Origin: Sulfuritalea hydrogenivorans sk43H
GTDB lineage: Bacteria; Pseudomonadota; Gammaproteobacteria; Burkholderiales; Rhodocyclaceae
NCBI RefSeq assembly: GCF_000828635.1
Contig: NZ_AP012547.1
Location: 1,612,001 to 1,676,000, forward strand
Length of the DNA: 64,000 nt
Direction of reading: 5' to 3'
A program made the position numbers and the translations under genes. A model generated the notes under the pieces. The model was given only the letters and a program-made list of their open reading frames with translations. It had not been told where the DNA came from and searched no databases. Positions 1 to 64,000 of the stretch are shown here, piece by piece. Each line of letters starts with the position of its first letter. Within the stretch, counting starts at the first letter, position 1.

Positions 1-24
1 GAGGCGGACGGCGGGCGGGCATGA
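1..24 (+). CDS. 3' tail of an unseen upstream phage gene
   Basis: The first 24 bases read as an open frame (Glu-Ala-Asp-Gly-Gly-Arg-Ala-stop) whose TGA at 22-24 overlaps the next gene's ATG at 21-23 in the ATGA arrangement used elsewhere in this phage block. Only seven codons are visible, so the product is unknown and the call rests on the overlap alone. Confidence 0.25.
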   Translation, partial: EADGGRA

Positions 25-476
25 CCATGCCGACGATCCGTGCCGCCAGCCATATCGACGTCGCCCGCATTGCTGAAATCGGCGCGGTGCTGCACGCCGA
101 GTCGCCCAGGTTCTCCCGGCTGAACCTCTCGACTCCCAAGCTGATGCAGCTCTTCCTGATGCTGATCGAGTCGCCCGATGGCCTGCTGCTGGTAGCTGAT
201 CGCGCTGGCGCCGTGGTCGGCGGCATGGCTGGCGTCGTGACACCACACTGGTTTTCTGACGATCTGGTCTCGAACGACTACGGCGTTTTCCTTCTACCCG
301 ATCAGCGGGGCGGCATGACGGCCGCGCGCCTGGTGCGGGGATACATCGAGTGGGCCAAGGCCAAGGGGGCAAAGATGATTCAGCTCGGCATTTCAACAGG
401 GGTTCAGACCGAGGAAACGGTCTCGCTCTATCGGGCATTGGGCCTCAAACAGTTTTCAGTCGGATTCGAGGGGTAA
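21..476 (+). CDS. GNAT-family N-acetyltransferase (phage morphogenesis region)
   Basis: A 151-residue protein with the GNAT layout: an N-terminal strand and helix (TIRAASHIDVARIAEIG), a central beta strand pair ending GGMAGVV, then the acetyl-CoA loop region (LLPDQRGGMTAARLVRGYIEWAK) followed by a last strand (AKMIQLGIS) and ETVSLYRALGL. The acetyl acceptor is unknown. Single GNAT genes just before the internal virion protein genes are common in podovirus genomes, which fits the next four genes. ATG at 21 is used here; ATG at 27 is an equally possible start. Phage origin is inferred from neighbours. Confidence 0.75.
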   Translation: MTMPTIRAASHIDVARIAEIGAVLHAESPRFSRLNLSTPKLMQLFLMLIESPDGLLLVADRAGAVVGGMAGVVTPHWFSDDLVSNDYGVFLLPDQRGGMTAARLVRGYIEWAKAKGAKMIQLGISTGVQTEETVSLYRALGLKQFSVGFEG

Positions 477-479
477 GCC

Positions 480-1106
480 ATGTGCACAGGTATGGAACCG
501 CTTTTGTTTGGGTCGGCGGCAACAACAACGGCGGCAGCGACCACTGGATTGATCGGCACGGCCGGGGCGTTCTCTTTGGCTCCGGCGCTAATGACCGCCG
601 GAACTGTGCTTTCGATTGGGGGGCAGATCAATCAAGGACAGCAGCAGAGGGAAATGTACAACACCCAGGCGCAGCAGAGCATCAACGATGCCGCCTACCG
701 TGCCGATGCCGCCAAGTCCCAGGCCGAGAAGATTCGCAAAGCGGGAAGGGCGCAAGTCGGCGAGGCGAATGCGTCGCTCGCGGCGTCCGGCGTCAGGCTC
801 GGCGAGGGCACGCCGCTGGAAGTTCAGAAGACCATCACGCAGAACTCCGAGGAAGACGCGCTGTCGGCGATCTTGAGCGGCCAACGTGCTACGGCTGCGG
901 CGCAGCAGGAGGCACAACTGCTCGGTAAGGCCGGTGACAACGCCGTTGCGAACTCCTACACCAAGGCGGTAGGCACTGTGCTCCAAAGCGGCGCAACGGT
1001 GATGGGTGGCTGGAAGAGATCGGGTTTGGCCCGCGGGTACGACGGCACGTACTCCGCCTCCGGCCCGTTCAACTCTCGCACCTACGATAAGCAAATCTGG
1101 GACTGA
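480..1106 (+). CDS. phage internal core protein, T7 gp14-like
   Basis: A 208-residue Ala/Gly-rich protein. It opens with a hydrophobic glycine-rich segment (about residues 9-50) that could insert into a membrane, followed by a long Gln/Ala-rich helical region (INQGQQQREMYNTQAQQS) and the pattern LAASGVRLGEGTPLEV seen in phage internal virion protein B families. T7 gp14 forms part of the core that is ejected ahead of the DNA and opens the outer membrane. The gene lies 3 bp after the GNAT gene and 3 bp before a large virion protein gene, the usual podovirus order. Similarity is judged by pattern only. Confidence 0.65.
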   Translation: MCTGMEPLLFGSAATTTAAATTGLIGTAGAFSLAPALMTAGTVLSIGGQINQGQQQREMYNTQAQQSINDAAYRADAAKSQAEKIRKAGRAQVGEANASLAASGVRLGEGTPLEVQKTITQNSEEDALSAILSGQRATAAAQQEAQLLGKAGDNAVANSYTKAVGTVLQSGATVMGGWKRSGLARGYDGTYSASGPFNSRTYDKQIWD

Positions 1107-1109
1107 TCT

Positions 1110-3167
1110 ATGGCTCGCATCCCCCTTGGCAATTTCGGAACTGTCATCGCGAATCCCGCCCCCAAGGTGGGAATTCCTGCCGCCGCTTTCGACACTGGGG
1201 GCGCCGCCCTTCAGAAGCTCGGCGAGACCGGCATGCAGGTAGCCACAGACTTGCTGAATGAACAGCAACGCCAAAAGGAAGAGGAGGACCGCTCGCACGC
1301 GACGGTCGCCGTCATCACCCACCAGTCGGCGGCGCAGGATGCTCTGGATGGTGTGAAGGAACAGATCGCCACCGGGGAGATCACGCGCGACAAGGCTCCG
1401 CAAACGTTTTCCAGCGCCATGAGTGAGGTCAGGACGAAAAGTATGTCCGGTGTCCCTGAATGGCTGCGCGCACAGGCCGGCATCCGCTTCGAGGGCGTCG
1501 AGCAGCGCGCGATGATCGGCCTGAATCATTTGCTCGAAGGGCAGCGCCGCCAGGAACTGGCCGGTAACCTCGAATTTATCCGCGACACGATGGCGAAAGA
1601 TGCCGGGCGGCCTGGCGCAGACATCGATACGATCAATAACGAATTCGAGCAGGCGGCGAAGGCGCTCGGACCTCAGGCCGGCATTGCCGCCGACAAGGTC
1701 GGCAAGTTGGTGCAGGACTTCAGGGATGGCAACTGGTTCAACCAGGCGAAGATCAGAGCGACTGTATCCCGAAGCAACCTCGACGACCTGACGGCGATGG
1801 AGCGTGATCTGAAGAGCGGCGACGGTTTCTACATGAGCCGCCTCAATGCGGATAAACGGGCAGTGCTGCTGGCGACGGTAGCGGCGCATCGGCTTAGCCT
1901 GGAGAGCAAAGTTCAACATCTGTCCGATCGCAGGGAAGCCGCGGCAGAGCGAACCATCGCCAAGATCGACCAGCAGATCGCCTCCGGTGTTCCGGCCACG
2001 CCTGACATGTGGGTGCAATGGGAGACTGATACGCGGGGCACAGAACAGTCTGAGGCCTTCCGCGATCGGATAAAGTCAGAAGAAGAGGTACAGCGCCTGC
2101 TACGTGAGCCGCTGGAAAAGCAGGCGACCTTCATCCGGGAGCGTGAGGCGGCCATGCTCAACGACGGCGGCACGCTGCGCGACAAAGCCAACGTCGACCG
2201 CCTGAAGCGGGTGCTCGAGAACAGCCGCAAACAGCTCCAGGAGGCGCCCCTGCTGTTCGCCCAGAATCGCACAGGCGACGTTGTGAAGCCCCTCGACCTC
2301 GGCATGCTGCTCGATCCCGCCCAGGGCAAAGAGGTCGCCGGCCTGATCGGCGAGCGCGTGGCGACGGTGGCGGCGCTGCGCAGCCAATACGGTGACACGG
2401 TAAAGGCTCGTGTCCTGCTCCCCAACGAGGCGGATGCCCTGACCAAAACCCTCGACAAGCTAGCCCCGGACCAGCAGGTCGAAATTTTCCGCGCAATGCG
2501 CCTGGCGATCGGCGACGACACCGCCTATCAGGGAACGCTTGTCCAGATCGCCCCGGATTCCCCGGTCAGGGCGCTGGCCGGGTCGCTGGCGGCCCGCGGT
2601 GCCGACTACGTGCAGCCGCACGTGTTCAGCCCAGACGAGAGCATCACGGCGCGCCAGACGGCGCAGCTCGCTCTGCTCGGCGAATCGCTGCTGAACCCGA
2701 CGAAGGGACAGAAGGCGCAGGATGGGAAGATGAACACCTGGATCATGCCGAAGAAGGCCGACATGCTGCGGCGCTTCAACGACAAGGTGGGCGACACCTT
2801 CGCCGGCACGCCCCAGGCGATGGACGCACAGTTCGAACTGGTGCAGGCGACCTATGCCGGCCTGTTGGCGAGCCGCGGCGGTACCAAGAATCCAGAGATC
2901 GTAGATACCGCCGTCTTCGAGCAGGCGATCGAGCGCACCACGCCGGTGATGAAGCAGGGCGGGGCATCCTTCCTAAAGCCCATCGTCGGCATGAGTGACG
3001 AGCAGTTCCGCGAGAAACTGCGCGCCGCGCTGCCCGAAGAGTTGCGCCCGCAGTACGACAGGCTGCCGTTGCGCAATGTTCGCAGCAATCAGTACGTGAT
3101 TCTGAACGGCGCCCGGCCGCTGACGGACAAGGCCGGAACCCCGTTGATCGTGACGGTGAAGCCTTGA
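1110..3167 (+). CDS. large phage internal/ejection protein (gp15-position)
   Basis: A 685-residue protein in the position that gp15 takes in T7-like phages. The start has the motif RIPLGNFGTVIANPAPKVG, a proline/glycine opening common in phage ejection proteins. It continues into long charged helical stretches rich in Gln, Glu and Arg (for example NEQQRQKEEEDRSHA around residues 50-65 and LSDRREAAAERTIAKIDQQI around 270-290). No enzyme motif is visible. The stop overlaps the next gene's TTG start (TTGA at 3164-3167), so the two are translationally coupled. The role in DNA ejection is inferred from size, composition and order. Confidence 0.6.
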   Translation: MARIPLGNFGTVIANPAPKVGIPAAAFDTGGAALQKLGETGMQVATDLLNEQQRQKEEEDRSHATVAVITHQSAAQDALDGVKEQIATGEITRDKAPQTFSSAMSEVRTKSMSGVPEWLRAQAGIRFEGVEQRAMIGLNHLLEGQRRQELAGNLEFIRDTMAKDAGRPGADIDTINNEFEQAAKALGPQAGIAADKVGKLVQDFRDGNWFNQAKIRATVSRSNLDDLTAMERDLKSGDGFYMSRLNADKRAVLLATVAAHRLSLESKVQHLSDRREAAAERTIAKIDQQIASGVPATPDMWVQWETDTRGTEQSEAFRDRIKSEEEVQRLLREPLEKQATFIREREAAMLNDGGTLRDKANVDRLKRVLENSRKQLQEAPLLFAQNRTGDVVKPLDLGMLLDPAQGKEVAGLIGERVATVAALRSQYGDTVKARVLLPNEADALTKTLDKLAPDQQVEIFRAMRLAIGDDTAYQGTLVQIAPDSPVRALAGSLAARGADYVQPHVFSPDESITARQTAQLALLGESLLNPTKGQKAQDGKMNTWIMPKKADMLRRFNDKVGDTFAGTPQAMDAQFELVQATYAGLLASRGGTKNPEIVDTAVFEQAIERTTPVMKQGGASFLKPIVGMSDEQFREKLRAALPEELRPQYDRLPLRNVRSNQYVILNGARPLTDKAGTPLIVTVKP

Positions 3168-5383
3168 GCGCCTTCGATCTCGTCACTGGCGAAGCCGATG
3201 CCCGCCTGCGCGACATGATGCGCCAGCCCGAGCCGGGGCCGGGAGCCTTCGCCAATTTCTGGGGCGCAGCCGGAAATGCCCTGATGGCCGCCCCGCTCGA
3301 AGTCGGCCGGGCGCTTTCACCAGCACTCGATGCCTACGGCAAGGCCGCCGCCTTCCGCGACGCACCGATGGCGACCGTGCTCGGCGGCCAGCCGGTACCG
3401 GACCTGGACAAGCTGAAGCGCGAGACGGTCGATCGCATCGGCGAAAACGACCTGCGGCACCAGATCACCCCGGAGCTGAACCGACTGACGCCCGATCCGC
3501 GCGTCACCGGCACGGCCTCCCAGTTGGTCTTCGGCTTCGGCAAGACCGCCAGCAAGGCCGTCGGGTATTCGATGCTCGGCGGGCCCCTGCCCGGGGCGGC
3601 GATGTTCGGCCTCGACGAGGGCGCCAACGAGACCATGCGTCTCGAAGACAAGGGCGTGGACACTGGCACGGCGATCAAGGCCGGGGCCGTTCATGGCGTC
3701 GCCTCGGCCGTGTCGGCGGCCCTGCCAGTGGCCGGCAAGACCAAACTGCAGACCGCGGGCATCGTCGTCGCCGGCGGCCCCGCGGCCTACGTTGCCGAGC
3801 AGGCCTCCATCCGCGAGATCGTGCGAGCTGCCCAGTACGACCGCATCGCCGAAGACTACAAACCGTTCGACCCCATGGGGCTGATCGTTTCGACGGCAGC
3901 GCCGGCGGCCTTTGGAGTTGGCGCGCATGCCTTGCGATCGCTCAAAGGGGAGCCGCGCGGGATCCGCAACAACAATCCCGGCAACCTCGTGAAGTCAGAC
4001 ATCCCATGGGACGGCAAGGTCGCCGGCGCAGAATCCCGCTTCGAAGTCTTCTCCACGCCCGAGCAGGGCATCGCGGCGATGGCGCGCAACCTGATCAGCT
4101 ATCAGGATCGACACGGTCTCGACACGGTTCAAGACATCATTGGTCGTTGGTCCCCGCCGGACGAGAACAAGACCGGCGTCTATGTCGCAACCGTAGCGAG
4201 GGAACTCGCCGTCAAGGCGACGGACAGGCTCAACCTCAACGACGAGGGAACCTTAACGAGACTGACCCAGGCCATCGTCCGCCACGAGAACGGCAAACAA
4301 CCCTATAGTGGTGCACAGATCGCCGCCGGCGTGAAGGCCGCGATCGAGGGCCGCGCCATCCGCCCAACGGTTGAGCAGATCGACGCTGCGCGGGTGGCGA
4401 ACCTGGCCGCACATGCCGATGGCAGCAGCCTAAGTGCCGCCGGAGACATCACCGCCGCGAACGCGCACATCCGCGCCATGGATGAAGCGGCACGGCTGAT
4501 GGATCGTGGCGACCCGGTGCGGGTGGCTGACCTGGTGCGGATCGAGAAGACGAAGCTCGACGAAGCCTATAGCCGCGTCCTCGGCGATCACCGGGGGCCG
4601 GCGGATGATCCGCTGGTCATGATCAGGCCTGACGATATCGAGGCCGTCGCCATGGCCCGCGGCGGATGGAAGGGTCTGGGCGACGTGGAAGTGAAGGGAC
4701 AGGGCTTCGGCTTGGTGAAGTTTCTCTGGCGCCATGGCGAGGCTTCGAACAAGCTGCCTGAGTCTCAGGTGACGCGTGGCGACATCACCGCTTTTCCCGA
4801 GGTGGTGCGCAACTTCGATCCGACGCCAATTCCGCGCAAGGATGGATCCAGCTACCGCGAGTGGCGCGTAGAGCTGCCTGATGCGGCCGGCCGGATGCGC
4901 CAGATCGTCTTCGTGGACAAGCCGATGGATGGTGACCAACCGCGCCACGTCGTGTCGACCTACGTGCAGGAGCCGAAGCGGCCAGGGTCGCGCGCCCAGC
5001 TCTCGAAAAGGAAGACCGACTGGAGTCCTGAATCTCCCGGCAAGTGGTCTGACACTCGCGCCGGGGATACTCAACCCGGCGTGTTGCACCGGGCCGGACA
5101 GGATCAGCCGGTCGATCCGAGTATAGCAGCCGCGCAGCAGGCAACTAAGGATGGTCTGCGACGCAGTGCCGAGGTTGCCGACACCCCGGAGCAGCGAGCC
5201 GCCTACCAGGCCTTGGCCGACGATCCCGGCAAACTGCTTCCTACCGGCGAACTCGACGCCAGCGGCCGGCCCATCCTCCGCACCGCAGCCGACTTGCTTG
5301 CTGAGGCCGATGCGCACCAGATCGTCGCCGACGAGGAAACACGCGGCATTTCGGCGGCTATCACCTGTTTTCTGAGAGGTTGA
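3164..5383 (+). CDS. phage virion protein with RNNNPGN muramidase-like domain
   Basis: A 739-residue protein. An amphipathic N-terminal half with a glycine/alanine-rich segment (about residues 120-250) is followed by a domain beginning GIRNNNPGNLVKSD (about residue 267) and running to IVRHENGKQPY (about 380). This RNNNPGN domain is typical of virion-borne peptidoglycan-acting proteins and may help to cross the cell wall at entry. The rest (380-739) has no motif I recognise. The TTG start at 3164 overlaps the previous stop and is the only start giving the coupled arrangement. Whether the domain is catalytically active cannot be told from sequence alone. Confidence 0.6.
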   Translation: MSAFDLVTGEADARLRDMMRQPEPGPGAFANFWGAAGNALMAAPLEVGRALSPALDAYGKAAAFRDAPMATVLGGQPVPDLDKLKRETVDRIGENDLRHQITPELNRLTPDPRVTGTASQLVFGFGKTASKAVGYSMLGGPLPGAAMFGLDEGANETMRLEDKGVDTGTAIKAGAVHGVASAVSAALPVAGKTKLQTAGIVVAGGPAAYVAEQASIREIVRAAQYDRIAEDYKPFDPMGLIVSTAAPAAFGVGAHALRSLKGEPRGIRNNNPGNLVKSDIPWDGKVAGAESRFEVFSTPEQGIAAMARNLISYQDRHGLDTVQDIIGRWSPPDENKTGVYVATVARELAVKATDRLNLNDEGTLTRLTQAIVRHENGKQPYSGAQIAAGVKAAIEGRAIRPTVEQIDAARVANLAAHADGSSLSAAGDITAANAHIRAMDEAARLMDRGDPVRVADLVRIEKTKLDEAYSRVLGDHRGPADDPLVMIRPDDIEAVAMARGGWKGLGDVEVKGQGFGLVKFLWRHGEASNKLPESQVTRGDITAFPEVVRNFDPTPIPRKDGSSYREWRVELPDAAGRMRQIVFVDKPMDGDQPRHVVSTYVQEPKRPGSRAQLSKRKTDWSPESPGKWSDTRAGDTQPGVLHRAGQDQPVDPSIAAAQQATKDGLRRSAEVADTPEQRAAYQALADDPGKLLPTGELDASGRPILRTAADLLAEADAHQIVADEETRGISAAITCFLRG

Positions 5384-5387
5384 GACC

Positions 5388-7856
5388 ATGAGACCGGAAT
5401 GCATCAATGCCGTGCAGCAGGCTATCGGCCGCACGCTGAACCAACAGGAAATCCAGGGCATCGAAGACCGCATCAAGGCGATGTTCCCGGCAGCGCGCCG
5501 TACCCTGCAGGAGTCCGGCGAGGCCATCACGTCATCCTCGATGCTGACCAAGGCTGGGGAACTGGCCGCCGACCAGTTGCGCCGGGAAGCGGCCACGCTG
5601 AAGCAGAGGGTAGCCCTGACCGTCAAGGCGCATGACCGCATTGCCGGCTTCATCGACCGGGCGCAGACGAAGGGGCGCAAGGCCTACGACGGGCTGGGCG
5701 ACGCCATCCACGACGCCGACATCTACGCGACCGGCACGGCGCGCTACTTCTTCTCGCAGCTGACGGATACCATCCGCGCCGCTCAGCCGCGCCTGCTCGG
5801 CATGCTGGAGAACCCTGCCGCAGTGCGTGACCTGGTGTTCGAGATGTTCGGCCACGACACGGGCAACCCAATCGCGCAGGCAGGTGCGAAAGCCTGGCGC
5901 GAAGTGTCAGAGGCCATGCGGCAGAGCTTCAATGCCGCCGGCGGAATGATCCGTCACCTGGAGAACTGGAACCTGCCGCAGCCGCACGATGCACTGCGCG
6001 TGCGCGAGGCTGGCGTCGAGAAGTGGGTGCGGTCCATCCTGCCGCTGATCGACCGCGAGCGGTATGTGCACCCCGACGGCAGGCTCTTCAATGACGCCGA
6101 GTTGGGGGACTTCTTCGCCCATGCCTGGGAAACGATCCAGAGCGACGGCCTCAACAAGCTGGAGCCCGGCGTCCTGTCAGGCCACAGTGCGCGCGCAAAC
6201 CGGCATGCCGACGGGCGCCAGATCCACTTCAAGGGGCCAGAAGAGTATCTGGCCTACCACTCCGATTTCGGCCGCGGAAACATCTTCGACGCGCTCCAAG
6301 GGCACGTCAGCGTCATGGCGCGCGACATCGCCCTGCTGGAGACCTGGGGGCCGAATCCAGAACATCTGTTCCGCTATTTCCACGACGTGGCGGCGAAGGA
6401 TGGCAAGCCGGATCGCATCTGGCATGGCGTGCTGCCGGTGACGACGCGGCAGCTCTGGGACAATCTGTCCGGAAAGGTGGCCCAGATGGGCGAGTATGCC
6501 AAGCTCGGCGAGATCGCTCAGGGCGTGCGAAACATCGAGGTGATGGGCAAGCTCGGCAAGGCTATGCTCAGCTCCACCAACGACGTGCAGACTTTCCTAA
6601 CGACGCTGCACTACAACCGCCTGCCATTCTTCGACGGCCTGACCAACTTCGTACGCGCCTTCGGTGACGATGCGGCCGAGTATGCGAACCGGGCCGGCTT
6701 GGTGGCCGACTCGGTCATTGCCGACATGAACCGCTGGGGCGAGAACAATGTCGGTCGTGGCTGGACCGCGCGTCTGGCGAACGCCACCATGAAGGCGTCG
6801 CTGCTGACGGCCTGGACGGATGCTATCCGCCGGGCCTTCTCGCTGACTATGATGGGCGGCATGGGCAAGATCACACGCTTGGAGTGGTCGGCGCTCGATG
6901 CCGGCGACCGCTACCGGATGGCGGCCAAGGGCATCACGGAAGCCGACTGGAGCATCTACCGCATGGCACAGCTCGAGGACTGGCGGGGGAGCCGGATGCT
7001 CACGCCGGAGTCTATCAAGGCGGTTCCGCTTGCCGATCTGGAGGCGGCCGGGTTCCAACTCGGCGACCGCAATAAGGCGATTTCCCGCCTCCTGGGCGCG
7101 ATCATCGACGAGTCGGAATATGCCTCCCTTGGTCAGGACATCTACACTCGTGCGCAGCTCAACCGCGGCCTGCAGAAGGGCACGATCGAGGGCGAACTGG
7201 CGCGCAGCGTGGCCCTGTTCAAGGGCTTCCCCTTTGCTATGGTGTCGCGGCACTGGATGCGGGCCCTGGAGGCCAACGAGGCGGGGAATTCGCGCATCGG
7301 CTATGGAGCGTCGCTGGCGCTGGGCCTGACGCTGTTCGGCTCCCTTTCGCTCGATCTGAAGGACGTGCAGTCCGGCAAGGATCCGCGCGACAAGACCGAC
7401 CCGCGTTTCTGGTTCCAGGCCTTCGCTCAGGGAGGGGGCGCCTCGATCTTCGGCGACCTGCTCTATGCCGGGCTCTCGGGGCATGGGCGTGGCGGCCAGA
7501 GCGGTGCGGCGACGCTCGCCTCAGCGATCGCCGGCCCTGTGGTCGGCGATGCCTACGAGCTCGCCGGCGATCTGATCCTGGAGAATATTCGCCAAGCGAA
7601 GGAAGGGAGGGACACCCATGCCGGCGCCGAGGCGCTGCGCTTCGGTCTCGGACACGCGCCGCTGATCAACGTCTGGTACATCCGCGCCGCACTCGATCAT
7701 GCCTTCCTGCATCAGGCGCAGGAATTCCTGTCTCCGAACTATTTGGGACGGATGCAGGATCGCGTCTATCGCGACTACGGGCAGGACTTCTACTGGAGGC
7801 CGGGTCAGACTCTTCCCGACCGGGCTCCGCGGCTCGAAGCAATGGCGGGACGCTGA
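5388..7856 (+). CDS. largest phage internal/ejection protein (gp16-position)
   Basis: An 822-residue protein starting 4 bp after the RNNNPGN-domain protein. The N-terminus (INAVQQAIGRTLNQQEIQGI) and the following helical stretch resemble the N-termini of large podovirus internal proteins. The centre is mixed helical, and the C-terminal third has alternating hydrophobic and charged segments (AAFGLTL-like stretch around 640-660). I see no polymerase, protease or lyase motif. Size, order and co-orientation with the three preceding genes place it in the ejection apparatus, probably as the longest component of the trans-envelope tube. The function is inferred. Confidence 0.55.
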   Translation: MRPECINAVQQAIGRTLNQQEIQGIEDRIKAMFPAARRTLQESGEAITSSSMLTKAGELAADQLRREAATLKQRVALTVKAHDRIAGFIDRAQTKGRKAYDGLGDAIHDADIYATGTARYFFSQLTDTIRAAQPRLLGMLENPAAVRDLVFEMFGHDTGNPIAQAGAKAWREVSEAMRQSFNAAGGMIRHLENWNLPQPHDALRVREAGVEKWVRSILPLIDRERYVHPDGRLFNDAELGDFFAHAWETIQSDGLNKLEPGVLSGHSARANRHADGRQIHFKGPEEYLAYHSDFGRGNIFDALQGHVSVMARDIALLETWGPNPEHLFRYFHDVAAKDGKPDRIWHGVLPVTTRQLWDNLSGKVAQMGEYAKLGEIAQGVRNIEVMGKLGKAMLSSTNDVQTFLTTLHYNRLPFFDGLTNFVRAFGDDAAEYANRAGLVADSVIADMNRWGENNVGRGWTARLANATMKASLLTAWTDAIRRAFSLTMMGGMGKITRLEWSALDAGDRYRMAAKGITEADWSIYRMAQLEDWRGSRMLTPESIKAVPLADLEAAGFQLGDRNKAISRLLGAIIDESEYASLGQDIYTRAQLNRGLQKGTIEGELARSVALFKGFPFAMVSRHWMRALEANEAGNSRIGYGASLALGLTLFGSLSLDLKDVQSGKDPRDKTDPRFWFQAFAQGGGASIFGDLLYAGLSGHGRGGQSGAATLASAIAGPVVGDAYELAGDLILENIRQAKEGRDTHAGAEALRFGLGHAPLINVWYIRAALDHAFLHQAQEFLSPNYLGRMQDRVYRDYGQDFYWRPGQTLPDRAPRLEAMAGR

Positions 7857-7858
7857 TC

Positions 7859-8098
7859 GTGCCCAAGCGCATCACCCTTGACGAGTTCATGCACCTGCCA
7901 GTCGGCGACGAACGCCGCGAGCGGTTCGGCGACCTCGCTGCTGCCGACCAGCTAGCCTTCGTGCGAGCTGCAGATTCTGTCGAGCTGATTCTGGGCGGCT
8001 ACCCGTCGGAGTCGCGAATTCTCTTTTCTCACGAACAGGCGTCGCGGTCTGATCTGGCACCCGATCAGAACGATCGAAGCCATCGAACCCTTCACTGA
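7859..8098 (+). CDS. small hypothetical phage protein
   Basis: A 79-residue ORF with a GTG start 2 bp after the large ejection protein stop. It begins PKRITLDEFMHLPVGDERRERFGDLAAADQ and has no recognisable domain. Tight spacing and strand support it as a real gene of the phage late operon. It ends 17 bp before the PC4-like gene. Confidence 0.5.
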   Translation: MPKRITLDEFMHLPVGDERRERFGDLAAADQLAFVRAADSVELILGGYPSESRILFSHEQASRSDLAPDQNDRSHRTLH

Positions 8099-8115
8099 TG
8101 TAGGGTTAACGAAGC

Positions 8116-8322
8116 ATGGAACGCACTGTAGGAGCGATTCGAAAGAGCGAAAGCGCCGAGGTGAGAGTGTCCCGCGGCATCTGGAAGGGTCGCCCCGTCG
8201 TCGACGTCCGGGTCTGGTATGTCCCGGCCAGCGGCGGTGACTATGTACCGAGCCGCAAAGGGCTGACCATCGACGCAGGCAAACTGCCTGAGTTGGTCGC
8301 CTTACTCTCTGAGGCTGTCTGA
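8116..8322 (+). CDS. PC4/p15-like transcriptional coactivator domain protein
   Basis: A 68-residue protein matching the PC4/p15 (YdbC-like) single-stranded-DNA-binding fold pattern: VRVSRGIWKGRPVVDVRVWY, then YVPSRKGLTID, then a terminal helix (LPELVALLSEAV). In this family a beta sheet binds single-stranded DNA and helix 2 mediates dimers. Bacterial and phage members are small and act in transcription or replication. Here it lies between ejection genes and the prophage end, so a host-takeover or lysogeny role is possible but not shown. The last base of its TGA stop is shared with the next gene's ATG (8322). Confidence 0.65.
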   Translation: MERTVGAIRKSESAEVRVSRGIWKGRPVVDVRVWYVPASGGDYVPSRKGLTIDAGKLPELVALLSEAV

Positions 8323-8594
8323 TGGATCGCAGCGCGGCGCTTCCTCGATGGGTGACCAGACTGATCAGGCGGGTCGCCAATGCCCGTGTGCCGCGAGATG
8401 GAGATTCCACGCTGGATGACTACCGCAAGGCCTACAGGCTGGAGAAGGCGCGGCTGTCGATCAAGGTAGCCGAATGGCTGGCCGCTGGATGCTCCATCGA
8501 TCGCGTCGAGCTACGTCTTCGAAACTTGCACGCGCCGGCGAGGAAGCTGGAGGCAATCCGAAAGCTCGCCGCCGCCATCAAGGGGGTGCAGTAA
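8322..8594 (+). CDS. small hypothetical phage protein, helical
   Basis: A 90-residue basic protein (RWVTRLIRRVANARVPRDG, then DDYRKAYRLEKARLSIKVAEWLAAG) with no family I recognise. It starts on the last base of the preceding stop. Its predicted helical, Arg/Lys-rich nature would suit nucleic-acid binding, which is inference only. Its end overlaps the open upstream part of the next frame. Confidence 0.45.
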   Translation: MDRSAALPRWVTRLIRRVANARVPRDGDSTLDDYRKAYRLEKARLSIKVAEWLAAGCSIDRVELRLRNLHAPARKLEAIRKLAAAIKGVQ

Positions 8595-8671
8595 TTTCCC
8601 GTTCGGGTGGGTTCTGCACTCTCCGCGCCTCGCAGGCGCGCGTTTTACATATAGACGAAGCCGACCTGCGA

Positions 8672-8893
8672 GTGAACTGGTTCCTCGTCATCGTCGAACT
8701 GTGCCGACGAGGCTTCACGCACAGCAGCATAGCGACGTCCGTCGGCACGCCCAAGAGCACCGTGCAGGGATGGAAGCAGGGGGCCGAGCCAAAGCATTGC
8801 GATGGCGAGAGGATGATCGCGCTCTGGTGCCAGGTGACCGGACTTGACCGCTCGGGGCTGCCGAAGATCAGCCGCTACGACTGGCGGGCGTGA
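8672..8893 (+). CDS. small HTH DNA-binding protein at the prophage end
   Basis: Starting from GTG 8672 this gives about 73 residues: NWFLVIVELCRRGFTHSSIATSVGTPKSTVQGWKQG. The segment SSIATSVGTPKSTVQGWKQG is a clear helix-turn-helix of the phage antiterminator/repressor-like type. The frame is open upstream to an ATG at 8474, but that part overlaps the previous gene and lacks conserved features, so I prefer GTG 8672, where the conserved part starts. It could control lysogeny or late transcription. The exact start is uncertain. Confidence 0.55.
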   Translation: MNWFLVIVELCRRGFTHSSIATSVGTPKSTVQGWKQGAEPKHCDGERMIALWCQVTGLDRSGLPKISRYDWRA

Positions 8894-8912
8894 TGGTCGA
8901 TCCATGGGATAG

Positions 8913-8956
8913 AATGCCCCAACAATGCGACTTAGATGGGGGCACATTTGGGGGCA
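8913..8956. repeat. TGGGGGCA direct pair plus inverted partial copy
   Basis: TGGGGGCA occurs at 8937-8944 and again at 8949-8956 (12-bp period), and a related inverted copy (ATGCCCCA) lies near 8914-8921. The cluster falls in the 150-bp non-coding strip between the last phage gene and the tRNA-like attachment sequence. Clustered G-runs of this kind are often seen at ends of tRNA-integrated elements and could be integrase arm-type or excisionase sites. That role is inferred. Confidence 0.4.
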
Positions 8957-9010
8957 TCTTTTGATGTGCTGCTACGCCAATCAAGGCAGCGCAAGGCTTA
9001 ACGGCCGTTC

Positions 9011-9033
9011 TTCAAGTCCGGTTCCGGGCACCA
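9011..9033 (+). other. candidate phage attachment site: tRNA-Leu-like 3' end
   Basis: The 23 bases at 9011-9033 read as a tRNA 3' end: T-loop TTCAAGT, T-stem 3' strand CCGGT, acceptor strand TCCGGGC, discriminator A and CCA. The bases before the T-loop (CGTTC) do not pair with CCGGT, so this is a 3' fragment and not a whole tRNA. The acceptor strand fits a bacterial tRNA-Leu with GCCCGGA at its 5' end. It lies between the last phage gene and the host DUF1178 gene, as expected for the distal attachment site of a phage integrated into a tRNA gene left of this window. Confidence 0.6.
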
Positions 9034-9046
9034 TCCACCAATCCTT

Positions 9047-9478
9047 GTGATAGTCCTCAATCTCCTCTGCGACCACGGGCACCATTTCGAAGGCTGGTTT
9101 GCTTCGGGCGAGGAGTTTCGCAGCCAGAGCCAGCGCCAACTGGTGCACTGCCCGCAGTGCCAGACCTCGGCGGTAAGCCAGTTGCCGTCGGCGCCCCACG
9201 TCAAGCGCGGTGGAGCCGAACTCGCATCCCAGGATAAGTCGGCCGCTCCGGTTGTGGCGCCTGCCATGGCGCAACTGCACCAGGCCCTGGTGAGCATGGC
9301 GCGGGAGGCGGAGAACGTCGGCGAGCGCTTTCCCGAAGAGGCGCGCCGCATTCACTACGAAGAAACTCCGGCACGCAACATTCGCGGCGTGGCGACGATC
9401 AATGAAACCCGCGAACTGCTCGATGAAGGGATTGTCGTCCTTCCGGCGCCGGTACCGCCCGAAGAGGAATTCCACTGA
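9047..9478 (+). CDS. DUF1178 family protein
   Basis: A 143-residue protein opening MIVLNLLCDHGHHFEGWFAS with a later CPQC pair (about residues 36-39), the DUF1178 signature. The two Cys/His groups suggest metal binding. The C-terminal half (PEEARRIHYEETPARNIRGVAT) is also typical of the family. No biochemical role is established. GTG at 9047 is the start that gives the conserved N-terminus. It is the first host gene after the prophage, only 13 bp beyond the tRNA-like sequence, so its native promoter may lie in or across the attachment site. Confidence 0.85.
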   Translation: MIVLNLLCDHGHHFEGWFASGEEFRSQSQRQLVHCPQCQTSAVSQLPSAPHVKRGGAELASQDKSAAPVVAPAMAQLHQALVSMAREAENVGERFPEEARRIHYEETPARNIRGVATINETRELLDEGIVVLPAPVPPEEEFH

Positions 9479-9481
9479 ATT

Positions 9482-10435
9482 TCAGTTCGCTTGCCGGGCT
9501 TTCCAGTAGCGCGGCGTGAACTTGAAGACCTGCGGGTCTGCCGCATCCACCGTGCCCCTGACCCAGCCGAAGAAAGGCGAGCCGATGGTTTCGACGCGGG
9601 TGAAGTTCTTCACCGTTTCCTTCGTGTCCGGTTCTTCCAGCGGCTGATCGATGCGATGCTGGTGCGTGTCGCCATGTACCAGCACGACTTGCCCGGCAAA
9701 GCTTCGGGTCTCCTCGCGCAACTGGCTCAGGAAGTCGCGGTAGCCGGGGTTGGGCCTGCCGGCATTGGCGGCATGAAAGCCGGGATTGCCCTGGGTCACG
9801 ACCAGAATGCCCGCCAGTTTTTTGTTGCGTGCATGCGCAAAGGCCTGGGCCAGCCAGACCTTGTTGGCGGCTCCGCGCTCGATGAACTCGGCCACCGGGC
9901 CGCTACCCCGCTTGGTGCCGCTATAGTTGTTGTCGCTGCCGGGCACATTCATGCCGACAAACAAGGCGCCGCCGGCTTCCCAGCGCACGTTCTCGCGGTA
10001 CTTGGCAAAGGCCGGGTCGCGACTCTGGCGTTGCAGTTTCAACGGTCGCCGGCCCAATGCCATGTCGTCCGGGAAGAACCATTCGCGGAGTTTGCCCAGG
10101 CGTTCCAGCGGGTCATAACCGCCGTTGCTCTTGCGATGGCAGTCGGTCCACTCGTTGTCGCCCGGCACATAGACCAGCGGATGCCGCGATTTCCGGAACA
10201 CCGAAAGAATGTCCCGCAGCGCTTCGTCGCTGCAAACGCCGGAGCCGCTCTTGATATCGCCGTCGTGCACCACGAATGCAAGATCTTCGCCATCCATCTC
10301 GGCAATCAGCTCGGGGAGGTTGTCGCGCTGCCACTGGTTGTAGGGCATGTCGCCGAACAGGCCGAATGACAGCGTTTCCGCGTGCACCGGTAGCGCCAGC
10401 AACGCCGCTATCGTCAGCGCAAGGATATGCTTCAC
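9482..10435 (-). CDS. secreted calcineurin-like metallophosphoesterase
   Basis: A 317-residue protein with a Sec signal peptide ([19 protein letters not shown], cut before ETLSFG). Metallophosphoesterase motifs follow in order: GLFGDMPYN (about 26-34), [10 protein letters not shown] (about 57-66), [10 protein letters not shown] (about 91-100) and a C-terminal [11 protein letters not shown] (about 254-264) in place of the usual GHxH. A dinuclear-metal phosphatase acting in the periplasm is likely; the substrate is unknown. Its start overlaps the mutS stop by 4 bp, so the two are probably co-transcribed although functionally unrelated. Confidence 0.8.
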
Positions 10436-13011
10436 GACTTGGACAGCTTGTTCAACTGGTAGAGCTTTTCCAGCGCTTCGCGCGGGCTGAGTTCGTCGGG
10501 ATTGACGTCACGCAGGGCATCCAGCGCCGGATGCGGCGGTTCCGGCAGCGCCGGTGCGCTGGCGAACAGGTCGGGCTGGGTCAGCGAGCCGACTTCGCGG
10601 TTCTCCAGCAGCGCCAGGCGGCGCCGTGCTTCGCGCACCACGGCGGGCGGCATGCCGGCCAGCGCGGCGACCTGCACGCCGTAGCTCTGCGACGCCGGAC
10701 CTTCCTCGACCGCATGCAGGAACACGATCTTGTGGCCATGCTCGACGGCATCGAGATGCACGTTGGCGCAGACCGGGTAATCTTGCGCCAGCCGGGTCAG
10801 TTCGAAGTAATGCGTGGAGAATAGCGTCCAGGCGCGGTTCTTCTCGATCAGGTGGCGGGCGATGGCGAAGGCCAGCGCGACGCCGTCGAAGGTCGAGGTA
10901 CCGCGGCCGATTTCGTCCATCAGCACCAGCGACTTTTCCGTCGCACCGTTGAGGATCGCGGCCGCCTCGGTCATTTCCACCATGAAGGTGGAACGCCCGG
11001 AGGCGAGGTCGTCCGAGGCGCCGATGCGGGTGTAGATCGCGTCGATCGGCCCCAGCCGGCAACGTGTGGCGGGCACGAAGCTGCCGCAGTGGGCGAGCAG
11101 GACGATCAGTGCGGCCTGGCGCATGTAGGTCGATTTTCCGCCCATGTTGGGGCCGGTGATCAGCAGCATGCGGCGCGCGGGCGAGAGGCGCGTGTCGTTG
11201 GCGATGAAGCTGTCGATCTGCCGTTCCACCACGGGATGGCGGCCGCCTTCGATTTCCATGACCGCTTCTTCGCAGAATTCCGGCTGGCGATAGTCGTGGC
11301 GCACGGCGGCGTCGGCGAAGGCGGCGAGGCCGTCGAGTTCAGCAATCGCACGGGCGATGCGCTGCAGCACCGGGATATGGATCATCAGCGCGCCGAGCAG
11401 CTCGTCCCACAACTGCTTTTCCAGCGCCAGCGCGCGTTCGTTGGCGGACAGCGCCTTGTCCTCGAAGCTCTTGAGCTCCGGCGTGATGTAGCGCTCGGCG
11501 TTCTTCAGCGTCTGCCGGCGCCGGTAGTCCTCCGGAATCTTCTCGACGTTGGCGTGGGTGACTTCGATGTAGAAGCCATGCACCTTGTTGTATTCGACCT
11601 TGAGGTTGGCGATGCCGCTTCGCTCGCGTTCGCGGGCTTCGAGCTCGATCAGGAAGGCGCCGCAGTTGTGCTGTATGGCGCGCAGTTCGTCGAGGTCGGC
11701 GTTGTAGCCCGGCGCGATGACGCCGCCTTCGCGAATCAGCGCGGCGGGCTCGAGCGCGACAGCCTGGGTCAGCAGATTGACGCAAGCCTGCGGCGTGGCC
11801 AGTGCGGCAGCCAGTTCGGCCAGCCTTGCCGCCGTACCGCCAGCGCCGACTGTCGACCTGATGCCGTCGAGGCGTGCGAGGCTGTCGCGCAGCGAGGAAA
11901 GGTCGCGCGGTCGGGCGCTCTTCAGGGCGATGCGGGCGGTGATGCGGTCGATGTCGGCGAACCCTGTCAGCGTCTTGCTCAACTCGACATAGGGCCCGTT
12001 GCCGGCATCGCCGACCAGTGCCGCGACCGCCGCATGACGCGCGCGCGGAATGCCGCGCTCGGTCAGCGGGTGATGCAGGCAGTGGCGCAGCCAGCGCGAG
12101 CCCATGCTGGTGGCGCAGGTGTCGAGCAGCGAGAGCAGGGTGGGCGAAGCTTCGCCGCGCAGGGTTTCGGAAATTTCCAGGTTGCGCCGGGTCGCGGCGT
12201 CGAGGCGCAGGTAGCTGCCTTCGTGTTCGACCGTGAGTTGCGTCACGTGTGCCAGCGCCTGCAATTGCGTGGCCTGGGCGTAGCGGTAGAGCGCGCCGGC
12301 GGCAGCCAGCGCGAGTTCTTCGTCGTGCACGCCGAAACCGGCCAGATCGCGGGTGCCGAAATGTTCGGCCAGTGCGTGCGCGGCGGCGCGCGTGTCGAAA
12401 TGCCAGTCGGGCAGGTGCTGGGTGACGGCGCGATGCTCCGGCAGCGCGGAGCGATGGCCGTCGGCCAGCAGGAGTTCCGCCGGGCGCAGGCGCTCGAAGT
12501 GCGCGGGCAGGGCGTCGAGCGAGGTTTCCAGCAGGCGCAGGTCGCCGTTGGCGAGGTTGAGCCAGGCGAGGCCAGCGCGCTGGCGGTCGATGGCCAGCGC
12601 CAGCAGCAGGTTGTCGGTCTTGTCGTCGAGCAGGTTGGCGTCGGTCAGCGTGCCCGGCGTGACGATGCGCGTCACCGCGCGCTCCACCGGGCCCTTGGCC
12701 AGCGCGGGATCGCCGATCTGTTCGCAGATCGCCACCGAGACGCCGAGCTTGACCAGCTTCGCCAGATAGCCGTCCGCGGCGTGGTAGGGAATCCCGGCCA
12801 TCGGGATCGGCTTGCCGGCCGACTGGCCGCGCGCAGTCAGCGTGATGTCGAGCAGGCGCGCCGCGCGCTCGGCATCTTCGTAAAACAGCTCGTAGAAATC
12901 CCCCATGCGGAAAAACAGCAGCTTGTCGGCGTGTTCCGCCTTGCTGCGCAGCCACTGCTGCATCACGGGGGTATGGGCCGCCAGTTCGGCGGCCGTCAGG
13001 GCGGCCGACAT
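10432..13011 (-). CDS. mutS: DNA mismatch repair protein MutS
   Basis: An 859-residue full-length MutS. The N-terminal mismatch-recognition domain carries [17 protein letters not shown], which includes the Phe-x-Glu mismatch wedge. The ATPase domain has Walker [10 protein letters not shown] (about 619-627), Walker [17 protein letters not shown] and the [10 protein letters not shown] switch region. It binds mispaired DNA and recruits MutL. The ATG at 13011 has no better competitor. One copy of the dispersed 28-bp repeat (11831-11854) lies inside the coding region, encoding Thr-Val-Gly-Ala-Gly-Gly-Thr-Ala in the lever domain. Confidence 0.97.
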
Positions 13012-13021
13012 CAGGCCGGGG

Positions 13022-13828
13022 TCATGCCGGCAGTTTCGCCGTCCGGTGCGGCGCGATGATCTGCAGCAACTGCGAAAATATCTTCGGATTGCCGCCGACG
13101 ATGTTGCCGGTCTGCATGTAGTTCGCTTCGCCCGACAGATCGCCGACCAGGCCGCCGGCTTCGGTGATCAGCAGGGTGCCGGCGGCCATGTCCCAGGGCG
13201 ACAGGCCGAGTTCCCAGAAGCCGTCCATGCGGCCGCAGGCGACCCAGGCCAGATCCAGCGAGGCGGCGCCGGGGCGGCGCATGCCGGCGGTTTTTTGCGC
13301 CACCTCGCGGAAAATCGCGAGGTAGGCATCGATATGGTCGAACATGCGATACGGGAAGCCGGTGCCGATCAGCGCTTCATCGAGCTTGGTGCGCTTGGCG
13401 ACGCGAATCCGCTTTTCGTTCAGATAGGCACCGCCGCCCTTGCTGGCGGTGAAGATTTCATTGCGGTTGGGGTCATACACCACCGCTTGCGTCATCACGC
13501 CCTTGTGCGCCAGGCCGATCGAAATGGCATATTGCGGCATGCCGTGGATGAAGTTGGTGGTGCCGTCGAGCGGATCGATGATCCACTGGTACTCGCTGTC
13601 GGGGCTGGTGCCGGCCAGCCCGGACTCCTCTGCTAGAATTCCATAAGCGGGATAGGCCTCCCGCAATACATCGAGGATCGCGGCTTCCGCGGCGCGGTCG
13701 ACCTCCGTAACGTAGTCGCTCTGCTGCTTGACGTCGATGCGCAATTTGTCGACGTCCATGCTGGCGCGGTTGATGATCTGGCCGGCGCGACGCGCGGCTT
13801 TGACGGCTATGTTGAGCGTGGGATGCAT
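13022..13828 (-). CDS. suhB: inositol monophosphatase family protein SuhB
   Basis: A 268-residue protein, the usual length of SuhB (267 in E. coli). It has the metal-binding motifs ILAEESG (about 64-70) and [15 protein letters not shown] (about 80-94), and the C-terminal [15 protein letters not shown]. It hydrolyses inositol-1-phosphate in vitro; in proteobacteria SuhB also joins the rRNA antitermination complex. It lies 10 bp upstream of mutS on the same strand and is divergent from trmJ, an arrangement common in betaproteobacteria (suhB next to trmJ). Confidence 0.93.
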
Positions 13829-13945
13829 GAATTTTTAAGGCGGGGCGAGCCAAGAGGGGCGCATGGTGCGCACGAAGTCTGTAATTCTATCCCGGGATAC
13901 CCTTCCGGCCCAAGGGGACAGCGACAGGGGGCCGGGACATACGTC

Positions 13946-14710
13946 ATGAATACCACGCCATCGCCGACACCTGACGACCTCGATCGCATCCGCGTCGTTC
14001 TCTCGCATCCCAGCCATCCGGGCAACATCGGTGCGGCGGCGCGGGCGATGAAGACCATGGGTTTGTCGCGTCTGATCCTGGTGAATCCGAAGGTTTTCCC
14101 CGATGCCCAGGCCGATGCCATGGCGGCCGGTGCCACCGACGTGCTGGTGGCGGCCGAGGTGGTCGATTCACTGACGGAAGCCTTGAGCGGCACCGTGCTG
14201 GCGATGGCCATGACGGCGCGTCGTCGGGAACTTGCGGTACCGGCCTTGTGGGCCCGTGACGGTGCGGCGGAACTGGTGGCCGCCGCCGCCACCGGAGACG
14301 TGGCGCTGGTGTTCGGCAACGAAACCTCGGGGCTGTCCAACGATGAGCTGGCGATGTGCCGGCGCTGGGCGATGATTCCGGTGAGCGCCGGGTTCAGTTC
14401 GCTCAACCTCGCGGCGGCGGTGCAGGTGATGTGCTATGAACTGCGCCTTGCGGCGCTTGACCCGGGTTTCCCTCCGGCGATTTCGGGTGCCGGGGAACTC
14501 GCGACCCACGACGAGGTGGAGGGCCTGATCGCCCATATCGAGCGTGCCGCGCTGTCGAGCGAGTTCCTCGATCCGGCGAGTCCGAAACGCCTGATTCCGC
14601 GGCTACGGCGCATGTTTGCGCGTGCCGTGCCGGAAAAGAAAGAGGTCGACATCCTGCGCGGACTGTTTGCGGCACTGGAAAAAGCCGCATCCGGCCCGAA
14701 ATGCAAATAA
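13946..14710 (+). CDS. trmJ: tRNA (cytidine/uridine-2'-O-)-methyltransferase TrmJ
   Basis: A 254-residue SPOUT methyltransferase. The N-terminus has RIRVVLSHPSHPGNIGAAARAMKTMGL, and the knot region has ALVFGNETSGLSNDE and IPVSAGFSSLNLAAAVQVMCYEL. TrmJ methylates ribose at position 32 of tRNA using S-adenosylmethionine. The start is taken as ATG 13946 because conserved sequence begins a few residues later; the frame is open upstream to 13823 without conservation. It is divergent from suhB and is followed by cysE and the isc operon. Confidence 0.92.
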   Translation: MNTTPSPTPDDLDRIRVVLSHPSHPGNIGAAARAMKTMGLSRLILVNPKVFPDAQADAMAAGATDVLVAAEVVDSLTEALSGTVLAMAMTARRRELAVPALWARDGAAELVAAAATGDVALVFGNETSGLSNDELAMCRRWAMIPVSAGFSSLNLAAAVQVMCYELRLAALDPGFPPAISGAGELATHDEVEGLIAHIERAALSSEFLDPASPKRLIPRLRRMFARAVPEKKEVDILRGLFAALEKAASGPKCK

Positions 14711-14768
14711 AACTTGACCCCGGCGCTCGGGATTTCTACCATTTCATAAAATACTAATAGATCACTCC

Positions 14769-15521
14769 ATGTTCTCCCGTCTGCGTGAAGATATCTCCTG
14801 CGTTTTTGAACGCGATCCGGCCGCCCGTTCCACTTGGGAGGTGCTGACCTGCTATCCGGGCTTTCATGCCCTGACGCTGCATCGGGTCTCGCACTGGCTG
14901 TGGAGTGCGCGTTTGCGCTGGATGGCACGCTTCCTTTCGCATTTCACGCGCTGGATCACTGGCATCGAGATTCATCCGGGGGCAACCATCGGCCGCCGGG
15001 TATTCATCGACCATGGCATGGGTGTGGTCATTGGCGAGACGGCGGTGATCGAGGACGAATGCACGCTGTATCACGGCGTCACGCTGGGTGGCACGTCGTG
15101 GAACAAGGGCAAGCGGCATCCGACCTTGCAACGCGGCGTGGTGATCGGCGCCGGGGCCAAGGTGCTGGGACCGATCGTTCTCGGTCCGGGCGCCAAGGTC
15201 GGCTCGAATGCCGTGGTGGTGCGCGACGTTCCGGCGGGGGCGACGGCGGTCGGCATTCCGGCGCGCATCGTCGAGGACCACCACGAGATCGACCGTGAGG
15301 TCAAGGCCGGCCAGATGGGCTTCTCCGCCTATGCCGTGACGCGCAACGAGGACGATCCCCTGGCGCAGGCAATACACGGCCTGCTCAATCATGCGGTGGA
15401 AACCGACCGACGCATCGAGGCCTTGCTGAAGACCATGGAGCGTTCCGGGGTATCGCTCGAAGACGACGTGGCGACCGCCGACAAGTTCGATCCCAACTAT
15501 CTTTCGAAGATAGTTGACTAA
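14769..15521 (+). CDS. cysE: serine O-acetyltransferase CysE
   Basis: A 250-residue protein with the SAT N-terminal helical domain ([18 protein letters not shown]) and left-handed beta-helix hexapeptide repeats ([20 protein letters not shown], then [20 protein letters not shown]). It makes O-acetylserine from serine and acetyl-CoA for cysteine synthesis. Its position directly upstream of iscR couples cysteine supply with the desulfurases that use it. The first IscR box (15510-15534) overlaps its last codons and stop. Confidence 0.95.
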
Positions 15522-15563
15522 AATGCTCGGGATACAATATAGTTGATATAAACGCTCAGGTAT
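15510..15563 (+). promoter_or_regulatory. two tandem IscR type-1 boxes before iscR
   Basis: Two 25-bp matches to the [2Fe-2S]-IscR type-1 pattern occur 29 bp apart. Site 1 at 15510-15534 reads ATAGTTGACT-AAAAT-GCTCGGGATA. Site 2 at 15539-15563 reads ATAGTTGATA-TAAAC-GCTCAGGTAT. Holo-IscR bound here would repress its own operon. The E. coli iscR promoter also has two such sites. Site 1 overlaps the 3' end of cysE. Confidence 0.85.
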
Positions 15564-15610
15564 TAACCTTGAAGCGTTTCCCCAGCTGTATTACCTGACG
15601 GAGAGTTCCC

Positions 15611-16102
15611 ATGAGACTGACCACCAAAGGACGTTTTGCCGTAACCGCAATGATCGATCTTGCCCTGCGTCAGCATACCGGCCCGGTAACCCTGGCCGGC
15701 ATCAGCGAGCGGCAGAAGATTTCCCTTTCCTACCTTGAGCAGCTGTTCGGCAAGCTGCGTCGCCGTCAGCTGGTCTCCAGCGTGCGCGGCCCCGGCGGCG
15801 GCTACTGTCTGGCCAAGCCGCTGGAAGTGATTTCGGTGTCCGACATCATCCATGCGGTGGACGAGTCGCTCGATGCCACGAATTGCGGCGGCAAGGGCAA
15901 CTGTGCCGAGGATCAGCGTCCCTGCATGACGCACGAGCTGTGGACCAGCCTGAATGAAAAGATGTTCGAGTATCTGAGTTCGGTGACGCTTGCCGAACTG
16001 GTCGCGCAGCAACAGGAAAAGACCGGTGTGTCCGCCGTGCTGCATGACGAACGTCCGCTGCGCCGCGTGCGCCGTCCGGCAGAGGAACTCGTCGCGGCCT
16101 GA
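15611..16102 (+). CDS. iscR: Fe-S cluster assembly regulator IscR
   Basis: A 163-residue Rrf2-family winged-helix regulator. It has [19 protein letters not shown], the recognition helix [28 protein letters not shown], and three cluster-ligand cysteines in [14 protein letters not shown] (about 92-105). It senses Fe-S supply by carrying a [2Fe-2S] cluster. It is the first gene of the isc operon, preceded by two matching boxes. Confidence 0.96.
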
Positions 16103-16118
16103 CAGCTTCCGCATTGCC

Positions 16119-17276
16119 ATGTTCGCCCCCGTCTATCTCGATCACAACGCCACCACGCCGCTGGATCCGCGCGTGCTGGAAGGCATGCTGCCCTATCTGC
16201 GCGAGCAGTACGGCAATGCCTCCAGCCGGCACGAATACGGTCGCGCGGCGCGGCGCGCAATCGACGAGGCGCGGCAGCGCGTGGCGTATGCGGTGGGGGC
16301 GCACCCGACCGAAGTGGTGTTCACCAGCGGCGGCTCCGAAGCCAACAACCTGTTCGTCAAGGGGGCGGCGGCTTGCCTGACACCCGGGGCAGTGGCGATC
16401 TCCGCGATTGAACATCCCTGCGTGCGCGAGCCGGCGAAACAGTTGGTGCGCAACGGCTGGAGGCTGCGCGAGATCGCCGTGGATGCAAATTGCCGTGTCG
16501 CCAGCGCCGACTTTCAGGCGGCAATGGCAGAAAAGCCGGCGATCGTTTCCGTCATGCTGGCCAACAATGAAACCGGTGCCGTACAGGACGTCGGCGTGCT
16601 TGCGGCGCAGGCCAGGGAAACGCGAGCATGGTTTCACACCGATGCGGTGCAGGCCTTTGGCAAGCTTCCGCTGGATTTCCGCGCGCTCAATGGTGCGGGT
16701 GTGCATGCCATGACACTCTCGGCACACAAGCTGGGCGGGCCGAAGGGCGCCGGCGCACTGGTGGTCGACAAGCGCGTCGAACTGCAGCCGCTGATCGCAG
16801 GCGGCGGCCATGAACGCGGCCTGCGCTCCGGTACGGAAAACGTCGCGGCGATCGTCGGCTTCGGTCTCGCGGCCGAGCTGGCCGTGGCCCGGCTCGATGC
16901 GCGCGCAGCGCAGCTTGCGGCACTTCGTGCCGAGCTCGATGCCGGTTTGAAGGCGCAGGGCGCGACGATCTTCGCGGGCGCCGCCGAACGCCTGCCCAAC
17001 ACCAGCTACTTTGCCTTCGCCGGCCTCGATGGCGAAACCCTGGTGGGCAAACTCGATCGCGCTGGTTTTGCCGTGGCGGCCGGGGCGGCCTGTTCCAGCG
17101 CCAATCCGGAACCGTCGCGGGTGCTGCTGGCGATGGGCATTGAATCAGGGCTCGCGCGCGGCGCAGTGCGGGTGAGCCTGGGTACGGAAAACACGATATC
17201 GCACGTGCGCGATTTTCTCGCCGCACTGCAGACTACAATCTCGCAACTCAAGGGCCTGACCGCCCTGACAAGCTGA
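16119..17276 (+). CDS. second cysteine desulfurase (NifS/IscS-like)
   Basis: A 385-residue fold-type I PLP enzyme. It begins VYLDHNATTPLDPRV, has the PLP lysine in LSAHKLGGPKG (about 206) and an active-site loop AAGAACSSANPEPSRVL whose first Cys is the persulfide carrier. It differs clearly from the adjacent iscS (shorter, different loop). The ATG at 16119 is preferred because the conserved Tyr-Leu-Asp-His motif starts 4 residues later; the frame is open upstream to 15990. It sits between iscR and iscS, an arrangement seen in other Rhodocyclales-type genomes. It contains one copy of the 28-bp dispersed repeat (16492-16515). Its distinct role versus IscS is unknown. Confidence 0.88.
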   Translation: MFAPVYLDHNATTPLDPRVLEGMLPYLREQYGNASSRHEYGRAARRAIDEARQRVAYAVGAHPTEVVFTSGGSEANNLFVKGAAACLTPGAVAISAIEHPCVREPAKQLVRNGWRLREIAVDANCRVASADFQAAMAEKPAIVSVMLANNETGAVQDVGVLAAQARETRAWFHTDAVQAFGKLPLDFRALNGAGVHAMTLSAHKLGGPKGAGALVVDKRVELQPLIAGGGHERGLRSGTENVAAIVGFGLAAELAVARLDARAAQLAALRAELDAGLKAQGATIFAGAAERLPNTSYFAFAGLDGETLVGKLDRAGFAVAAGAACSSANPEPSRVLLAMGIESGLARGAVRVSLGTENTISHVRDFLAALQTTISQLKGLTALTS

Positions 17277-17292
17277 ACTGGAGTAATTTGAA

Positions 17293-18504
17293 ATGAAGCT
17301 ACCGGTGTACCTGGACTATTCGGCAACCACGCCGGTCGATCCGCGCGTGGCGGCGAAGATGATTCCCTGGCTGACCGAGCACTTCGGCAACCCGGCCTCG
17401 CGTTCCCACTCCTATGGTTGGGAAGCGGAGAAAGCCGTCGAGGACGCGCGCGAAGAAGTCGCCGCACTGGTCGGCGCCGACGCCAAGGAAATCATCTGGA
17501 CCTCGGGCGCGACGGAATCCAACAACCTCGCCATCAAGGGCGCCGCGCATTTCTACGCCGGCACCAAGGGCAAGCACATCATCACGGTGTCCACCGAGCA
17601 CAAGGCGGTGCTGGATACCGTCAAGGAACTCGAACGCCAGGGCTTCGAGGCGACCTATCTGGTGCCGCAGGAAAACGGCCTGATCACCGTCGAACAGTTC
17701 AAGGCGGCGCTGCGGCCCGACACTGTCGTCGCCTCGGTGATGGCGGTGAACAACGAGATCGGCGTGATCCAGCCGATCGCCGAAATCGGCGAAATCTGCC
17801 GCGAGAAGAGCGTGATCTTCCATGTCGATGCGGCGCAGGCCACCGGCAAGATGCCGATCGACCTCTCGAAGCTGAAGGTCGACCTGATGTCCTTCTGCGC
17901 GCACAAGACCTATGGCCCCAAGGGCATCGGCGCGCTCTACGTCAGGCGCAAGCCGCGCATCCGCCTCGAAGCACAGATGCACGGTGGCGGCCACGAGCGC
18001 GGCATGCGCTCGGGCACGCTGGCGACACACCAGATCATCGGCATGGGCGAATGCTTCCGCCTGGCACGCGAGGAAATGGCGGTCGAGAACGAGCGCATCC
18101 GCATGCTGCGCGACAGGCTGCTCAAGGGTTTGCTCGACATCGAGGAAACCTACGTCAATGGCGACATCGACCAGCGCGTCCCGCACAACCTCAACGTCAG
18201 CTTCAACTTCGTCGAAGGCGAATCGCTAATCATGGCGGTCAAGGACATCGCCGTGTCGAGCGGCTCGGCCTGCACCTCGGCCAGCCTGGAACCTTCCTAT
18301 GTGCTGCGCTCGCTCGGGCGTTCGGACGAACTGGCGCACAGTTCGATCCGCTTCACCCTCGGCCGCTTCACCACGGAAGAGGAAATCGATTTCACCATCA
18401 AGCTGCTGCACGACAAGCTCGGCAAGCTGCGCGAACTCTCCCCGCTCTGGGAGATGTACAAGGACGGCGTCGATTTGAACTCCGTTCAATGGGCTGCACA
18501 CTGA
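17293..18504 (+). CDS. iscS: cysteine desulfurase IscS
   Basis: A 403-residue protein of standard IscS length. It has [20 protein letters not shown], the PLP lysine in [12 protein letters not shown] (about 206), and the flexible loop [20 protein letters not shown] with the catalytic Cys. The C-terminus [18 protein letters not shown] matches the IscU-binding tail. It supplies sulfane sulfur to IscU and to tRNA thiolation. It lies 16 bp after the other desulfurase and 10 bp before iscU. Confidence 0.97.
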
Positions 18505-18514
18505 GGAAATCATA

Positions 18515-18898
18515 ATGGCATACAGCGAAAAAGTTCTGGATCACTACGAAAACCCGCGCAACGTGGGTTCCTTCGGCAAGGATGACGAGGGTGTCGCCAC
18601 CGGCATGGTCGGTGCGCCGGCCTGCGGCGACGTCATGAAGCTGCAGATCAAGGTCGGCAAGGACGGCATCATCGAAGATGCCAAGTTCAAGACCTATGGC
18701 TGCGGTTCGGCGATCGCTTCGTCGTCGCTGGTGACCGAATGGGTCAAGGGCAAGACGCTGGATCAGGCGCTCGATATCAAGAACACGCAGATCGCCGAGG
18801 AACTGGCATTGCCGCCGGTGAAGATCCACTGCTCCATCCTGGCCGAGGATGCGATCAAGGCCGCCGTGGCCGATTACAAAAAGAAACAGGGAGCTTGA
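18515..18898 (+). CDS. iscU: Fe-S cluster scaffold IscU
   Basis: A 127-residue scaffold with the three cluster cysteines in [10 protein letters not shown] (Cys37 region), [12 protein letters not shown] and [11 protein letters not shown]. The LPPVK motif recognised by HscA is present just before the last Cys. It builds [2Fe-2S] clusters using sulfur from IscS. The spacing and order are as in the standard isc operon. Confidence 0.97.
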
Positions 18899-18900
18899 GC

Positions 18901-19308
18901 ATGAGTGCTTGCACCACACCCGCGAGCGATGCCGCCGCCGTGCCCCAGGTCCCGCCGGCAGGTTGGCAGGGCAGCGAAAGCGCAAGTCCGGTGACCCTCA
19001 GCGAACGCGCCGCGGACCACATCGCCAAGTACATCGCCAAGCGCGGAAGGGGGATCGGCATTCGCCTCGGGGTCAAGACCTCGGGCTGTTCGGGCATGGC
19101 ATACAAGCTGGAATTCGCGGATGCCGCCAACGCCGAAGACATCGTATTCCTCAGCCACGGCGTCAAGGTACTGGTCGATCCGAAGAGCCTGCCCTATCTG
19201 GCGGGTACCGAACTCGATTATGCGCGCGAGGGCCTCAACGAAGGTTTCAAGTTCAACAATCCGAACGTCAAGGACGCATGCGGCTGCGGCGAGTCGTTCA
19301 ATACCTGA
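18901..19308 (+). CDS. iscA: A-type Fe-S carrier IscA with N-terminal extension
   Basis: A 135-residue protein. The IscA core starts at [17 protein letters not shown] (about residue 30) and holds the three ligand cysteines in [12 protein letters not shown] and the C-terminal ACGCGESF. About 28 residues rich in Ala, Pro and Ser precede the core, longer than the usual 107-residue IscA. The only in-frame ATG near the iscU stop is 18901, so the extension appears real, although a start such as GTG at 18991 just before the core cannot be excluded. Confidence 0.9.
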
Positions 19309-19318
19309 CGTTCATTCG

Positions 19319-19861
19319 ATGACCACGTTTGACCTGAATTTCGCTGCCGACCATTTCACGCTGTTCGGCTTGCCGCGCGCCCAGTCGCTTGATCTGGAGA
19401 GCCTCGAAAAGTCCTTTCGCGCGGTTCAGGCGCAGGTGCATCCGGACAAGCACGCACAAGCCGCCGACGCCGACCGGCGCCTAGCCATGCAGTGGGCGAC
19501 GCGGATCAACGAGGCCTTCCAGACGCTCAAGTCGCCGGGCAAGCGCGCGCGCTATCTGCTGCATTTGCTCGGGCACGACCCGCAGATCGAAAGCAACACC
19601 GCCATGCCCGCGGAATTCCTCATGAGCCAGATGGAACTGCGTGAAGCGGTGATGGACGCGAGGGCCGCCGCCGATGAAGCGGCGCTGGACGAGGTCCGCT
19701 CGCGCCTGCTGAATGAAATCAAGGCCGAATACCTGCGAGTTGCCGAATTGATCGACAAGACCAGGGATTACACCGCTGCCGCCGATCTGGTGCGGCAACT
19801 GATGTTTCAGGAAAAACTGCTGACCGAAATCGACGACGCGCTCGAAGCCGTCACCGCGTAA
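19319..19861 (+). CDS. hscB: Fe-S assembly co-chaperone HscB
   Basis: A 180-residue J-protein. The J domain (about 10-80) has [14 protein letters not shown], the HPDK motif (VHPDKHAQ) and a C-terminal oligomer/IscU-binding domain ([15 protein letters not shown]). It delivers IscU to HscA and stimulates its ATPase. ATG 19319 gives the normal N-terminus. The frame is open upstream into iscA without homology. Confidence 0.94.
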
Positions 19862-19868
19862 AAAAACT

Positions 19869-21733
<1,865 letters not shown>

Positions 21734-21737
<4 letters not shown>

Positions 21738-22081
21738 CGCAAATAATCGTTCTTCCCCATGTCGAGTTGTGTCCGGATGGCGCCGTCATTGATGCCGCGC
21801 CGGGAACCTCGATCTGCGACGCGCTGCTCGGCAGCGATATCGAAATCGAACACGCCTGCGAAAAGTCCTGCGCGTGCACCACGTGCCACGTCGTCGTGCG
21901 CGAGGGTTTCAATTCGCTGGCGGCGGCGGAAGACATCGAGGAAGATCTGCTCGACAAGGCCTGGGGCCTGGAGCCCAACTCGCGCCTTTCCTGTCAGGCG
22001 TTGGTCGGCCAGGTTCCGCTGGTGATCGAGATTCCGAAGTACACCATCAACATGGTCAAGGAAGGGCATTCCAAGAAATGA
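21734..22081 (+). CDS. fdx: ISC-type [2Fe-2S] ferredoxin Fdx
   Basis: A 115-residue adrenodoxin-type ferredoxin. The cluster loop [14 protein letters not shown] supplies three ligands and LSCQALV the fourth. It donates electrons for cluster assembly. It overlaps hscA by 4 bp and iscX by 4 bp, so these three genes are translationally coupled. Confidence 0.95.
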
Positions 22082-22272
22082 AATGGACTGATTCCCTTGA
22101 AATTGCGATACAACTTGCCGAAGCGCATCCCGCCGTCGATCCGACACGTCTGAACTTCGTCGACCTGATGCGCTGGGTCATGGCGCTGCCGGGCTTCGAG
22201 GAAAACGAGAGCCACTGCGGCGAGAAGAAGCTCGAAGCCATACAGCAGGCCTGGATCGACGAACTGGAGTAA
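22078..22272 (+). CDS. iscX: IscX (YfhJ), ISC operon small protein
   Basis: A 64-residue acidic protein with the IscX pattern [29 protein letters not shown] and a C-terminal IQQAWIDE. IscX binds IscS and modulates cluster assembly depending on iron. ATG 22078 overlaps the fdx stop by 4 bp. It closes the isc operon. Confidence 0.93.
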   Translation: MKWTDSLEIAIQLAEAHPAVDPTRLNFVDLMRWVMALPGFEENESHCGEKKLEAIQQAWIDELE

Positions 22273-22276
22273 ATCC

Positions 22277-23050
22277 GTGCTGGTCGATACCCACTGCCAT
22301 CTGGACGCCGTCGAATTCGACGACGACCGTGCGGCGGTGGCGGAAGCGGCGGTGCAGGCGGGTGTCGGCGTGATCGTGGTGCCGGCAGTCGAGCGGGCCA
22401 ACTTCGGCGCCGTTGCCTCGGTCTGCCGCGATTACTCCTGCTGTATCGCGGCCTACGGCATTCATCCGATGTACGTGGATCAGGCCCGCGAAACCGATCT
22501 CGACGCGCTGCGCGAAACGGTGATGCGCGAGCAGCCGTCGGCGATCGGCGAGATCGGTCTCGACCGCTTCATCGAGCCGCGCGACGACTCGCGGCAGGAG
22601 TTCTATTTCAACGCACAGCTGAAAATGGCGCGCGATACCGGCCTGCCGGTATTGCTGCATGTTCGTCGCGCCATCGATCCGGTGCTCAAGGCGTTGCGGC
22701 TATGTCGCGTGGCCGGCGGCATCGCCCATGCCTTCAACGGTAGCCGGCAGCAGGCCGACGAATTCATCAAGCTCGGCTTCAAGCTGGGCTTTGGCGGCGC
22801 GATGACCTTCCCGCGCGCCAGTCGCATCCGCGAACTCGCCGCAACGCTGCCGCTCGATGCCATCGTGCTCGAAACCGACGCGCCGGATATTCCGCCGGAA
22901 TGGAGAGTCGGCGCCCGCAACACGCCGGACCAACTGTCGCGCATCGCGCAAACGCTGGCCGATTTGCGTGGCATCGGACTGGAGGAAGTTGCGGCTGCCA
23001 CGACGGCGAACGCCAGGGCCGTGCTTCCCCGGCTGATCCGGATACACTAG
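22277..23050 (+). CDS. TatD-family metal-dependent hydrolase
   Basis: A 257-residue TIM-barrel hydrolase. It has [14 protein letters not shown] at the N-terminus, [23 protein letters not shown] and [10 protein letters not shown], which supply the metal ligands. It is probably a 3'-5' DNA exonuclease or nuclease of the TatD/YcfH group. A GTG start at 22277, 4 bp after iscX, gives the conserved N-terminus. It is in the isc operon by spacing, although functionally separate. Confidence 0.85.
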
Positions 23051-23091
23051 CGTTTCCTTACCCCCCCAACCACCCTCAACAGGAGCTACCC

Positions 23092-23595
23092 ATGAGTACA
23101 AAAATAACCCTGCGCGGCAACCCGGTTAACGTCGATGGCGATCTTCCCGCCCCCGGCGCGAAGGCCCCGGACTTCAAGTTGACCAGTGCGGCGCTGGCCG
23201 ATGTTTCGCTCAAGGATTTTGCCGGCAAGCGCAAGGTGCTGAACATCTACCCGAGCATCGATACGCCGACCTGCGCCACATCGACCCGCAAGTTCAACGA
23301 GTCTGCCGGCGATCTGGCCAATACGGTCGTGCTCTGCATCTCCGGCGATCTGCCGTTTGCCGCCAAGCGTTTCTGCGAACTGGAAGGCCTGAAGAATGTG
23401 GCCCACCTGTCCACCTTCCGCCATCCGGAGTTCCTCAAGGCCTGGGGCGTCGCCATGGCCGACGGCCCGCTGGCCGGGCTTACCGCCCGCGCCGTGGTGG
23501 TGCTGGACGAGAACGACAAGGTGATCCACAGCGAAATGGTGCCGGAGATCGGGCAGGAGCCCAACTACGCGGCGGCGCTGAAGTCGCTCGGTTGA
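23092..23595 (+). CDS. tpx: thiol peroxidase Tpx
   Basis: A 167-residue 2-Cys peroxiredoxin. It has [19 protein letters not shown], the peroxidatic Cys in [13 protein letters not shown] (about 61) and the resolving Cys in [11 protein letters not shown] (about 95). It reduces H2O2 and lipid peroxides with thioredoxin. ATG 23092 follows an AGGAG ribosome site. A strong terminator follows at 23639-23666. Confidence 0.94.
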
Positions 23596-23638
23596 GACGG
23601 GCCAGAATCGGCGTCTCGTCAGCGCCGACTCTTGCATG

Positions 23639-23666
23639 AAAAACGGGAGCCGCGGCTCCCGTTTTC
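23639..23666. terminator. bidirectional terminator between tpx and typA
   Basis: A 9-bp GC-rich stem (ACGGGAGCC at 23643-23651 with GGCTCCCGT at 23654-23662) is preceded by A residues and followed by T residues. It can serve both convergent genes. It lies 43 bp after the tpx stop and directly before the typA stop. Confidence 0.85.
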
Positions 23667-25484
<1,818 letters not shown>

Positions 25485-25574
25485 AGTGGCCTTGGTGTTG
25501 TTGCGACGCGGAAAAAGCCAAAAATTATAACACGCTTGGACTCCCGTTCCGATTGAATTTTCAGGGGATTTTTT

Positions 25575-26312
25575 ATGCTCGGTATCATAGGCGGCAGCGG
25601 CTTGACCCAGCTGGCGAACCTCGATGTATCGCATCGCGAAGTGGTGCGCACACCTTATGGCGAGCCTTCCGGCCCGCTCACCTTCGGCCGCATCAATGGT
25701 CACGACGTGGTTTTCATCGCGCGGCACGGCTACGGCCACACCATTCCGCCGCATCTGGTGAATTACCGTGCCAACATCCATGCCCTGGAAACCTCGGGCG
25801 TGACGCAAATCGTTTCGGTGGCATCGGTCGGCGGCATACGCGGCGACCTCGGCCCCGGGGCGCTGGTGGTGCCGCACCAGATCATCGACTACACCTGGGG
25901 CCGCGAGATGACCTTCCAGTCGGGCGGCGACGGCCCGGTCATCCATGTCGATTTCACCGATCCCTACGATGCGGAAGTACGCCAGTTGCTGCTCGATGTG
26001 TCGCGCCGGATCGGCGAACCCGTGATCGACGGTGCCGTATATGCCACCACGCAGGGCCCGCGGCTGGAAACCGCCGCGGAAATCAACCGCATGGAGGATG
26101 ACGGCGCGGACATCGTCGGCATGACCGGCATGCCCGAGGCCGGCCTGGCGCGCGAACTGGAGCTGCCCTACGCGGCGCTTTGCGTGGTGGCCAACTGGGC
26201 CGCTGGTCGCGCCGATTCCCGGCACGGTATCAAGTTCGAAAGCCTCGAAGCGGTACTGCAGGAAGCAATGGTCCGTGTGCGCCGGATCATCGAAGGGATT
26301 TGCGAAAAATGA
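25575..26312 (+). CDS. S-methyl-5'-thioinosine/thioadenosine phosphorylase family
   Basis: A 245-residue PNP/MTAP-family phosphorylase. It begins [13 protein letters not shown], with phosphate-site [22 protein letters not shown] and substrate motif [14 protein letters not shown] followed by [16 protein letters not shown]. The short length and these motifs suit the bacterial S-methyl-5'-thioinosine phosphorylase group as well as MTAP. The base preference cannot be decided here. It acts in methionine salvage. Its stop overlaps def by 4 bp. Confidence 0.85.
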
Positions 26313-26842
26313 TCCGCGAGGTCTTGCGCATGGGCGATCCGCGCCTGCTGCGCGTGGCGCAGCCGGTGGCGGAGTTCGGCACGCCGGAGCTGGCGGCACT
26401 GTTGAAGGACATGCGCGACACCATGGCGCATCTCGATGGCGCCGGCCTGGCAGCGCCGCAGATCGGAGTGGATTTGCGCGTGGTGATTTTCGGCGGCGGC
26501 GCCAACCCCCGCTACCCGGATGCGCCGGCCGTACCCGATACGGTGCTGATCAATCCCGAACTGGTGCCGCTTTCCGCTGAAGAGGCAGAGGGCTGGGAAG
26601 GCTGTCTCTCGGTGCCCGGCTTGCGCGGCTGGGTGCCGCGCTGGAACAGCTTGCGCTATGCCGGTTTCGACGCAACCGGCCAGCGCTTCGAACGCACCGT
26701 GGATGGCTTCCACGCGCGCGTCGTGCAGCACGAATGCGACCATCTCGACGGCATCCTGTACCCGATGCGGGTGCGCGACTTCCGGCGCTTCGGGTTTATC
26801 GAAGAACTGTTTGATGGCCAGGTGCCACCGCAGGCCGATTAG
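26309..26842 (+). CDS. def: peptide deformylase
   Basis: A 177-residue metalloenzyme. It has the three PDF motifs: [11 protein letters not shown] (motif I), EGCLSVPG (motif II, Cys ligand) and QHECDHLDG (motif III, two His ligands and catalytic Glu). It removes formyl groups from nascent proteins. It is coupled to the phosphorylase by an ATGA overlap. It is likely a second deformylase, since the usual def lies by fmt elsewhere; this is inference. Confidence 0.93.
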
Positions 26843-27039
26843 CCGTAGAAGGATGACCTGACGTAAAGGTTCTGTCCGCTCGGCGTCGGCAGGATCTGAA
26901 CGCTGGTGTAGGTGCGGTCGTCCGCGGCGGGAAGCGAGCAGGCCCGCAGCAATGATTCCGCAAGTTCGCGCGGCAGGCTCATGCGGGGAGCATCGTTGGG
27001 ACCGATGCCGATCGTGTCCGGTGGGGTGAGAGTAAGCAT
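26839..27039 (-). CDS. small hypothetical protein
   Basis: A 66-residue ORF beginning [20 protein letters not shown] and ending YVRSSFYG. It has a good AAGGAG ribosome site 6-7 bp before ATG 27039. The frame is open upstream to 27114 but without a ribosome site. It has no recognised domain. It is convergent with def, sharing 4 bp at the stops. Confidence 0.5.
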
Positions 27040-27280
27040 GTCCGCTCCTTGCGTTTGATTGACCAGAGGCAGCCCGGAAATCGGGTCGGCCAAACTGCAA
27101 GCGGAGTAATGCAACTACTGTTCCAGCATCTGAAGCGCTGAATTGGGCTGGAATCGCGGCGCAATTCCAATCCCCTTGCTCTGTTTCGTGACGGCAGTTA
27201 TTTCTGCGGCGAGAATTGCCGCCGGTTCGGCATGGTCAGAGTGGCAATACCTGCCGCCCCTTCATGGGGGGGCGCCCGGG

Positions 27281-27305
27281 AGTCGGCGCCGGCGTGACGC
27301 TGATT
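27281..27305 (-). repeat. dispersed 28-bp repeat, intergenic copy
   Basis: Reverse-strand copy reading AATCAGCGTCACGCC-GGCGCCGACT. It matches the consensus (AATCGCCGT, two variable bases, CGCCAGCGCCGACTTTC) at most positions. It lies in the space between the cyclase gene and the small gene at 26839-27039. Confidence 0.55.
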
Positions 27306-28804
27306 TAGAGCCTTACTGAAATAGGCTCTTGCGCCTGGCCTTGTCCGGTGGCGGCTTCCACGCGGTTGCGCCCGGCTTTCTTGGCCTCGTACAGGGCAGC
27401 ATCGGCGCGATCTACCGTTTGGTCCGGGAGTTCTGTTTCCTCATATTCGCTGACGCCGATGCTGACGGTTACGTTTACCTGCCGGCCGTTCACCGCGATG
27501 GGTGTCGCCGCAATTTTCTGCCGCAGGTTTTCGGCGATGCGCGTGGCTTCGGTCAGATCGCAACCGCGCAGAACCAGCAGGAATTCCTCGCCGCCCCAGC
27601 GCACTGCGATGTCGGATTGGCGCTGGTCGTGCAGCAGCATTGCGGCAACGCTGCCAAGCACCTTGTCGCCGGCCTGATGACCATGGCGATCATTGATTTC
27701 CTTGAAGTTGTCGATGTCCGCCAGCAGCATGGCGATCGGCTGCGGCACGCGATGGTGCTCGGCCATCAGCTTGTCCATGAGGATGGCAAAGGCATGGCGG
27801 TTGAGCAGGCCCGTAAGCTTGTCGGTCGAGGCCATTTCCTCGATGCGATGCTGGTAGCGCGACAGCACGAGGTGCGTCAGGAACAGCACGATCATAGTCA
27901 CCACGAGGCTGATGGCGAGATTGGTGTAGAGCGTGCGCCGGATGCCGGCGAGCGCTTGTTCCTCGTTCTGCTCGACGAACAGATACCACTTGAGTTCCGG
28001 CAGGAAGTTCACATTGAGGATATGGTTGTCGCCCTTGACCAGATACTGGTAAGACCCGGCCTTTTCCTTGAGGATGCGGTCGACCAGCGGCCCCAGGCCC
28101 GGCGTGGCGCGCAAATCGGGGGCGCGGCTGGTCTGGTTGCCGAACAGGACCACCTGGCCTTCCGTGTTCACGAAATAGATGGTGCGCTGAAAGCGCTGCT
28201 GGTAATCGTTGATCAGGCGGCGTACGGCATCGACGGTGAGGCCGATCCCCGTGGCGCCGATGTAATTGCCGGAGAAGTCGAAGACCCGGTAGTTGATGAA
28301 AATGGTCAGCGCGTCGGCATTGGCGAGATCGGGGTCGACATTGATCTCGTAATCCTGCTTCATGTCGCGCACGCGGTAGTACCAGGCATCGCGCGGCTCG
28401 TTGGGCGACACGCGCTTCAGGACGCCTTCGCCGGTGTAGTAGATCGTGCTTTTGTCGGAGACGAAAAAACTGCTGAAGGCACCGTAGCGTTCCTTCATCT
28501 CGTTGAGATAGCGGGCCATGTCGGTGACGTTGCCCTCTCCCTTGAGCACCCAGGCCCGCAGAAAGGTGTCGTTGGCCATGGTCGAGGAGATCAGCACCGG
28601 ACGTACCAGATCCTTCTGGATTTCCGAGTAGATATTGCTCGCCGTGAGCGGCAGGTCCTGGCCGATGATCGCATCGCGGATCGCCTGCTTCGAAACGAAG
28701 TAGCCGAACAGGGTCGTGGCGAAGAAGCCGCTCGTGAGCAGCAGGCCCAGGGCCAGCAGCAGGCCGCGACGGTCGAATATGCGAAAGTCTTTCATGGAAA
28801 GCAC
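27305..28804 (-). CDS. membrane dCACHE sensor diguanylate cyclase
   Basis: A 499-residue protein. TM1 (about 15-37) is followed by a periplasmic dCACHE sensor (about 40-275, with PRDAWYYRVRDMKQDYEINVD), then TM2 (about 285-310) and a GGDEF domain (about 330-485). The active site is RWGGEEFLLVLRG with a catalytic GGEEF. An inhibitory RxxD site (RQSD) lies five residues before it. It should make c-di-GMP in response to a periplasmic small ligand. The last codons (Glu-Pro-Ile-Ser-Val-Arg-Leu-stop) come from a MITE remnant. Start 28804; Met4 (28795) is an alternative. Confidence 0.9.
   Translation of the reverse strand: MLSMKDFRIFDRRGLLLALGLLLTSGFFATTLFGYFVSKQAIRDAIIGQDLPLTASNIYSEIQKDLVRPVLISSTMANDTFLRAWVLKGEGNVTDMARYLNEMKERYGAFSSFFVSDKSTIYYTGEGVLKRVSPNEPRDAWYYRVRDMKQDYEINVDPDLANADALTIFINYRVFDFSGNYIGATGIGLTVDAVRRLINDYQQRFQRTIYFVNTEGQVVLFGNQTSRAPDLRATPGLGPLVDRILKEKAGSYQYLVKGDNHILNVNFLPELKWYLFVEQNEEQALAGIRRTLYTNLAISLVVTMIVLFLTHLVLSRYQHRIEEMASTDKLTGLLNRHAFAILMDKLMAEHHRVPQPIAMLLADIDNFKEINDRHGHQAGDKVLGSVAAMLLHDQRQSDIAVRWGGEEFLLVLRGCDLTEATRIAENLRQKIAATPIAVNGRQVNVTVSIGVSEYEETELPDQTVDRADAALYEAKKAGRNRVEAATGQGQAQEPISVRL
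27306..27330 (-). repeat. collapsed MITE remnant at the cyclase stop codon
   Basis: On the minus strand this reads GAGCCTATTTCAGTA followed by AGGCTCTAA. These are the first 15 bases of the 267-bp MITE at 31590-31856 joined to its last bases plus TAA. The cyclase stop codon TAA belongs to it. It looks like an internal deletion product or a single terminal end. Confidence 0.6.
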
Positions 28805-28919
28805 ATTCTATTCGATGCCGGCGGGATTGCCTCCCCCCCCCTGCGGGCGCATGGCGGGCTGGGCCCTTTTCCGCCGTGTTGCCGCTTCGAGCGGCTCGGT
28901 ATTCGGGCCGTGCCGGTGC

Positions 28920-29321
28920 TCAGCTTGCCTTGGCGAGCTTGGCCTTCAGTCTTTGCGCCGTCTTCTCGACGCCGACAATGAAACGATTGTGCTTGCCGCG
29001 GGCCACTTCCTCCACGGAGTCGCGCGCAGTGAAGTCGAAGGAGACGGCACCGCCGTTGACCGCGGTCAGCGTCACGGTGATTTCCACCCACATGCCCAGC
29101 AGCGTGGCACCGACATGGTCCAGTTCGACCCGCGTGCCGACCGAGTCCTTGCCCGGGTCGATGTGTTCCAGCAGCAGGTCGCGGCAGGCCATCTCGATGT
29201 CGTAGAGCAGGTTGGGCGTCGAGTAGACCCGGCAGTCGTCGCCCATGAAGCTGATGGTGCGATCGCGGTCGATTTCAACGCGACGGGTGGCCGAGAGGCC
29301 GGCTTGCAGTGTTTCGCTCAT
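28920..29321 (-). CDS. FlK-like hotdog thioesterase
   Basis: A 133-residue hotdog-fold protein similar in pattern to fluoroacetyl-CoA-type thioesterases: YSTPNLLYDIEMACRDLLLE, DPGKDSVGTRVELDHVGATLLG and RHN-like end (VARGKHNRF). It should hydrolyse an acyl-CoA; the substrate is unknown. It sits 29 bp after the NDP-forming acyl-CoA synthetase on the same strand. The pair could set the free acid/CoA balance of an aryl or dicarboxyl intermediate. ATG 29321 is preferred over the longer open frame (to 29471), which is antisense-like. Confidence 0.75.
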   Translation of the reverse strand: MSETLQAGLSATRRVEIDRDRTISFMGDDCRVYSTPNLLYDIEMACRDLLLEHIDPGKDSVGTRVELDHVGATLLGMWVEITVTLTAVNGGAVSFDFTARDSVEEVARGKHNRFIVGVEKTAQRLKAKLAKAS

Positions 29322-29350
29322 GATGTGTCCTCGATTGACGTGGTTGTGAT

Positions 29351-31444
29351 TCAGCGGCGATTCTTGAGTGAGTTCGCATACAGGCGGGCCTCGACGTAGC
29401 GCACCAGGGCACGGGTGCCGCGTGCGCAGTTGCGGAACACGCAAACGCCCTGGTCCATCAGGCCGGCGCACATGGCGTCGTAGAGTTTTCCGCCATCGAC
29501 GATGCCGATGACCGGCTTTTCGTTGCCGTCGACCAGTGGCGGCATCAGATGCACCGTGCCCTTCGGGTCCGTGATGTCGAAGCCGGGGCGCAGCTTGCTT
29601 TGTTCCAGCGCCCGCACCGAGGGGGCCGTGGGGTCGAGTCCGACCACCACGGCGTCGATGTTGGGGTCCTGCAGGAAGGCTTCAACGATTTGCAGGTGGG
29701 CTTCGTCGTCGGCGCCAGGATTGATGTCGATCGGATTGCGGACCTCGACCAGCGAATTGAGCTTCTTGGCGAGCAGAATATCCTCGACATGTTTGACCGT
29801 GCCGGATTCGAGTTCGCCCATCGTCATCGCGAAGCTGTCCGATTCGATGGAGTCGGCCATGCCGACCGCCTCGAAACCCGCGCCGCTGATGGCGCCGAGG
29901 CGATTGCCGCCGATCTTTTTCTTGTGCAGCGCGCCGGCGATGTAGAACAGGTCGTCGAAGCTGTTGAAGTCCTCGGCGACGATGGCTCCCGCCTGGCGCA
30001 CGACCGACTCGAACAGTGTCGGGCTGCCGGCGATGGATGCGGTGTGGCCCATGACGCCGCCCATGCCGGGTGCGGTCCTGCCGGATTTGTAGACCACCAC
30101 CTGCTTGCCGTTGAGCACGGCCTTGCGCACCGCCCTGGCGAAGTCGAGGCCGTCGAGATCCTTGAAGCCTTCGATGTAGATGCCGAGCGTTTCGATTTCG
30201 GGCCGGTCGGCGAAGTAGCTCAGCATGTCGCCGTGGGTCAGGTCGGTCTGGTTGCCCAGCGCCAGCATGTAGCGCGGATCGAGCCATGGGTTCTGGCTCA
30301 GGCGGGTGATCATGAAGGCGCCGCTCTGGCTCAGCATCACCGAGTTTCTTTCGGGCTTCTTCTGCGGCTTCGGCAATCGCTCCAGCGGGATGAACCAGGA
30401 ATCGTAGGAACCGGGATGGGAGACCACGCCCAGACAGTTGGCGCCGAGGAATACGGGTCCGCCACCGGGCTTGCCGTGGGCTGCATTGATGCGTGCGGCC
30501 AATGCGGCGGCAGGCTCGCGGCTGGCCCTGGTTTCCCCGAGGCTGCCCGGGATCAGCATCACCGATTCGACGGAGTCCGTTTCGATGATCTCGTCGACCA
30601 GTTCGTAGACGGCGCTGGCGGCGACCGCCACGATCAGCAGGTCGAGCTTGTGGTCCAGCGCCTTCAGGCTTTCGACACATTTGACGCCATCGATCTCGGT
30701 TTCACCGGGACGGATGATGCACAGGCGTTCCTTGCTGTAGCCGCTGCCCATCAGGTTCTTCAGGATGATGCGGCCGAAATTCATGCTGGAAGACGAGACC
30801 CCGATGATGCCGATCGAAGCCGGATGAATCAGCTTGTCGATCTTGTGAATGGGGCGGGGCAAGCGGCGAGGCGACGGGACGCCGAACTCGCAATGCGCCG
30901 CGTGTACTGTCAGCCGGTCGCCGATGGTTGCGGGATCGAGGTCCAGGCGCTGCAACGCAAATTCGGCCTCCGGGTTGCCTGGCGCAAATGCCTTGGCCAG
31001 TTCAAGCATGCTTGCAAAGCAGGCCTTGAGCTGTGCGTCGGGGAGGTCGGTGCCCTCGCGTCGGGCGATCCGGGCAAGCCTTTGATAAGCCAGCGTGCGC
31101 CTGAACAGGTCGAGAAAATTCTCGGCATCCGTGAGTTCGGTGGCGGCGTAGACCGCGGCGCGATCCTTCCTGAAATTCCCTGCGTCCAGATCGGCATCGA
31201 GTCCGCCCATTCCGGCGCTGATGACCATGCCGAATTCACGGGTGTCGTTCAGGCTGATGCGGAGCTGAACGGGCTGTGCCGGTGCTGCATCCGCGGCGTA
31301 TGCGATGCCGAGGCCGGAAAGCAGGGTGCCCAGCTCGGTCTGGCTCAGAGTGACGCGCCCTGCGGCGGCGGCTTGTCCGAATAGCGCGGGCGTTGCCGGG
31401 CCTTTCGGCGCGGGATGGGTTCCCGATTGCGGGGGATTGCTCAT
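29351..31444 (-). CDS. NDP-forming acyl-CoA synthetase family protein, short ATP-grasp part
   Basis: A 697-residue protein. Residues about 30-185 resemble only the ends of an ATP-grasp_5 domain (LLSGLGIAYA, then FGMVISAGMGGLDADL). A CoA-binding domain (HPASIGIIGVSSSSMNFGR, about 207-225) and a succinyl-CoA-synthetase-like ligase domain follow. The phosphohistidine candidate is His467 in VMGHTASIAGSP. The middle ATP-grasp lobe that binds the nucleotide is missing, so activity may need a partner or be altered. Upstream lies a PaaX-type operator and a perfect FNR box, which ties it to anaerobic aryl-acid metabolism. Substrate unknown. Confidence 0.75.
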   Translation of the reverse strand: MSNPPQSGTHPAPKGPATPALFGQAAAAGRVTLSQTELGTLLSGLGIAYAADAAPAQPVQLRISLNDTREFGMVISAGMGGLDADLDAGNFRKDRAAVYAATELTDAENFLDLFRRTLAYQRLARIARREGTDLPDAQLKACFASMLELAKAFAPGNPEAEFALQRLDLDPATIGDRLTVHAAHCEFGVPSPRRLPRPIHKIDKLIHPASIGIIGVSSSSMNFGRIILKNLMGSGYSKERLCIIRPGETEIDGVKCVESLKALDHKLDLLIVAVAASAVYELVDEIIETDSVESVMLIPGSLGETRASREPAAALAARINAAHGKPGGGPVFLGANCLGVVSHPGSYDSWFIPLERLPKPQKKPERNSVMLSQSGAFMITRLSQNPWLDPRYMLALGNQTDLTHGDMLSYFADRPEIETLGIYIEGFKDLDGLDFARAVRKAVLNGKQVVVYKSGRTAPGMGGVMGHTASIAGSPTLFESVVRQAGAIVAEDFNSFDDLFYIAGALHKKKIGGNRLGAISGAGFEAVGMADSIESDSFAMTMGELESGTVKHVEDILLAKKLNSLVEVRNPIDINPGADDEAHLQIVEAFLQDPNIDAVVVGLDPTAPSVRALEQSKLRPGFDITDPKGTVHLMPPLVDGNEKPVIGIVDGGKLYDAMCAGLMDQGVCVFRNCARGTRALVRYVEARLYANSLKNRR

Positions 31445-31502
31445 GGTCGTGACTCCCTGGATTCCGTGTGATCAACGGATGCTGCACGGGGGCACTATAA
31501 CA

Positions 31503-31540
31503 GATACAAAAATATCAATAAGTTTTAACTCTAATGTATC
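31503..31540. promoter_or_regulatory. PaaX-type operator candidate before the acyl-CoA synthetase operon
   Basis: GATACA (31503-31508) and TGTATC (31535-31540) form an inverted pair 26 nt apart. The same pair with 27-nt spacing lies before fdhD (32921-32959). PaaX-family repressors bind inverted hexamers with long spacers. The site is 59 bp upstream of the ATG at 31444. Confidence 0.6.
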
Positions 31541-31542
31541 GG

Positions 31543-31556
31543 TTGATGTCCATCAA
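31543..31556. promoter_or_regulatory. perfect FNR-type box TTGAT-N4-ATCAA
   Basis: TTGAT-GTCC-ATCAA is a perfect match to the FNR/ANR consensus. It is 2 bp beside the PaaX-type operator and about 100 bp upstream of the acyl-CoA synthetase start. Anaerobic activation of this operon is the likely meaning. Confidence 0.6.
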
Positions 31557-31589
31557 TTTGGCTTGATTCCGGATGCGGGTGTCGCTTAA

Positions 31590-31856
31590 GAGCCTATTTC
31601 AGCAGGAATCGTGCCCCGCGTTGAGATCAGGATCGGATGGATGCAAGGCGCAGTGCGCCGCCAATGGTTGTTCCATTGGCAAGCGCTGCAACGGCGCAGA
31701 CGCCGATCCTGGTCTCAACCCGAAGGGCCGGCTGGCGTTGGGCGCGCTGCCACGTTGTCGGTCGTTTGCAGGGATATACCCTGCGGCGCTTCCTCCGCCT
31801 CGCATCGCATCCCAACGCCAACCGGCGCGGGGTACGATTCCTACTGAAATAGGCTC
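31590..31856. mobile_element. 267-bp MITE-like element with TAA target duplication
   Basis: Terminal inverted repeats of about 31 bp begin GAGCCTATTTCAG and differ at only two positions (C/T, G/A). The element is flanked by TAA on both sides (31587-31589 and 31857-31859). Inside are two further inverted repeats (GTTGAGATCAGGATCGG with its partner near 31703-31720, and GCCGGCTGGCGTTGGG with its partner near 31810-31826) and small hairpins (CAATGGTTGTTCCATTG, GCAGGGATATACCCTGC). There is no transposase. The right end supplies part of the stop codon of the PaaX-family gene. Confidence 0.8.
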
Positions 31857-32785
31857 TAAGTCGGCTCCAGTCCGCCGAAGCGCTCGTAGAAATAGGGTGC
31901 TGCCGGGGGCAGCGGCCCGTTGGCGGTCTCGCAGACGGAGAGCAGGTGCTGTTGTGCCAGCGGATAGGTGATGCCGTAGAGATCGCGGCACAACTGGCGG
32001 GCGACGCCGCCGCTCCAGTTGGCGGGAAGCAGCTGTGATGGCAGTTGCGGATCGTGCAGCAGGGCCCGTCGAAAGTCGTGCATGAGCAGCGTCTGCACCA
32101 GGAAACACTGCTCGGGATCGAGGCTGTTGGCGGCGCGCAAGGTACGCAGCACCGGCCTGAACAGCTCGATGAAATCGAGGTACCTGGCGGACAGGACTTC
32201 CAGGTTCCAGCAGTCATGCACCAGTTCCTGCAGCGGCTTGCTGGTCAGGGCGCTGATATTGACGGCCTTCATGGCCACGACCTTGTCGTGGGCGCCGGTT
32301 TCCTGAAGGATGTCCAGCAGCGCTTCGGTGTCCGCCGAGGGGTGCGCGAGTATGCCCGAGGCGAGCGCGCCGTAGCCGGCCCAGGCCAGATCCTTGCGCA
32401 GGGCGTCGCGCTGCGCGCCACCGAGCGAGGAGGGGATCATGACCAGTTGCCACTCGCCGGACCAGGTGTCCTGCGGCGCGAAATAGATCCGCCGGTAGGC
32501 ATGTTCGAAGCGGCGCCGGCCGGAGGTAGTCAGGCTGTAATAGCTCTTGCGGCCCAGTTGCTCTGAAACCAGCCACTTCTCCTGGGACAGGCGATAAACG
32601 CTGGTCCGCACCATGCGTTCGTTGAGGCCGAGCGGCTGGACCAGGCGAATGAAACTGCCGAGCCAGACGGTGCCGCCATGCGGGGCGATGAAGTCGCCAT
32701 ACACCGTGATGATCAGCGAATTGGCGCGAGTTGGATGCTGATCGAGGAAGTCCTTGATCCATTGGCTGATATGTCGACTCTTCAC
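31856..32785 (-). CDS. PaaX-family transcriptional regulator
   Basis: A 309-residue protein of PaaX length. The N-terminal winged helix has TRANSLIITVYGDFIAPHGG and GLNERMVRTSVYRLSQEKWLV, followed by the PaaX core (YYSLTTSGRRRFEHAYRRIY, then WQLVMIPSSLGG) and the C-terminal domain. PaaX represses phenylacetate genes and is released by phenylacetyl-CoA. It stands between two operons that carry the same operator type, and phenylacetyl-CoA is the PadB substrate, so it very likely controls the anaerobic pathway. Its stop codon overlaps the end of the MITE. Confidence 0.88.
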   Translation of the reverse strand: MKSRHISQWIKDFLDQHPTRANSLIITVYGDFIAPHGGTVWLGSFIRLVQPLGLNERMVRTSVYRLSQEKWLVSEQLGRKSYYSLTTSGRRRFEHAYRRIYFAPQDTWSGEWQLVMIPSSLGGAQRDALRKDLAWAGYGALASGILAHPSADTEALLDILQETGAHDKVVAMKAVNISALTSKPLQELVHDCWNLEVLSARYLDFIELFRPVLRTLRAANSLDPEQCFLVQTLLMHDFRRALLHDPQLPSQLLPANWSGGVARQLCRDLYGITYPLAQQHLLSVCETANGPLPPAAPYFYERFGGLEPT

Positions 32786-32920
32786 ATTGTTCCTCTATGA
32801 GGGCCTGAGCATGCCGACAACAGGGCGGCTTGATCCGCGGGTGGATCCGGCCTGGCGCTGCATCGGGCGAAGCCGGGAATGCAAACCGCTTGAGTGCGCA
32901 GTATAAGACAACTCTAATGT

Positions 32921-32959
32921 GATACAAAATTATTGTATTTAATCTTGGTAAAGTGTATC
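32921..32959. promoter_or_regulatory. PaaX-type operator candidate before fdhD-pad
   Basis: GATACA (32921-32926) and TGTATC (32954-32959) form an inverted pair with a 27-nt spacer. A second palindrome ATACAA-N5-TTGTAT overlaps the left half (32922-32938). The site lies in the 226-bp space between the divergent PaaX-family gene and fdhD. Confidence 0.6.
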
Positions 32960-33011
32960 GTAATGGCAGTAGGGGTAAGTTTGATTGCTTCCATTTCAGG
33001 CGAGGCGGGCA

Positions 33012-33827
33012 ATGCGACACGAAGCGGGTGTGGGCATCGAGGCACATAACAGATACGGCGCTTGTCGCTGGGACGGCGGCATTGCCACGCATTCGGACGA
33101 GACGGTGGCGGAAGAAGTGCCGGTGGCGCTGGTCTATAACGGCATCTCGCATGCCGTGATGCTGGCCACGCCGTTGGACCTCGAAGACTTTGCCCTGGGT
33201 TTCAGCCTGAGCGAATGCATCGTCGGCCGTGCCGGCGAAATCCACGATCTGGAAATCGTCGAGCGCGACAACGGCATCGAAGTCCATATGCAGCTCTCCG
33301 CCGAGCGCGCCCATGTCCTCAAGCAGCATCGGCGGACACTGGCCGGTCGCACCGGTTGCGGCCTCTGCGGTTCGGAAAGCCTCGATCAACTGGCAAAGCG
33401 GGCGACTACGGTCCGGTCTTCCGCGGTGTTGAACACCGGTGCCTTGCCGCGTGCCTTGTCGGCACTGCAGGAAATGCAGCAGTTGTTTGAATTGACGGGG
33501 GCGGTGCATGCCGCCGCCTGGTGCGACTTCCACGGCGGCATCGACCTGGTGCGGGAGGACGTCGGGCGCCACAACGCGCTCGACAAGCTGATCGGTTCCC
33601 TGGCGTCGCAGCGCAAGAGCTTTGACAGCGGCTTTGTCCTCATGACCAGCCGCGCCAGTTACGAAATCGTGCAGAAAGCAGCGGCTGTCGGCATCGCGGT
33701 GGTAGCCGCGGTTTCGGCGCCGACCGGCATGGCGGTCAGGGTGGCGGTCGACTCTGGCGTCACGCTGATCGGTTTTGCCCGTGGTGAGCGGCACTGTGTC
33801 TATTCGCATCCCGAACGCGTTCATTAG
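33012..33827 (+). CDS. fdhD: formate dehydrogenase accessory sulfurtransferase FdhD
   Basis: A 271-residue FdhD with the active-site Cys pair in GRTGCGLCGSESL and the family region SECIVGRAGEIHDLE. FdhD passes sulfur from IscS to the Mo-bis-MGD cofactor of its client. No formate dehydrogenase is nearby, and the gene leads the pad operon 15 bp before padB, so the likely client is the PadB molybdoenzyme. ATG 33012 is chosen over the upstream TTG at 32985. Confidence 0.9.
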   Translation: MRHEAGVGIEAHNRYGACRWDGGIATHSDETVAEEVPVALVYNGISHAVMLATPLDLEDFALGFSLSECIVGRAGEIHDLEIVERDNGIEVHMQLSAERAHVLKQHRRTLAGRTGCGLCGSESLDQLAKRATTVRSSAVLNTGALPRALSALQEMQQLFELTGAVHAAAWCDFHGGIDLVREDVGRHNALDKLIGSLASQRKSFDSGFVLMTSRASYEIVQKAAAVGIAVVAAVSAPTGMAVRVAVDSGVTLIGFARGERHCVYSHPERVH

Positions 33828-33842
33828 TCGAGGAATCCGAGC

Positions 33843-36590
33843 ATGGAAGCGCAAGCCAAGTCAGTCAAACGGGTTCCGACCTACTGCTACAACTGCGTGT
33901 CGGGCCCCGACCTGATGAACATCAAGGTGGTCGATGGCATCGCCACCGAGGTCGAGCCGAATTTCGCCGCCGCGGACGTGCACCCGGCCAAGGGGCGGGT
34001 CTGCGTCAAGGCCTATGGCCTGGTGCAGAAGACCTACAACCCCAACCGCATCCAGACCCCGATGAAGCGCACCAACCCGAAGAAGGGGCGCAACGAGGAT
34101 CCGGGTTTCGTGCCGATATCCTGGGACGAGGCGCTCGACATCGTGGCGGGCAAGCTCAAGGCCGTGCGCGCCAAGGGCCTGCTCGACGAGGCGGGCCTGC
34201 CGCGGGTGGCGGTCAGCCTCGGCCACGGCGGCACGCCGTCGAATTACATGGGCACTTTTCCGGCTTTCCTCGCCGCCTGGGGCGAAGTGGATTTCAGCTT
34301 CGGTTCCGGCCAGGGCGTCAAGTGCGTGCATTCCGAGCATCTCTACGGCGAGTTCTGGCATCGCGGCTTCACCGTCGCCGCCGATACGCCGAACTGCCGC
34401 TACAACATCGCCGTCGGCGCCAACGTCGATGTCACGGGGGGGCCCTGCGCCGTGATCCGCCATGCCGATGCGCGCGTGCGCGGCTACAAGCGCGTGCAGG
34501 TCGAGCCGCACCTGACGGCGACGGGCGCCTGCTCCGCCGAATGGGTACCGATCCGGCCCAAGACCGATCCGGCTTTCCTCTTCGCCCTGATCCACGTGCT
34601 GGTGCGCGAGAACGGGCTGGAAAAGCTCGACATTCCCTTCCTGCGCGACCGTACCGCTTCGCCCTATCTGGTGGCGCCCGACGGCCTCTATCTGCGCGAT
34701 CCGCAAAACGGCAAGCCACTGGTATGGGATGAAACCACGGCCAGCGCCGTGCCGCACGACACGCCGGGCGCACGGCCCGCCGTTGCCGGCGCCTACCGCG
34801 TCGCCCATGCAGTCGTGGTCGATGCCGACAAGGAGCGGCGCGAGTATGCGGACGTCGAAGGCAAGACCGCCTACGAAATGCTGGCGCGGCACATCGACAA
34901 ATACACGCCGGAGTGGGCCGAGAGCATCTGCGACGTGAAGGCGGAAACCATACGCCGCATCGCCAACGAATACCTTGCAGCCGCCGGCATCGGCGAGACC
35001 ATCGAAATCGACGGCAAGACCCTGCCGCTGCGACCGGTCGCGGTGACGCTGGGCAAGTCGGTGAACAACGGCTGGGGCGCCTACGAATGCTGCTGGGCGC
35101 GCACCGTGCTCGCGGCGCTGGTGGGTGCGCTGGAAAACCCGGGCGGCCTGGTCGGCACCACGGTGCGGCTCAACAAGTCGCGCGACAACCGCCATCTCTC
35201 GGTGAAGCCGGGCGATGACGGCTTCATGGTCCAGTATTTCAACCCGACCACCAAGGAAGAATGGCAGGCGGCGCCCTCGACGCGCAACCTGCACCAGACC
35301 CTGGTGCCCATCGTCGGCCACAACGGCGCCTGGAGCCAGGCCCTCGGCCCCACGCAACTGGCCTGGATGTTCCAGGGCGAGCGTCCCGACGACTGGACCA
35401 TGCCGATGCCGACGCTGCCGGAAGTATGGCTGGTGTATCGGTCGAATCCGTCGATTTCCTTCTGGGACACGCGTCACCTGGCGGAGATCGCGGCGAAGTT
35501 TCCCTTCATGGCCTGCGTCGCCTACACGGTGGATGAGACCAACTACATGGCCGACGTGCTGCTGCCCGAGGCGACCGACCTCGAATCGACGCAGATGATC
35601 CGCATGGGTGGCACCAAGTACATGGAGCAGTTCTGGGACCACAGGGGTGTGGTGCTGCGCCAGAAGGCCGTCGAACCGCAGGGCGAGGCGCGCGATTTCA
35701 CCTGGATCACCACCGAGCTGGCCAAGCGCACCGGCCTGCTCGAACCCTACGTGAATGCCATCAACAAGGGTGTTTCCGGGGTGTCGCCGCTGAAGGGCGA
35801 GGGCTACGACTTCAGCCTCGACACGGCGGTCGAGCCCGCCCCCGAAAAAATCTGGGACGCGGTCTGCCGCGCCGCGACCGTAACGCTGTCCGAAGGCCGC
35901 GAGGAACACGACCTCGAATGGTTTCGCGAGCACGGCTTCTATACCGTGCCGATGTCGCGCCTCGACTGGTACCTGACGCCGACCATGGAAAAGCACGGCC
36001 TGCGTTATGAACTGCCCTATCAGGAACGCTTGCTGCTTGCCGGTCGCGAACTCGGTCGTCGCCTGCATGAGAGCAAGATGAACTGGTGGGATGAGCAGCT
36101 CTCCGAATACACCGCGCTGCCGGAGTGGCACGACGTGCCGGGGCGCTGGATCCGCAATCTGGAAAAGAGCGGGGCCAGGGCCGAGGACTTCCCCTTCTGG
36201 CTGCTGACCACCAAGAGCATGCAATACCACGCCGGCGGCAACGCGGCGATCGAGGTCATGCACGAAGTGGCGCAGAACCTGCGCGGTCACGCCGGCGTCA
36301 TCATCAACGCCAAAACGGCGGCCTCGCTCGGCATCGCCGAAGGCGATCGCGTCGAGGTGCGCTCCCACATCGGCGCCACCTACGGCAAGGCCGCGCTGGC
36401 GCAGGGCGTGCGCCCCGACACGCTGGTGATCATCGGCCAGTTCGACCATTGGGCGACGCCCTTTGCCAAGACGATGGAGGCGCCCAGCCTCAACAGCATT
36501 GCACCGATGTCGCTGGACCTGACGGATGCCACGGGCTCGGGCGCCGACATCGTGCGGGTCAGCGTACGCCGCATGGAGGCTTCGGCATGA
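33843..36590 (+). CDS. padB: phenylacetyl-CoA:acceptor oxidoreductase, Mo subunit PadB
   Basis: A 915-residue DMSO-reductase-family Mo-bis-MGD subunit. The N-terminal cluster region has TYCYNCVSGPDL with Cys15 and Cys18, and GRVCVKAYG with Cys54; the third position of the usual four-Cys motif is not a Cys. MGD-binding motifs include GHGGTPSNYMG and GGNAAIEVMHEVAQNL. With PadC and PadD it oxidises phenylacetyl-CoA to phenylglyoxylate with quinone as acceptor and with thioester loss. There is no obvious Tat signal. The stop overlaps padC by 4 bp. Confidence 0.88.
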   Translation: MEAQAKSVKRVPTYCYNCVSGPDLMNIKVVDGIATEVEPNFAAADVHPAKGRVCVKAYGLVQKTYNPNRIQTPMKRTNPKKGRNEDPGFVPISWDEALDIVAGKLKAVRAKGLLDEAGLPRVAVSLGHGGTPSNYMGTFPAFLAAWGEVDFSFGSGQGVKCVHSEHLYGEFWHRGFTVAADTPNCRYNIAVGANVDVTGGPCAVIRHADARVRGYKRVQVEPHLTATGACSAEWVPIRPKTDPAFLFALIHVLVRENGLEKLDIPFLRDRTASPYLVAPDGLYLRDPQNGKPLVWDETTASAVPHDTPGARPAVAGAYRVAHAVVVDADKERREYADVEGKTAYEMLARHIDKYTPEWAESICDVKAETIRRIANEYLAAAGIGETIEIDGKTLPLRPVAVTLGKSVNNGWGAYECCWARTVLAALVGALENPGGLVGTTVRLNKSRDNRHLSVKPGDDGFMVQYFNPTTKEEWQAAPSTRNLHQTLVPIVGHNGAWSQALGPTQLAWMFQGERPDDWTMPMPTLPEVWLVYRSNPSISFWDTRHLAEIAAKFPFMACVAYTVDETNYMADVLLPEATDLESTQMIRMGGTKYMEQFWDHRGVVLRQKAVEPQGEARDFTWITTELAKRTGLLEPYVNAINKGVSGVSPLKGEGYDFSLDTAVEPAPEKIWDAVCRAATVTLSEGREEHDLEWFREHGFYTVPMSRLDWYLTPTMEKHGLRYELPYQERLLLAGRELGRRLHESKMNWWDEQLSEYTALPEWHDVPGRWIRNLEKSGARAEDFPFWLLTTKSMQYHAGGNAAIEVMHEVAQNLRGHAGVIINAKTAASLGIAEGDRVEVRSHIGATYGKAALAQGVRPDTLVIIGQFDHWATPFAKTMEAPSLNSIAPMSLDLTDATGSGADIVRVSVRRMEASA

Positions 36591-37234
36591 CACGTTATGT
36601 GATGACCATCGACCTTCGCCGTTGCGTCGGCTGCCAGACCTGCACCGCGGCCTGCAAGGGTGCCAATGCGACGCCCCCGGGCATCCAGTGGCGGCGCGTG
36701 CTCGACATCGAAAGCGGCGAATTTCCCGATGTGAAGCGCAGCTTCCTGCCGGTCGCCTGCATGCACTGCGCCAACCCGCCCTGCGAAGAGGTCTGCCCAA
36801 CCCAGGCCACCACCAGGCGCGCGGACGGCTTGGTGGCGATCGACTATGACCTCTGCATCGGCTGCGCCAACTGCGTCATGGCCTGCCCCTATGACGCCCG
36901 CTCCATCGTCCATGAGCCGCGCTACGCCTACAACGACACGGCGATGGCGTCGGAAGCCAAGCGTTTCGATCCGGACCGCATCGGCGTTTCGATGAAATGC
37001 ACCTTCTGCAAGGATCGCATCGACCACGCGGCAGTCAGCGGCCAGATTCCCGGCGTCGATCACGAGGTGACGCCGGCCTGTGTCAATTCCTGCATCTCCG
37101 GCGCGATGGGCTTCGGCGACATCGAGGACCCGGAAAGCGGCGTCAGCCGCCTGCTCGCGGAAACACAGCATTTCCGCATGCACGAAGAACTGGGCACCGA
37201 ACCCGGCGTGTATTACATCTGGGACAAGTCATGA
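36587..37234 (+). CDS. padC: phenylacetyl-CoA:acceptor oxidoreductase, Fe-S subunit PadC
   Basis: A 215-residue DmsB/NrfC-type subunit with four [4Fe-4S] cysteine groups: CVGCQTCTAACKG, CMHCANPPCEEVCPT, CIGCANCVMACPYDA and CTFCKDRI with later CVNSC. It carries electrons from PadB to PadD. ATG 36587 overlaps the padB stop. The frame is open far upstream, antisense-like, and is not used. Confidence 0.9.
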   Translation: MTRYVMTIDLRRCVGCQTCTAACKGANATPPGIQWRRVLDIESGEFPDVKRSFLPVACMHCANPPCEEVCPTQATTRRADGLVAIDYDLCIGCANCVMACPYDARSIVHEPRYAYNDTAMASEAKRFDPDRIGVSMKCTFCKDRIDHAAVSGQIPGVDHEVTPACVNSCISGAMGFGDIEDPESGVSRLLAETQHFRMHEELGTEPGVYYIWDKS

Positions 37235-38151
37235 AGATATCCGCACTTCGTGCCGCCGAGCTCGCCGCGCCCAAGCAGCAGCGCAACTGGGACTGGCGCG
37301 CCGCCGCCAACTTCATCTGCGGCGGCGCCGGCGGCGGCCTGCTGTTCTGGGCGGCATTCGCCGGCCTCGACCCTGTTGCGCTACGGGTCGCCGTGCTGCT
37401 GGGCCTCGCACTCATCGCCGGTGGTTTGACCTGCGTCTGGTTCGAAATCGGGCGTCCCTGGCGCGCGCTCAACGTCTATCGCCACATCGCGACCTCGTGG
37501 ATGACGCGCGAGGCGGTGGTGGCCTTGCTGGTGTTCGCCGCCGGCGGACTGGCGTTGCTGACGGCCAACGCGCTGCCGGCCTTGTTTGCCGGAGTTCTCG
37601 GCCTCGGCTTTCTCTATAGCCAGGCGCGCATCCTGGCGGCGAACAAGGGGATTCCGGCCTGGCGCAATCGGCGCAGCATTCCGCTGATGGTCGCCACCGG
37701 CCTCGCTGAAGGCGCCGGCTTTCTCGCCTGCGTGCTGTCGCTGACGTCCGCCGGGGCCGGCCTCCCGATGCTGGTGGGCCTGATCGTGCTGATCGGCGCC
37801 CGCGCATTGTTCTGGCACAGGTATCTCGGCGCGCTGGTTGCCGACGGCGCACCCGACGCAACGCTGAAGGTACTGGGCGGGATTGCCGCACGGCTTGCGG
37901 TATTCGGGCATATCCTGCCGGCATTGTTTGTCATGGCGGCTGTGGCGGGGATGCCGGGACGGGGCGGGCTGGTCTTTGTCGCCGGCATCATGGCGGTTGC
38001 CGGGGGCTGGTTCCTGAAGTTCACCCTGGTGCGGCGCGCGGCGTATACCCAGGGACTCGCATTGCAGCACATGCCCATGCGCGGGCAGGGAGCGGCGGGA
38101 GCCGCCGCAAAGCCCGGCTGGAAGGCGATGCCGGGGGCCAAGGCAGGTTAG
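37231..38151 (+). CDS. padD: phenylacetyl-CoA:acceptor oxidoreductase, membrane anchor PadD
   Basis: A 306-residue DmsC/NrfD-like membrane protein with about eight hydrophobic segments (for example AANFICGGAGGGLLFWAAFA). The cytoplasmic tail is Gly/Ala-rich. It anchors the complex and passes electrons to quinone. The ATG at 37231 overlaps the padC stop (ATGA). Confidence 0.85.
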   Translation: MKISALRAAELAAPKQQRNWDWRAAANFICGGAGGGLLFWAAFAGLDPVALRVAVLLGLALIAGGLTCVWFEIGRPWRALNVYRHIATSWMTREAVVALLVFAAGGLALLTANALPALFAGVLGLGFLYSQARILAANKGIPAWRNRRSIPLMVATGLAEGAGFLACVLSLTSAGAGLPMLVGLIVLIGARALFWHRYLGALVADGAPDATLKVLGGIAARLAVFGHILPALFVMAAVAGMPGRGGLVFVAGIMAVAGGWFLKFTLVRRAAYTQGLALQHMPMRGQGAAGAAAKPGWKAMPGAKAG

Positions 38152-38214
38152 CCGGTTTCGGCAAGAAGAACAGGGAGTGGGGCCAAAGAGCCTCATCGCA
38201 TCGGAGGAGACGGA

Positions 38215-38787
38215 ATGTACGAAGTACGCTTTCATGGCCGGGGAGGGCAGGGCGCCGTTACGGCGGCGGCCATGCTTGCGGCCGCGTTACTGGAAGAGGG
38301 CAAGTTCGCGGTATCGATTCCGTCCTTCGGCTTCGAGCGGCGCGGCGCGCCGGTGGTTTCCTTCCTGCGCTGCAGCGATCGCGAGATCCGCCAGCTCACC
38401 AACATCTACACGCCCGATTGCCTGATCTGCGTCGATCCGACGCTGGCCAGAACCGTGGATATCTTCGGCGGGCTCAAGCCGGGCGGCACGCTGGTGCAGG
38501 CGACCAACAAGCCGCTGGCGGAGGTGGCGCTGTCACCCAACGTCGCCACGGTCGGTCTCTGCGATGCGATCGGGATTGCCTTGCAGATATTCAGCAAGCC
38601 GATCACCAATACCCTGATGTTGGGCGCATTCGCCAGGACGACCGGCGTGGTGTCGCTGGATGCCTTGAAGCGCTCGCTGGAAGATTCGGATTTTCGTGAC
38701 GCCGGGCTGAAGCAAAACTTGCTTGCGCTTGAGCGCGGCTACAACGAAACCACCGTGCATACGATAGAACGGAGGGCCGCGGCATGA
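38215..38787 (+). CDS. padE: phenylglyoxylate:acceptor oxidoreductase, gamma subunit PadE
   Basis: A 190-residue 2-oxoacid:ferredoxin oxidoreductase gamma subunit: YEVRFHGRGGQGAVTAAAML, SIPSFGFERRGAPV. It handles the CoA side of the reaction. It begins 63 bp after padD and overlaps padF by 4 bp. The five-subunit enzyme decarboxylates phenylglyoxylate to benzoyl-CoA. Confidence 0.88.
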   Translation: MYEVRFHGRGGQGAVTAAAMLAAALLEEGKFAVSIPSFGFERRGAPVVSFLRCSDREIRQLTNIYTPDCLICVDPTLARTVDIFGGLKPGGTLVQATNKPLAEVALSPNVATVGLCDAIGIALQIFSKPITNTLMLGAFARTTGVVSLDALKRSLEDSDFRDAGLKQNLLALERGYNETTVHTIERRAAA

Positions 38788-39083
38788 GCCGGCATGAGAG
38801 CTATCCGCTATTCAATCTGAAGCAGGCGAATGTGCCGGACGACCTTTGCCCGGTCGCCACCGAAGTCAGCCCGATGCTGCCCGGTGACTGGCGCAGCATG
38901 CGGCCCGTGGTCGATCGCGACAAGTGCGTCAAGTGCGCCGTGTGCTGGCTGTATTGCCCGGTGCAATGCGTCGAGGAAAAGCCGGCCTGGTTCGATTTCA
39001 ACCTGAAGACCTGCAAGGGCTGCGGCATCTGCGCCAATGAGTGCCCGCAGCGCGCGATCACCATGATTCCGGAGGCGACATGA
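38784..39083 (+). CDS. padF: phenylglyoxylate:acceptor oxidoreductase, delta (ferredoxin) subunit PadF
   Basis: A 99-residue protein with two [4Fe-4S] motifs: CVKCAVCWLYCPVQC and CKGCGICANECPQRA. It is the delta subunit type of POR. The gene overlaps padE. It is followed by a 49-bp space holding a copy of the dispersed repeat. Confidence 0.88.
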   Translation: MSRHESYPLFNLKQANVPDDLCPVATEVSPMLPGDWRSMRPVVDRDKCVKCAVCWLYCPVQCVEEKPAWFDFNLKTCKGCGICANECPQRAITMIPEAT

Positions 39084-39088
39084 GCCTG

Positions 39089-39116
39089 AATCGCCGTAAC
39101 GCCAGCGCCGACTCTT
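39089..39116 (+). repeat. dispersed 28-bp repeat between padF and padG
   Basis: A nearly full copy: AATCGCCGT-AA-CGCCAGCGCCGACTCTT. It fills most of the padF-padG spacer and so is inside the operon. Confidence 0.65.
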
Positions 39117-39132
39117 ACGCTTCGGAGGCCGC

Positions 39133-40389
39133 ATGACTACCGCCACGCTTGAAACGCCGAATCAGACGAAACCGGCGAAGCAGAAGGTCATCCTCTGCGA
39201 AGGTAACGAGGCCGCCGCATTGGGCGTCGCCCTGGCGCGGCCTGACATGGTCGCCGTGTATCCGATTACGCCGCAGTCCTCGCTGGTCGAGCACGTCGCC
39301 AAGCTGATCGCCGACGGCCGCATGGATGCCGACATCGTCGATGCCGAGGGTGAGCATTCGGTGCTCTCCGTGCTGCAAGGCGGGGCACTCGCCGGCGCGC
39401 GGACCTACACCGCGACCTGCGGTCCCGGCCTTGCCTTCATGTTCGAACCCTATTTCCGTACTTCCGGCATGCGCCTGCCGATCGTCATGTCCATCGTCAC
39501 GCGCGACGGCATCACGCCGCAGTCGGTGTGGGGCGGGCACCAGGATGCGATGACGGTGCGCGAGGTGGGCTGGGTGCAGGTGTATTGCGAGACGGTGCAG
39601 GAAGTGCTCGACACCACCATCATGGCCTTCAAGATCGCCGAACACCACGACGTGATGCTGCCGGTGAATGTCTGCCTCGATGGCAACTACCTTTCCTACG
39701 GAACCTCGCGCGTCGAACTGCCTGACCAGGCCGAGGTCGATGCCTTCATGGGCGTCAAGGATGTGAACTGGCATGTCGCGCTCGATCCGCTGCGGCCGAT
39801 GGCGGTCGATCCGCTGACCGGCGGTTCGGGTGGCAAGGGGCCGTCGACTTTCGTCCGCTACCGCAAGGGACAGTGCAAGGGCATGCAGAACTCGCTGCGC
39901 GTGATCGAGGAAGTGCATGCGGAATGGGCGCAGCGTTTCGGTCGCAGTTTCGCGCCGCTGGTCGAGGAGTACCGGCTCGACGGCGCCGACTATGCGATCA
40001 TGACCCTGGGCAGCATGACGGGCGCGGCCAAGGATGCGATCGACGAGGCGCGCGACGCCGGCAAGAACGTAGGCCTGATCAAGCTCAAGACCTTCAGCCC
40101 CTTCCCGGTGGAGGCGCTGCTGAAATCCCTCAACAAGATTCAGGCGCTGGGCGTGGTCGATAGATCGGTCGGCTTCCGCTGGAACTGCGGGCCGATGTAC
40201 CAGGAGACCATGGGCGTGCTCTATCGCCTCGGGCGCCACGTGCCGTCGATGAGCTTCATCGGCGGCCTGGCCGGTGCCGACATCACGGTGGGGCATTTCC
40301 ATCGCGTCATCGAGGCCACGGAAAAACTGCTGAGCAGCCCCAGTGTCACGATGACGATCGAGCCGGTCTGGCTCAACGAGAAGGATTGA
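39133..40389 (+). CDS. padG: phenylglyoxylate:acceptor oxidoreductase, alpha subunit PadG
   Basis: A 418-residue alpha subunit: LCEGNEAAALGVALARPDMVAVYPITPQSSLVEH at the N-terminus (pyrimidine/TPP domain) and GGHQDAMTVREVGWVQVYCE. It forms the active site with PadI. The stop overlaps padH by 4 bp. Confidence 0.88.
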   Translation: MTTATLETPNQTKPAKQKVILCEGNEAAALGVALARPDMVAVYPITPQSSLVEHVAKLIADGRMDADIVDAEGEHSVLSVLQGGALAGARTYTATCGPGLAFMFEPYFRTSGMRLPIVMSIVTRDGITPQSVWGGHQDAMTVREVGWVQVYCETVQEVLDTTIMAFKIAEHHDVMLPVNVCLDGNYLSYGTSRVELPDQAEVDAFMGVKDVNWHVALDPLRPMAVDPLTGGSGGKGPSTFVRYRKGQCKGMQNSLRVIEEVHAEWAQRFGRSFAPLVEEYRLDGADYAIMTLGSMTGAAKDAIDEARDAGKNVGLIKLKTFSPFPVEALLKSLNKIQALGVVDRSVGFRWNCGPMYQETMGVLYRLGRHVPSMSFIGGLAGADITVGHFHRVIEATEKLLSSPSVTMTIEPVWLNEKD

Positions 40390-41645
40390 CCATGGAACAG
40401 ACCAAATACCTGGTGGTCGGCAGCAGCCATGCGGCGCTCGAAGCCGTGACGGCGATTCGCATGCATGACCCGGAAGGCAGCCTGACGCTGCTGACGCGAG
40501 ATCCGCATCTGCCATATTCGCCGACCGTGCTGCCCTATGTCGTTTCAGGCCGTTCCGCGCCCGATGGCATTTTCCTGCGCGACGAGAAGTTTTTTGCCGA
40601 CAATCATGTTGCGCTGAAGCGTGGCACGGCGTTGAAATTCCTGCACGCGGAACGCAATGCCGCCGAGCTTGCCGATGGCAGCGAAATCGCCTACGAGAAA
40701 ATTCTGCTTGCCACTGGCGCATCGCCCGCGATTCCGCCGATTCCAGGTATCGATCAGGTGTCGTATCACGTGCTGCGTACACTCGACGACGCGACCAAAC
40801 TGGGTGCGGCGATCAAGCGCTCGAAACAGGCTGTGGTTCTGGGCGCGGGGCTGGTCGGCATGCATGCCGCAGAGAATCTGGTGAAAGTCGGCGCTGGCGT
40901 TACGGTGGTCGAGATGGCAAAACAGCTCACCGACGGCTATTTCGACCCGGTCGCCGCGCAACTGATAGAAAAGGCCTTCACCGACAACGGCGCCAGAATC
41001 CTGACCGGCAGCCGCGTTGTGAAACTCGCCCCATCTGCCATTGGCGTCACGCTGACGCTGGAAAACGGCACCACGCTGGAAGCCGACTTGCTGCTGGTGG
41101 CCACCGGCGTCAGGCCGAACATGGACTATCTGGCCGGGAGCCGGGTTGAGCAGGACAAGGGCATTCTCGTCAGCGACAGCATGCAGACCAGCGTCGCCAA
41201 TGTCTGGTCAGCCGGCGATTGCGCCCAGGCCAGGGGATTCTTCACCGACGCCAAAGTGATGAACGCGATCCTGCCGGACGCCACCGAGCAGGGCCGCATC
41301 GCCGGCATGGCGATGGCGGGCGATCCCGGGCTGAAGGCTTATCCGGGAGGCGTGCCGCTCAACACCTATCACTTCTTCGGCCGCCATGCGATTTCGGTCG
41401 GGTCGAGCAAGGTGCCCGAAGGCGCCGAGGTGGTGACACGATTCGACGAGGCCAGCGGTCGTTACCTCAAGGTGATTTTCAACGAGGGACGCCTGCTGGG
41501 CATCTATGGCGTCAATGAGTTCTTCGACGGCGGCGTGATGTGCCAGCTGATCCTGCGGCGCGTCGATCTCTCGCCGGTGAAGGAACGCTTCGTCGCGAAT
41601 CCGCTGCTGGTCGGCCGCGAACTGATGTCGAAACTCTGGCGCTAG
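40386..41645 (+). CDS. padH: phenylglyoxylate oxidoreductase FAD/NAD(H) subunit PadH
   Basis: A 419-residue pyridine-nucleotide disulfide-type oxidoreductase. It has the FAD site YLVVGSSHAALEAV, an NAD site VVLGAGLVGMHAAENL and WSAGDCAQA. No redox-active disulfide is seen. It passes electrons from the Fe-S centres to NAD+, as in the NAD-linked phenylglyoxylate enzyme of Azoarcus. A repeat copy (40883-40905) overlaps the VGAGVTVVE strand. Confidence 0.87.
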   Translation: MTMEQTKYLVVGSSHAALEAVTAIRMHDPEGSLTLLTRDPHLPYSPTVLPYVVSGRSAPDGIFLRDEKFFADNHVALKRGTALKFLHAERNAAELADGSEIAYEKILLATGASPAIPPIPGIDQVSYHVLRTLDDATKLGAAIKRSKQAVVLGAGLVGMHAAENLVKVGAGVTVVEMAKQLTDGYFDPVAAQLIEKAFTDNGARILTGSRVVKLAPSAIGVTLTLENGTTLEADLLLVATGVRPNMDYLAGSRVEQDKGILVSDSMQTSVANVWSAGDCAQARGFFTDAKVMNAILPDATEQGRIAGMAMAGDPGLKAYPGGVPLNTYHFFGRHAISVGSSKVPEGAEVVTRFDEASGRYLKVIFNEGRLLGIYGVNEFFDGGVMCQLILRRVDLSPVKERFVANPLLVGRELMSKLWR

Positions 41646-41653
41646 GACAGATC

Positions 41654-42997
41654 ATGACAAGAGCCTACAACACCATCGCTTTCGACGCCGCCAAATGCGA
41701 TGGCTGCGGCGACTGCATGACGGCCTGCGCCACGGCGAAAGTCGGCGTTGGCGACACGGCGCGTTCGCGCATCCAGATCGTCGGCAGTGCCGATGACGGT
41801 TTTGAACTGGCGCTATGCCGCCAGTGCGGCGACCCCAAATGCGTCACGGTCTGCCCGGCCGGCGCCTTGACCAAGGACGGCCTCAGCGGGGTCATCGCCT
41901 GGGATGGCGCAAAGTGCGTCGATTGCCTGCTGTGTACCGTCGGCTGCGCCTACGCCGGCATCGCGCTCGACGCGGGAACCGGCCACGTCGCCAAGTGCGA
42001 CACCTGCGACGGTGCCCCCGCTTGCGTGCCGGCCTGCCCGCACGAGGCGCTGACCTACGTGACGACCTCGCGCATCTACAACGAAGTCGGCGACTGGGAG
42101 GACCTTTTCGCTCCGGGGCTGGCCGGTTGCCAGGGCTGCAATACCGAACTGCTGATGCGCCACACGCTGCGCCGCGTGGGGCCGGAGACGGTACTGGCGA
42201 CGCCACCGGGCTGCGTGCCGGGCATGGGCTCGGTCGGCTTCAACGGCACCACCGGCACCAAGGTTCCGGTCTTCCATCCGCTGCTGACCAACACCGCCGC
42301 CATGCTGGCCGGCATCAAGCGCCAGTACAAGCGCGTCGGCCGCGATGTCACCGCGCTGGCCATTGCCGGCGACGGCGGTGCTTCGGACGTTGGATTCCAG
42401 TCGTTGTCCGGTGCCGCCGAGCGCAACGAGCAGATCCTGTTCATGGTGGTCGATAACGAGGGTTACATGAATACCGGCATGCAGCGGTCGAGCTGTACGC
42501 CTTACGGCGCCTGGACTTCGACCACGCCGGTGGGGCAGGGCTCGGGCGGCATGCCCTCGCAGGGCAAGACGCAGGACGCCAAGAATCTGCCGCTGATCAT
42601 GGTCAACCATCGCTGCGAATATGTGGCGACGGCCTCGACCGCGTACATGGAAGACCTTTACGAAAAGCTCGACAAGGCCATCCAGGCCTCGAAGCGCGGT
42701 TTTGCCTACCTGCATGTCTATTCGCCCTGCACCACGGGCTGGCGCTTTCCTACCGACCAGAACATGGAAGTGGCGCGCAAGGCGGTGGAAACCAATTTTG
42801 TGATGCTCTGGGAGTACACCCCCGGCGACGGTCTGCAATTCACCCGGCCGGTGGATGACCCGCTGCCGGTGACCGACTATCTGAAGGCGATGGGGCGCTT
42901 CCGCCACCTGAGCCCCGATCAGATTTCACACATTCAGTCCAAGGTCGTGGAAAATCTCGCTTTCGTCAAACAAATGGCTCATCGACAAGGCGCATAA
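41654..42997 (+). CDS. padI: phenylglyoxylate:acceptor oxidoreductase, beta subunit PadI
   Basis: A 447-residue fusion. An N-terminal ferredoxin domain with four Cys groups (CDGCGDCMTACATA, CRQCGDPKCVTVCPAG, CVDCLLCTVGCAYA, CDTCDGAPACVPACP) is joined to a TPP-binding beta subunit with AIAGDGGASDVGF and DNEGYMNTGMQRS. It is the decarboxylating subunit. ATG 41654 begins the ferredoxin domain. A repeat copy lies at 41737-41761. Confidence 0.88.
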   Translation: MTRAYNTIAFDAAKCDGCGDCMTACATAKVGVGDTARSRIQIVGSADDGFELALCRQCGDPKCVTVCPAGALTKDGLSGVIAWDGAKCVDCLLCTVGCAYAGIALDAGTGHVAKCDTCDGAPACVPACPHEALTYVTTSRIYNEVGDWEDLFAPGLAGCQGCNTELLMRHTLRRVGPETVLATPPGCVPGMGSVGFNGTTGTKVPVFHPLLTNTAAMLAGIKRQYKRVGRDVTALAIAGDGGASDVGFQSLSGAAERNEQILFMVVDNEGYMNTGMQRSSCTPYGAWTSTTPVGQGSGGMPSQGKTQDAKNLPLIMVNHRCEYVATASTAYMEDLYEKLDKAIQASKRGFAYLHVYSPCTTGWRFPTDQNMEVARKAVETNFVMLWEYTPGDGLQFTRPVDDPLPVTDYLKAMGRFRHLSPDQISHIQSKVVENLAFVKQMAHRQGA

Positions 42998-43008
42998 GGG
43001 GAGAGCAA

Positions 43009-44319
43009 ATGAGCAAGCAGGACAGCAATCTGGAACCGATCGAGAAGGCAAGCCGGGACGAACTGCAGGCGCTGCAGCTGAAGCGCATGCAGTGGTCGCT
43101 GCAGCATGTCTACGACAACGTGCCGCACTATCGGCAGAAATACGATGCCGCCGGGGTGCACCCCGGCGACCTGAAGCAGTTGTCCGATCTGGCGAAGTTT
43201 CCCTTCACGACCAAGCTCGACCTGCGCGATACCTATCCGTATGGCATGTTCGCGACGCCGATGAAGGATGTGGTGCGCGTCCATGCGTCGTCGGGCACCA
43301 CCGGCAAGCCGACGGTGGTCGGCTACACGAAGAACGACATCGCGATGTGGGCGCAACTGATGGCGCGTTCGATGCGCGGCGCCGGCTGTTCGGCGGACGA
43401 CATCATCCTCAATTCCTACGGCTACGGCCTGTTTACCGGCGGCCTCGGCGCCCATTACGGCGGCGAATTCCTGGGCGCCACGGTGATCCCGATGTCCGGC
43501 GGCCAGACCGAGAAGCAGGTGCAGCTGATCCAGGATTTCAAGCCCACGGTGATCATGTGTACGCCGTCCTATGTGCTGACCATCGCCGACGAAATGATCA
43601 AGCAGGGCATGAAGCCGAATGGAAGCACCCTGCGCGTCGGCCTGTTCGGCGCGGAGCCCTGGACCAACGAAATGCGGCGCGAAATCGAGGAGCGCCTCGG
43701 CATCGATGCCGTTGACATCTACGGCCTGTCGGAAGTCATGGGCCCGGGAGTCGCCTGCGAATGCGTCGAAACCAAGGACGGTCCGCACATCTGGGAAGAC
43801 CATTTCTATCCCGAGATCATTCATCCGGAAACCGGCGAAGTGCTGCCCGACGGCGAAATCGGCGAGCTGGTGTTTACCTCGCTGTCCAAGGAAGCGCTGC
43901 CCATCATCCGTTACCGCACCCGCGACCTGACGCGGCTCTTGCCGGGAACCGCCCGTACCATGCGGCGCATGGAAAAGATCACCGGTCGCAGCGACGACAT
44001 GCTGATCATTCGCGGCGTGAATGTGTTCCCGACGCAGATCGAAGAGGTCCTGCTGAAGAACCCGAACCTGTGTGCCCAGTATCAATTGCAGGTGTCGCGC
44101 GACGGACATCTCGACAAGCTGGATGTCTACGTCGAGGTGCGTGCCGATCTTTCGAGTTCGATCGGCGAACAGAAGCGTCGCGAGATCGGCGCCGAGGTGA
44201 AGCACCATATCAAGGCCCTGGTGGGGGTCAGCGCCGATGTCCACGTCGTGGAAACCGACAAGGTCGAAAGAACCCTGGTGGGTAAGGCCAAGCGGGTCAT
44301 CGACCGGCGGCCAAAATAG
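43009..44319 (+). CDS. padJ: phenylacetate-CoA ligase PadJ
   Basis: A 436-residue AMP-forming ligase of the PaaK type: VHASSGTTGKPTVVGYT (P-loop), GYGLFTGGLGAHYGGEF, YGLSEVMGPGVACEC and DMLIIRGVNVFPTQIEE. It activates phenylacetate at the entry of the pathway. It is the last gene of the pad operon, 11 bp after padI. Confidence 0.92.
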   Translation: MSKQDSNLEPIEKASRDELQALQLKRMQWSLQHVYDNVPHYRQKYDAAGVHPGDLKQLSDLAKFPFTTKLDLRDTYPYGMFATPMKDVVRVHASSGTTGKPTVVGYTKNDIAMWAQLMARSMRGAGCSADDIILNSYGYGLFTGGLGAHYGGEFLGATVIPMSGGQTEKQVQLIQDFKPTVIMCTPSYVLTIADEMIKQGMKPNGSTLRVGLFGAEPWTNEMRREIEERLGIDAVDIYGLSEVMGPGVACECVETKDGPHIWEDHFYPEIIHPETGEVLPDGEIGELVFTSLSKEALPIIRYRTRDLTRLLPGTARTMRRMEKITGRSDDMLIIRGVNVFPTQIEEVLLKNPNLCAQYQLQVSRDGHLDKLDVYVEVRADLSSSIGEQKRREIGAEVKHHIKALVGVSADVHVVETDKVERTLVGKAKRVIDRRPK

Positions 44320-44385
44320 ACTGTTATTTTTGATAAACCCCACCGCAGTTAATGTATTATTCTTCTATATGCCCGCAAAAGAATA

Positions 44386-44404
44386 ATGCACTATAGTGCA
44401 TGCA
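44386..44404. promoter_or_regulatory. BzdR/BoxR-type operator before dctP
   Basis: ATGCACTATAGTGCAT (44386-44401) is a perfect 16-bp palindrome with TGCA-N6-TGCA, the operator consensus of BzdR-type regulators. A third TGCA follows at 44401-44404. A related site lies between boxR and bzdN (58076-58091). It suggests benzoyl-CoA-responsive control of the TRAP transporter. Confidence 0.65.
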
Positions 44405-44547
44405 GTAAGTGTATTGCTTTGAGGAAACAGGTTCAGGATCACCCGGTCACCCGAATCGAAAGAGTTCAGCGCAGGAAGATGGTCGTTTTGTAGCACCCAT
44501 GCAATTTAAATAAGGCGATCCATTCGCCAACTAAAGAGGAGATGCAG

Positions 44548-45579
44548 ATGAAGAAACTACTGGCAAAAACCATGATCGCGGCGTCAATCGCCGGAAGCGC
44601 ACTGGCAGTTCAGGCTCAGGAAGTAACGCTCAAGATCCATCACTTCCTTTCGCCGACGACGTTCATCCAGGTCGGTGTGTTCGAGCCGTGGTGCGCGAAG
44701 CTGGGCAAGGAATCTGGCAACAAGATCAAGTGCCAGATCTATCCGGCCATGCAGTTGGGCGGCACGCCGCCACAGCTCTTCGACCAGGCCAAGGATGGCG
44801 TCGCCGACATCGTCTGGACGGTGCCCGGCTATGCAGCCGGCCGCTTTCCCCTGTCGCAGGTTTTCGAGTTGCCCTTCACCATGACCAACGCCGAAGCCAC
44901 CAGTCGCGCTGCCTGGGAGTTCGTGCAAACCTATGCCAAGCAGGAGTTCAAGGACGTGCATCTGCTGGCTGCCCACGTGCATGGCCCCGGCTACATGTTC
45001 ACCACCAAGAAGCAGATGAACACCATGGCCGACTTCAAGGGCATGAAGTTCCGCGCCCCGACACCGTTGACCAACAAGATGCTCGCCATGCTGGGCGCCA
45101 CGCCGGTCGGAATGCCGGTTCCGGCGATTCCCGAAGCCTTGTCCAAGGGCGTGATCGAAGGTGCCGTGATTCCGTATCAGGTCGCTCCCAGTCTCAAGGT
45201 GCATGAACTGGTCAAGTTCGCCACGGAAACTGATCCCAAGTATCCGGCCCTTTACACGACGTTCTTCGTGGTTGCGATGAACAAGGCCAAATACGACTCA
45301 CTGCCAGCCGATCTGAAGAAGGTGATCGACAACAACTCGGGCATCGAGTTTTCGGCCATGGCCGGTCGTGTGCAGGAAGCGGATGATGCTCCCGGGCGCC
45401 AGAAGTTCAAGGAGGCCGGTGTGACCATCAATACCATCCCGGCGGCGGAACTTGCAAAATGGAAGAAGGCCACTGATAGCCTCGACGACGACTGGATGGC
45501 CAACGCCACCAAGCTCGGCCATGACGGTCCCAAGCTCTACAAGGCGGCACAGGATCTGATCAAGAAACACACCAAGTAA
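44548..45579 (+). CDS. dctP: TRAP transporter substrate-binding protein DctP
   Basis: A 343-residue periplasmic protein with signal peptide KKLLAKTMIAASIAGSALA cut near VQAQ. It has the TRAP family core (QLFDQAKDGVADIVWTVPGY, MKFRAPTPLTNKMLAMLGA). It binds an organic acid for the DctQM permease; an aryl acid is inferred from context. ATG 44548 has an AAAGAGGAG ribosome site 6-7 bp away, better than ATG 44542. Confidence 0.87.
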   Translation: MKKLLAKTMIAASIAGSALAVQAQEVTLKIHHFLSPTTFIQVGVFEPWCAKLGKESGNKIKCQIYPAMQLGGTPPQLFDQAKDGVADIVWTVPGYAAGRFPLSQVFELPFTMTNAEATSRAAWEFVQTYAKQEFKDVHLLAAHVHGPGYMFTTKKQMNTMADFKGMKFRAPTPLTNKMLAMLGATPVGMPVPAIPEALSKGVIEGAVIPYQVAPSLKVHELVKFATETDPKYPALYTTFFVVAMNKAKYDSLPADLKKVIDNNSGIEFSAMAGRVQEADDAPGRQKFKEAGVTINTIPAAELAKWKKATDSLDDDWMANATKLGHDGPKLYKAAQDLIKKHTK

Positions 45580-45595
45580 GTCTGGCGTCACCAGG

Positions 45596-45628
45596 CCGGG
45601 TACCGATTTGTTTCGGTCCCCGGTTTTT
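45596..45628 (+). terminator. terminator/attenuator between dctP and dctQ
   Basis: CCGGGTACCGA (45596-45606) pairs with TCGGTCCCCGG (45613-45623) with one mismatch, then TTTTT. Partial termination here would give more binding protein than permease, a common arrangement in such operons. Confidence 0.7.
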
Positions 45629-45680
45629 CTGCGCGGCTGCGGCTGATGCAGGATGGATTGTTCTATTTCTGGAGTTCCTG

Positions 45681-46205
45681 ATGGCAGAAGCACTGTTTGT
45701 CGATACCGAGGCGCGACCCGACGCCCTGATAGGCCGGGTGCTGCACAAGCTCTGCCGATTTTTTGCGATCTGCGCCGGCATCATGCTGATCCTGATGGCG
45801 CTGATGTCGCTGACCAGCATTGTCGGCCGCTCTCTGTTCGACAAGCCGATCCTCGGCGATTACGAACTGGTGCAGATGATGTCGGCCGTCGCGGTCACCC
45901 TGTCGCTGCCCTTCTGCCAGATGATCCGCGGTCACATCATCGTTGATTTCTTCACTACCGGCCTGCCGCGCAAAGTCAATCGGGTGTTCGACATCCTTGC
46001 CTCGCTCATCTTGGCTGTCGCCGCCTTTGCCTTCTCCTGGCGTATCGGCATCGGCATGTTTGATCTACGCGAAAACGGTGACGCGTCGATGCTGCTGAAT
46101 GTCCCTACCTGGTGGGGCTATGCGCCCATGGTGCTTTCCTTCTTCCTGCTGGGCTGCGCCGCGCTGTATACGGCCTGGGTCGATTTCACCGGAGCGCGCG
46201 CATGA
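45681..46205 (+). CDS. dctQ: TRAP transporter small permease DctQ
   Basis: A 174-residue protein with four hydrophobic segments and the DctQ signature region VAVTLSLPFCQMIRGHIIVD. It forms the permease with DctM. The stop overlaps dctM by 4 bp. Confidence 0.85.
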   Translation: MAEALFVDTEARPDALIGRVLHKLCRFFAICAGIMLILMALMSLTSIVGRSLFDKPILGDYELVQMMSAVAVTLSLPFCQMIRGHIIVDFFTTGLPRKVNRVFDILASLILAVAAFAFSWRIGIGMFDLRENGDASMLLNVPTWWGYAPMVLSFFLLGCAALYTAWVDFTGARA

Positions 46206-47518
46206 CTGGCATCGAACAGGGGATCCTGATCGGCGGCCTGATGCTGCTGCTGATGGCCTTGCGGGTCCATATTGCGATGGCCATGCTGGTAGCCGGTTCC
46301 ATCGGCTATGTCTGGATCGCCGGGCCGGCGACGCTGCTGAATTACATGAAGACCGCAGCCTGGGCGCGCTACTCGATCTACGATCTATCGGTGGTGCCGC
46401 TGTTCCTGCTGATGGGCCAGTTCGCCACTCACGGCGGCCTTTCCAAGGCGTTGTTTCGCGCCGGCAACACCCTGATCGGCCATTGGCGTGGCGGCATGGC
46501 CATGGCGGCGGTGGGTGCCTGCGCCGGCTTCGGCGCGATCTGCGGCTCCTCGCTGGCGACGGCCGCCACCATGGGCCAGGTCGCGCTGCCGGAGCTGCGC
46601 AGCCACAAGTACTCGGGGCGCCTCGCCACAGCGGCGATCGCGGCCGGCGGAACGCTGGGCATCCTGATTCCGCCTTCGGTTCCATTGGTGATCTATGCCA
46701 TTCTCACTGAACAGAACATTGCGAAACTGTTTGTCTCGGCTTTCATCCCCGGTCTGATTGCGATGGGTGGCTACATGCTGGTGATCGCCATCATGGCCCG
46801 CGTCGATCCGACCTCGGCACCGGCGGGGGATCGCGCCACCTGGGGCGAAAGACTGGCCGCGCTGGTGGAAACCTGGCCCGTGTTGCTGATCTTCACCGTG
46901 GTGATCGGCGGCATCTACGGCGGATTCTTCACGCCTACCGAGGCCGCGTCGATCGGCACGCTCGCCACCGGCTACGTCGCCTGGAAATCCGGCGGGCTGC
47001 GCAAGCATGGCTTTATCGAATGCGTCTACGGAACGGCGCAGGCGACGGGGATGATCTTCCTGATCCTGCTCGGCGCGGACATCATGAACGTGTTCCTGGC
47101 CCTGACCCAGATGCCGGCGGAGTTGTCCAAATGGGTGGTCGGCCTCGGTCTTTCGCCGCTCCTGGTTCTTTTCGTGATCCTCTGCATCTACCTGGTACTC
47201 GGCTGCATCATGGACAGCCTGTCGATGATCCTGCTCACGGTACCGATATTCTTTCCCATCATCATGGGGCTGGACTTCTGGGGTCTCGATGCGGAAGCCA
47301 AGGCAATCTGGTTCGGCATTCTCACGCTGATGGCGGTCGAGATCGGCATGATCACGCCGCCGGTGGGGCTCAACGTGTTCATCATCAGCAGCATGGCCAA
47401 GGACACGAGCATGAAGGAAACCTTCATCGGCATCGTGCCTTTCCTCGCCTCGGATTTCCTGAGGATTGCGCTGCTGGTCTTCGTTCCCTCGATCGCGCTG
47501 ATTGCCCTGAAACTATAG
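46202..47518 (+). CDS. dctM: TRAP transporter large permease DctM
   Basis: A 438-residue multi-spanning protein: GSIGYVWIAGPATLLNYM, GQFATHGGLSKALFRAGN, ACAGFGAICGSSLATAATMG and PEAASIG-like (PTEAASIGTLATGY). It is the transport channel using Na+ or H+ gradients. It begins at ATG 46202, and a terminator follows at 47555-47578. Confidence 0.9.
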   Translation: MTGIEQGILIGGLMLLLMALRVHIAMAMLVAGSIGYVWIAGPATLLNYMKTAAWARYSIYDLSVVPLFLLMGQFATHGGLSKALFRAGNTLIGHWRGGMAMAAVGACAGFGAICGSSLATAATMGQVALPELRSHKYSGRLATAAIAAGGTLGILIPPSVPLVIYAILTEQNIAKLFVSAFIPGLIAMGGYMLVIAIMARVDPTSAPAGDRATWGERLAALVETWPVLLIFTVVIGGIYGGFFTPTEAASIGTLATGYVAWKSGGLRKHGFIECVYGTAQATGMIFLILLGADIMNVFLALTQMPAELSKWVVGLGLSPLLVLFVILCIYLVLGCIMDSLSMILLTVPIFFPIIMGLDFWGLDAEAKAIWFGILTLMAVEIGMITPPVGLNVFIISSMAKDTSMKETFIGIVPFLASDFLRIALLVFVPSIALIALKL

Positions 47519-47544
47519 AAAGTCGGCGCCGGCGATACGGCGTT
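47518..47544 (-). repeat. dispersed 28-bp repeat after dctM
   Basis: Reverse-strand copy AACGCCGTATCGCC-GGCGCCGACTTTC. It starts inside the dctM stop codon (TAG) and precedes the terminator. Confidence 0.65.
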
Positions 47545-47554
47545 TTACGAAAAG

Positions 47555-47578
47555 AGCCCGCTTCGCGCGGGCTTTTTT
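47555..47578 (+). terminator. rho-independent terminator after dctPQM
   Basis: AGCCCGC (47555-47561), loop TTCGC, GCGGGCT (47567-47573) then six T. It closes the TRAP operon. Confidence 0.85.
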
Positions 47579-47622
47579 CATGCGACCATGTACCCCACTA
47601 CAGTGAGGGCGAAGACCCAGTC

Positions 47623-47958
47623 ATGGATGCAGACGAGAAACTTGCAAAGTGGGCCGCGCTGTTCGTTCGTGCATGCAGCGAGGGCGATGCGGGCGCCGTC
47701 CCGAGCGGGCGGGCGGAACCTGCGGCGAACGCCCAATATCCCGGAGTGACCCAGGCCGCCCGCGAGCTGCTGCAGGCGGTCGATGCCGGCGGCGTTCCCG
47801 CCTTCGTCACCGCCAGTCTGAAACAGATCGCCGGGGAAAACGGCGTGGCGATCACCGACGCGTGGACACCCAACGAGATTGTTGCCGCCATCAGGAGCAA
47901 GGCCGGGGATGGCAACGCCGGCGGGCCGAAAGAGGCGCCGACGCCCGGCGCCCAGTAG
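47623..47958 (+). CDS. hypothetical protein, 111 aa
   Basis: A 111-residue acidic ORF (MDADEKLAKWAALFVRACSEG, then TQAARELLQAVDAGGVPAFV). Its pattern is helical with no family I recognise. It starts 45 bp after the dctM terminator, so it has its own promoter or is read at low level. Its stop TAG lies where the boxA relic begins. It is moderately likely to be real by codon use. Confidence 0.45.
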   Translation: MDADEKLAKWAALFVRACSEGDAGAVPSGRAEPAANAQYPGVTQAARELLQAVDAGGVPAFVTASLKQIAGENGVAITDAWTPNEIVAAIRSKAGDGNAGGPKEAPTPGAQ

Positions 47959-48075
47959 CTCTCCACGTGGCAGCGCCCCTGTTGCAGCGCGGCCGTTCGC
48001 CGTGTCGCCAGCGCCGACTTTCAGACTGTCGTCGAGAACGGTTTGCGCGGGCAGCGCATCCCCCGGCAGTTTTCT
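47957..48075 (-). pseudogene. boxA relic (C-terminus joined to an N-proximal piece)
   Basis: Read on the minus strand, 47957-47990 encodes LQQGRCHVESY, matching the BoxA end [11 protein letters not shown]. 47996-48075 encodes [23 protein letters not shown], matching [23 protein letters not shown] of BoxA (about residues 88-110). About 900 bp between them is gone, and the stop codon is changed to TGG. It is a decayed second copy of boxA about 5 kb from the intact gene. Confidence 0.75.
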
Positions 48076-48091
48076 TCAACGTGACTATCGA

Positions 48092-49087
48092 CTAGGGCCG
48101 GATCACCAGCTTGCCGCGCACCCGGCCCGCCTCGGAAAGGCGCAGCGCCTCGGGCGCCTGCGCCAGCGGAAATTCCCGCTCGATATGCACCTGCAGTTCG
48201 CCGCGCGCCAGCCTGTCCAGCAGCATGGCCAACTGGGCGCCGTCCTCGCGCATGAACCAGTAGCGGTAGCCTACCCCCTGCCGTCGCGCCGCCGCCCGCG
48301 GCCGACGCGACAGCAGCCAGAACACCGGCGCCAGCCAGGGCTTGCCGAACTCGGCCGCCACTTCGGGCGTCGGCAGGTCGCCGACGCTGACCACGCAGCC
48401 GCCGCGCCGGGTGTGGGCGATGGAGCGCAACAGCGTGTCGCCGCCTATCGTATCGAGCACCGCGTCGAAGGGCGCGCACTCGCGCGTGAAGTCGGCGTGG
48501 CGGTAATCCACGCAGTGGTCGGCGCCGAGTCCGCGCAGCCAGTCGTGGCTTGCCGCCGAGGCCGTGGTGGTGACGTGCGCGCCCAGTCCCTTGGCGAGCT
48601 GGATCGCCAGGTGCCCGACGCCGCCGCCGCCGGCATGGATCAGCACCCGCTCGCCTCTGCCTGCGCGCAGCACCTCGCCCAGGCATTGCCAGGCCGTCAG
48701 CCCCGCCAGCGCCACCGCCGCGGCCTGCGCGAAGCTCACGCCCTCGGGGATCCGCGCCAGGTGCTGCGGCCGCGCCACCACGAACCCGGCGAAGGCGCCC
48801 ATGCGCGCCTTGTCCAGCCGCGCCGCCACCCGGTCGCCGACGCGAAAGTCAGCCACTCCCGGCCCCAGCGCGGTGACGATACCGGCCGCATCGTTGCCGA
48901 GGACCGCCGGCATGCGGTAGGACTGCAGCGCCCGCAGCATGCCGGCGCGTATCTTGAAATCCACCGGATTCACGCTCGCCGCCTCCATGCGGAACAGCAC
49001 TTCGCCGGGGCCGGGTTCAGGGGCCGGCAGTTCGCCGACCTGAACCTCGTCGGCATTGCCGTAACGCTTGATGTAACAGGCTTGCAT
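48092..49087 (-). CDS. quinone oxidoreductase-like zinc-type alcohol dehydrogenase (MDR family)
   Basis: A 331-residue MDR protein: YGNADEVQVGELPAPEPGPGE, RVLIHAGGGGVGHLAIQLAKGLGAHV (NADP site) and a long proline-free end. There are no zinc ligand Cys clusters, so it is probably an NADPH:quinone reductase-type enzyme. ATG 49087 gives the family N-terminus. Its 5' end is duplicated beyond the higBA genes. Confidence 0.82.
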   Translation of the reverse strand: MQACYIKRYGNADEVQVGELPAPEPGPGEVLFRMEAASVNPVDFKIRAGMLRALQSYRMPAVLGNDAAGIVTALGPGVADFRVGDRVAARLDKARMGAFAGFVVARPQHLARIPEGVSFAQAAAVALAGLTAWQCLGEVLRAGRGERVLIHAGGGGVGHLAIQLAKGLGAHVTTTASAASHDWLRGLGADHCVDYRHADFTRECAPFDAVLDTIGGDTLLRSIAHTRRGGCVVSVGDLPTPEVAAEFGKPWLAPVFWLLSRRPRAAARRQGVGYRYWFMREDGAQLAMLLDRLARGELQVHIEREFPLAQAPEALRLSEAGRVRGKLVIRP

Positions 49088-49109
49088 GGCGGGCGCGTGC
49101 AACTGCTTC

Positions 49110-49538
49110 TCAGGCAGGCACGAATACGGCCGGACTGACGCTGAAGAACCTGGCCAGTTTCCCCGCCAGGGTCGCGCTGATCTTGCGCTTGCCGGCAAGG
49201 ATCGCTGAAAGATTGCTCTGCGGGACGATCTGTGCGAGATCGCCTTGCTTCAGGCCGCGCACTTCGATCAGGTAGCGCAGAACTTCCCTGGGCTCGGACG
49301 CTTCGATGGCGAAGTGGCTGGTGTCATAGTCCGCCACCAGTTCGCCGACGAGATCAAGCAGCCCTGACAAGACGTGATCCTCCTGGTCGCCGATCCTGTC
49401 GAGCAGATAGTTCATCAGCGAAACCGTGCGGTCATACTCCGCCTCGGTACGGATCGGCCGCAAATGGGCGATGTGATCAAACGCCGCCCAGGTTTTTTGC
49501 AGCGCCGTGATGTCCAGAGTAGCGGTGGCGGTTGTCAT
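49110..49538 (-). CDS. higA: HigA-family antitoxin (XRE HTH)
   Basis: A 142-residue antitoxin with a helical N-terminus and a C-terminal HTH (LKQGDLAQIVPQSNLSAILAGKRKIS). It begins 2 bp after the toxin stop, the toxin-first HigBA order. It should bind the promoter palindrome at 49852-49868 and neutralise HigB. Met12 (49538) is used as the start because it follows the toxin. Confidence 0.85.
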   Translation of the reverse strand: MTTATATLDITALQKTWAAFDHIAHLRPIRTEAEYDRTVSLMNYLLDRIGDQEDHVLSGLLDLVGELVADYDTSHFAIEASEPREVLRYLIEVRGLKQGDLAQIVPQSNLSAILAGKRKISATLAGKLARFFSVSPAVFVPA

Positions 49539-49540
49539 GG

Positions 49541-49843
49541 TTACACCTTGCCTTTCCCGTATCGTTTGCACCAGTCGTCGTATTCCCGGTGAGTCATTAC
49601 CCAGCGCACGAACATCTTGCCATCGCGGTAGCGAACGATGACAACGACTCGATAGTTATTGCCACCAATATCGAACACGGTATAGGGCGGTACATAATCC
49701 GCACTGCCAAAGCTTTTCCGTAGGTCAGCAAAATCGGCAAAACGGGAATTCTCGGCGACGGTGTGCCAATTGCGCAAAGACTGCTCGGCTTCAGGATGCC
49801 AGCCCCAGAAGTCACGCAGCATCTTTAACGAAATGATGTGCAT
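49541..49843 (-). CDS. higB: HigB-family toxin (mRNA interferase)
   Basis: A 100-residue RelE-fold toxin: MHIISLKMLRDFWGWHPEAE, FDIGGNNYRVVVIVRYRDGKMFVRWVMTH and YDDWCKRYGKGKV. HigB cuts mRNA on the ribosome. It lies upstream of higA, and the two form one operon. Confidence 0.88.
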   Translation of the reverse strand: MHIISLKMLRDFWGWHPEAEQSLRNWHTVAENSRFADFADLRKSFGSADYVPPYTVFDIGGNNYRVVVIVRYRDGKMFVRWVMTHREYDDWCKRYGKGKV

Positions 49844-49851
49844 GGCCGCAC

Positions 49852-49868
49852 TATATCAAAATGATATA
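49852..49868. promoter_or_regulatory. palindromic operator of the higBA operon
   Basis: TATATCA-AAA-TGATATA is a perfect inverted repeat 9 bp upstream of the higB ATG (49843). It probably is the HigA operator. Confidence 0.6.
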
Positions 49869-49875
49869 AATACTG

Positions 49876-50102
49876 CAAGTGCGGTGTGACGACACCGGCC
49901 GCATCGTTGCCGAGGACCGCCGGCATGCGGTAGGACTGCAGTGCCCGCAGCATGCCGGCGCGCGTCTCTTGTTATCGACCGGATTCACGCTCGCCGCCTG
50001 CATGCGGAACACGAGCTCTCCGGGGCCGGGTTCAGGCGTTGGCAACTCGCCGACCTTGACCACGTAGGCATCGCCGTAACGCTCGATGTAACAGGCTTGC
50101 AT
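49876..50102 (-). pseudogene. truncated, frameshifted copy of the quinone oxidoreductase 5' end
   Basis: This strip is about 85% identical by eye to 48868-49087 and encodes MQACYIERYGDAYVVKVGEL. A small insertion near 49965 shifts the frame (SVNPVD-NKRRAPACC against SVNPVDFKIRAG in the intact copy), and the homology stops at about 49876 where the TA promoter begins. It is a broken second copy of the gene's 5' third. Confidence 0.8.
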
Positions 50103-50104
50103 GG

Positions 50105-50483
50105 CGTCTCCTCAGGTAGTGGGCAGAGGCCGGATCGGTGGCCATTCCTTGGTGTGGCAGGCGATCACCGTCGGGGCGAGGAATCGGGCGATGGCTTCAC
50201 CGAGCGGTTGATGGGCGATGGGGCGGATGATGGGGAGCGTGTGGTGCAGAGGATACCCGTGGATCGAGCGAGTATCGGAAATGGGGCGGGATATTGGAGG
50301 GGCCGGTCATCGGCCATTGCTGTCGCTCGATTCGGATTCGGCCATCGGAAGGTATGTGCTGGTTACCAGTCGCAGGAGTCCGCTTAGCTTCGTATCAAAA
50401 TAAAGCACAAATCGCAAAATAACTTGCAATTTTGCGTGAATGAAGCACAATTCAAATATATTTTGATTGTAAGGGTGAATCCA
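50105..50483. other. 379-bp non-coding stretch
   Basis: No supported gene. The left part, read on the minus strand, has an open end (PLGEAIARFLAPTVIACHTKE then a stop at 50112-50114) that might be the tail of a lost gene. The right 100 bp is AT-rich and should hold the promoter of the RloA-like gene. Confidence 0.4.
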
Positions 50484-51755
50484 ATGCTAGTCGAGTTTCG
50501 CGTCAAGAACTTCCGCAGCCTGCGTGATGAGCAGGTGCTTAGTCTTGTGGCCTCTAAGGACAAAACTCTGCAAGACACTCACACGCTAGCTACTGGACTC
50601 AAGGCGGCACCCTCTCTCCTTTGCAGCGCTGCTGTCTATGGCGCCAATGCCAGCGGCAAGTCCAACCTCATTAAGGCGCTACAGTACATGCGCGGTGTGG
50701 TGATGGAGTCGGCTACGGTGATCCAGCCCAGCCAGACCTACGACAAGCTGCAACAATTTCGTCTTGACTCTGAGTCTGCTGGTCAACCCACAGAATTCGA
50801 AGTCACCTTCATCCTAGACGGCGTACGCTACCAGTATGGTTTCTCGATGACCAAGCAGCGCATCGTAAGAGAGCATCTCTTGGTCTACAAAGCATTCAAG
50901 CCCCAGCGCTGGTTCGAACGACACTTGGATGCCGATACCGGCAAGGATGTCTACGAATTCGGCCCGGGCCTCAAGGGTTCCAAAAACCTGTGGGAAGGTG
51001 CCACCCGACCGAATGCCCTGTTCCTTTCGATGGCCGTACAGCTCAACAGCGACGCTCTGCGTCCTGTGTTCGACTGGTTCGCAAAACGACTCGTGATTTT
51101 TAACGAGCAGGCACAGCTCAACCCGCAGGTTTCAATTCAGATGATCAAGAAGGCCGAAGGCCGCAAACAGCTATGCGACTTCCTAACAGCCGCCGACATC
51201 AGCATCTCCGATATTGAACTGGTAACACGCAAAGTCGTAGGGCAAGGCATCAAGATCGATCTTGCGACAGGAAAGCAGGAAGTTGGCCCTTTCGAAGATG
51301 AAGTCAGTGAGTTGAAGTTTCACCACGCCACCAGCAATGGTAAGGCCGTGTTCGACCTGGCGGACGAATCCAGCGGTACGCGTAACCTGTTGTTTCTCAC
51401 CGGCCCAATACTAGACATCCTTGACAAAGGGTTGACTCTGGTAGTCGATGAACTCGACACCAGCCTGCATACTCATTTGGTACAGGCCTTGGTGCGCCTA
51501 TTCCATCGCCCGGAGGTCAATACCGGCGGTGCACAACTAATCTTCACTACCCATGACACAACTTTGCTCGACACCTATGGTCTGTTCCGCCGCGATCAGA
51601 TCTGGTTCGTAGAAAAGAAGAAGGATCAAAGTTCCGAATTGTATGGATTGGTGGAATTCGGCCCTCGCAAGAACGAGGCGCTTGAGCGCCGTTACCTGCA
51701 AGGCCGCTATGGCGCGATCCCAATCATCGGAGACCTGATCGGGGCGCAACACTAA
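50484..51755 (+). CDS. AAA ATPase, RloA/AbiLi-type
   Basis: A 423-residue ATPase. It has VEFRVKNFRSLRDEQVLSLVA, Walker A YGANASGKSNLIKAL (about 53-67), a signature region ESSGTRNLLFLTGPILD and Walker B LVVDELDTSLHTHLVQAL, followed by IFTTHDTTLLD. Fused to no nuclease. With the next gene it matches the RloA/RloB or AbiL abortive-infection pair. ATG 50484 gives the family start. Confidence 0.8.
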   Translation: MLVEFRVKNFRSLRDEQVLSLVASKDKTLQDTHTLATGLKAAPSLLCSAAVYGANASGKSNLIKALQYMRGVVMESATVIQPSQTYDKLQQFRLDSESAGQPTEFEVTFILDGVRYQYGFSMTKQRIVREHLLVYKAFKPQRWFERHLDADTGKDVYEFGPGLKGSKNLWEGATRPNALFLSMAVQLNSDALRPVFDWFAKRLVIFNEQAQLNPQVSIQMIKKAEGRKQLCDFLTAADISISDIELVTRKVVGQGIKIDLATGKQEVGPFEDEVSELKFHHATSNGKAVFDLADESSGTRNLLFLTGPILDILDKGLTLVVDELDTSLHTHLVQALVRLFHRPEVNTGGAQLIFTTHDTTLLDTYGLFRRDQIWFVEKKKDQSSELYGLVEFGPRKNEALERRYLQGRYGAIPIIGDLIGAQH

Positions 51756-52438
51756 TGGGGCGCGATAACACTCCGAGGGAGCGTCAGCTCCAGGAGCTTG
51801 AACGCAAAAAGCAACGCGGACGAGTTGCGTGTGAGCGCATCCTAATTGTTTCCGAGGGCAGCAAGACCGAACCGCTGTACTTTGATGAGATTCGGATTGA
51901 CCTGCGTTTGCCAATTCGAAACGTGACAGTTTCTGCTGGTGTTCTGGGAACCGAACCGATTCAGGTGGTGCGATACGCGAAAGACTTGTTCGAAAGCGGA
52001 GATTTACACAAAGGCATCGAGCCTCGTGCTTTCGATCAGGTATATGCCGTGTTTGATCGCGATGACCACCACACCTATTACGATGCGTTACGCTCGGCGG
52101 AGGCGCTGGACGGAAAACTCAAGAACGATGAGAAAAGACGGGTGCCATTCAAGGCCATTGCGTCGGTGCCGAGCTTCGAGCTGTGGCTGCTGCTGCACTA
52201 CGAGGATATTCGGGCGCCGCTGCACCGCGACGAAGTGATGCGGTTGCTACGAAGCCCCGAGAACTTTGCTGGCTACGAGAAGGGTGAGGGTAACGCCTTC
52301 GCTACCACACGAGATCGTCTGGCTATCGCTACCCAGCGGGCGGAAGCCCTGGCCGCGAAGTTCACTGCCGACGCTGCGCCCGAGCCGTACACCGCCATCG
52401 TCGACCTAGTGAAGCTACTGACCACGCTACGAGGCTGA
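51755..52438 (+). CDS. RloB-family protein (AbiLii-type, Toprim-like)
   Basis: A 227-residue RloB protein. ILIVSEGSKTEPLYFDEI (Glu of the Toprim-like motif) and VYAVFDRDDHHTYYDAL (Asp-x-Asp) are the likely metal site; ASVPSFELWLLLHYED is the family mark. It is probably a nuclease of the defence pair. It starts on the last base of the ATPase stop (51755). Confidence 0.8.
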   Translation: MGRDNTPRERQLQELERKKQRGRVACERILIVSEGSKTEPLYFDEIRIDLRLPIRNVTVSAGVLGTEPIQVVRYAKDLFESGDLHKGIEPRAFDQVYAVFDRDDHHTYYDALRSAEALDGKLKNDEKRRVPFKAIASVPSFELWLLLHYEDIRAPLHRDEVMRLLRSPENFAGYEKGEGNAFATTRDRLAIATQRAEALAAKFTADAAPEPYTAIVDLVKLLTTLRG

Positions 52439-52575
52439 TTGATGCTCAAGCCAACACCTTAATTGTTCTTGGTGCTTCTGGATGTCCGCTTCGGCCGATC
52501 AGCAGACAACTTCCAACGCGCTGGAAATATGCTGCCAAGCCTGCCCCGCAGTGCTGGCGCGGATGGCTCGGCGAC

Positions 52576-52603
52576 AATCGCCGTCCTGCCGGCGCCGACT
52601 TTC
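52576..52603 (+). repeat. dispersed 28-bp repeat between rloB and boxA
   Basis: Copy AATCGCCGT-CC-TGCCGGCGCCGACTTTC. It is in the 224-bp space after the RloB gene. Apart from it I see no gene there. Confidence 0.65.
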
Positions 52604-52662
52604 GAACAGCCTGAACCTGGCGGCTCCGGCGTTCCGGTGGGACGTCGGCGGGGCGTGACCGC

Positions 52663-53940
52663 TCAGTAAGTCTCCACGTGGTACCGCCCCTGCTGCAACA
52701 ACTGCGGGCGCAGCGTGCCCCAGTCCAGGCCGTTGGCGCGGCAGGCTTCGGTGAAGGCTTCTTCGACGCCTTTTTCCATGCCTTTCAGGCCGCAGAGATA
52801 GACGTAGGTGTTCTCGTCCCTGAGCAGGCGGGCGACGTCGCCGCCGCGCTCGCGCAGCAGGTCCTGCACGTAGCGCTTGGGTTCGCCGGGGACGCGCGAA
52901 AAGCCGAAGTTGATGTCGATGAACTCCTTGGGCAGCTTGGTCAGCGGGCCGAAGTAGGGCAGTTCGCCGTGGCTGCGGGCGCCGAAGAAGAGCATCAGCC
53001 TGCCTGCGTTCTCGCCGGCGACGAACTTGCGGCGGCGGTGTTCGGTCATTGCCCGCATCGGCGCCGAGCCGGTGCCGGTGCAGATCATGAGGAGGTTGCT
53101 GCCGGGGTGGTTGGGCATCAGGAAGCTGGTGCCGTAGGGGCCGACGACCTGGACCTTGTCGCCCTTCTTCAGGTCGCACATGTAGTTGGATGCCACGCCG
53201 TTCACCGGCGCGCCTTCGTGATCGGAGGTGACCCGCTTCACGGTGAGCGACAGGTTGTTGTAGCGCGGCCGTTCGCCGTCGCGCGGGCTGGCGACCGAGT
53301 AGAGGCGGACGTGATGCGGTTTTCCGTTGGCGTCGAGCCCGGGCGCGAGGACGCCGATGGTCTGGCCTTCGAGCACCGGGAAATAGGCGTTGCCGAAGTC
53401 GAGCACGATGTGGCGGATGTCGCTCGACGCATCTTCCGCGGTCAGGCGGAAGTTGCCGCTGACGGTGGCCAGCGCCGGCTTCTGGATCGAATAGAGGTTG
53501 ACGTAGGGATGCGCCGCCGACCACGGCGGCGGGGCGATGCCGCCCTGGCCCGAGGTGGAGGCGGCGGCAATCCGTTCCACATCATCGGGCAAGGGAGTTG
53601 CCTGGCTCTGCACTTCATTCGCCGTGTCGCCAGCGCCGACTTTCGGGCTTTCGTCGAGGGCGATCTGCGCCGGCAGCGTATCCCACAGCAACTGCTCGGC
53701 CAGGGGATAGGCCTCTTCCGCCCGCACATGGCGCCAGTTGTCGATGGCGCCGGTGGGGCAGGGCGAGATGCAGTTGTAGCAGTACTTGCACTTCGCCGCG
53801 TCGATCACGTAGTTGCGCGAGTCGTGGCTGATCGCATTCACCGGACAGGTTTCTTCGCAGGTGTTGCAGCGAATGCAGATCTCCGGGTCGATCAGGTGCT
53901 GGCGCATGATCGTCACCTGTGTTGCGGCAGCGGTAGCCAT
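52663..53940 (-). CDS. boxA: benzoyl-CoA epoxidase reductase component BoxA
   Basis: A 425-residue NADPH-dependent reductase. An N-terminal 2[4Fe-4S] domain ([30 protein letters not shown]) is followed by a ferredoxin-NADP reductase domain ([28 protein letters not shown] and C-terminal HVETY). It feeds electrons to BoxB. The linker near residues 100-110 contains the 28-bp repeat (encoding [10 protein letters not shown]). It is the last gene of the box operon. Confidence 0.92.
53617..53644 (+). repeat. dispersed 28-bp repeat inside boxA
   Basis: ATTCGCCGT-GT-CGCCAGCGCCGACTTTC in the linker region of boxA. The relic at 47996-48022 carries the same copy. Confidence 0.65.
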
Positions 53941-53966
53941 AGTCAGTCCTCGCGCATCGTGCCGTT

Positions 53967-55391
<1,425 letters not shown>

Positions 55392-55439
55392 GGCATTCTC
55401 TCCTGTTGGGGGTAGGGGTGCTGTTTTTATCCGGAAACG

Positions 55440-57098
55440 TCAGACGCGTTCCCAGTTGAATTTGGCCTTGTTGCCGCTGCCGAAAACCTTCAGCGCACCG
55501 GCTTCGCCGACGGCATTGGGGCGGATGAAGATCCAGTTCTGCCAGGCCGAGAGCCGGCCGAAGACGCGGGTTTCCATGGTTTCGCCGGGGCCGAAGCGCA
55601 GGTTGGCTTCCATCGCGGTCAGTGCATCGGGCGACAGGCTGGCGCGTTCTTCGAGGACGATGCGGATCTCGTCTTCCCAGTCGAGGTCGTCCGGTGTCGC
55701 GGTGACGAGGCCCAGTTCCAGCGCGGCGGCGGCGCCCAGCTGCTTGCCAGTAGCCTCCTTGGCGGCGGCGATCGGGGCTTCCTCGCCATAGAAGCGGGCG
55801 GCGATGCGGTACTGGCCGTTGACCATCGGGTAGCTGCCGAAATTCATCTCCGACAGCACGACGGCGCCTTCCTGCTGCTCGTCGTCGGGCAGGGAGAGCA
55901 TGTAGCCGCGGTCCGCGGCAAACAGCAGCTCGGCCAGCGTGCCGGCGAAACAGCTGCCCCGTTCGACCAACGCAATCATGGTGCGTGAGGTGACATCGAG
56001 GCGGGCCAGGGTACGCCGCAGCATGCCGATCACCTCGCGCACGAACCAGTGCTTCCGGTGCTGCGCCAGCGCGGCATCGGCAGCCAGCACGTGTTGCGCA
56101 TCGCCGCTGGTCTTGATGACCCAGGTGCCGATTTCCAGATCGTTGGTGCGCAGCATCAGGATGGCATCGTCGAGCTCGCGCGCCATCAGCAGCGGCCACC
56201 AGGCGGCGCCGGCGGCGACGATGCCGTCGATAGCCGTGGCCACCGGGGCGGACGGGGCGGCGACGGTCAGTGTTGCGCGGCGTGCCTTGCGGTCGATCGC
56301 CACATCGATGGTCTGGTAGTGGTAGCCGGCCTCGTCGATGCTGCGCGCGAGGGCGGGCAGGACAATGCCTTTGGCATCGGCGGGGCGGTCGCTCTGTGCC
56401 GCGAGCTGCTCGGCGCGCTGCTTCACCTTTTCGGCAAAAGCCTGGGGTTTAGCGTAGTCGTCGATCAGGCGCCATTCCTTGGCACGCTGGGCGCGTACGC
56501 CTTCGGTCAGGGTGCAGAAGATGTCGGCATGATCGCGCCGCACGCGGCGCTTGTCGGTGACGCGGGTGAGGCCGCCGGTACCCGGCAGCACGCCGAGCAA
56601 CGGGACTTCGGGCAGGCTGACGGCGGAGGAGCGGTCGTCGACCAGGATGATTTCGTCGCAGGCCAGCGCCAGCTCGTAGCCGCCGCCGGCGGTGGTGCCG
56701 TTGCAGGCGGCGAGGAACTTGAGGCCGGAATGGCGGCTCGAATCCTCGATGCCGTTGCGCGTCTCGTTGGTGAATTTGCAGAAATTCACTTTCCAGGCGT
56801 GGGTGGAAACGCCCAGCATGAAAATGTTGGCGCCGGAACAGAAGATGCGTTCCTTGCCCGAGGTGACGACGACGCTGCGAACTTCCGGATGCTCGAAGCG
56901 GATGCGCTGCAGCGCGTCGTAGAGCTCGATGTCGACACCGAGGTCGTAGGAATTCAGCTTCAGCTTGTAGCCGGGCTTGATGCCGGCATCTTCATTGATG
57001 TCGAGGGTCAGCGTGGCGACAGGGCCGTCGCAGCTCAGGCGCCAGTGTTTGTATTGATCGGGGTGCGTGTCATAGGTGATGGTCTGGCCGGGGGGCAT
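55440..57098 (-). CDS. boxC: 2,3-epoxybenzoyl-CoA dihydrolase BoxC
   Basis: A 552-residue enoyl-CoA hydratase-family protein of BoxC length. It carries the oxyanion motif in CNGTTAGGGYELALACDEI and a second crotonase-like half (WETEDEIRIVLEE-like, about 510). It opens the epoxide ring to 3,4-dehydroadipyl-CoA semialdehyde and formate. It lies 48 bp upstream of boxB. Confidence 0.94.
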   Translation of the reverse strand: MPPGQTITYDTHPDQYKHWRLSCDGPVATLTLDINEDAGIKPGYKLKLNSYDLGVDIELYDALQRIRFEHPEVRSVVVTSGKERIFCSGANIFMLGVSTHAWKVNFCKFTNETRNGIEDSSRHSGLKFLAACNGTTAGGGYELALACDEIILVDDRSSAVSLPEVPLLGVLPGTGGLTRVTDKRRVRRDHADIFCTLTEGVRAQRAKEWRLIDDYAKPQAFAEKVKQRAEQLAAQSDRPADAKGIVLPALARSIDEAGYHYQTIDVAIDRKARRATLTVAAPSAPVATAIDGIVAAGAAWWPLLMARELDDAILMLRTNDLEIGTWVIKTSGDAQHVLAADAALAQHRKHWFVREVIGMLRRTLARLDVTSRTMIALVERGSCFAGTLAELLFAADRGYMLSLPDDEQQEGAVVLSEMNFGSYPMVNGQYRIAARFYGEEAPIAAAKEATGKQLGAAAALELGLVTATPDDLDWEDEIRIVLEERASLSPDALTAMEANLRFGPGETMETRVFGRLSAWQNWIFIRPNAVGEAGALKVFGSGNKAKFNWERV

Positions 57099-57141
57099 CG
57101 GGATGAGTCATTCTCTTCTCCGTGTATTGTTGTGGGATGCT

Positions 57142-58038
57142 TCAGGGGGTGACGGCTTGTCGCAGTTGCAATAGGCATTCCTCCGGTTGGCGGCCCGTGG
57201 TGTCGAGCGTGAAATCGGCTTTCGAATAGAGGGGTTCGCGGGCGACGAGGATGCGCCGCATGTCTTCCATGGCCTCGGTATTGCCTTCCATGGGGCGCAG
57301 GTCGCCCTGCGCCACGACGCGCGACATGTGTTCCTCGGGCGTCGCCTTGACCCAGACGGTGTAGCAGTTCATCAGCAGCAGGTTGAAAGTTTCCGCTTCG
57401 GAAACAATGCCGCCGCCGACGGTGATGACGGCGCTCTCATGCTGGGCGATGAAGTTTTCGAGGCAGCGGCGTTCCAGGCGGCGGAAGCCGGGTTGGCCGT
57501 AGAGCATGAAGATTTCGTTGAGGCTCATGCCGGCCTCGGCCTCGATGGCGCTGTTGAGTTCGACGAAAGGCAGGGACAGTTCGCTGGCCAGCGCACGACC
57601 GAGGGTCGATTTGCCCGCGCCGCGCAGGCCGACCAGCGCGATGCGCTTGCGGCGCGAGGCGTCTTCATTGCCGAAATCGCGCATCAGGCGCAGCAGGGCT
57701 TCTTCGAGCCGGTTGGGCGAGAGCTGTTCGAGGAAGCGCGAGATCAGCCGGTACTCCGGCGAGCTGTGCTGGGGCTCGAGCAGTTCGATCAGGGAAATCC
57801 CAAGTGCATGGGCGACATGGCGCAACACCATGATGGACGGATTGGTCTCGCCGCTTTCCACCTGCGCCAGATAGCGCTCAGAGACGTCGGCATTGACAGC
57901 GAGGGCCTTGCGCGACATGCCGCGCCGCGCACGCGACTCGCGTACGCGGATGCCAAGGGACTGAAGGAATTCCGTGTCTGCGGCTTCGTCGACGAAGCGC
58001 GCTGCGATGGGTAGTCCGGGTTTTTCAATCGCTGCCAT
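57142..58038 (-). CDS. boxR: BoxR/BzdR-family regulator (HTH + shikimate kinase-like)
   Basis: A 298-residue protein. The N-terminal XRE HTH (VRESRARRGMSRKALAVNADVSERYLAQVESG) is joined to a shikimate-kinase-like domain with GLRGAGKSTLGRALA (about 141) that binds benzoyl-CoA in the family. It is a repressor released by benzoyl-CoA. It leads boxCBA (43 bp to boxC) and is divergent from bzdN, so one protein can control both aerobic and anaerobic genes. The name BzdR would be equally apt. Confidence 0.93.
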   Translation of the reverse strand: MAAIEKPGLPIAARFVDEAADTEFLQSLGIRVRESRARRGMSRKALAVNADVSERYLAQVESGETNPSIMVLRHVAHALGISLIELLEPQHSSPEYRLISRFLEQLSPNRLEEALLRLMRDFGNEDASRRKRIALVGLRGAGKSTLGRALASELSLPFVELNSAIEAEAGMSLNEIFMLYGQPGFRRLERRCLENFIAQHESAVITVGGGIVSEAETFNLLLMNCYTVWVKATPEEHMSRVVAQGDLRPMEGNTEAMEDMRRILVAREPLYSKADFTLDTTGRQPEECLLQLRQAVTP

Positions 58039-58075
58039 GATGCGCTGTCACCTTTTGGCTTCCGTGCTTTGGTGG

Positions 58076-58091
58076 ATGCACTATAGTACAT
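58076..58091. promoter_or_regulatory. BzdR/BoxR-type operator, one mismatch
   Basis: ATGCACTATAGTACAT differs by one base from the perfect palindrome before dctP. TGCA (58077-58080), six bases, TACA (58087-58090). It is about 38 bp upstream of the boxR ATG. Confidence 0.65.
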
Positions 58092-58095
58092 GAAT

Positions 58096-58109
58096 TTGAT
58101 ATATGTCAA
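58096..58109. promoter_or_regulatory. FNR-like box before bzdN
   Basis: TTGAT-ATAT-GTCAA matches TTGAT-N4-ATCAA except one base. It adjoins the BoxR-type operator. In Azoarcus the bzdN promoter needs the FNR-like AcpR. The distance to bzdN (about 250 bp) implies a long leader or a role at boxR. Confidence 0.5.
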
Positions 58110-58356
58110 AAACTATTTTGATTTCTCATCCCGGTTTCTTTCATAAAGTCACATAACAGATTGAAAAAACATAATAAAAAGATATTTTGACAGCGCTGCA
58201 AAATATTGCATAACCTTCTTGACGATCCGGATTTCCTGTCGCATACTTCGCTCGGAATGTGCAGTATGATTCATCGATGGAACAATAGTTCCAAGTCTAA
58301 TGAATACCGCATCCGGGCACACGAAAGTGCCGTGGATGACAAACAAGGAGGCACCA

Positions 58357-59496
58357 ATGGCTGATGCTTTGTTCGACCAGTTCAAGAACTGGTATGAGAA
58401 ACGCCACGATTACGCACGTGACTGGAAGCAGCGTACCGGGGGTCAGGTCGTGGCGACGATGTGTACCTATACCGCGGAAGAGTTGCTGATTGCCGCCGGC
58501 ATGCTGCCGGTTCGCGTGCTTGGCGCCCATGAGCCGCAGAACGTGACCGAGCCGCACATCTTCGGCATGTTCTGTCCGTTCTGCCGCGATTCGCTGGCGC
58601 AAGGCCTGCTCGGGCGCTTCGACTACTGCGAAGGCGTGACGCTGACCCAGTCGTGCATCCAGTACCGGCAGACCTTCAGTTCCTGGCGCAGCAATGTGCC
58701 CTCGGTACAGTGGGACTACTACGTGCCGATGCCCAACGATGTGCAGTCGCCGCATGCGCGCAAGGCCCATTACGCGGAAATCCAGTCCTTCCGTACTTTC
58801 CTTTCGGCGCTGACCGGCAAGGAGCTGACCGACGCGATGCTGAAGGAAGCGCTGGCCGTGGTCGACGAGAACCGCCGCCTGCTGCGCGAACTGTTCGAGT
58901 ACCGCAAGGAAGAGAATCCCAGGGTGACCGGCGTCGAGGCACTGTATGCCTCGATCACCGCGCAATTCGTCGACAAGCGCGAGCACAACGAAATGCTGAA
59001 GAAAGTGCTGGCCGCGCTGCCTTCGCGCAAGATGGATCGCAAGGAAGGCGTGCGCTTCATGACCATCGGCTCGGAAAACGACGACATCGCCTTCATGGCC
59101 ATGGTCGAGTCGGTCGGATCGACCATCGTCATCGACGACCAGTGTTCCGGCACCCGCTACTTCTGGAACGAATCGAAGCCCGAGGATGACGTGATCAAGG
59201 CCATCGCCGACCGCTACTGCGACCGTCCGGCCTGCCCGACCAAGGATTACCCGAGTCATACGCGCTTCGACCACGTGCTCGGCCTGGCCAAGGAATTCAA
59301 CGCACGCGCGGCGATCTTCCTGCAGCAGAAGTTCTGTGATCCGCACGAGGGCGACTATCCGGACCTCAAGGAGCACCTGGAAAAGAACGGCATCCCGACG
59401 CTGTTCCTCGAATTTGACATTACCAACCCCATCGGCCCCTTCCGCATTCGTATCGAGGCATTCCTCGAAACGATGAGCGACGAAGAGCTGTTCTAG
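58357..59496 (+). CDS. bzdN: benzoyl-CoA reductase subunit BzdN (BcrC-like)
   Basis: A 379-residue protein of the HgdB/BcrC family. Cys positions in VATMCTYTAEELLIAAG, FCPFCRDSLAQGL and LTQSCIQYRQTF are cluster ligand candidates. With BzdO it forms the substrate-reducing half. ATG 58357 is chosen over 58300 because of the AAGGAGG 5 bp before it. Confidence 0.9.
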   Translation: MADALFDQFKNWYEKRHDYARDWKQRTGGQVVATMCTYTAEELLIAAGMLPVRVLGAHEPQNVTEPHIFGMFCPFCRDSLAQGLLGRFDYCEGVTLTQSCIQYRQTFSSWRSNVPSVQWDYYVPMPNDVQSPHARKAHYAEIQSFRTFLSALTGKELTDAMLKEALAVVDENRRLLRELFEYRKEENPRVTGVEALYASITAQFVDKREHNEMLKKVLAALPSRKMDRKEGVRFMTIGSENDDIAFMAMVESVGSTIVIDDQCSGTRYFWNESKPEDDVIKAIADRYCDRPACPTKDYPSHTRFDHVLGLAKEFNARAAIFLQQKFCDPHEGDYPDLKEHLEKNGIPTLFLEFDITNPIGPFRIRIEAFLETMSDEELF

Positions 59497-59514
59497 AACT
59501 GACGGGAGAGAACG

Positions 59515-60825
59515 ATGAACGCACCGAACAAGTATCCGACCGAATCCCTCAAGCTGTGGGGCAAGGCCAAGCAGCTGCGCGAGCAGTATTACAAGAACTA
59601 CGCCGCAGCCAAGGACAATGGCGGCCTGCGCTGGTCCGGTTCCGCCTGGGCGCTCGATGCGCTGCCGGCCGGCCTCGGCGACGACGTCTATTCGCTGACC
59701 GGCGAGCCTTACGCGGCGGCCGTCGCGCATGACAAGAAGTTTGCCAAGGAATGCATGGACGCCGCCGAATCGGTCGGCTTCGCCCGCGACCTGTGCTCCT
59801 ACATGCGCATCTATTGGGGTGGCATGCACCTCGACAAGTATCTCTACGGCGGCAAGTTCCCCAAGCCCGACTTCATCTTCCAGACGCAGATCTGCTGTTC
59901 GCACTCGAAGTGGTACCAGCACGTCGCCAAGGAAGAGAAGGTGCCGCAGTTCTACGTCGACGTCGGCGTCGGTCCCTACAAGGACATGAACGCGGCGCGC
60001 CTCGACTACGTCACCAACCAGCTGCACGACGGCATCGAGTTCCTCGAAAAGTCGACCGGCCGCAAGTTCGACGACGAGAAGTTCCTCAAGGCGGTCAAGA
60101 ACGAAATGCGCTCGACCAGCCGCTGGGCCGACATCTGCGCCTTGAACAAGGTCAAGCCGGCGCCGCTCGACGAGAAGACCATGTACTCGCTCTACGTGCT
60201 GGCCACGCTGTCGAAATCCTCGCAGTGGTGCGCCGACTTCTACGATGAACTCTACGAAGAAGTGAAGGATCGCGTCGCGCGCGGCATCGCCGCCGTGCCC
60301 AACGAGAAGTGCCGCATGATGTCCGACACGCAGCCGCCCTGGTCCTTCCTCAAGATCTTCCGCTACCTCGAAACCTACGGCGCGGTGTCGATCGGTTCGC
60401 TCTACACCTTCGCCCTCGAAGGCATCTGGGAAGACAAGCCGGACGGCAGCTGGGGCGGTCGCAGCCTGCCCTGGGAAAAGGGCATCGAGATGAACACGCG
60501 CGACCAGATCCTGCGCCTCTACGCCGACTGGAACCTGTCCAAGCCGCAGTGGCAGCACTTCTTCGATCCGCGGCTGAAGACCGAGATGATGCTGCGCATC
60601 GTCAAGGAATGGCAGGTCGATGGCGTCATGCTGCACCTCAACCGCGGCTGCGAGGGCCTGAGCCTCGGCATCATGGAAAACCGTGGCGGCATTGCCAAGG
60701 CCGGGGTGCCGATCATGACCTTCGAAGGCAACATGGGCGACGAACGCGAATTCGACGAAGTGCGCACGCAGGCCCGCGTTGATGCCTTCATGGAACAGCT
60801 TGGCTTGCGTCGCCAGGCAGCGTAA
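59515..60825 (+). CDS. bzdO: benzoyl-CoA reductase subunit BzdO (BcrB-like)
   Basis: A 436-residue HgdB-family subunit: [44 protein letters not shown]. It shares the substrate-binding half with BzdN. It lies 18 bp after bzdN. Confidence 0.9.
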
Positions 60826-60891
60826 CCCGATTACCGTGAAATACCTTGCCAAGCGCGTACTGTGATGTTCGAGCGAAGCGAGCTGACTGAG

Positions 60892-60909
60892 CCTCCCCGC
60901 GAGGGGAGG
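60892..60909 (+). repeat. GC-rich hairpin in the bzdO-bzdP spacer
   Basis: CCTCCCC-GCGA-GGGGAGG, a 7-bp stem without a T-run. The 175-bp spacer has no gene. It might mark a processing site that alters subunit ratios. Confidence 0.45.
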
Positions 60910-61000
60910 ATGGGAGGGGCGGGCCTTCAATTCGCCTTTCGCGTGTTTCATCATCAGGCGTGCGGCTTAACCGCCGCATGAAAGTTAGGAGGAATCAACA

Positions 61001-61810
61001 ATGATTACCGCTGGAATCGATATGGGCTCGCGCAGCATCAAGGTGATACTGCTCGAAGAACTCAAGGTGGATGGCGCGCCGGCTTTGAAGTACGGCGTCA
61101 AGAAGGCTCACATCATGATGCCGGGCGACCTGGACCAGGACGTCGCTGCCGACAAGGCCTACAACGAAGCACTGGAGGCCGCCGGCCTCAAGCGCGAAGA
61201 CGTCAAGGCCGTGTTTGCCACAGGCGCCGGGCGCAAGCAGGTGGCCTTCGCCGCCGAGGGCATTACCGAAATGACGGCCGGTGCCAAGGGCGCGAACTTC
61301 ATGTTCCCGCAGGGCCGCACCGTGGTCGATGTCGGTGCCGAGGAAGGCCGCGGCATGAAGACCGATGCCGAGGGCCGCGCGGTCGATTTTGCCGGCAACG
61401 AGAAGTGCGCTGCGGGCGCCGGGTCGTTCGCAGAGGCGATGTCGCGGGCCCTGCAGATGACGCTCAAGGAGTTCGGCGATGCCAGCCTCAAGTCGGACAA
61501 GACCATCCCGATGAACGCGCAGTGCACAGTGTTTGCCGAATCCGAAGTGGTTTCGCTGATCCATTCGGCGACGCCCAAGAACGACATCGCCAAGGCCGTG
61601 CTCGACGCCGTCGCCAGCCGCGTTTGCGCCATGGTGCGCCGCGTCGGCATCGAGGGCGAGGTGGTGCTGATCGGCGGCATGGTGCATAACGCCGGCTTCG
61701 TCCAGTCGCTGAAGACCGCGATGGGCGTCGATGCGATTTCCCTGCCGGACATGCCGGAGTACATCAGCGCGCTGGGATGCGCGATGATTGCCGCCGAGCG
61801 TCAGCACTGA
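61001..61810 (+). CDS. bzdP: benzoyl-CoA reductase activating subunit BzdP
   Basis: A 269-residue ASKHA-type ATPase: ITAGIDMGSRSIKVILLEE and the Cys pair FAGNEKCAAGAGSF and NAQCTVFAESEV, which hold the bridging [4Fe-4S] cluster of the dimer with BzdQ. It couples ATP hydrolysis to low-potential electron transfer. The short size of both activating subunits (269 and 301) fits the Azoarcus bzd type and not the longer BcrA of Thauera. Confidence 0.87.
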   Translation: MITAGIDMGSRSIKVILLEELKVDGAPALKYGVKKAHIMMPGDLDQDVAADKAYNEALEAAGLKREDVKAVFATGAGRKQVAFAAEGITEMTAGAKGANFMFPQGRTVVDVGAEEGRGMKTDAEGRAVDFAGNEKCAAGAGSFAEAMSRALQMTLKEFGDASLKSDKTIPMNAQCTVFAESEVVSLIHSATPKNDIAKAVLDAVASRVCAMVRRVGIEGEVVLIGGMVHNAGFVQSLKTAMGVDAISLPDMPEYISALGCAMIAAERQH

Positions 61811-61895
61811 TGAAGCCCCTGCGTAGCAGGTCGGGCCAGCAAAAGACGCTGACCTCGCCGCTACGGATGACCCCTTACGCAATAGGAGCGAAAAG

Positions 61896-62801
61896 ATGAA
61901 TGCAGAAGTGACAGCAGCCCCGACCGCCCCGGAGAAGAAGGAATTCTGGCGCTGGCAGGAAAACACCTGGGTAGATGAAACCAAGGACTGGAAGACCGCC
62001 AAGATCATCACCTGCGGTATCGACGTCGGTTCCGTGTCGTCGCAGGCCGTGCTGGTGGTGGATGGCGAGCTCTACGGCTTCAACAGCATGCGCACCGGAA
62101 ACAACTCGCCGGATTCGGCCACCAATGCCCTGCAGGGCGTGATGGACAAGTGCGGCATGAAGCTGGAAGACATCCATTACGTCGTCGGCACCGGCTACGG
62201 CCGGGTCAACGTGCCTTTCGCCCACAAGGCGATCACCGAGATCGCCTGCCATGCCCGCGGCGCCAACTACATGGGCGGCAACGGCGTGCGTACCATCCTC
62301 GACATGGGCGGCCAGGACTGCAAGGCCATCCACTGCGACGAAAAGGGCAAGGTCACCAACTTCCTGATGAACGACAAGTGCGCGGCCGGTACCGGGCGCG
62401 GCATGGAAGTCATCTCCGACCTGATGCAGATTCCGATCGCCGAACTGGGACCGCGTTCCTTCGACATCGACAGCGACGTCGAAGCCGTGTCCTCGGTATG
62501 CGTCGTGTTCGCCAAGTCCGAGGCGCTGGGCCTGCTCAAGGCCGGCTACACCAAGAACAAGGTGATCGCGGCCTACTGCCAGGCCATGGCCGAGCGCGTG
62601 GTCTCCCTGCTGGAGCGGATCGGTGTCGAAGAGGGCTTCTTCATCACCGGCGGCATTGCCAAGAACCCCGGTGTGGTCAAGCGCATCGAGAAGCTGCTCG
62701 GCATCAAGGCCATCGATACCAAGGTCGATAGCCAGATCGCCGGAGCCCTTGGCGCGGCGCTGTTTGGCTACACGCTGATGTCCAAAAAGGCGGCTGCCTG
62801 A
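61896..62801 (+). CDS. bzdQ: benzoyl-CoA reductase activating subunit BzdQ
   Basis: A 301-residue ASKHA ATPase with TCGIDVGSVSSQAVLVVDGE, LDMGGQDCKAIHCDEKG, NDKCAAGTGRGMEVI and SSVCVVFAKSEALGLL. It pairs with BzdP. An N-terminal 30-residue extension (EFWRWQENTWVDETKDW) precedes the ATPase domain. It is 85 bp after bzdP. Confidence 0.9.
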   Translation: MNAEVTAAPTAPEKKEFWRWQENTWVDETKDWKTAKIITCGIDVGSVSSQAVLVVDGELYGFNSMRTGNNSPDSATNALQGVMDKCGMKLEDIHYVVGTGYGRVNVPFAHKAITEIACHARGANYMGGNGVRTILDMGGQDCKAIHCDEKGKVTNFLMNDKCAAGTGRGMEVISDLMQIPIAELGPRSFDIDSDVEAVSSVCVVFAKSEALGLLKAGYTKNKVIAAYCQAMAERVVSLLERIGVEEGFFITGGIAKNPGVVKRIEKLLGIKAIDTKVDSQIAGALGAALFGYTLMSKKAAA

Positions 62802-62838
62802 TAGCCTCCCGCGGTGCCCTGACCATAAGGAGCAAGAC

Positions 62839-63123
62839 ATGATCGCCAACTACGGTTACAAGGATGGTTCCGGTGAGTATTACATCAGCATCGACACGGA
62901 CAAGTGCATCGGCTGCGCGGCGGATCGCGCCTGCCTGACCGCATGTCCGAAGCAGATGTTCGAGATCATCACCGACGACTACGACGACGAAGTGGCCTGG
63001 ATCAAGAAGCCCAACTGCCGCACCCTGGCCTACGACTGCGCCGACTGCAAGCCGTCGGGCGGCTACAGCAGCCTGCCGTGCATGGCGGCCTGCACTCCTG
63101 GCGCCATCAAGCACTCGTGGTAA
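62839..63123 (+). CDS. bzdM: benzoyl-CoA reductase ferredoxin BzdM
   Basis: A 94-residue 2[4Fe-4S] ferredoxin: KCIGCAADRACLTACPKQ and CADCKPSGGYSSLPCMAACTP. The extra residues between the clusters and the final HSW are typical of the ferredoxin in bzd clusters. It feeds BzdNOPQ. Confidence 0.85.
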   Translation: MIANYGYKDGSGEYYISIDTDKCIGCAADRACLTACPKQMFEIITDDYDDEVAWIKKPNCRTLAYDCADCKPSGGYSSLPCMAACTPGAIKHSW

Positions 63124-63137
63124 GCGGGGTGATTGCC

Positions 63138-63449
63138 ATGGCAGAGACACCACGGCGGGTGATTCCGATCGCGCAGGCCAAAGTGGTCAGTCCCGAGGAT
63201 GCACTGCTCAAGGACGGCTGGGTGCGCCAGACCACCATCGGCGAACCGCGCCTGTCCGAGATCGTGCAGAACTACAAGGCGATGGGCTTCGAAGTCCATG
63301 TCGAGGAGTTCAAGACGGAAGGGACGGGGAGCGAGGGCTGCAACACCTGTTTCGATGCAGGCCAGGAAATGGGCTTCATGTACGGCACGGTCTATGTCCG
63401 CAAGCGCGGCGAACCGGCCGGCAATGACATAGATAGCGAACTGTTTTAA
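63138..63449 (+). CDS. small CxxC protein of the bzd operon
   Basis: A 103-residue protein: RQTTIGEPRLSEIVQNYKAM, then GSEGCNTCFDAGQEMGFMYG. The Cys pair could bind a metal. Similar small genes occur near bzd genes; the role is unknown. A GTG at 63129 is an alternative start. Confidence 0.6.
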   Translation: MAETPRRVIPIAQAKVVSPEDALLKDGWVRQTTIGEPRLSEIVQNYKAMGFEVHVEEFKTEGTGSEGCNTCFDAGQEMGFMYGTVYVRKRGEPAGNDIDSELF

Positions 63450-63496
63450 GCATTCGGGGCGCCAGCGGCGCTGCCGACCAGACAAGGAGGATTGAA

Positions 63497-63949
63497 ATGG
63501 CTGATCAGAAAAGAGTAATGCGCGTCCTGCGCCAGGGGGATCTGGACGCCATCGTCGCGATCGACGCGTTCGCCACCGGCGAGCCGCGGCGCGAGTACTA
63601 CGAGCGCAAGATTGCCGGCATCCTGAACCGGGCCGCCAACATCAACACCTCGATCGTCTGCGAGATCGACGGCAAGGTGGTCGGCTTCGTCATGGGCTAC
63701 GTGTTCTTCGGCGAATTCGGCATTGCCGACGGCACCGCGACGATCGACACCATTGGCGTGCATCCCGACTTCCGCCACTTCGGCGTCGCCGCCGAAATGC
63801 TCGACCAGTTCATGATGAACATGAAGGCCGCCGGGGTGAAGAAGGTCTACACGCTGGTGAACTGGGACGATTTCGCACTGGAGAAGTTCTTCAAGGCCAA
63901 CAAGTTCGCGCCTTCGAAGCGGATTAACCTCGAGTACGAGCTGCCCTGA
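63497..63949 (+). CDS. GNAT-family N-acetyltransferase of the bzd operon
   Basis: A 150-residue GNAT protein: CEIDGKVVGFVMGYV, IDTIGVHPDFRHFGVAAEMLDQF (acetyl-CoA loop) and NWDDFALEKFFKANKF. It might acetylate a bzd protein or a small ligand; this is not known. RBS AAGGAGG at 63484-63490. Confidence 0.8.
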   Translation: MADQKRVMRVLRQGDLDAIVAIDAFATGEPRREYYERKIAGILNRAANINTSIVCEIDGKVVGFVMGYVFFGEFGIADGTATIDTIGVHPDFRHFGVAAEMLDQFMMNMKAAGVKKVYTLVNWDDFALEKFFKANKFAPSKRINLEYELP

Positions 63950-63974
63950 GTCCGGGACGGATCGGCGCCAGGCC

Positions 63975-64000
63975 ATGTGGATCGATACCCATTGTCATAC
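63975..64000 (+). CDS. 5' end of a TatD/amidohydrolase-like gene
   Basis: ATG 63975 begins MWIDTHCH, matching the N-terminal metal motif of TatD-type hydrolases and related amidohydrolases. The gene runs off the window, so its real identity is open. Confidence 0.45.

Follow-up and report, generated by a model that had tools for sequence, protein, structure and literature searches.

A conserved, putative PaaX-type operator at the anaerobic phenylacetate operon and at a CoA ligase-like–thioesterase operon in Sulfuritalea hydrogenivorans and its relatives

Introduction

In Escherichia coli, the operator of the regulator PaaX has been published as TGATTC-N27-GAATCA and occurs, according to the available part of that work, at the paaZ, paaA and paaX promoters (PMC9493321). 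The accessible text of a 2026 survey of phenylacetate pathways treats PaaX within the aerobic hybrid pathway (PMC13186573). For anaerobic aromatic pathways, repressors that respond to aryl-CoA thioesters are known, for example MbdR and BzdR, from a report whose available sections name PaaX without an anaerobic target (PMC4424350). In Aromatoleum aromaticum EbN1, a padR gene (EbN1_C30890) has been assigned to the anaerobic phenylacetate (pad) cluster; the available portion of that paper gives neither its family nor an operator or targets (PMC9765128). A PaaX operator at pad genes was not found in the open-access literature searched. Here we analyse a 64-kb stretch of the S. hydrogenivorans sk43H genome (the window), in which a PaaX-family gene lies between two inverted hexamer pairs, one before the pad operon and one before an operon headed by a CoA ligase-like gene that we call SYN.

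Results

Two exact inverted pairs flank a PaaX gene

The pairs GATACA-N26-TGTATC before SYN and GATACA-N27-TGTATC before fdhD and the pad genes are both exact and lie at the positions and spacings given in the initial annotation of this DNA (Table 1). The annotation had called their occurrence unlikely by chance, and shuffling bears this out: none of 100 dinucleotide-preserving shuffles of the 64-kb window yielded GATACA-N20-32-TGTATC, a pattern found twice in the real window. Only the pairing is unusual, because lone GATACA hexamers are common (14 observed, 9.62 expected). Genome-wide (3.80 Mb), three exact pairs occur at N24–29, against one match of a reversed-pattern control and about 0.4 expected from base composition with 61% G+C assumed. 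Relaxing the search to one mismatch gave six N26 and three N27 sites, whereas the reversed controls gave none; these nine comprise the three exact sites, two sites side by side before a probable paa lower-pathway operon (identified by eye) and four others. The third exact pair has a second PaaX gene on one side and a PaaA-like gene on the other. A scan of 31400–33000 found no terminator-like site, so a hairpin, terminator or RNA element at the sites was discarded.

Two details of the first description had to be corrected. The spacing is not equal, being N26 at the SYN site and N27 at the pad site, and this one-base difference is itself conserved. The sites were described as marking the only two outward-facing promoters, which overlooks that of paaX itself; its predicted −35 falls within the left half-site before pad.

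Table 1. Features of the window discussed in the text (window coordinates).
Feature	Coordinates	Strand	Evidence or remark
FlK-type hot-dog thioesterase gene (flK)	28920..29321	-	PF22636, E 4.4e-29, 101.1 bits, cut-off 27
SYN, CoA ligase-like	29351..31444	-	CoA-binding and succinyl-CoA-ligase flavodoxin domains, phospho-His motif, half ATP-grasp
SYN–flK extended −10 (predicted), TGTTATAGT	31494..31499	-	Conservation
PaaX-type operator (putative), SYN–flK promoter	31503..31540	-	Exact GATACA-N26-TGTATC
FNR/ANR box (predicted), TTGATGGACATCAA (TTGAT-N4-ATCAA)	31543..31556	-	Exact, 2 bp upstream of operator
paaX (pad-linked)	31856..32785	-	TIGR02277, 304.8 bits, cut-off 264.55
paaX −10 TATACT (predicted)	32900..32905	-	Sequence
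PaaX-type operator (putative), before fdhD–pad and across paaX −35	32921..32959	+	Exact GATACA-N27-TGTATC
paaX −35 TTGTAT (predicted), left half of pad operator	32922..32927	-	Kept in 25/32 sites
pad operon −35 TTGTAT (predicted), inside operator	32933..32938	+	TTG 97–100% per base in 32 distinct pad sites
pad operon −10 TATCGT (predicted), overlaps right half-site	32956..32961	+	TATCGT 30/32, TATCAT 2/32 (sites selected for the TTG)
fdhD, sulfurtransferase for molybdoenzyme, first pad operon gene	32985..33827	+	Start codon uncertain
padB-type molybdopterin oxidoreductase	33843..36590	+	Name presumed from position
padD-type membrane anchor, DmsC family	36997..38151	+	Name presumed from position
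padE–I region, phenylglyoxylate dehydrogenase subunits	38215..42997	+	PadG, PadH and PadI over NCBIfam cut-offs
padJ, phenylacetate-CoA ligase	43009..44319	+	TIGR02155, 706.1 bits, cut-off 646.3

The gene between the sites had been assigned to the PaaX family from the outset, and it scores above the PaaX equivalog cut-off. Its product carries the domains PaaX, PaaX_M and PaaX_C in that order, with the E. coli PaaX structure 8a39 as its best solved relative (E 1.4e-66); the genome encodes one further PaaX, 63% identical to it. The sites share with PaaX operators the inverted half-sites, whose centres are about 33 bp apart (N26 and N27 between the hexamers), and their location at predicted promoters of phenylacetate genes. 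The half-sites read GATACA/TGTATC instead of TGATTC/GAATCA, and the left end of the pad site reads TGATAC. Because one base differs in each half-site, we class them as a variant operator and not as the E. coli consensus. In the E. coli K-12 genome, TGATTC-N27-GAATCG stands immediately ahead of paaA.

A MITE-like inverted repeat with 43-nt arms, 84% complementary, occupies 31578–31868 between the SYN promoter and paaX. One of its ends overlaps the paaX stop codon, and a similar end sequence is present at 27316–27331.

The pairs are conserved at promoters chosen by gene

The proposed regulon was held to fail if homologous pad loci lacked the pair; the pair is conserved there, and the idea survived. 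The 100% hexamer columns of our site alignment are no evidence for this, because those sites were chosen by the exact pattern. In their place we use counts at promoters picked by gene and not by motif, from 50 named loci found via PaaX, leaving out loci that showed fewer than 200 bases or lacked a match at the N-terminus (within 40 residues). Upstream of fdhD, the exact pair with N27 is present in 30 of 31 named relatives, and the remaining one, Aromatoleum anaerobium, has a single mismatch. Upstream of SYN, the exact pair with N26 is present in all 28. Mononucleotide-shuffled copies of these upstream regions contained no exact pair (0/1180). The exact N27 pair also occurs in A. buckelii and in MAGs labelled Ramlibacter, Gammaproteobacteria and Burkholderiales; most of the genomes compared belong to one genus.

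Outside that genus, a family sample of 249 genomes gave 46 padB matches, of which 37 were fetched: the upstream region holds an exact pair in 15, a pair with a single mismatch in 12 and none even at one mismatch in 10. This wiring is therefore not universal among pad clusters. The fetched stretches covered up to 2.5 kb before padB and 1.5 kb before SYN, and the pair does not always adjoin the gene; in L191, some 430 bases separate it from SYN downstream. One record is common to this set and the PaaX-locus set (L204, L037). Eight of the 12 one-mismatch padB sites end in TGAATC, nearer to the E. coli half-site. PaaX genes only 43–50% identical also adjoin the motif, exactly in L049 and L052 and with one mismatch in L055.

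In eleven of the 50 named PaaX loci (L031, L041–L048, L053 and L054), the stretch that was fetched lacks any pair, even with one mismatch allowed. The most telling of these exceptions is L031, from a genome whose single exact match is at N28. At L031:8461–10921, this MAG, labelled Propionivibrio dicarboxylicus, has a PaaX gene about 87% identical to that of the window and a padJ-like gene, with no pair nearby.

Predicted promoters place the operators over or beside polymerase contacts

Because a general promoter scan of 31400–33000 reported no sigma-70-like site, the extended −10 of SYN included, the promoter placements in Table 1 rest on conservation. The predicted paaX promoter has TTGTAT 16 bp before TATACT in the window, and across sites its −10 is less well kept than TTGTAT. 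Just downstream of the SYN operator, TGTTATAGT or TGATATAGT is found in 34 of 35 distinct sites. At most PaaA-type genes, a TTGACA −35 precedes the operator and the left half of the operator falls within the spacer.

The SYN operator sits between its extended −10 and a predicted FNR box, an exact match to the consensus TTGAT-N4-ATCAA. Its centre lies about −61.5 from the inferred start (−60.5 in N25 sites), which agrees with a class I or II placement and which we take to be class I. An exact box occupies the same place at 20 of the 35 distinct SYN sites, and 22 of 35 have one anywhere within 40 bp upstream. At the pad promoter of the window there is no FNR box, the best candidate having three mismatches; a one-mismatch box is present in 3 of 31 pad–paaX intergenic regions.

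A model for repression by PaaX

We propose, with a probability of about 0.88, that the pairs are PaaX-family operators that repress pad, paaX and SYN–flK until phenylacetyl-CoA appears, and that the PaaX encoded between them is most likely the repressor. The link to PaaX rests on the operator layout, which is that of E. coli, and on the presence of sites beside other paaX and paaA genes. Around the conserved PaaX regulon at pad and SYN–flK, which we regard as real, we infer the promoter positions, PaaX binding, repression, FNR action and phenylacetyl-CoA as effector.

Without phenylacetyl-CoA, a PaaX dimer would hold both half-sites, about 32–33 bp apart centre to centre, and block RNA polymerase. 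At the pad site it would cover the pad promoter, with the −35 inside and the −10 overlapping the right half, together with the −35 of paaX; because the site spans both promoters, one operator could repress the pad operon and paaX itself. At the SYN site, PaaX would sit between the FNR box and the −10, and FNR would add anaerobic activation. Given this position of the operator, SYN–flK would need both the loss of oxygen (through FNR) and the substrate (through PaaX release). Activation of phenylacetate to phenylacetyl-CoA would then release PaaX. Since the same operator precedes phenylacetyl-CoA oxygenase-type genes elsewhere in the genome, one signal would open both routes and oxygen would choose between them.

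The proposed regulon extends to aerobic paa genes

The initial annotation had proposed a regulon in which phenylacetyl-CoA controls the anaerobic pathway together with the synthetase. The conserved pad and SYN sites uphold that core; its scope was too narrow, as sites also occur at aerobic paa genes and at paaX. Across 61 genomes (the window's own and relatives), hand-summed counts gave 95 forward pattern matches and 5 for the reversed control. Among the 31 genomes of the genus, 24 have at least three matches, five have two and two have one.

We examined the third site in 20 genomes of the genus. In ten of them, including the window's own, it precedes a diverged PaaA-like gene, with a PaaX gene opposite in nine. 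In the other ten, it precedes a PaaA gene only 24–27% identical to the diverged one of the window genome; the three of these that were checked are conventional PaaA genes (TIGR02156, 420–434 bits, cut-off 280). All of these latter ten genomes have a single PaaX_C match, which implies a lone PaaX for the pad, SYN and aerobic paaA sites there. Only five of the ten are 99–100% complete (G004, G007, G010, G017 and G022), and a paralogue may have escaped detection in the other five. Elsewhere, G033 has an N25 pair between genes that by eye resemble paaZ and paaG.

The third site of the window genome was ruled out as a canonical paaA site, as the gene scores 73.7 bits against the TIGR02156 cut-off of 280. 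The diverged gene is followed by a conserved 137-aa ORF without a Pfam match. PF05138 matches number only three in the window genome, of which two were tested and score far below the PaaA cut-off; this genome may therefore use another phenylacetyl-CoA oxygenase.

Further observations concern these genes. At L001:355–2862 (contig C1 of the own genome, about 1486368–1488875), the second PaaX gene diverges from the diverged PaaA-like di-iron protein gene. At L145 (own genome, near C1:2912975–2913979), another PaaA-like protein heads an operon that by eye comprises an enoyl-CoA hydratase, a PaaI-like thioesterase and a thiolase; it diverges from flavodoxin- and PaaY-like genes, with two putative one-mismatch operators between. 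In the window, 54606–55088 (minus strand) gives a weak, below-cut-off PF05138 match within a 490-aa open frame, possibly a BoxB-type benzoyl-CoA epoxidase.

SYN and a FlK-type thioesterase belong to the pad clusters

The gene after SYN, which the initial annotation omitted, starts 29 nt past the SYN stop codon and is likely the second gene of the same operon. The protein has a PF22636 domain in common with the fluoroacetyl-CoA thioesterase FlK and keeps T35, E43 and H69, aligned with T42, E50 and H76 of FlK, presumably the catalytic residues of that enzyme; it is predicted to be a thioesterase and, unlike FlK, stands in a phenylacetate operon. Eight further loci (L192–L194, L201, L217, L218, L222 and L223) likewise have a FlK gene, placed ahead of padB or fdhD or opposite to one of them.

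SYN itself had been labelled an NDP-forming acyl-CoA synthetase, and it is probably not a complete one. It shares with such synthetases (9y43, 4xym, 2csu) the CoA-binding domain, the flavodoxin domains, the phospho-His motif and the overall fold. The motif reads GHTASIAGS, and its H467, which we take to be the phosphorylated histidine, is among the invariant columns of alignment A2. In contrast, the ATP-grasp profile is recognizable only in its second half: the first 200 residues match PF13549 over positions 108–205 of 221 (E 0.0012, 18.7 bits, cut-off 27.6), and SYN falls far below the cut-offs of four NCBIfam ligase models. Because only half of the ATP-grasp_5 profile is matched, the label is unsafe and SYN may not bind ATP alone. 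A fold model (mean pLDDT 74.5) matches the 3-hydroxypropionyl-CoA synthetase 9y43 over nearly its full length (TM 0.76). A structure comparison with 9y43 gave Z 27.8 and rmsd 3.6 over 617 aligned residues; it bears little on the first 195 residues, which may have another fold.

Nor is SYN an orphan, as had been supposed. It lies inside pad clusters in sister genera and is thus a pad gene. We studied its range within the family, because among 300 genomes of the order (E 1e-60) only the window's own gave a match. SYN is present in 32 of 249 family genomes, 31 of which also have padB, itself found in 47 (Fisher value 1.3e-26, relatedness ignored); the exception (G519) has a padB fragment beside SYN at a contig end. 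Outside the genus, SYN gave 26 matches, 23 of which were fetched: nine have the operator (eight exact, one with one mismatch), 11 stand directly after padJ, one after padI, one after a padD-like match and one in an ambiguous setting. A Sterolibacterium MAG has SYN and padB divergent, and the short region between them contains one exact and one one-mismatch pair. A separate locus, L021:11074–15502, has two tandem SYN-like genes, the second 54% identical to the SYN of the window.

On the way from phenylacetyl-CoA to phenylglyoxylate, the thioester step is commonly assigned to PadBCD alone. We put forward, tentatively and with the odds against it, that SYN (a CoA-ligase relative that keeps the phospho-His without the ATP-binding half) and the FlK-type protein are overlooked pad-pathway genes that could carry out or rescue this step, with one PaaX operator type as the common switch of both routes in Rhodocyclaceae-type bacteria.

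Alternative readings of the sites

The sites might be PaaX operators at which the acting protein is mainly the second paralogue, or the pad-linked PaaX might answer another ligand (phenylglyoxylate, benzoyl-CoA). The genome does hold two PaaX genes, and the hexamers are identical at all three exact sites; the second paralogue, encoded near the third site, could share the sites, and the two proteins could compete for them. The ten related genomes with one detected PaaX nevertheless keep the sites, and the pad-linked copy passes the PaaX equivalog cut-off, which makes this reading unlikely.

Lower still we rate the proposal that the two sites flanking paaX act together, with PaaX looping some 1.4 kb of DNA for cooperative repression of the outward operons. 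It draws on the two exact sites that flank paaX in 27 of 27 named loci with fdhD, paaX and SYN all in view, and on an operator-like pair just 3′ of paaX, present although no gene starts there, in 6 of the 11 pad loci from beyond the genus that have paaX and sufficient room behind it (L035, L036, L037, L202, L203 and, with one mismatch, L198). This count omits L034, where the contig ends, and L039, where a FlK gene follows the 3′ site. The repression model gives no account of the 3′ pair. On the other side, five of the 11 loci lack it (L195, L196, L197, L199 and L200), the insertion of a repeat has made the gap in the window about 290 bp longer, and unlinked single sites exist. In Ca. Desulfobacillus denitrificans, SYN–flK and padB lie far from paaX and from each other, each with its own exact pair.

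The 3′ pairs have the coordinates L035:4661–4698, L036:11037–11074 and L037:6241–6279. By eye, their hexamers bracket a GC-rich hairpin in L035, L036, L202 and L203.

That some other DNA-binding protein reads the pair, with paaX a mere neighbour, would fit the 11 named PaaX loci without a pair nearby. We consider it highly improbable: the motif stands beside PaaX genes of 43–50% identity and before paaA, the layout equals that of the published PaaX operator, and, among 25 of the 61 genomes without a PaaX_C match, an exact N25–27 pair occurs only in G019, which is 83% complete and has its pad promoter near a contig end (L079). Five others of these genomes have a single match each, at N24, N28 or N29. 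Chance, or unselected sequence shared by descent, has a negligible probability: although most compared genomes come from one genus, site interiors vary far more than the hexamers, which are kept at gene-chosen promoters and absent as exact pairs from the 1180 shuffled copies, and exact pairs turn up again in Aromatoleum, in further genera of the family and in the differently labelled MAGs.

Discussion

PaaX is known as the aerobic phenylacetate repressor, and a recognizable operator now ties it to the anaerobic pad operon across the family. Repression by PaaX, the reading we prefer, would place the aerobic and anaerobic phenylacetate routes under one signal, with the predicted FNR box adding oxygen control on one arm. 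The operator motif also provides a precise handle for finding further pad-pathway genes, and it points to SYN and the FlK-type thioesterase.

The closest described system is PaaX of E. coli, compared here as far as the available text of PMC9493321 describes it. Common to both are a PaaX equivalog, inverted half-sites about 33 bp apart, a site at paaA and, as predicted here, a location on promoters and autoregulation. The half-site is TGATTC in E. coli and TGATAC here; the spacing here, 25–27, is counted on GATACA, whereas the N27 of E. coli is counted on TGATTC. Unlike in E. coli, the sites extend beyond paa-type genes to the anaerobic pad operon and SYN–flK, and a predicted FNR box adjoins the SYN site. 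In Aromatoleum, PaaX-family genes occupy the position of EbN1 padR in A. buckelii and A. anaerobium, from which we infer that padR is PaaX-like; the accessible part of PMC9765128 names padR without a family, an operator or targets to set beside those proposed here. MbdR and BzdR, on the available text of PMC4424350, are released by the first CoA thioester of their pathway, as we propose for PaaX. In contrast to PaaX, they belong to the TetR and XRE families and bind other operators.
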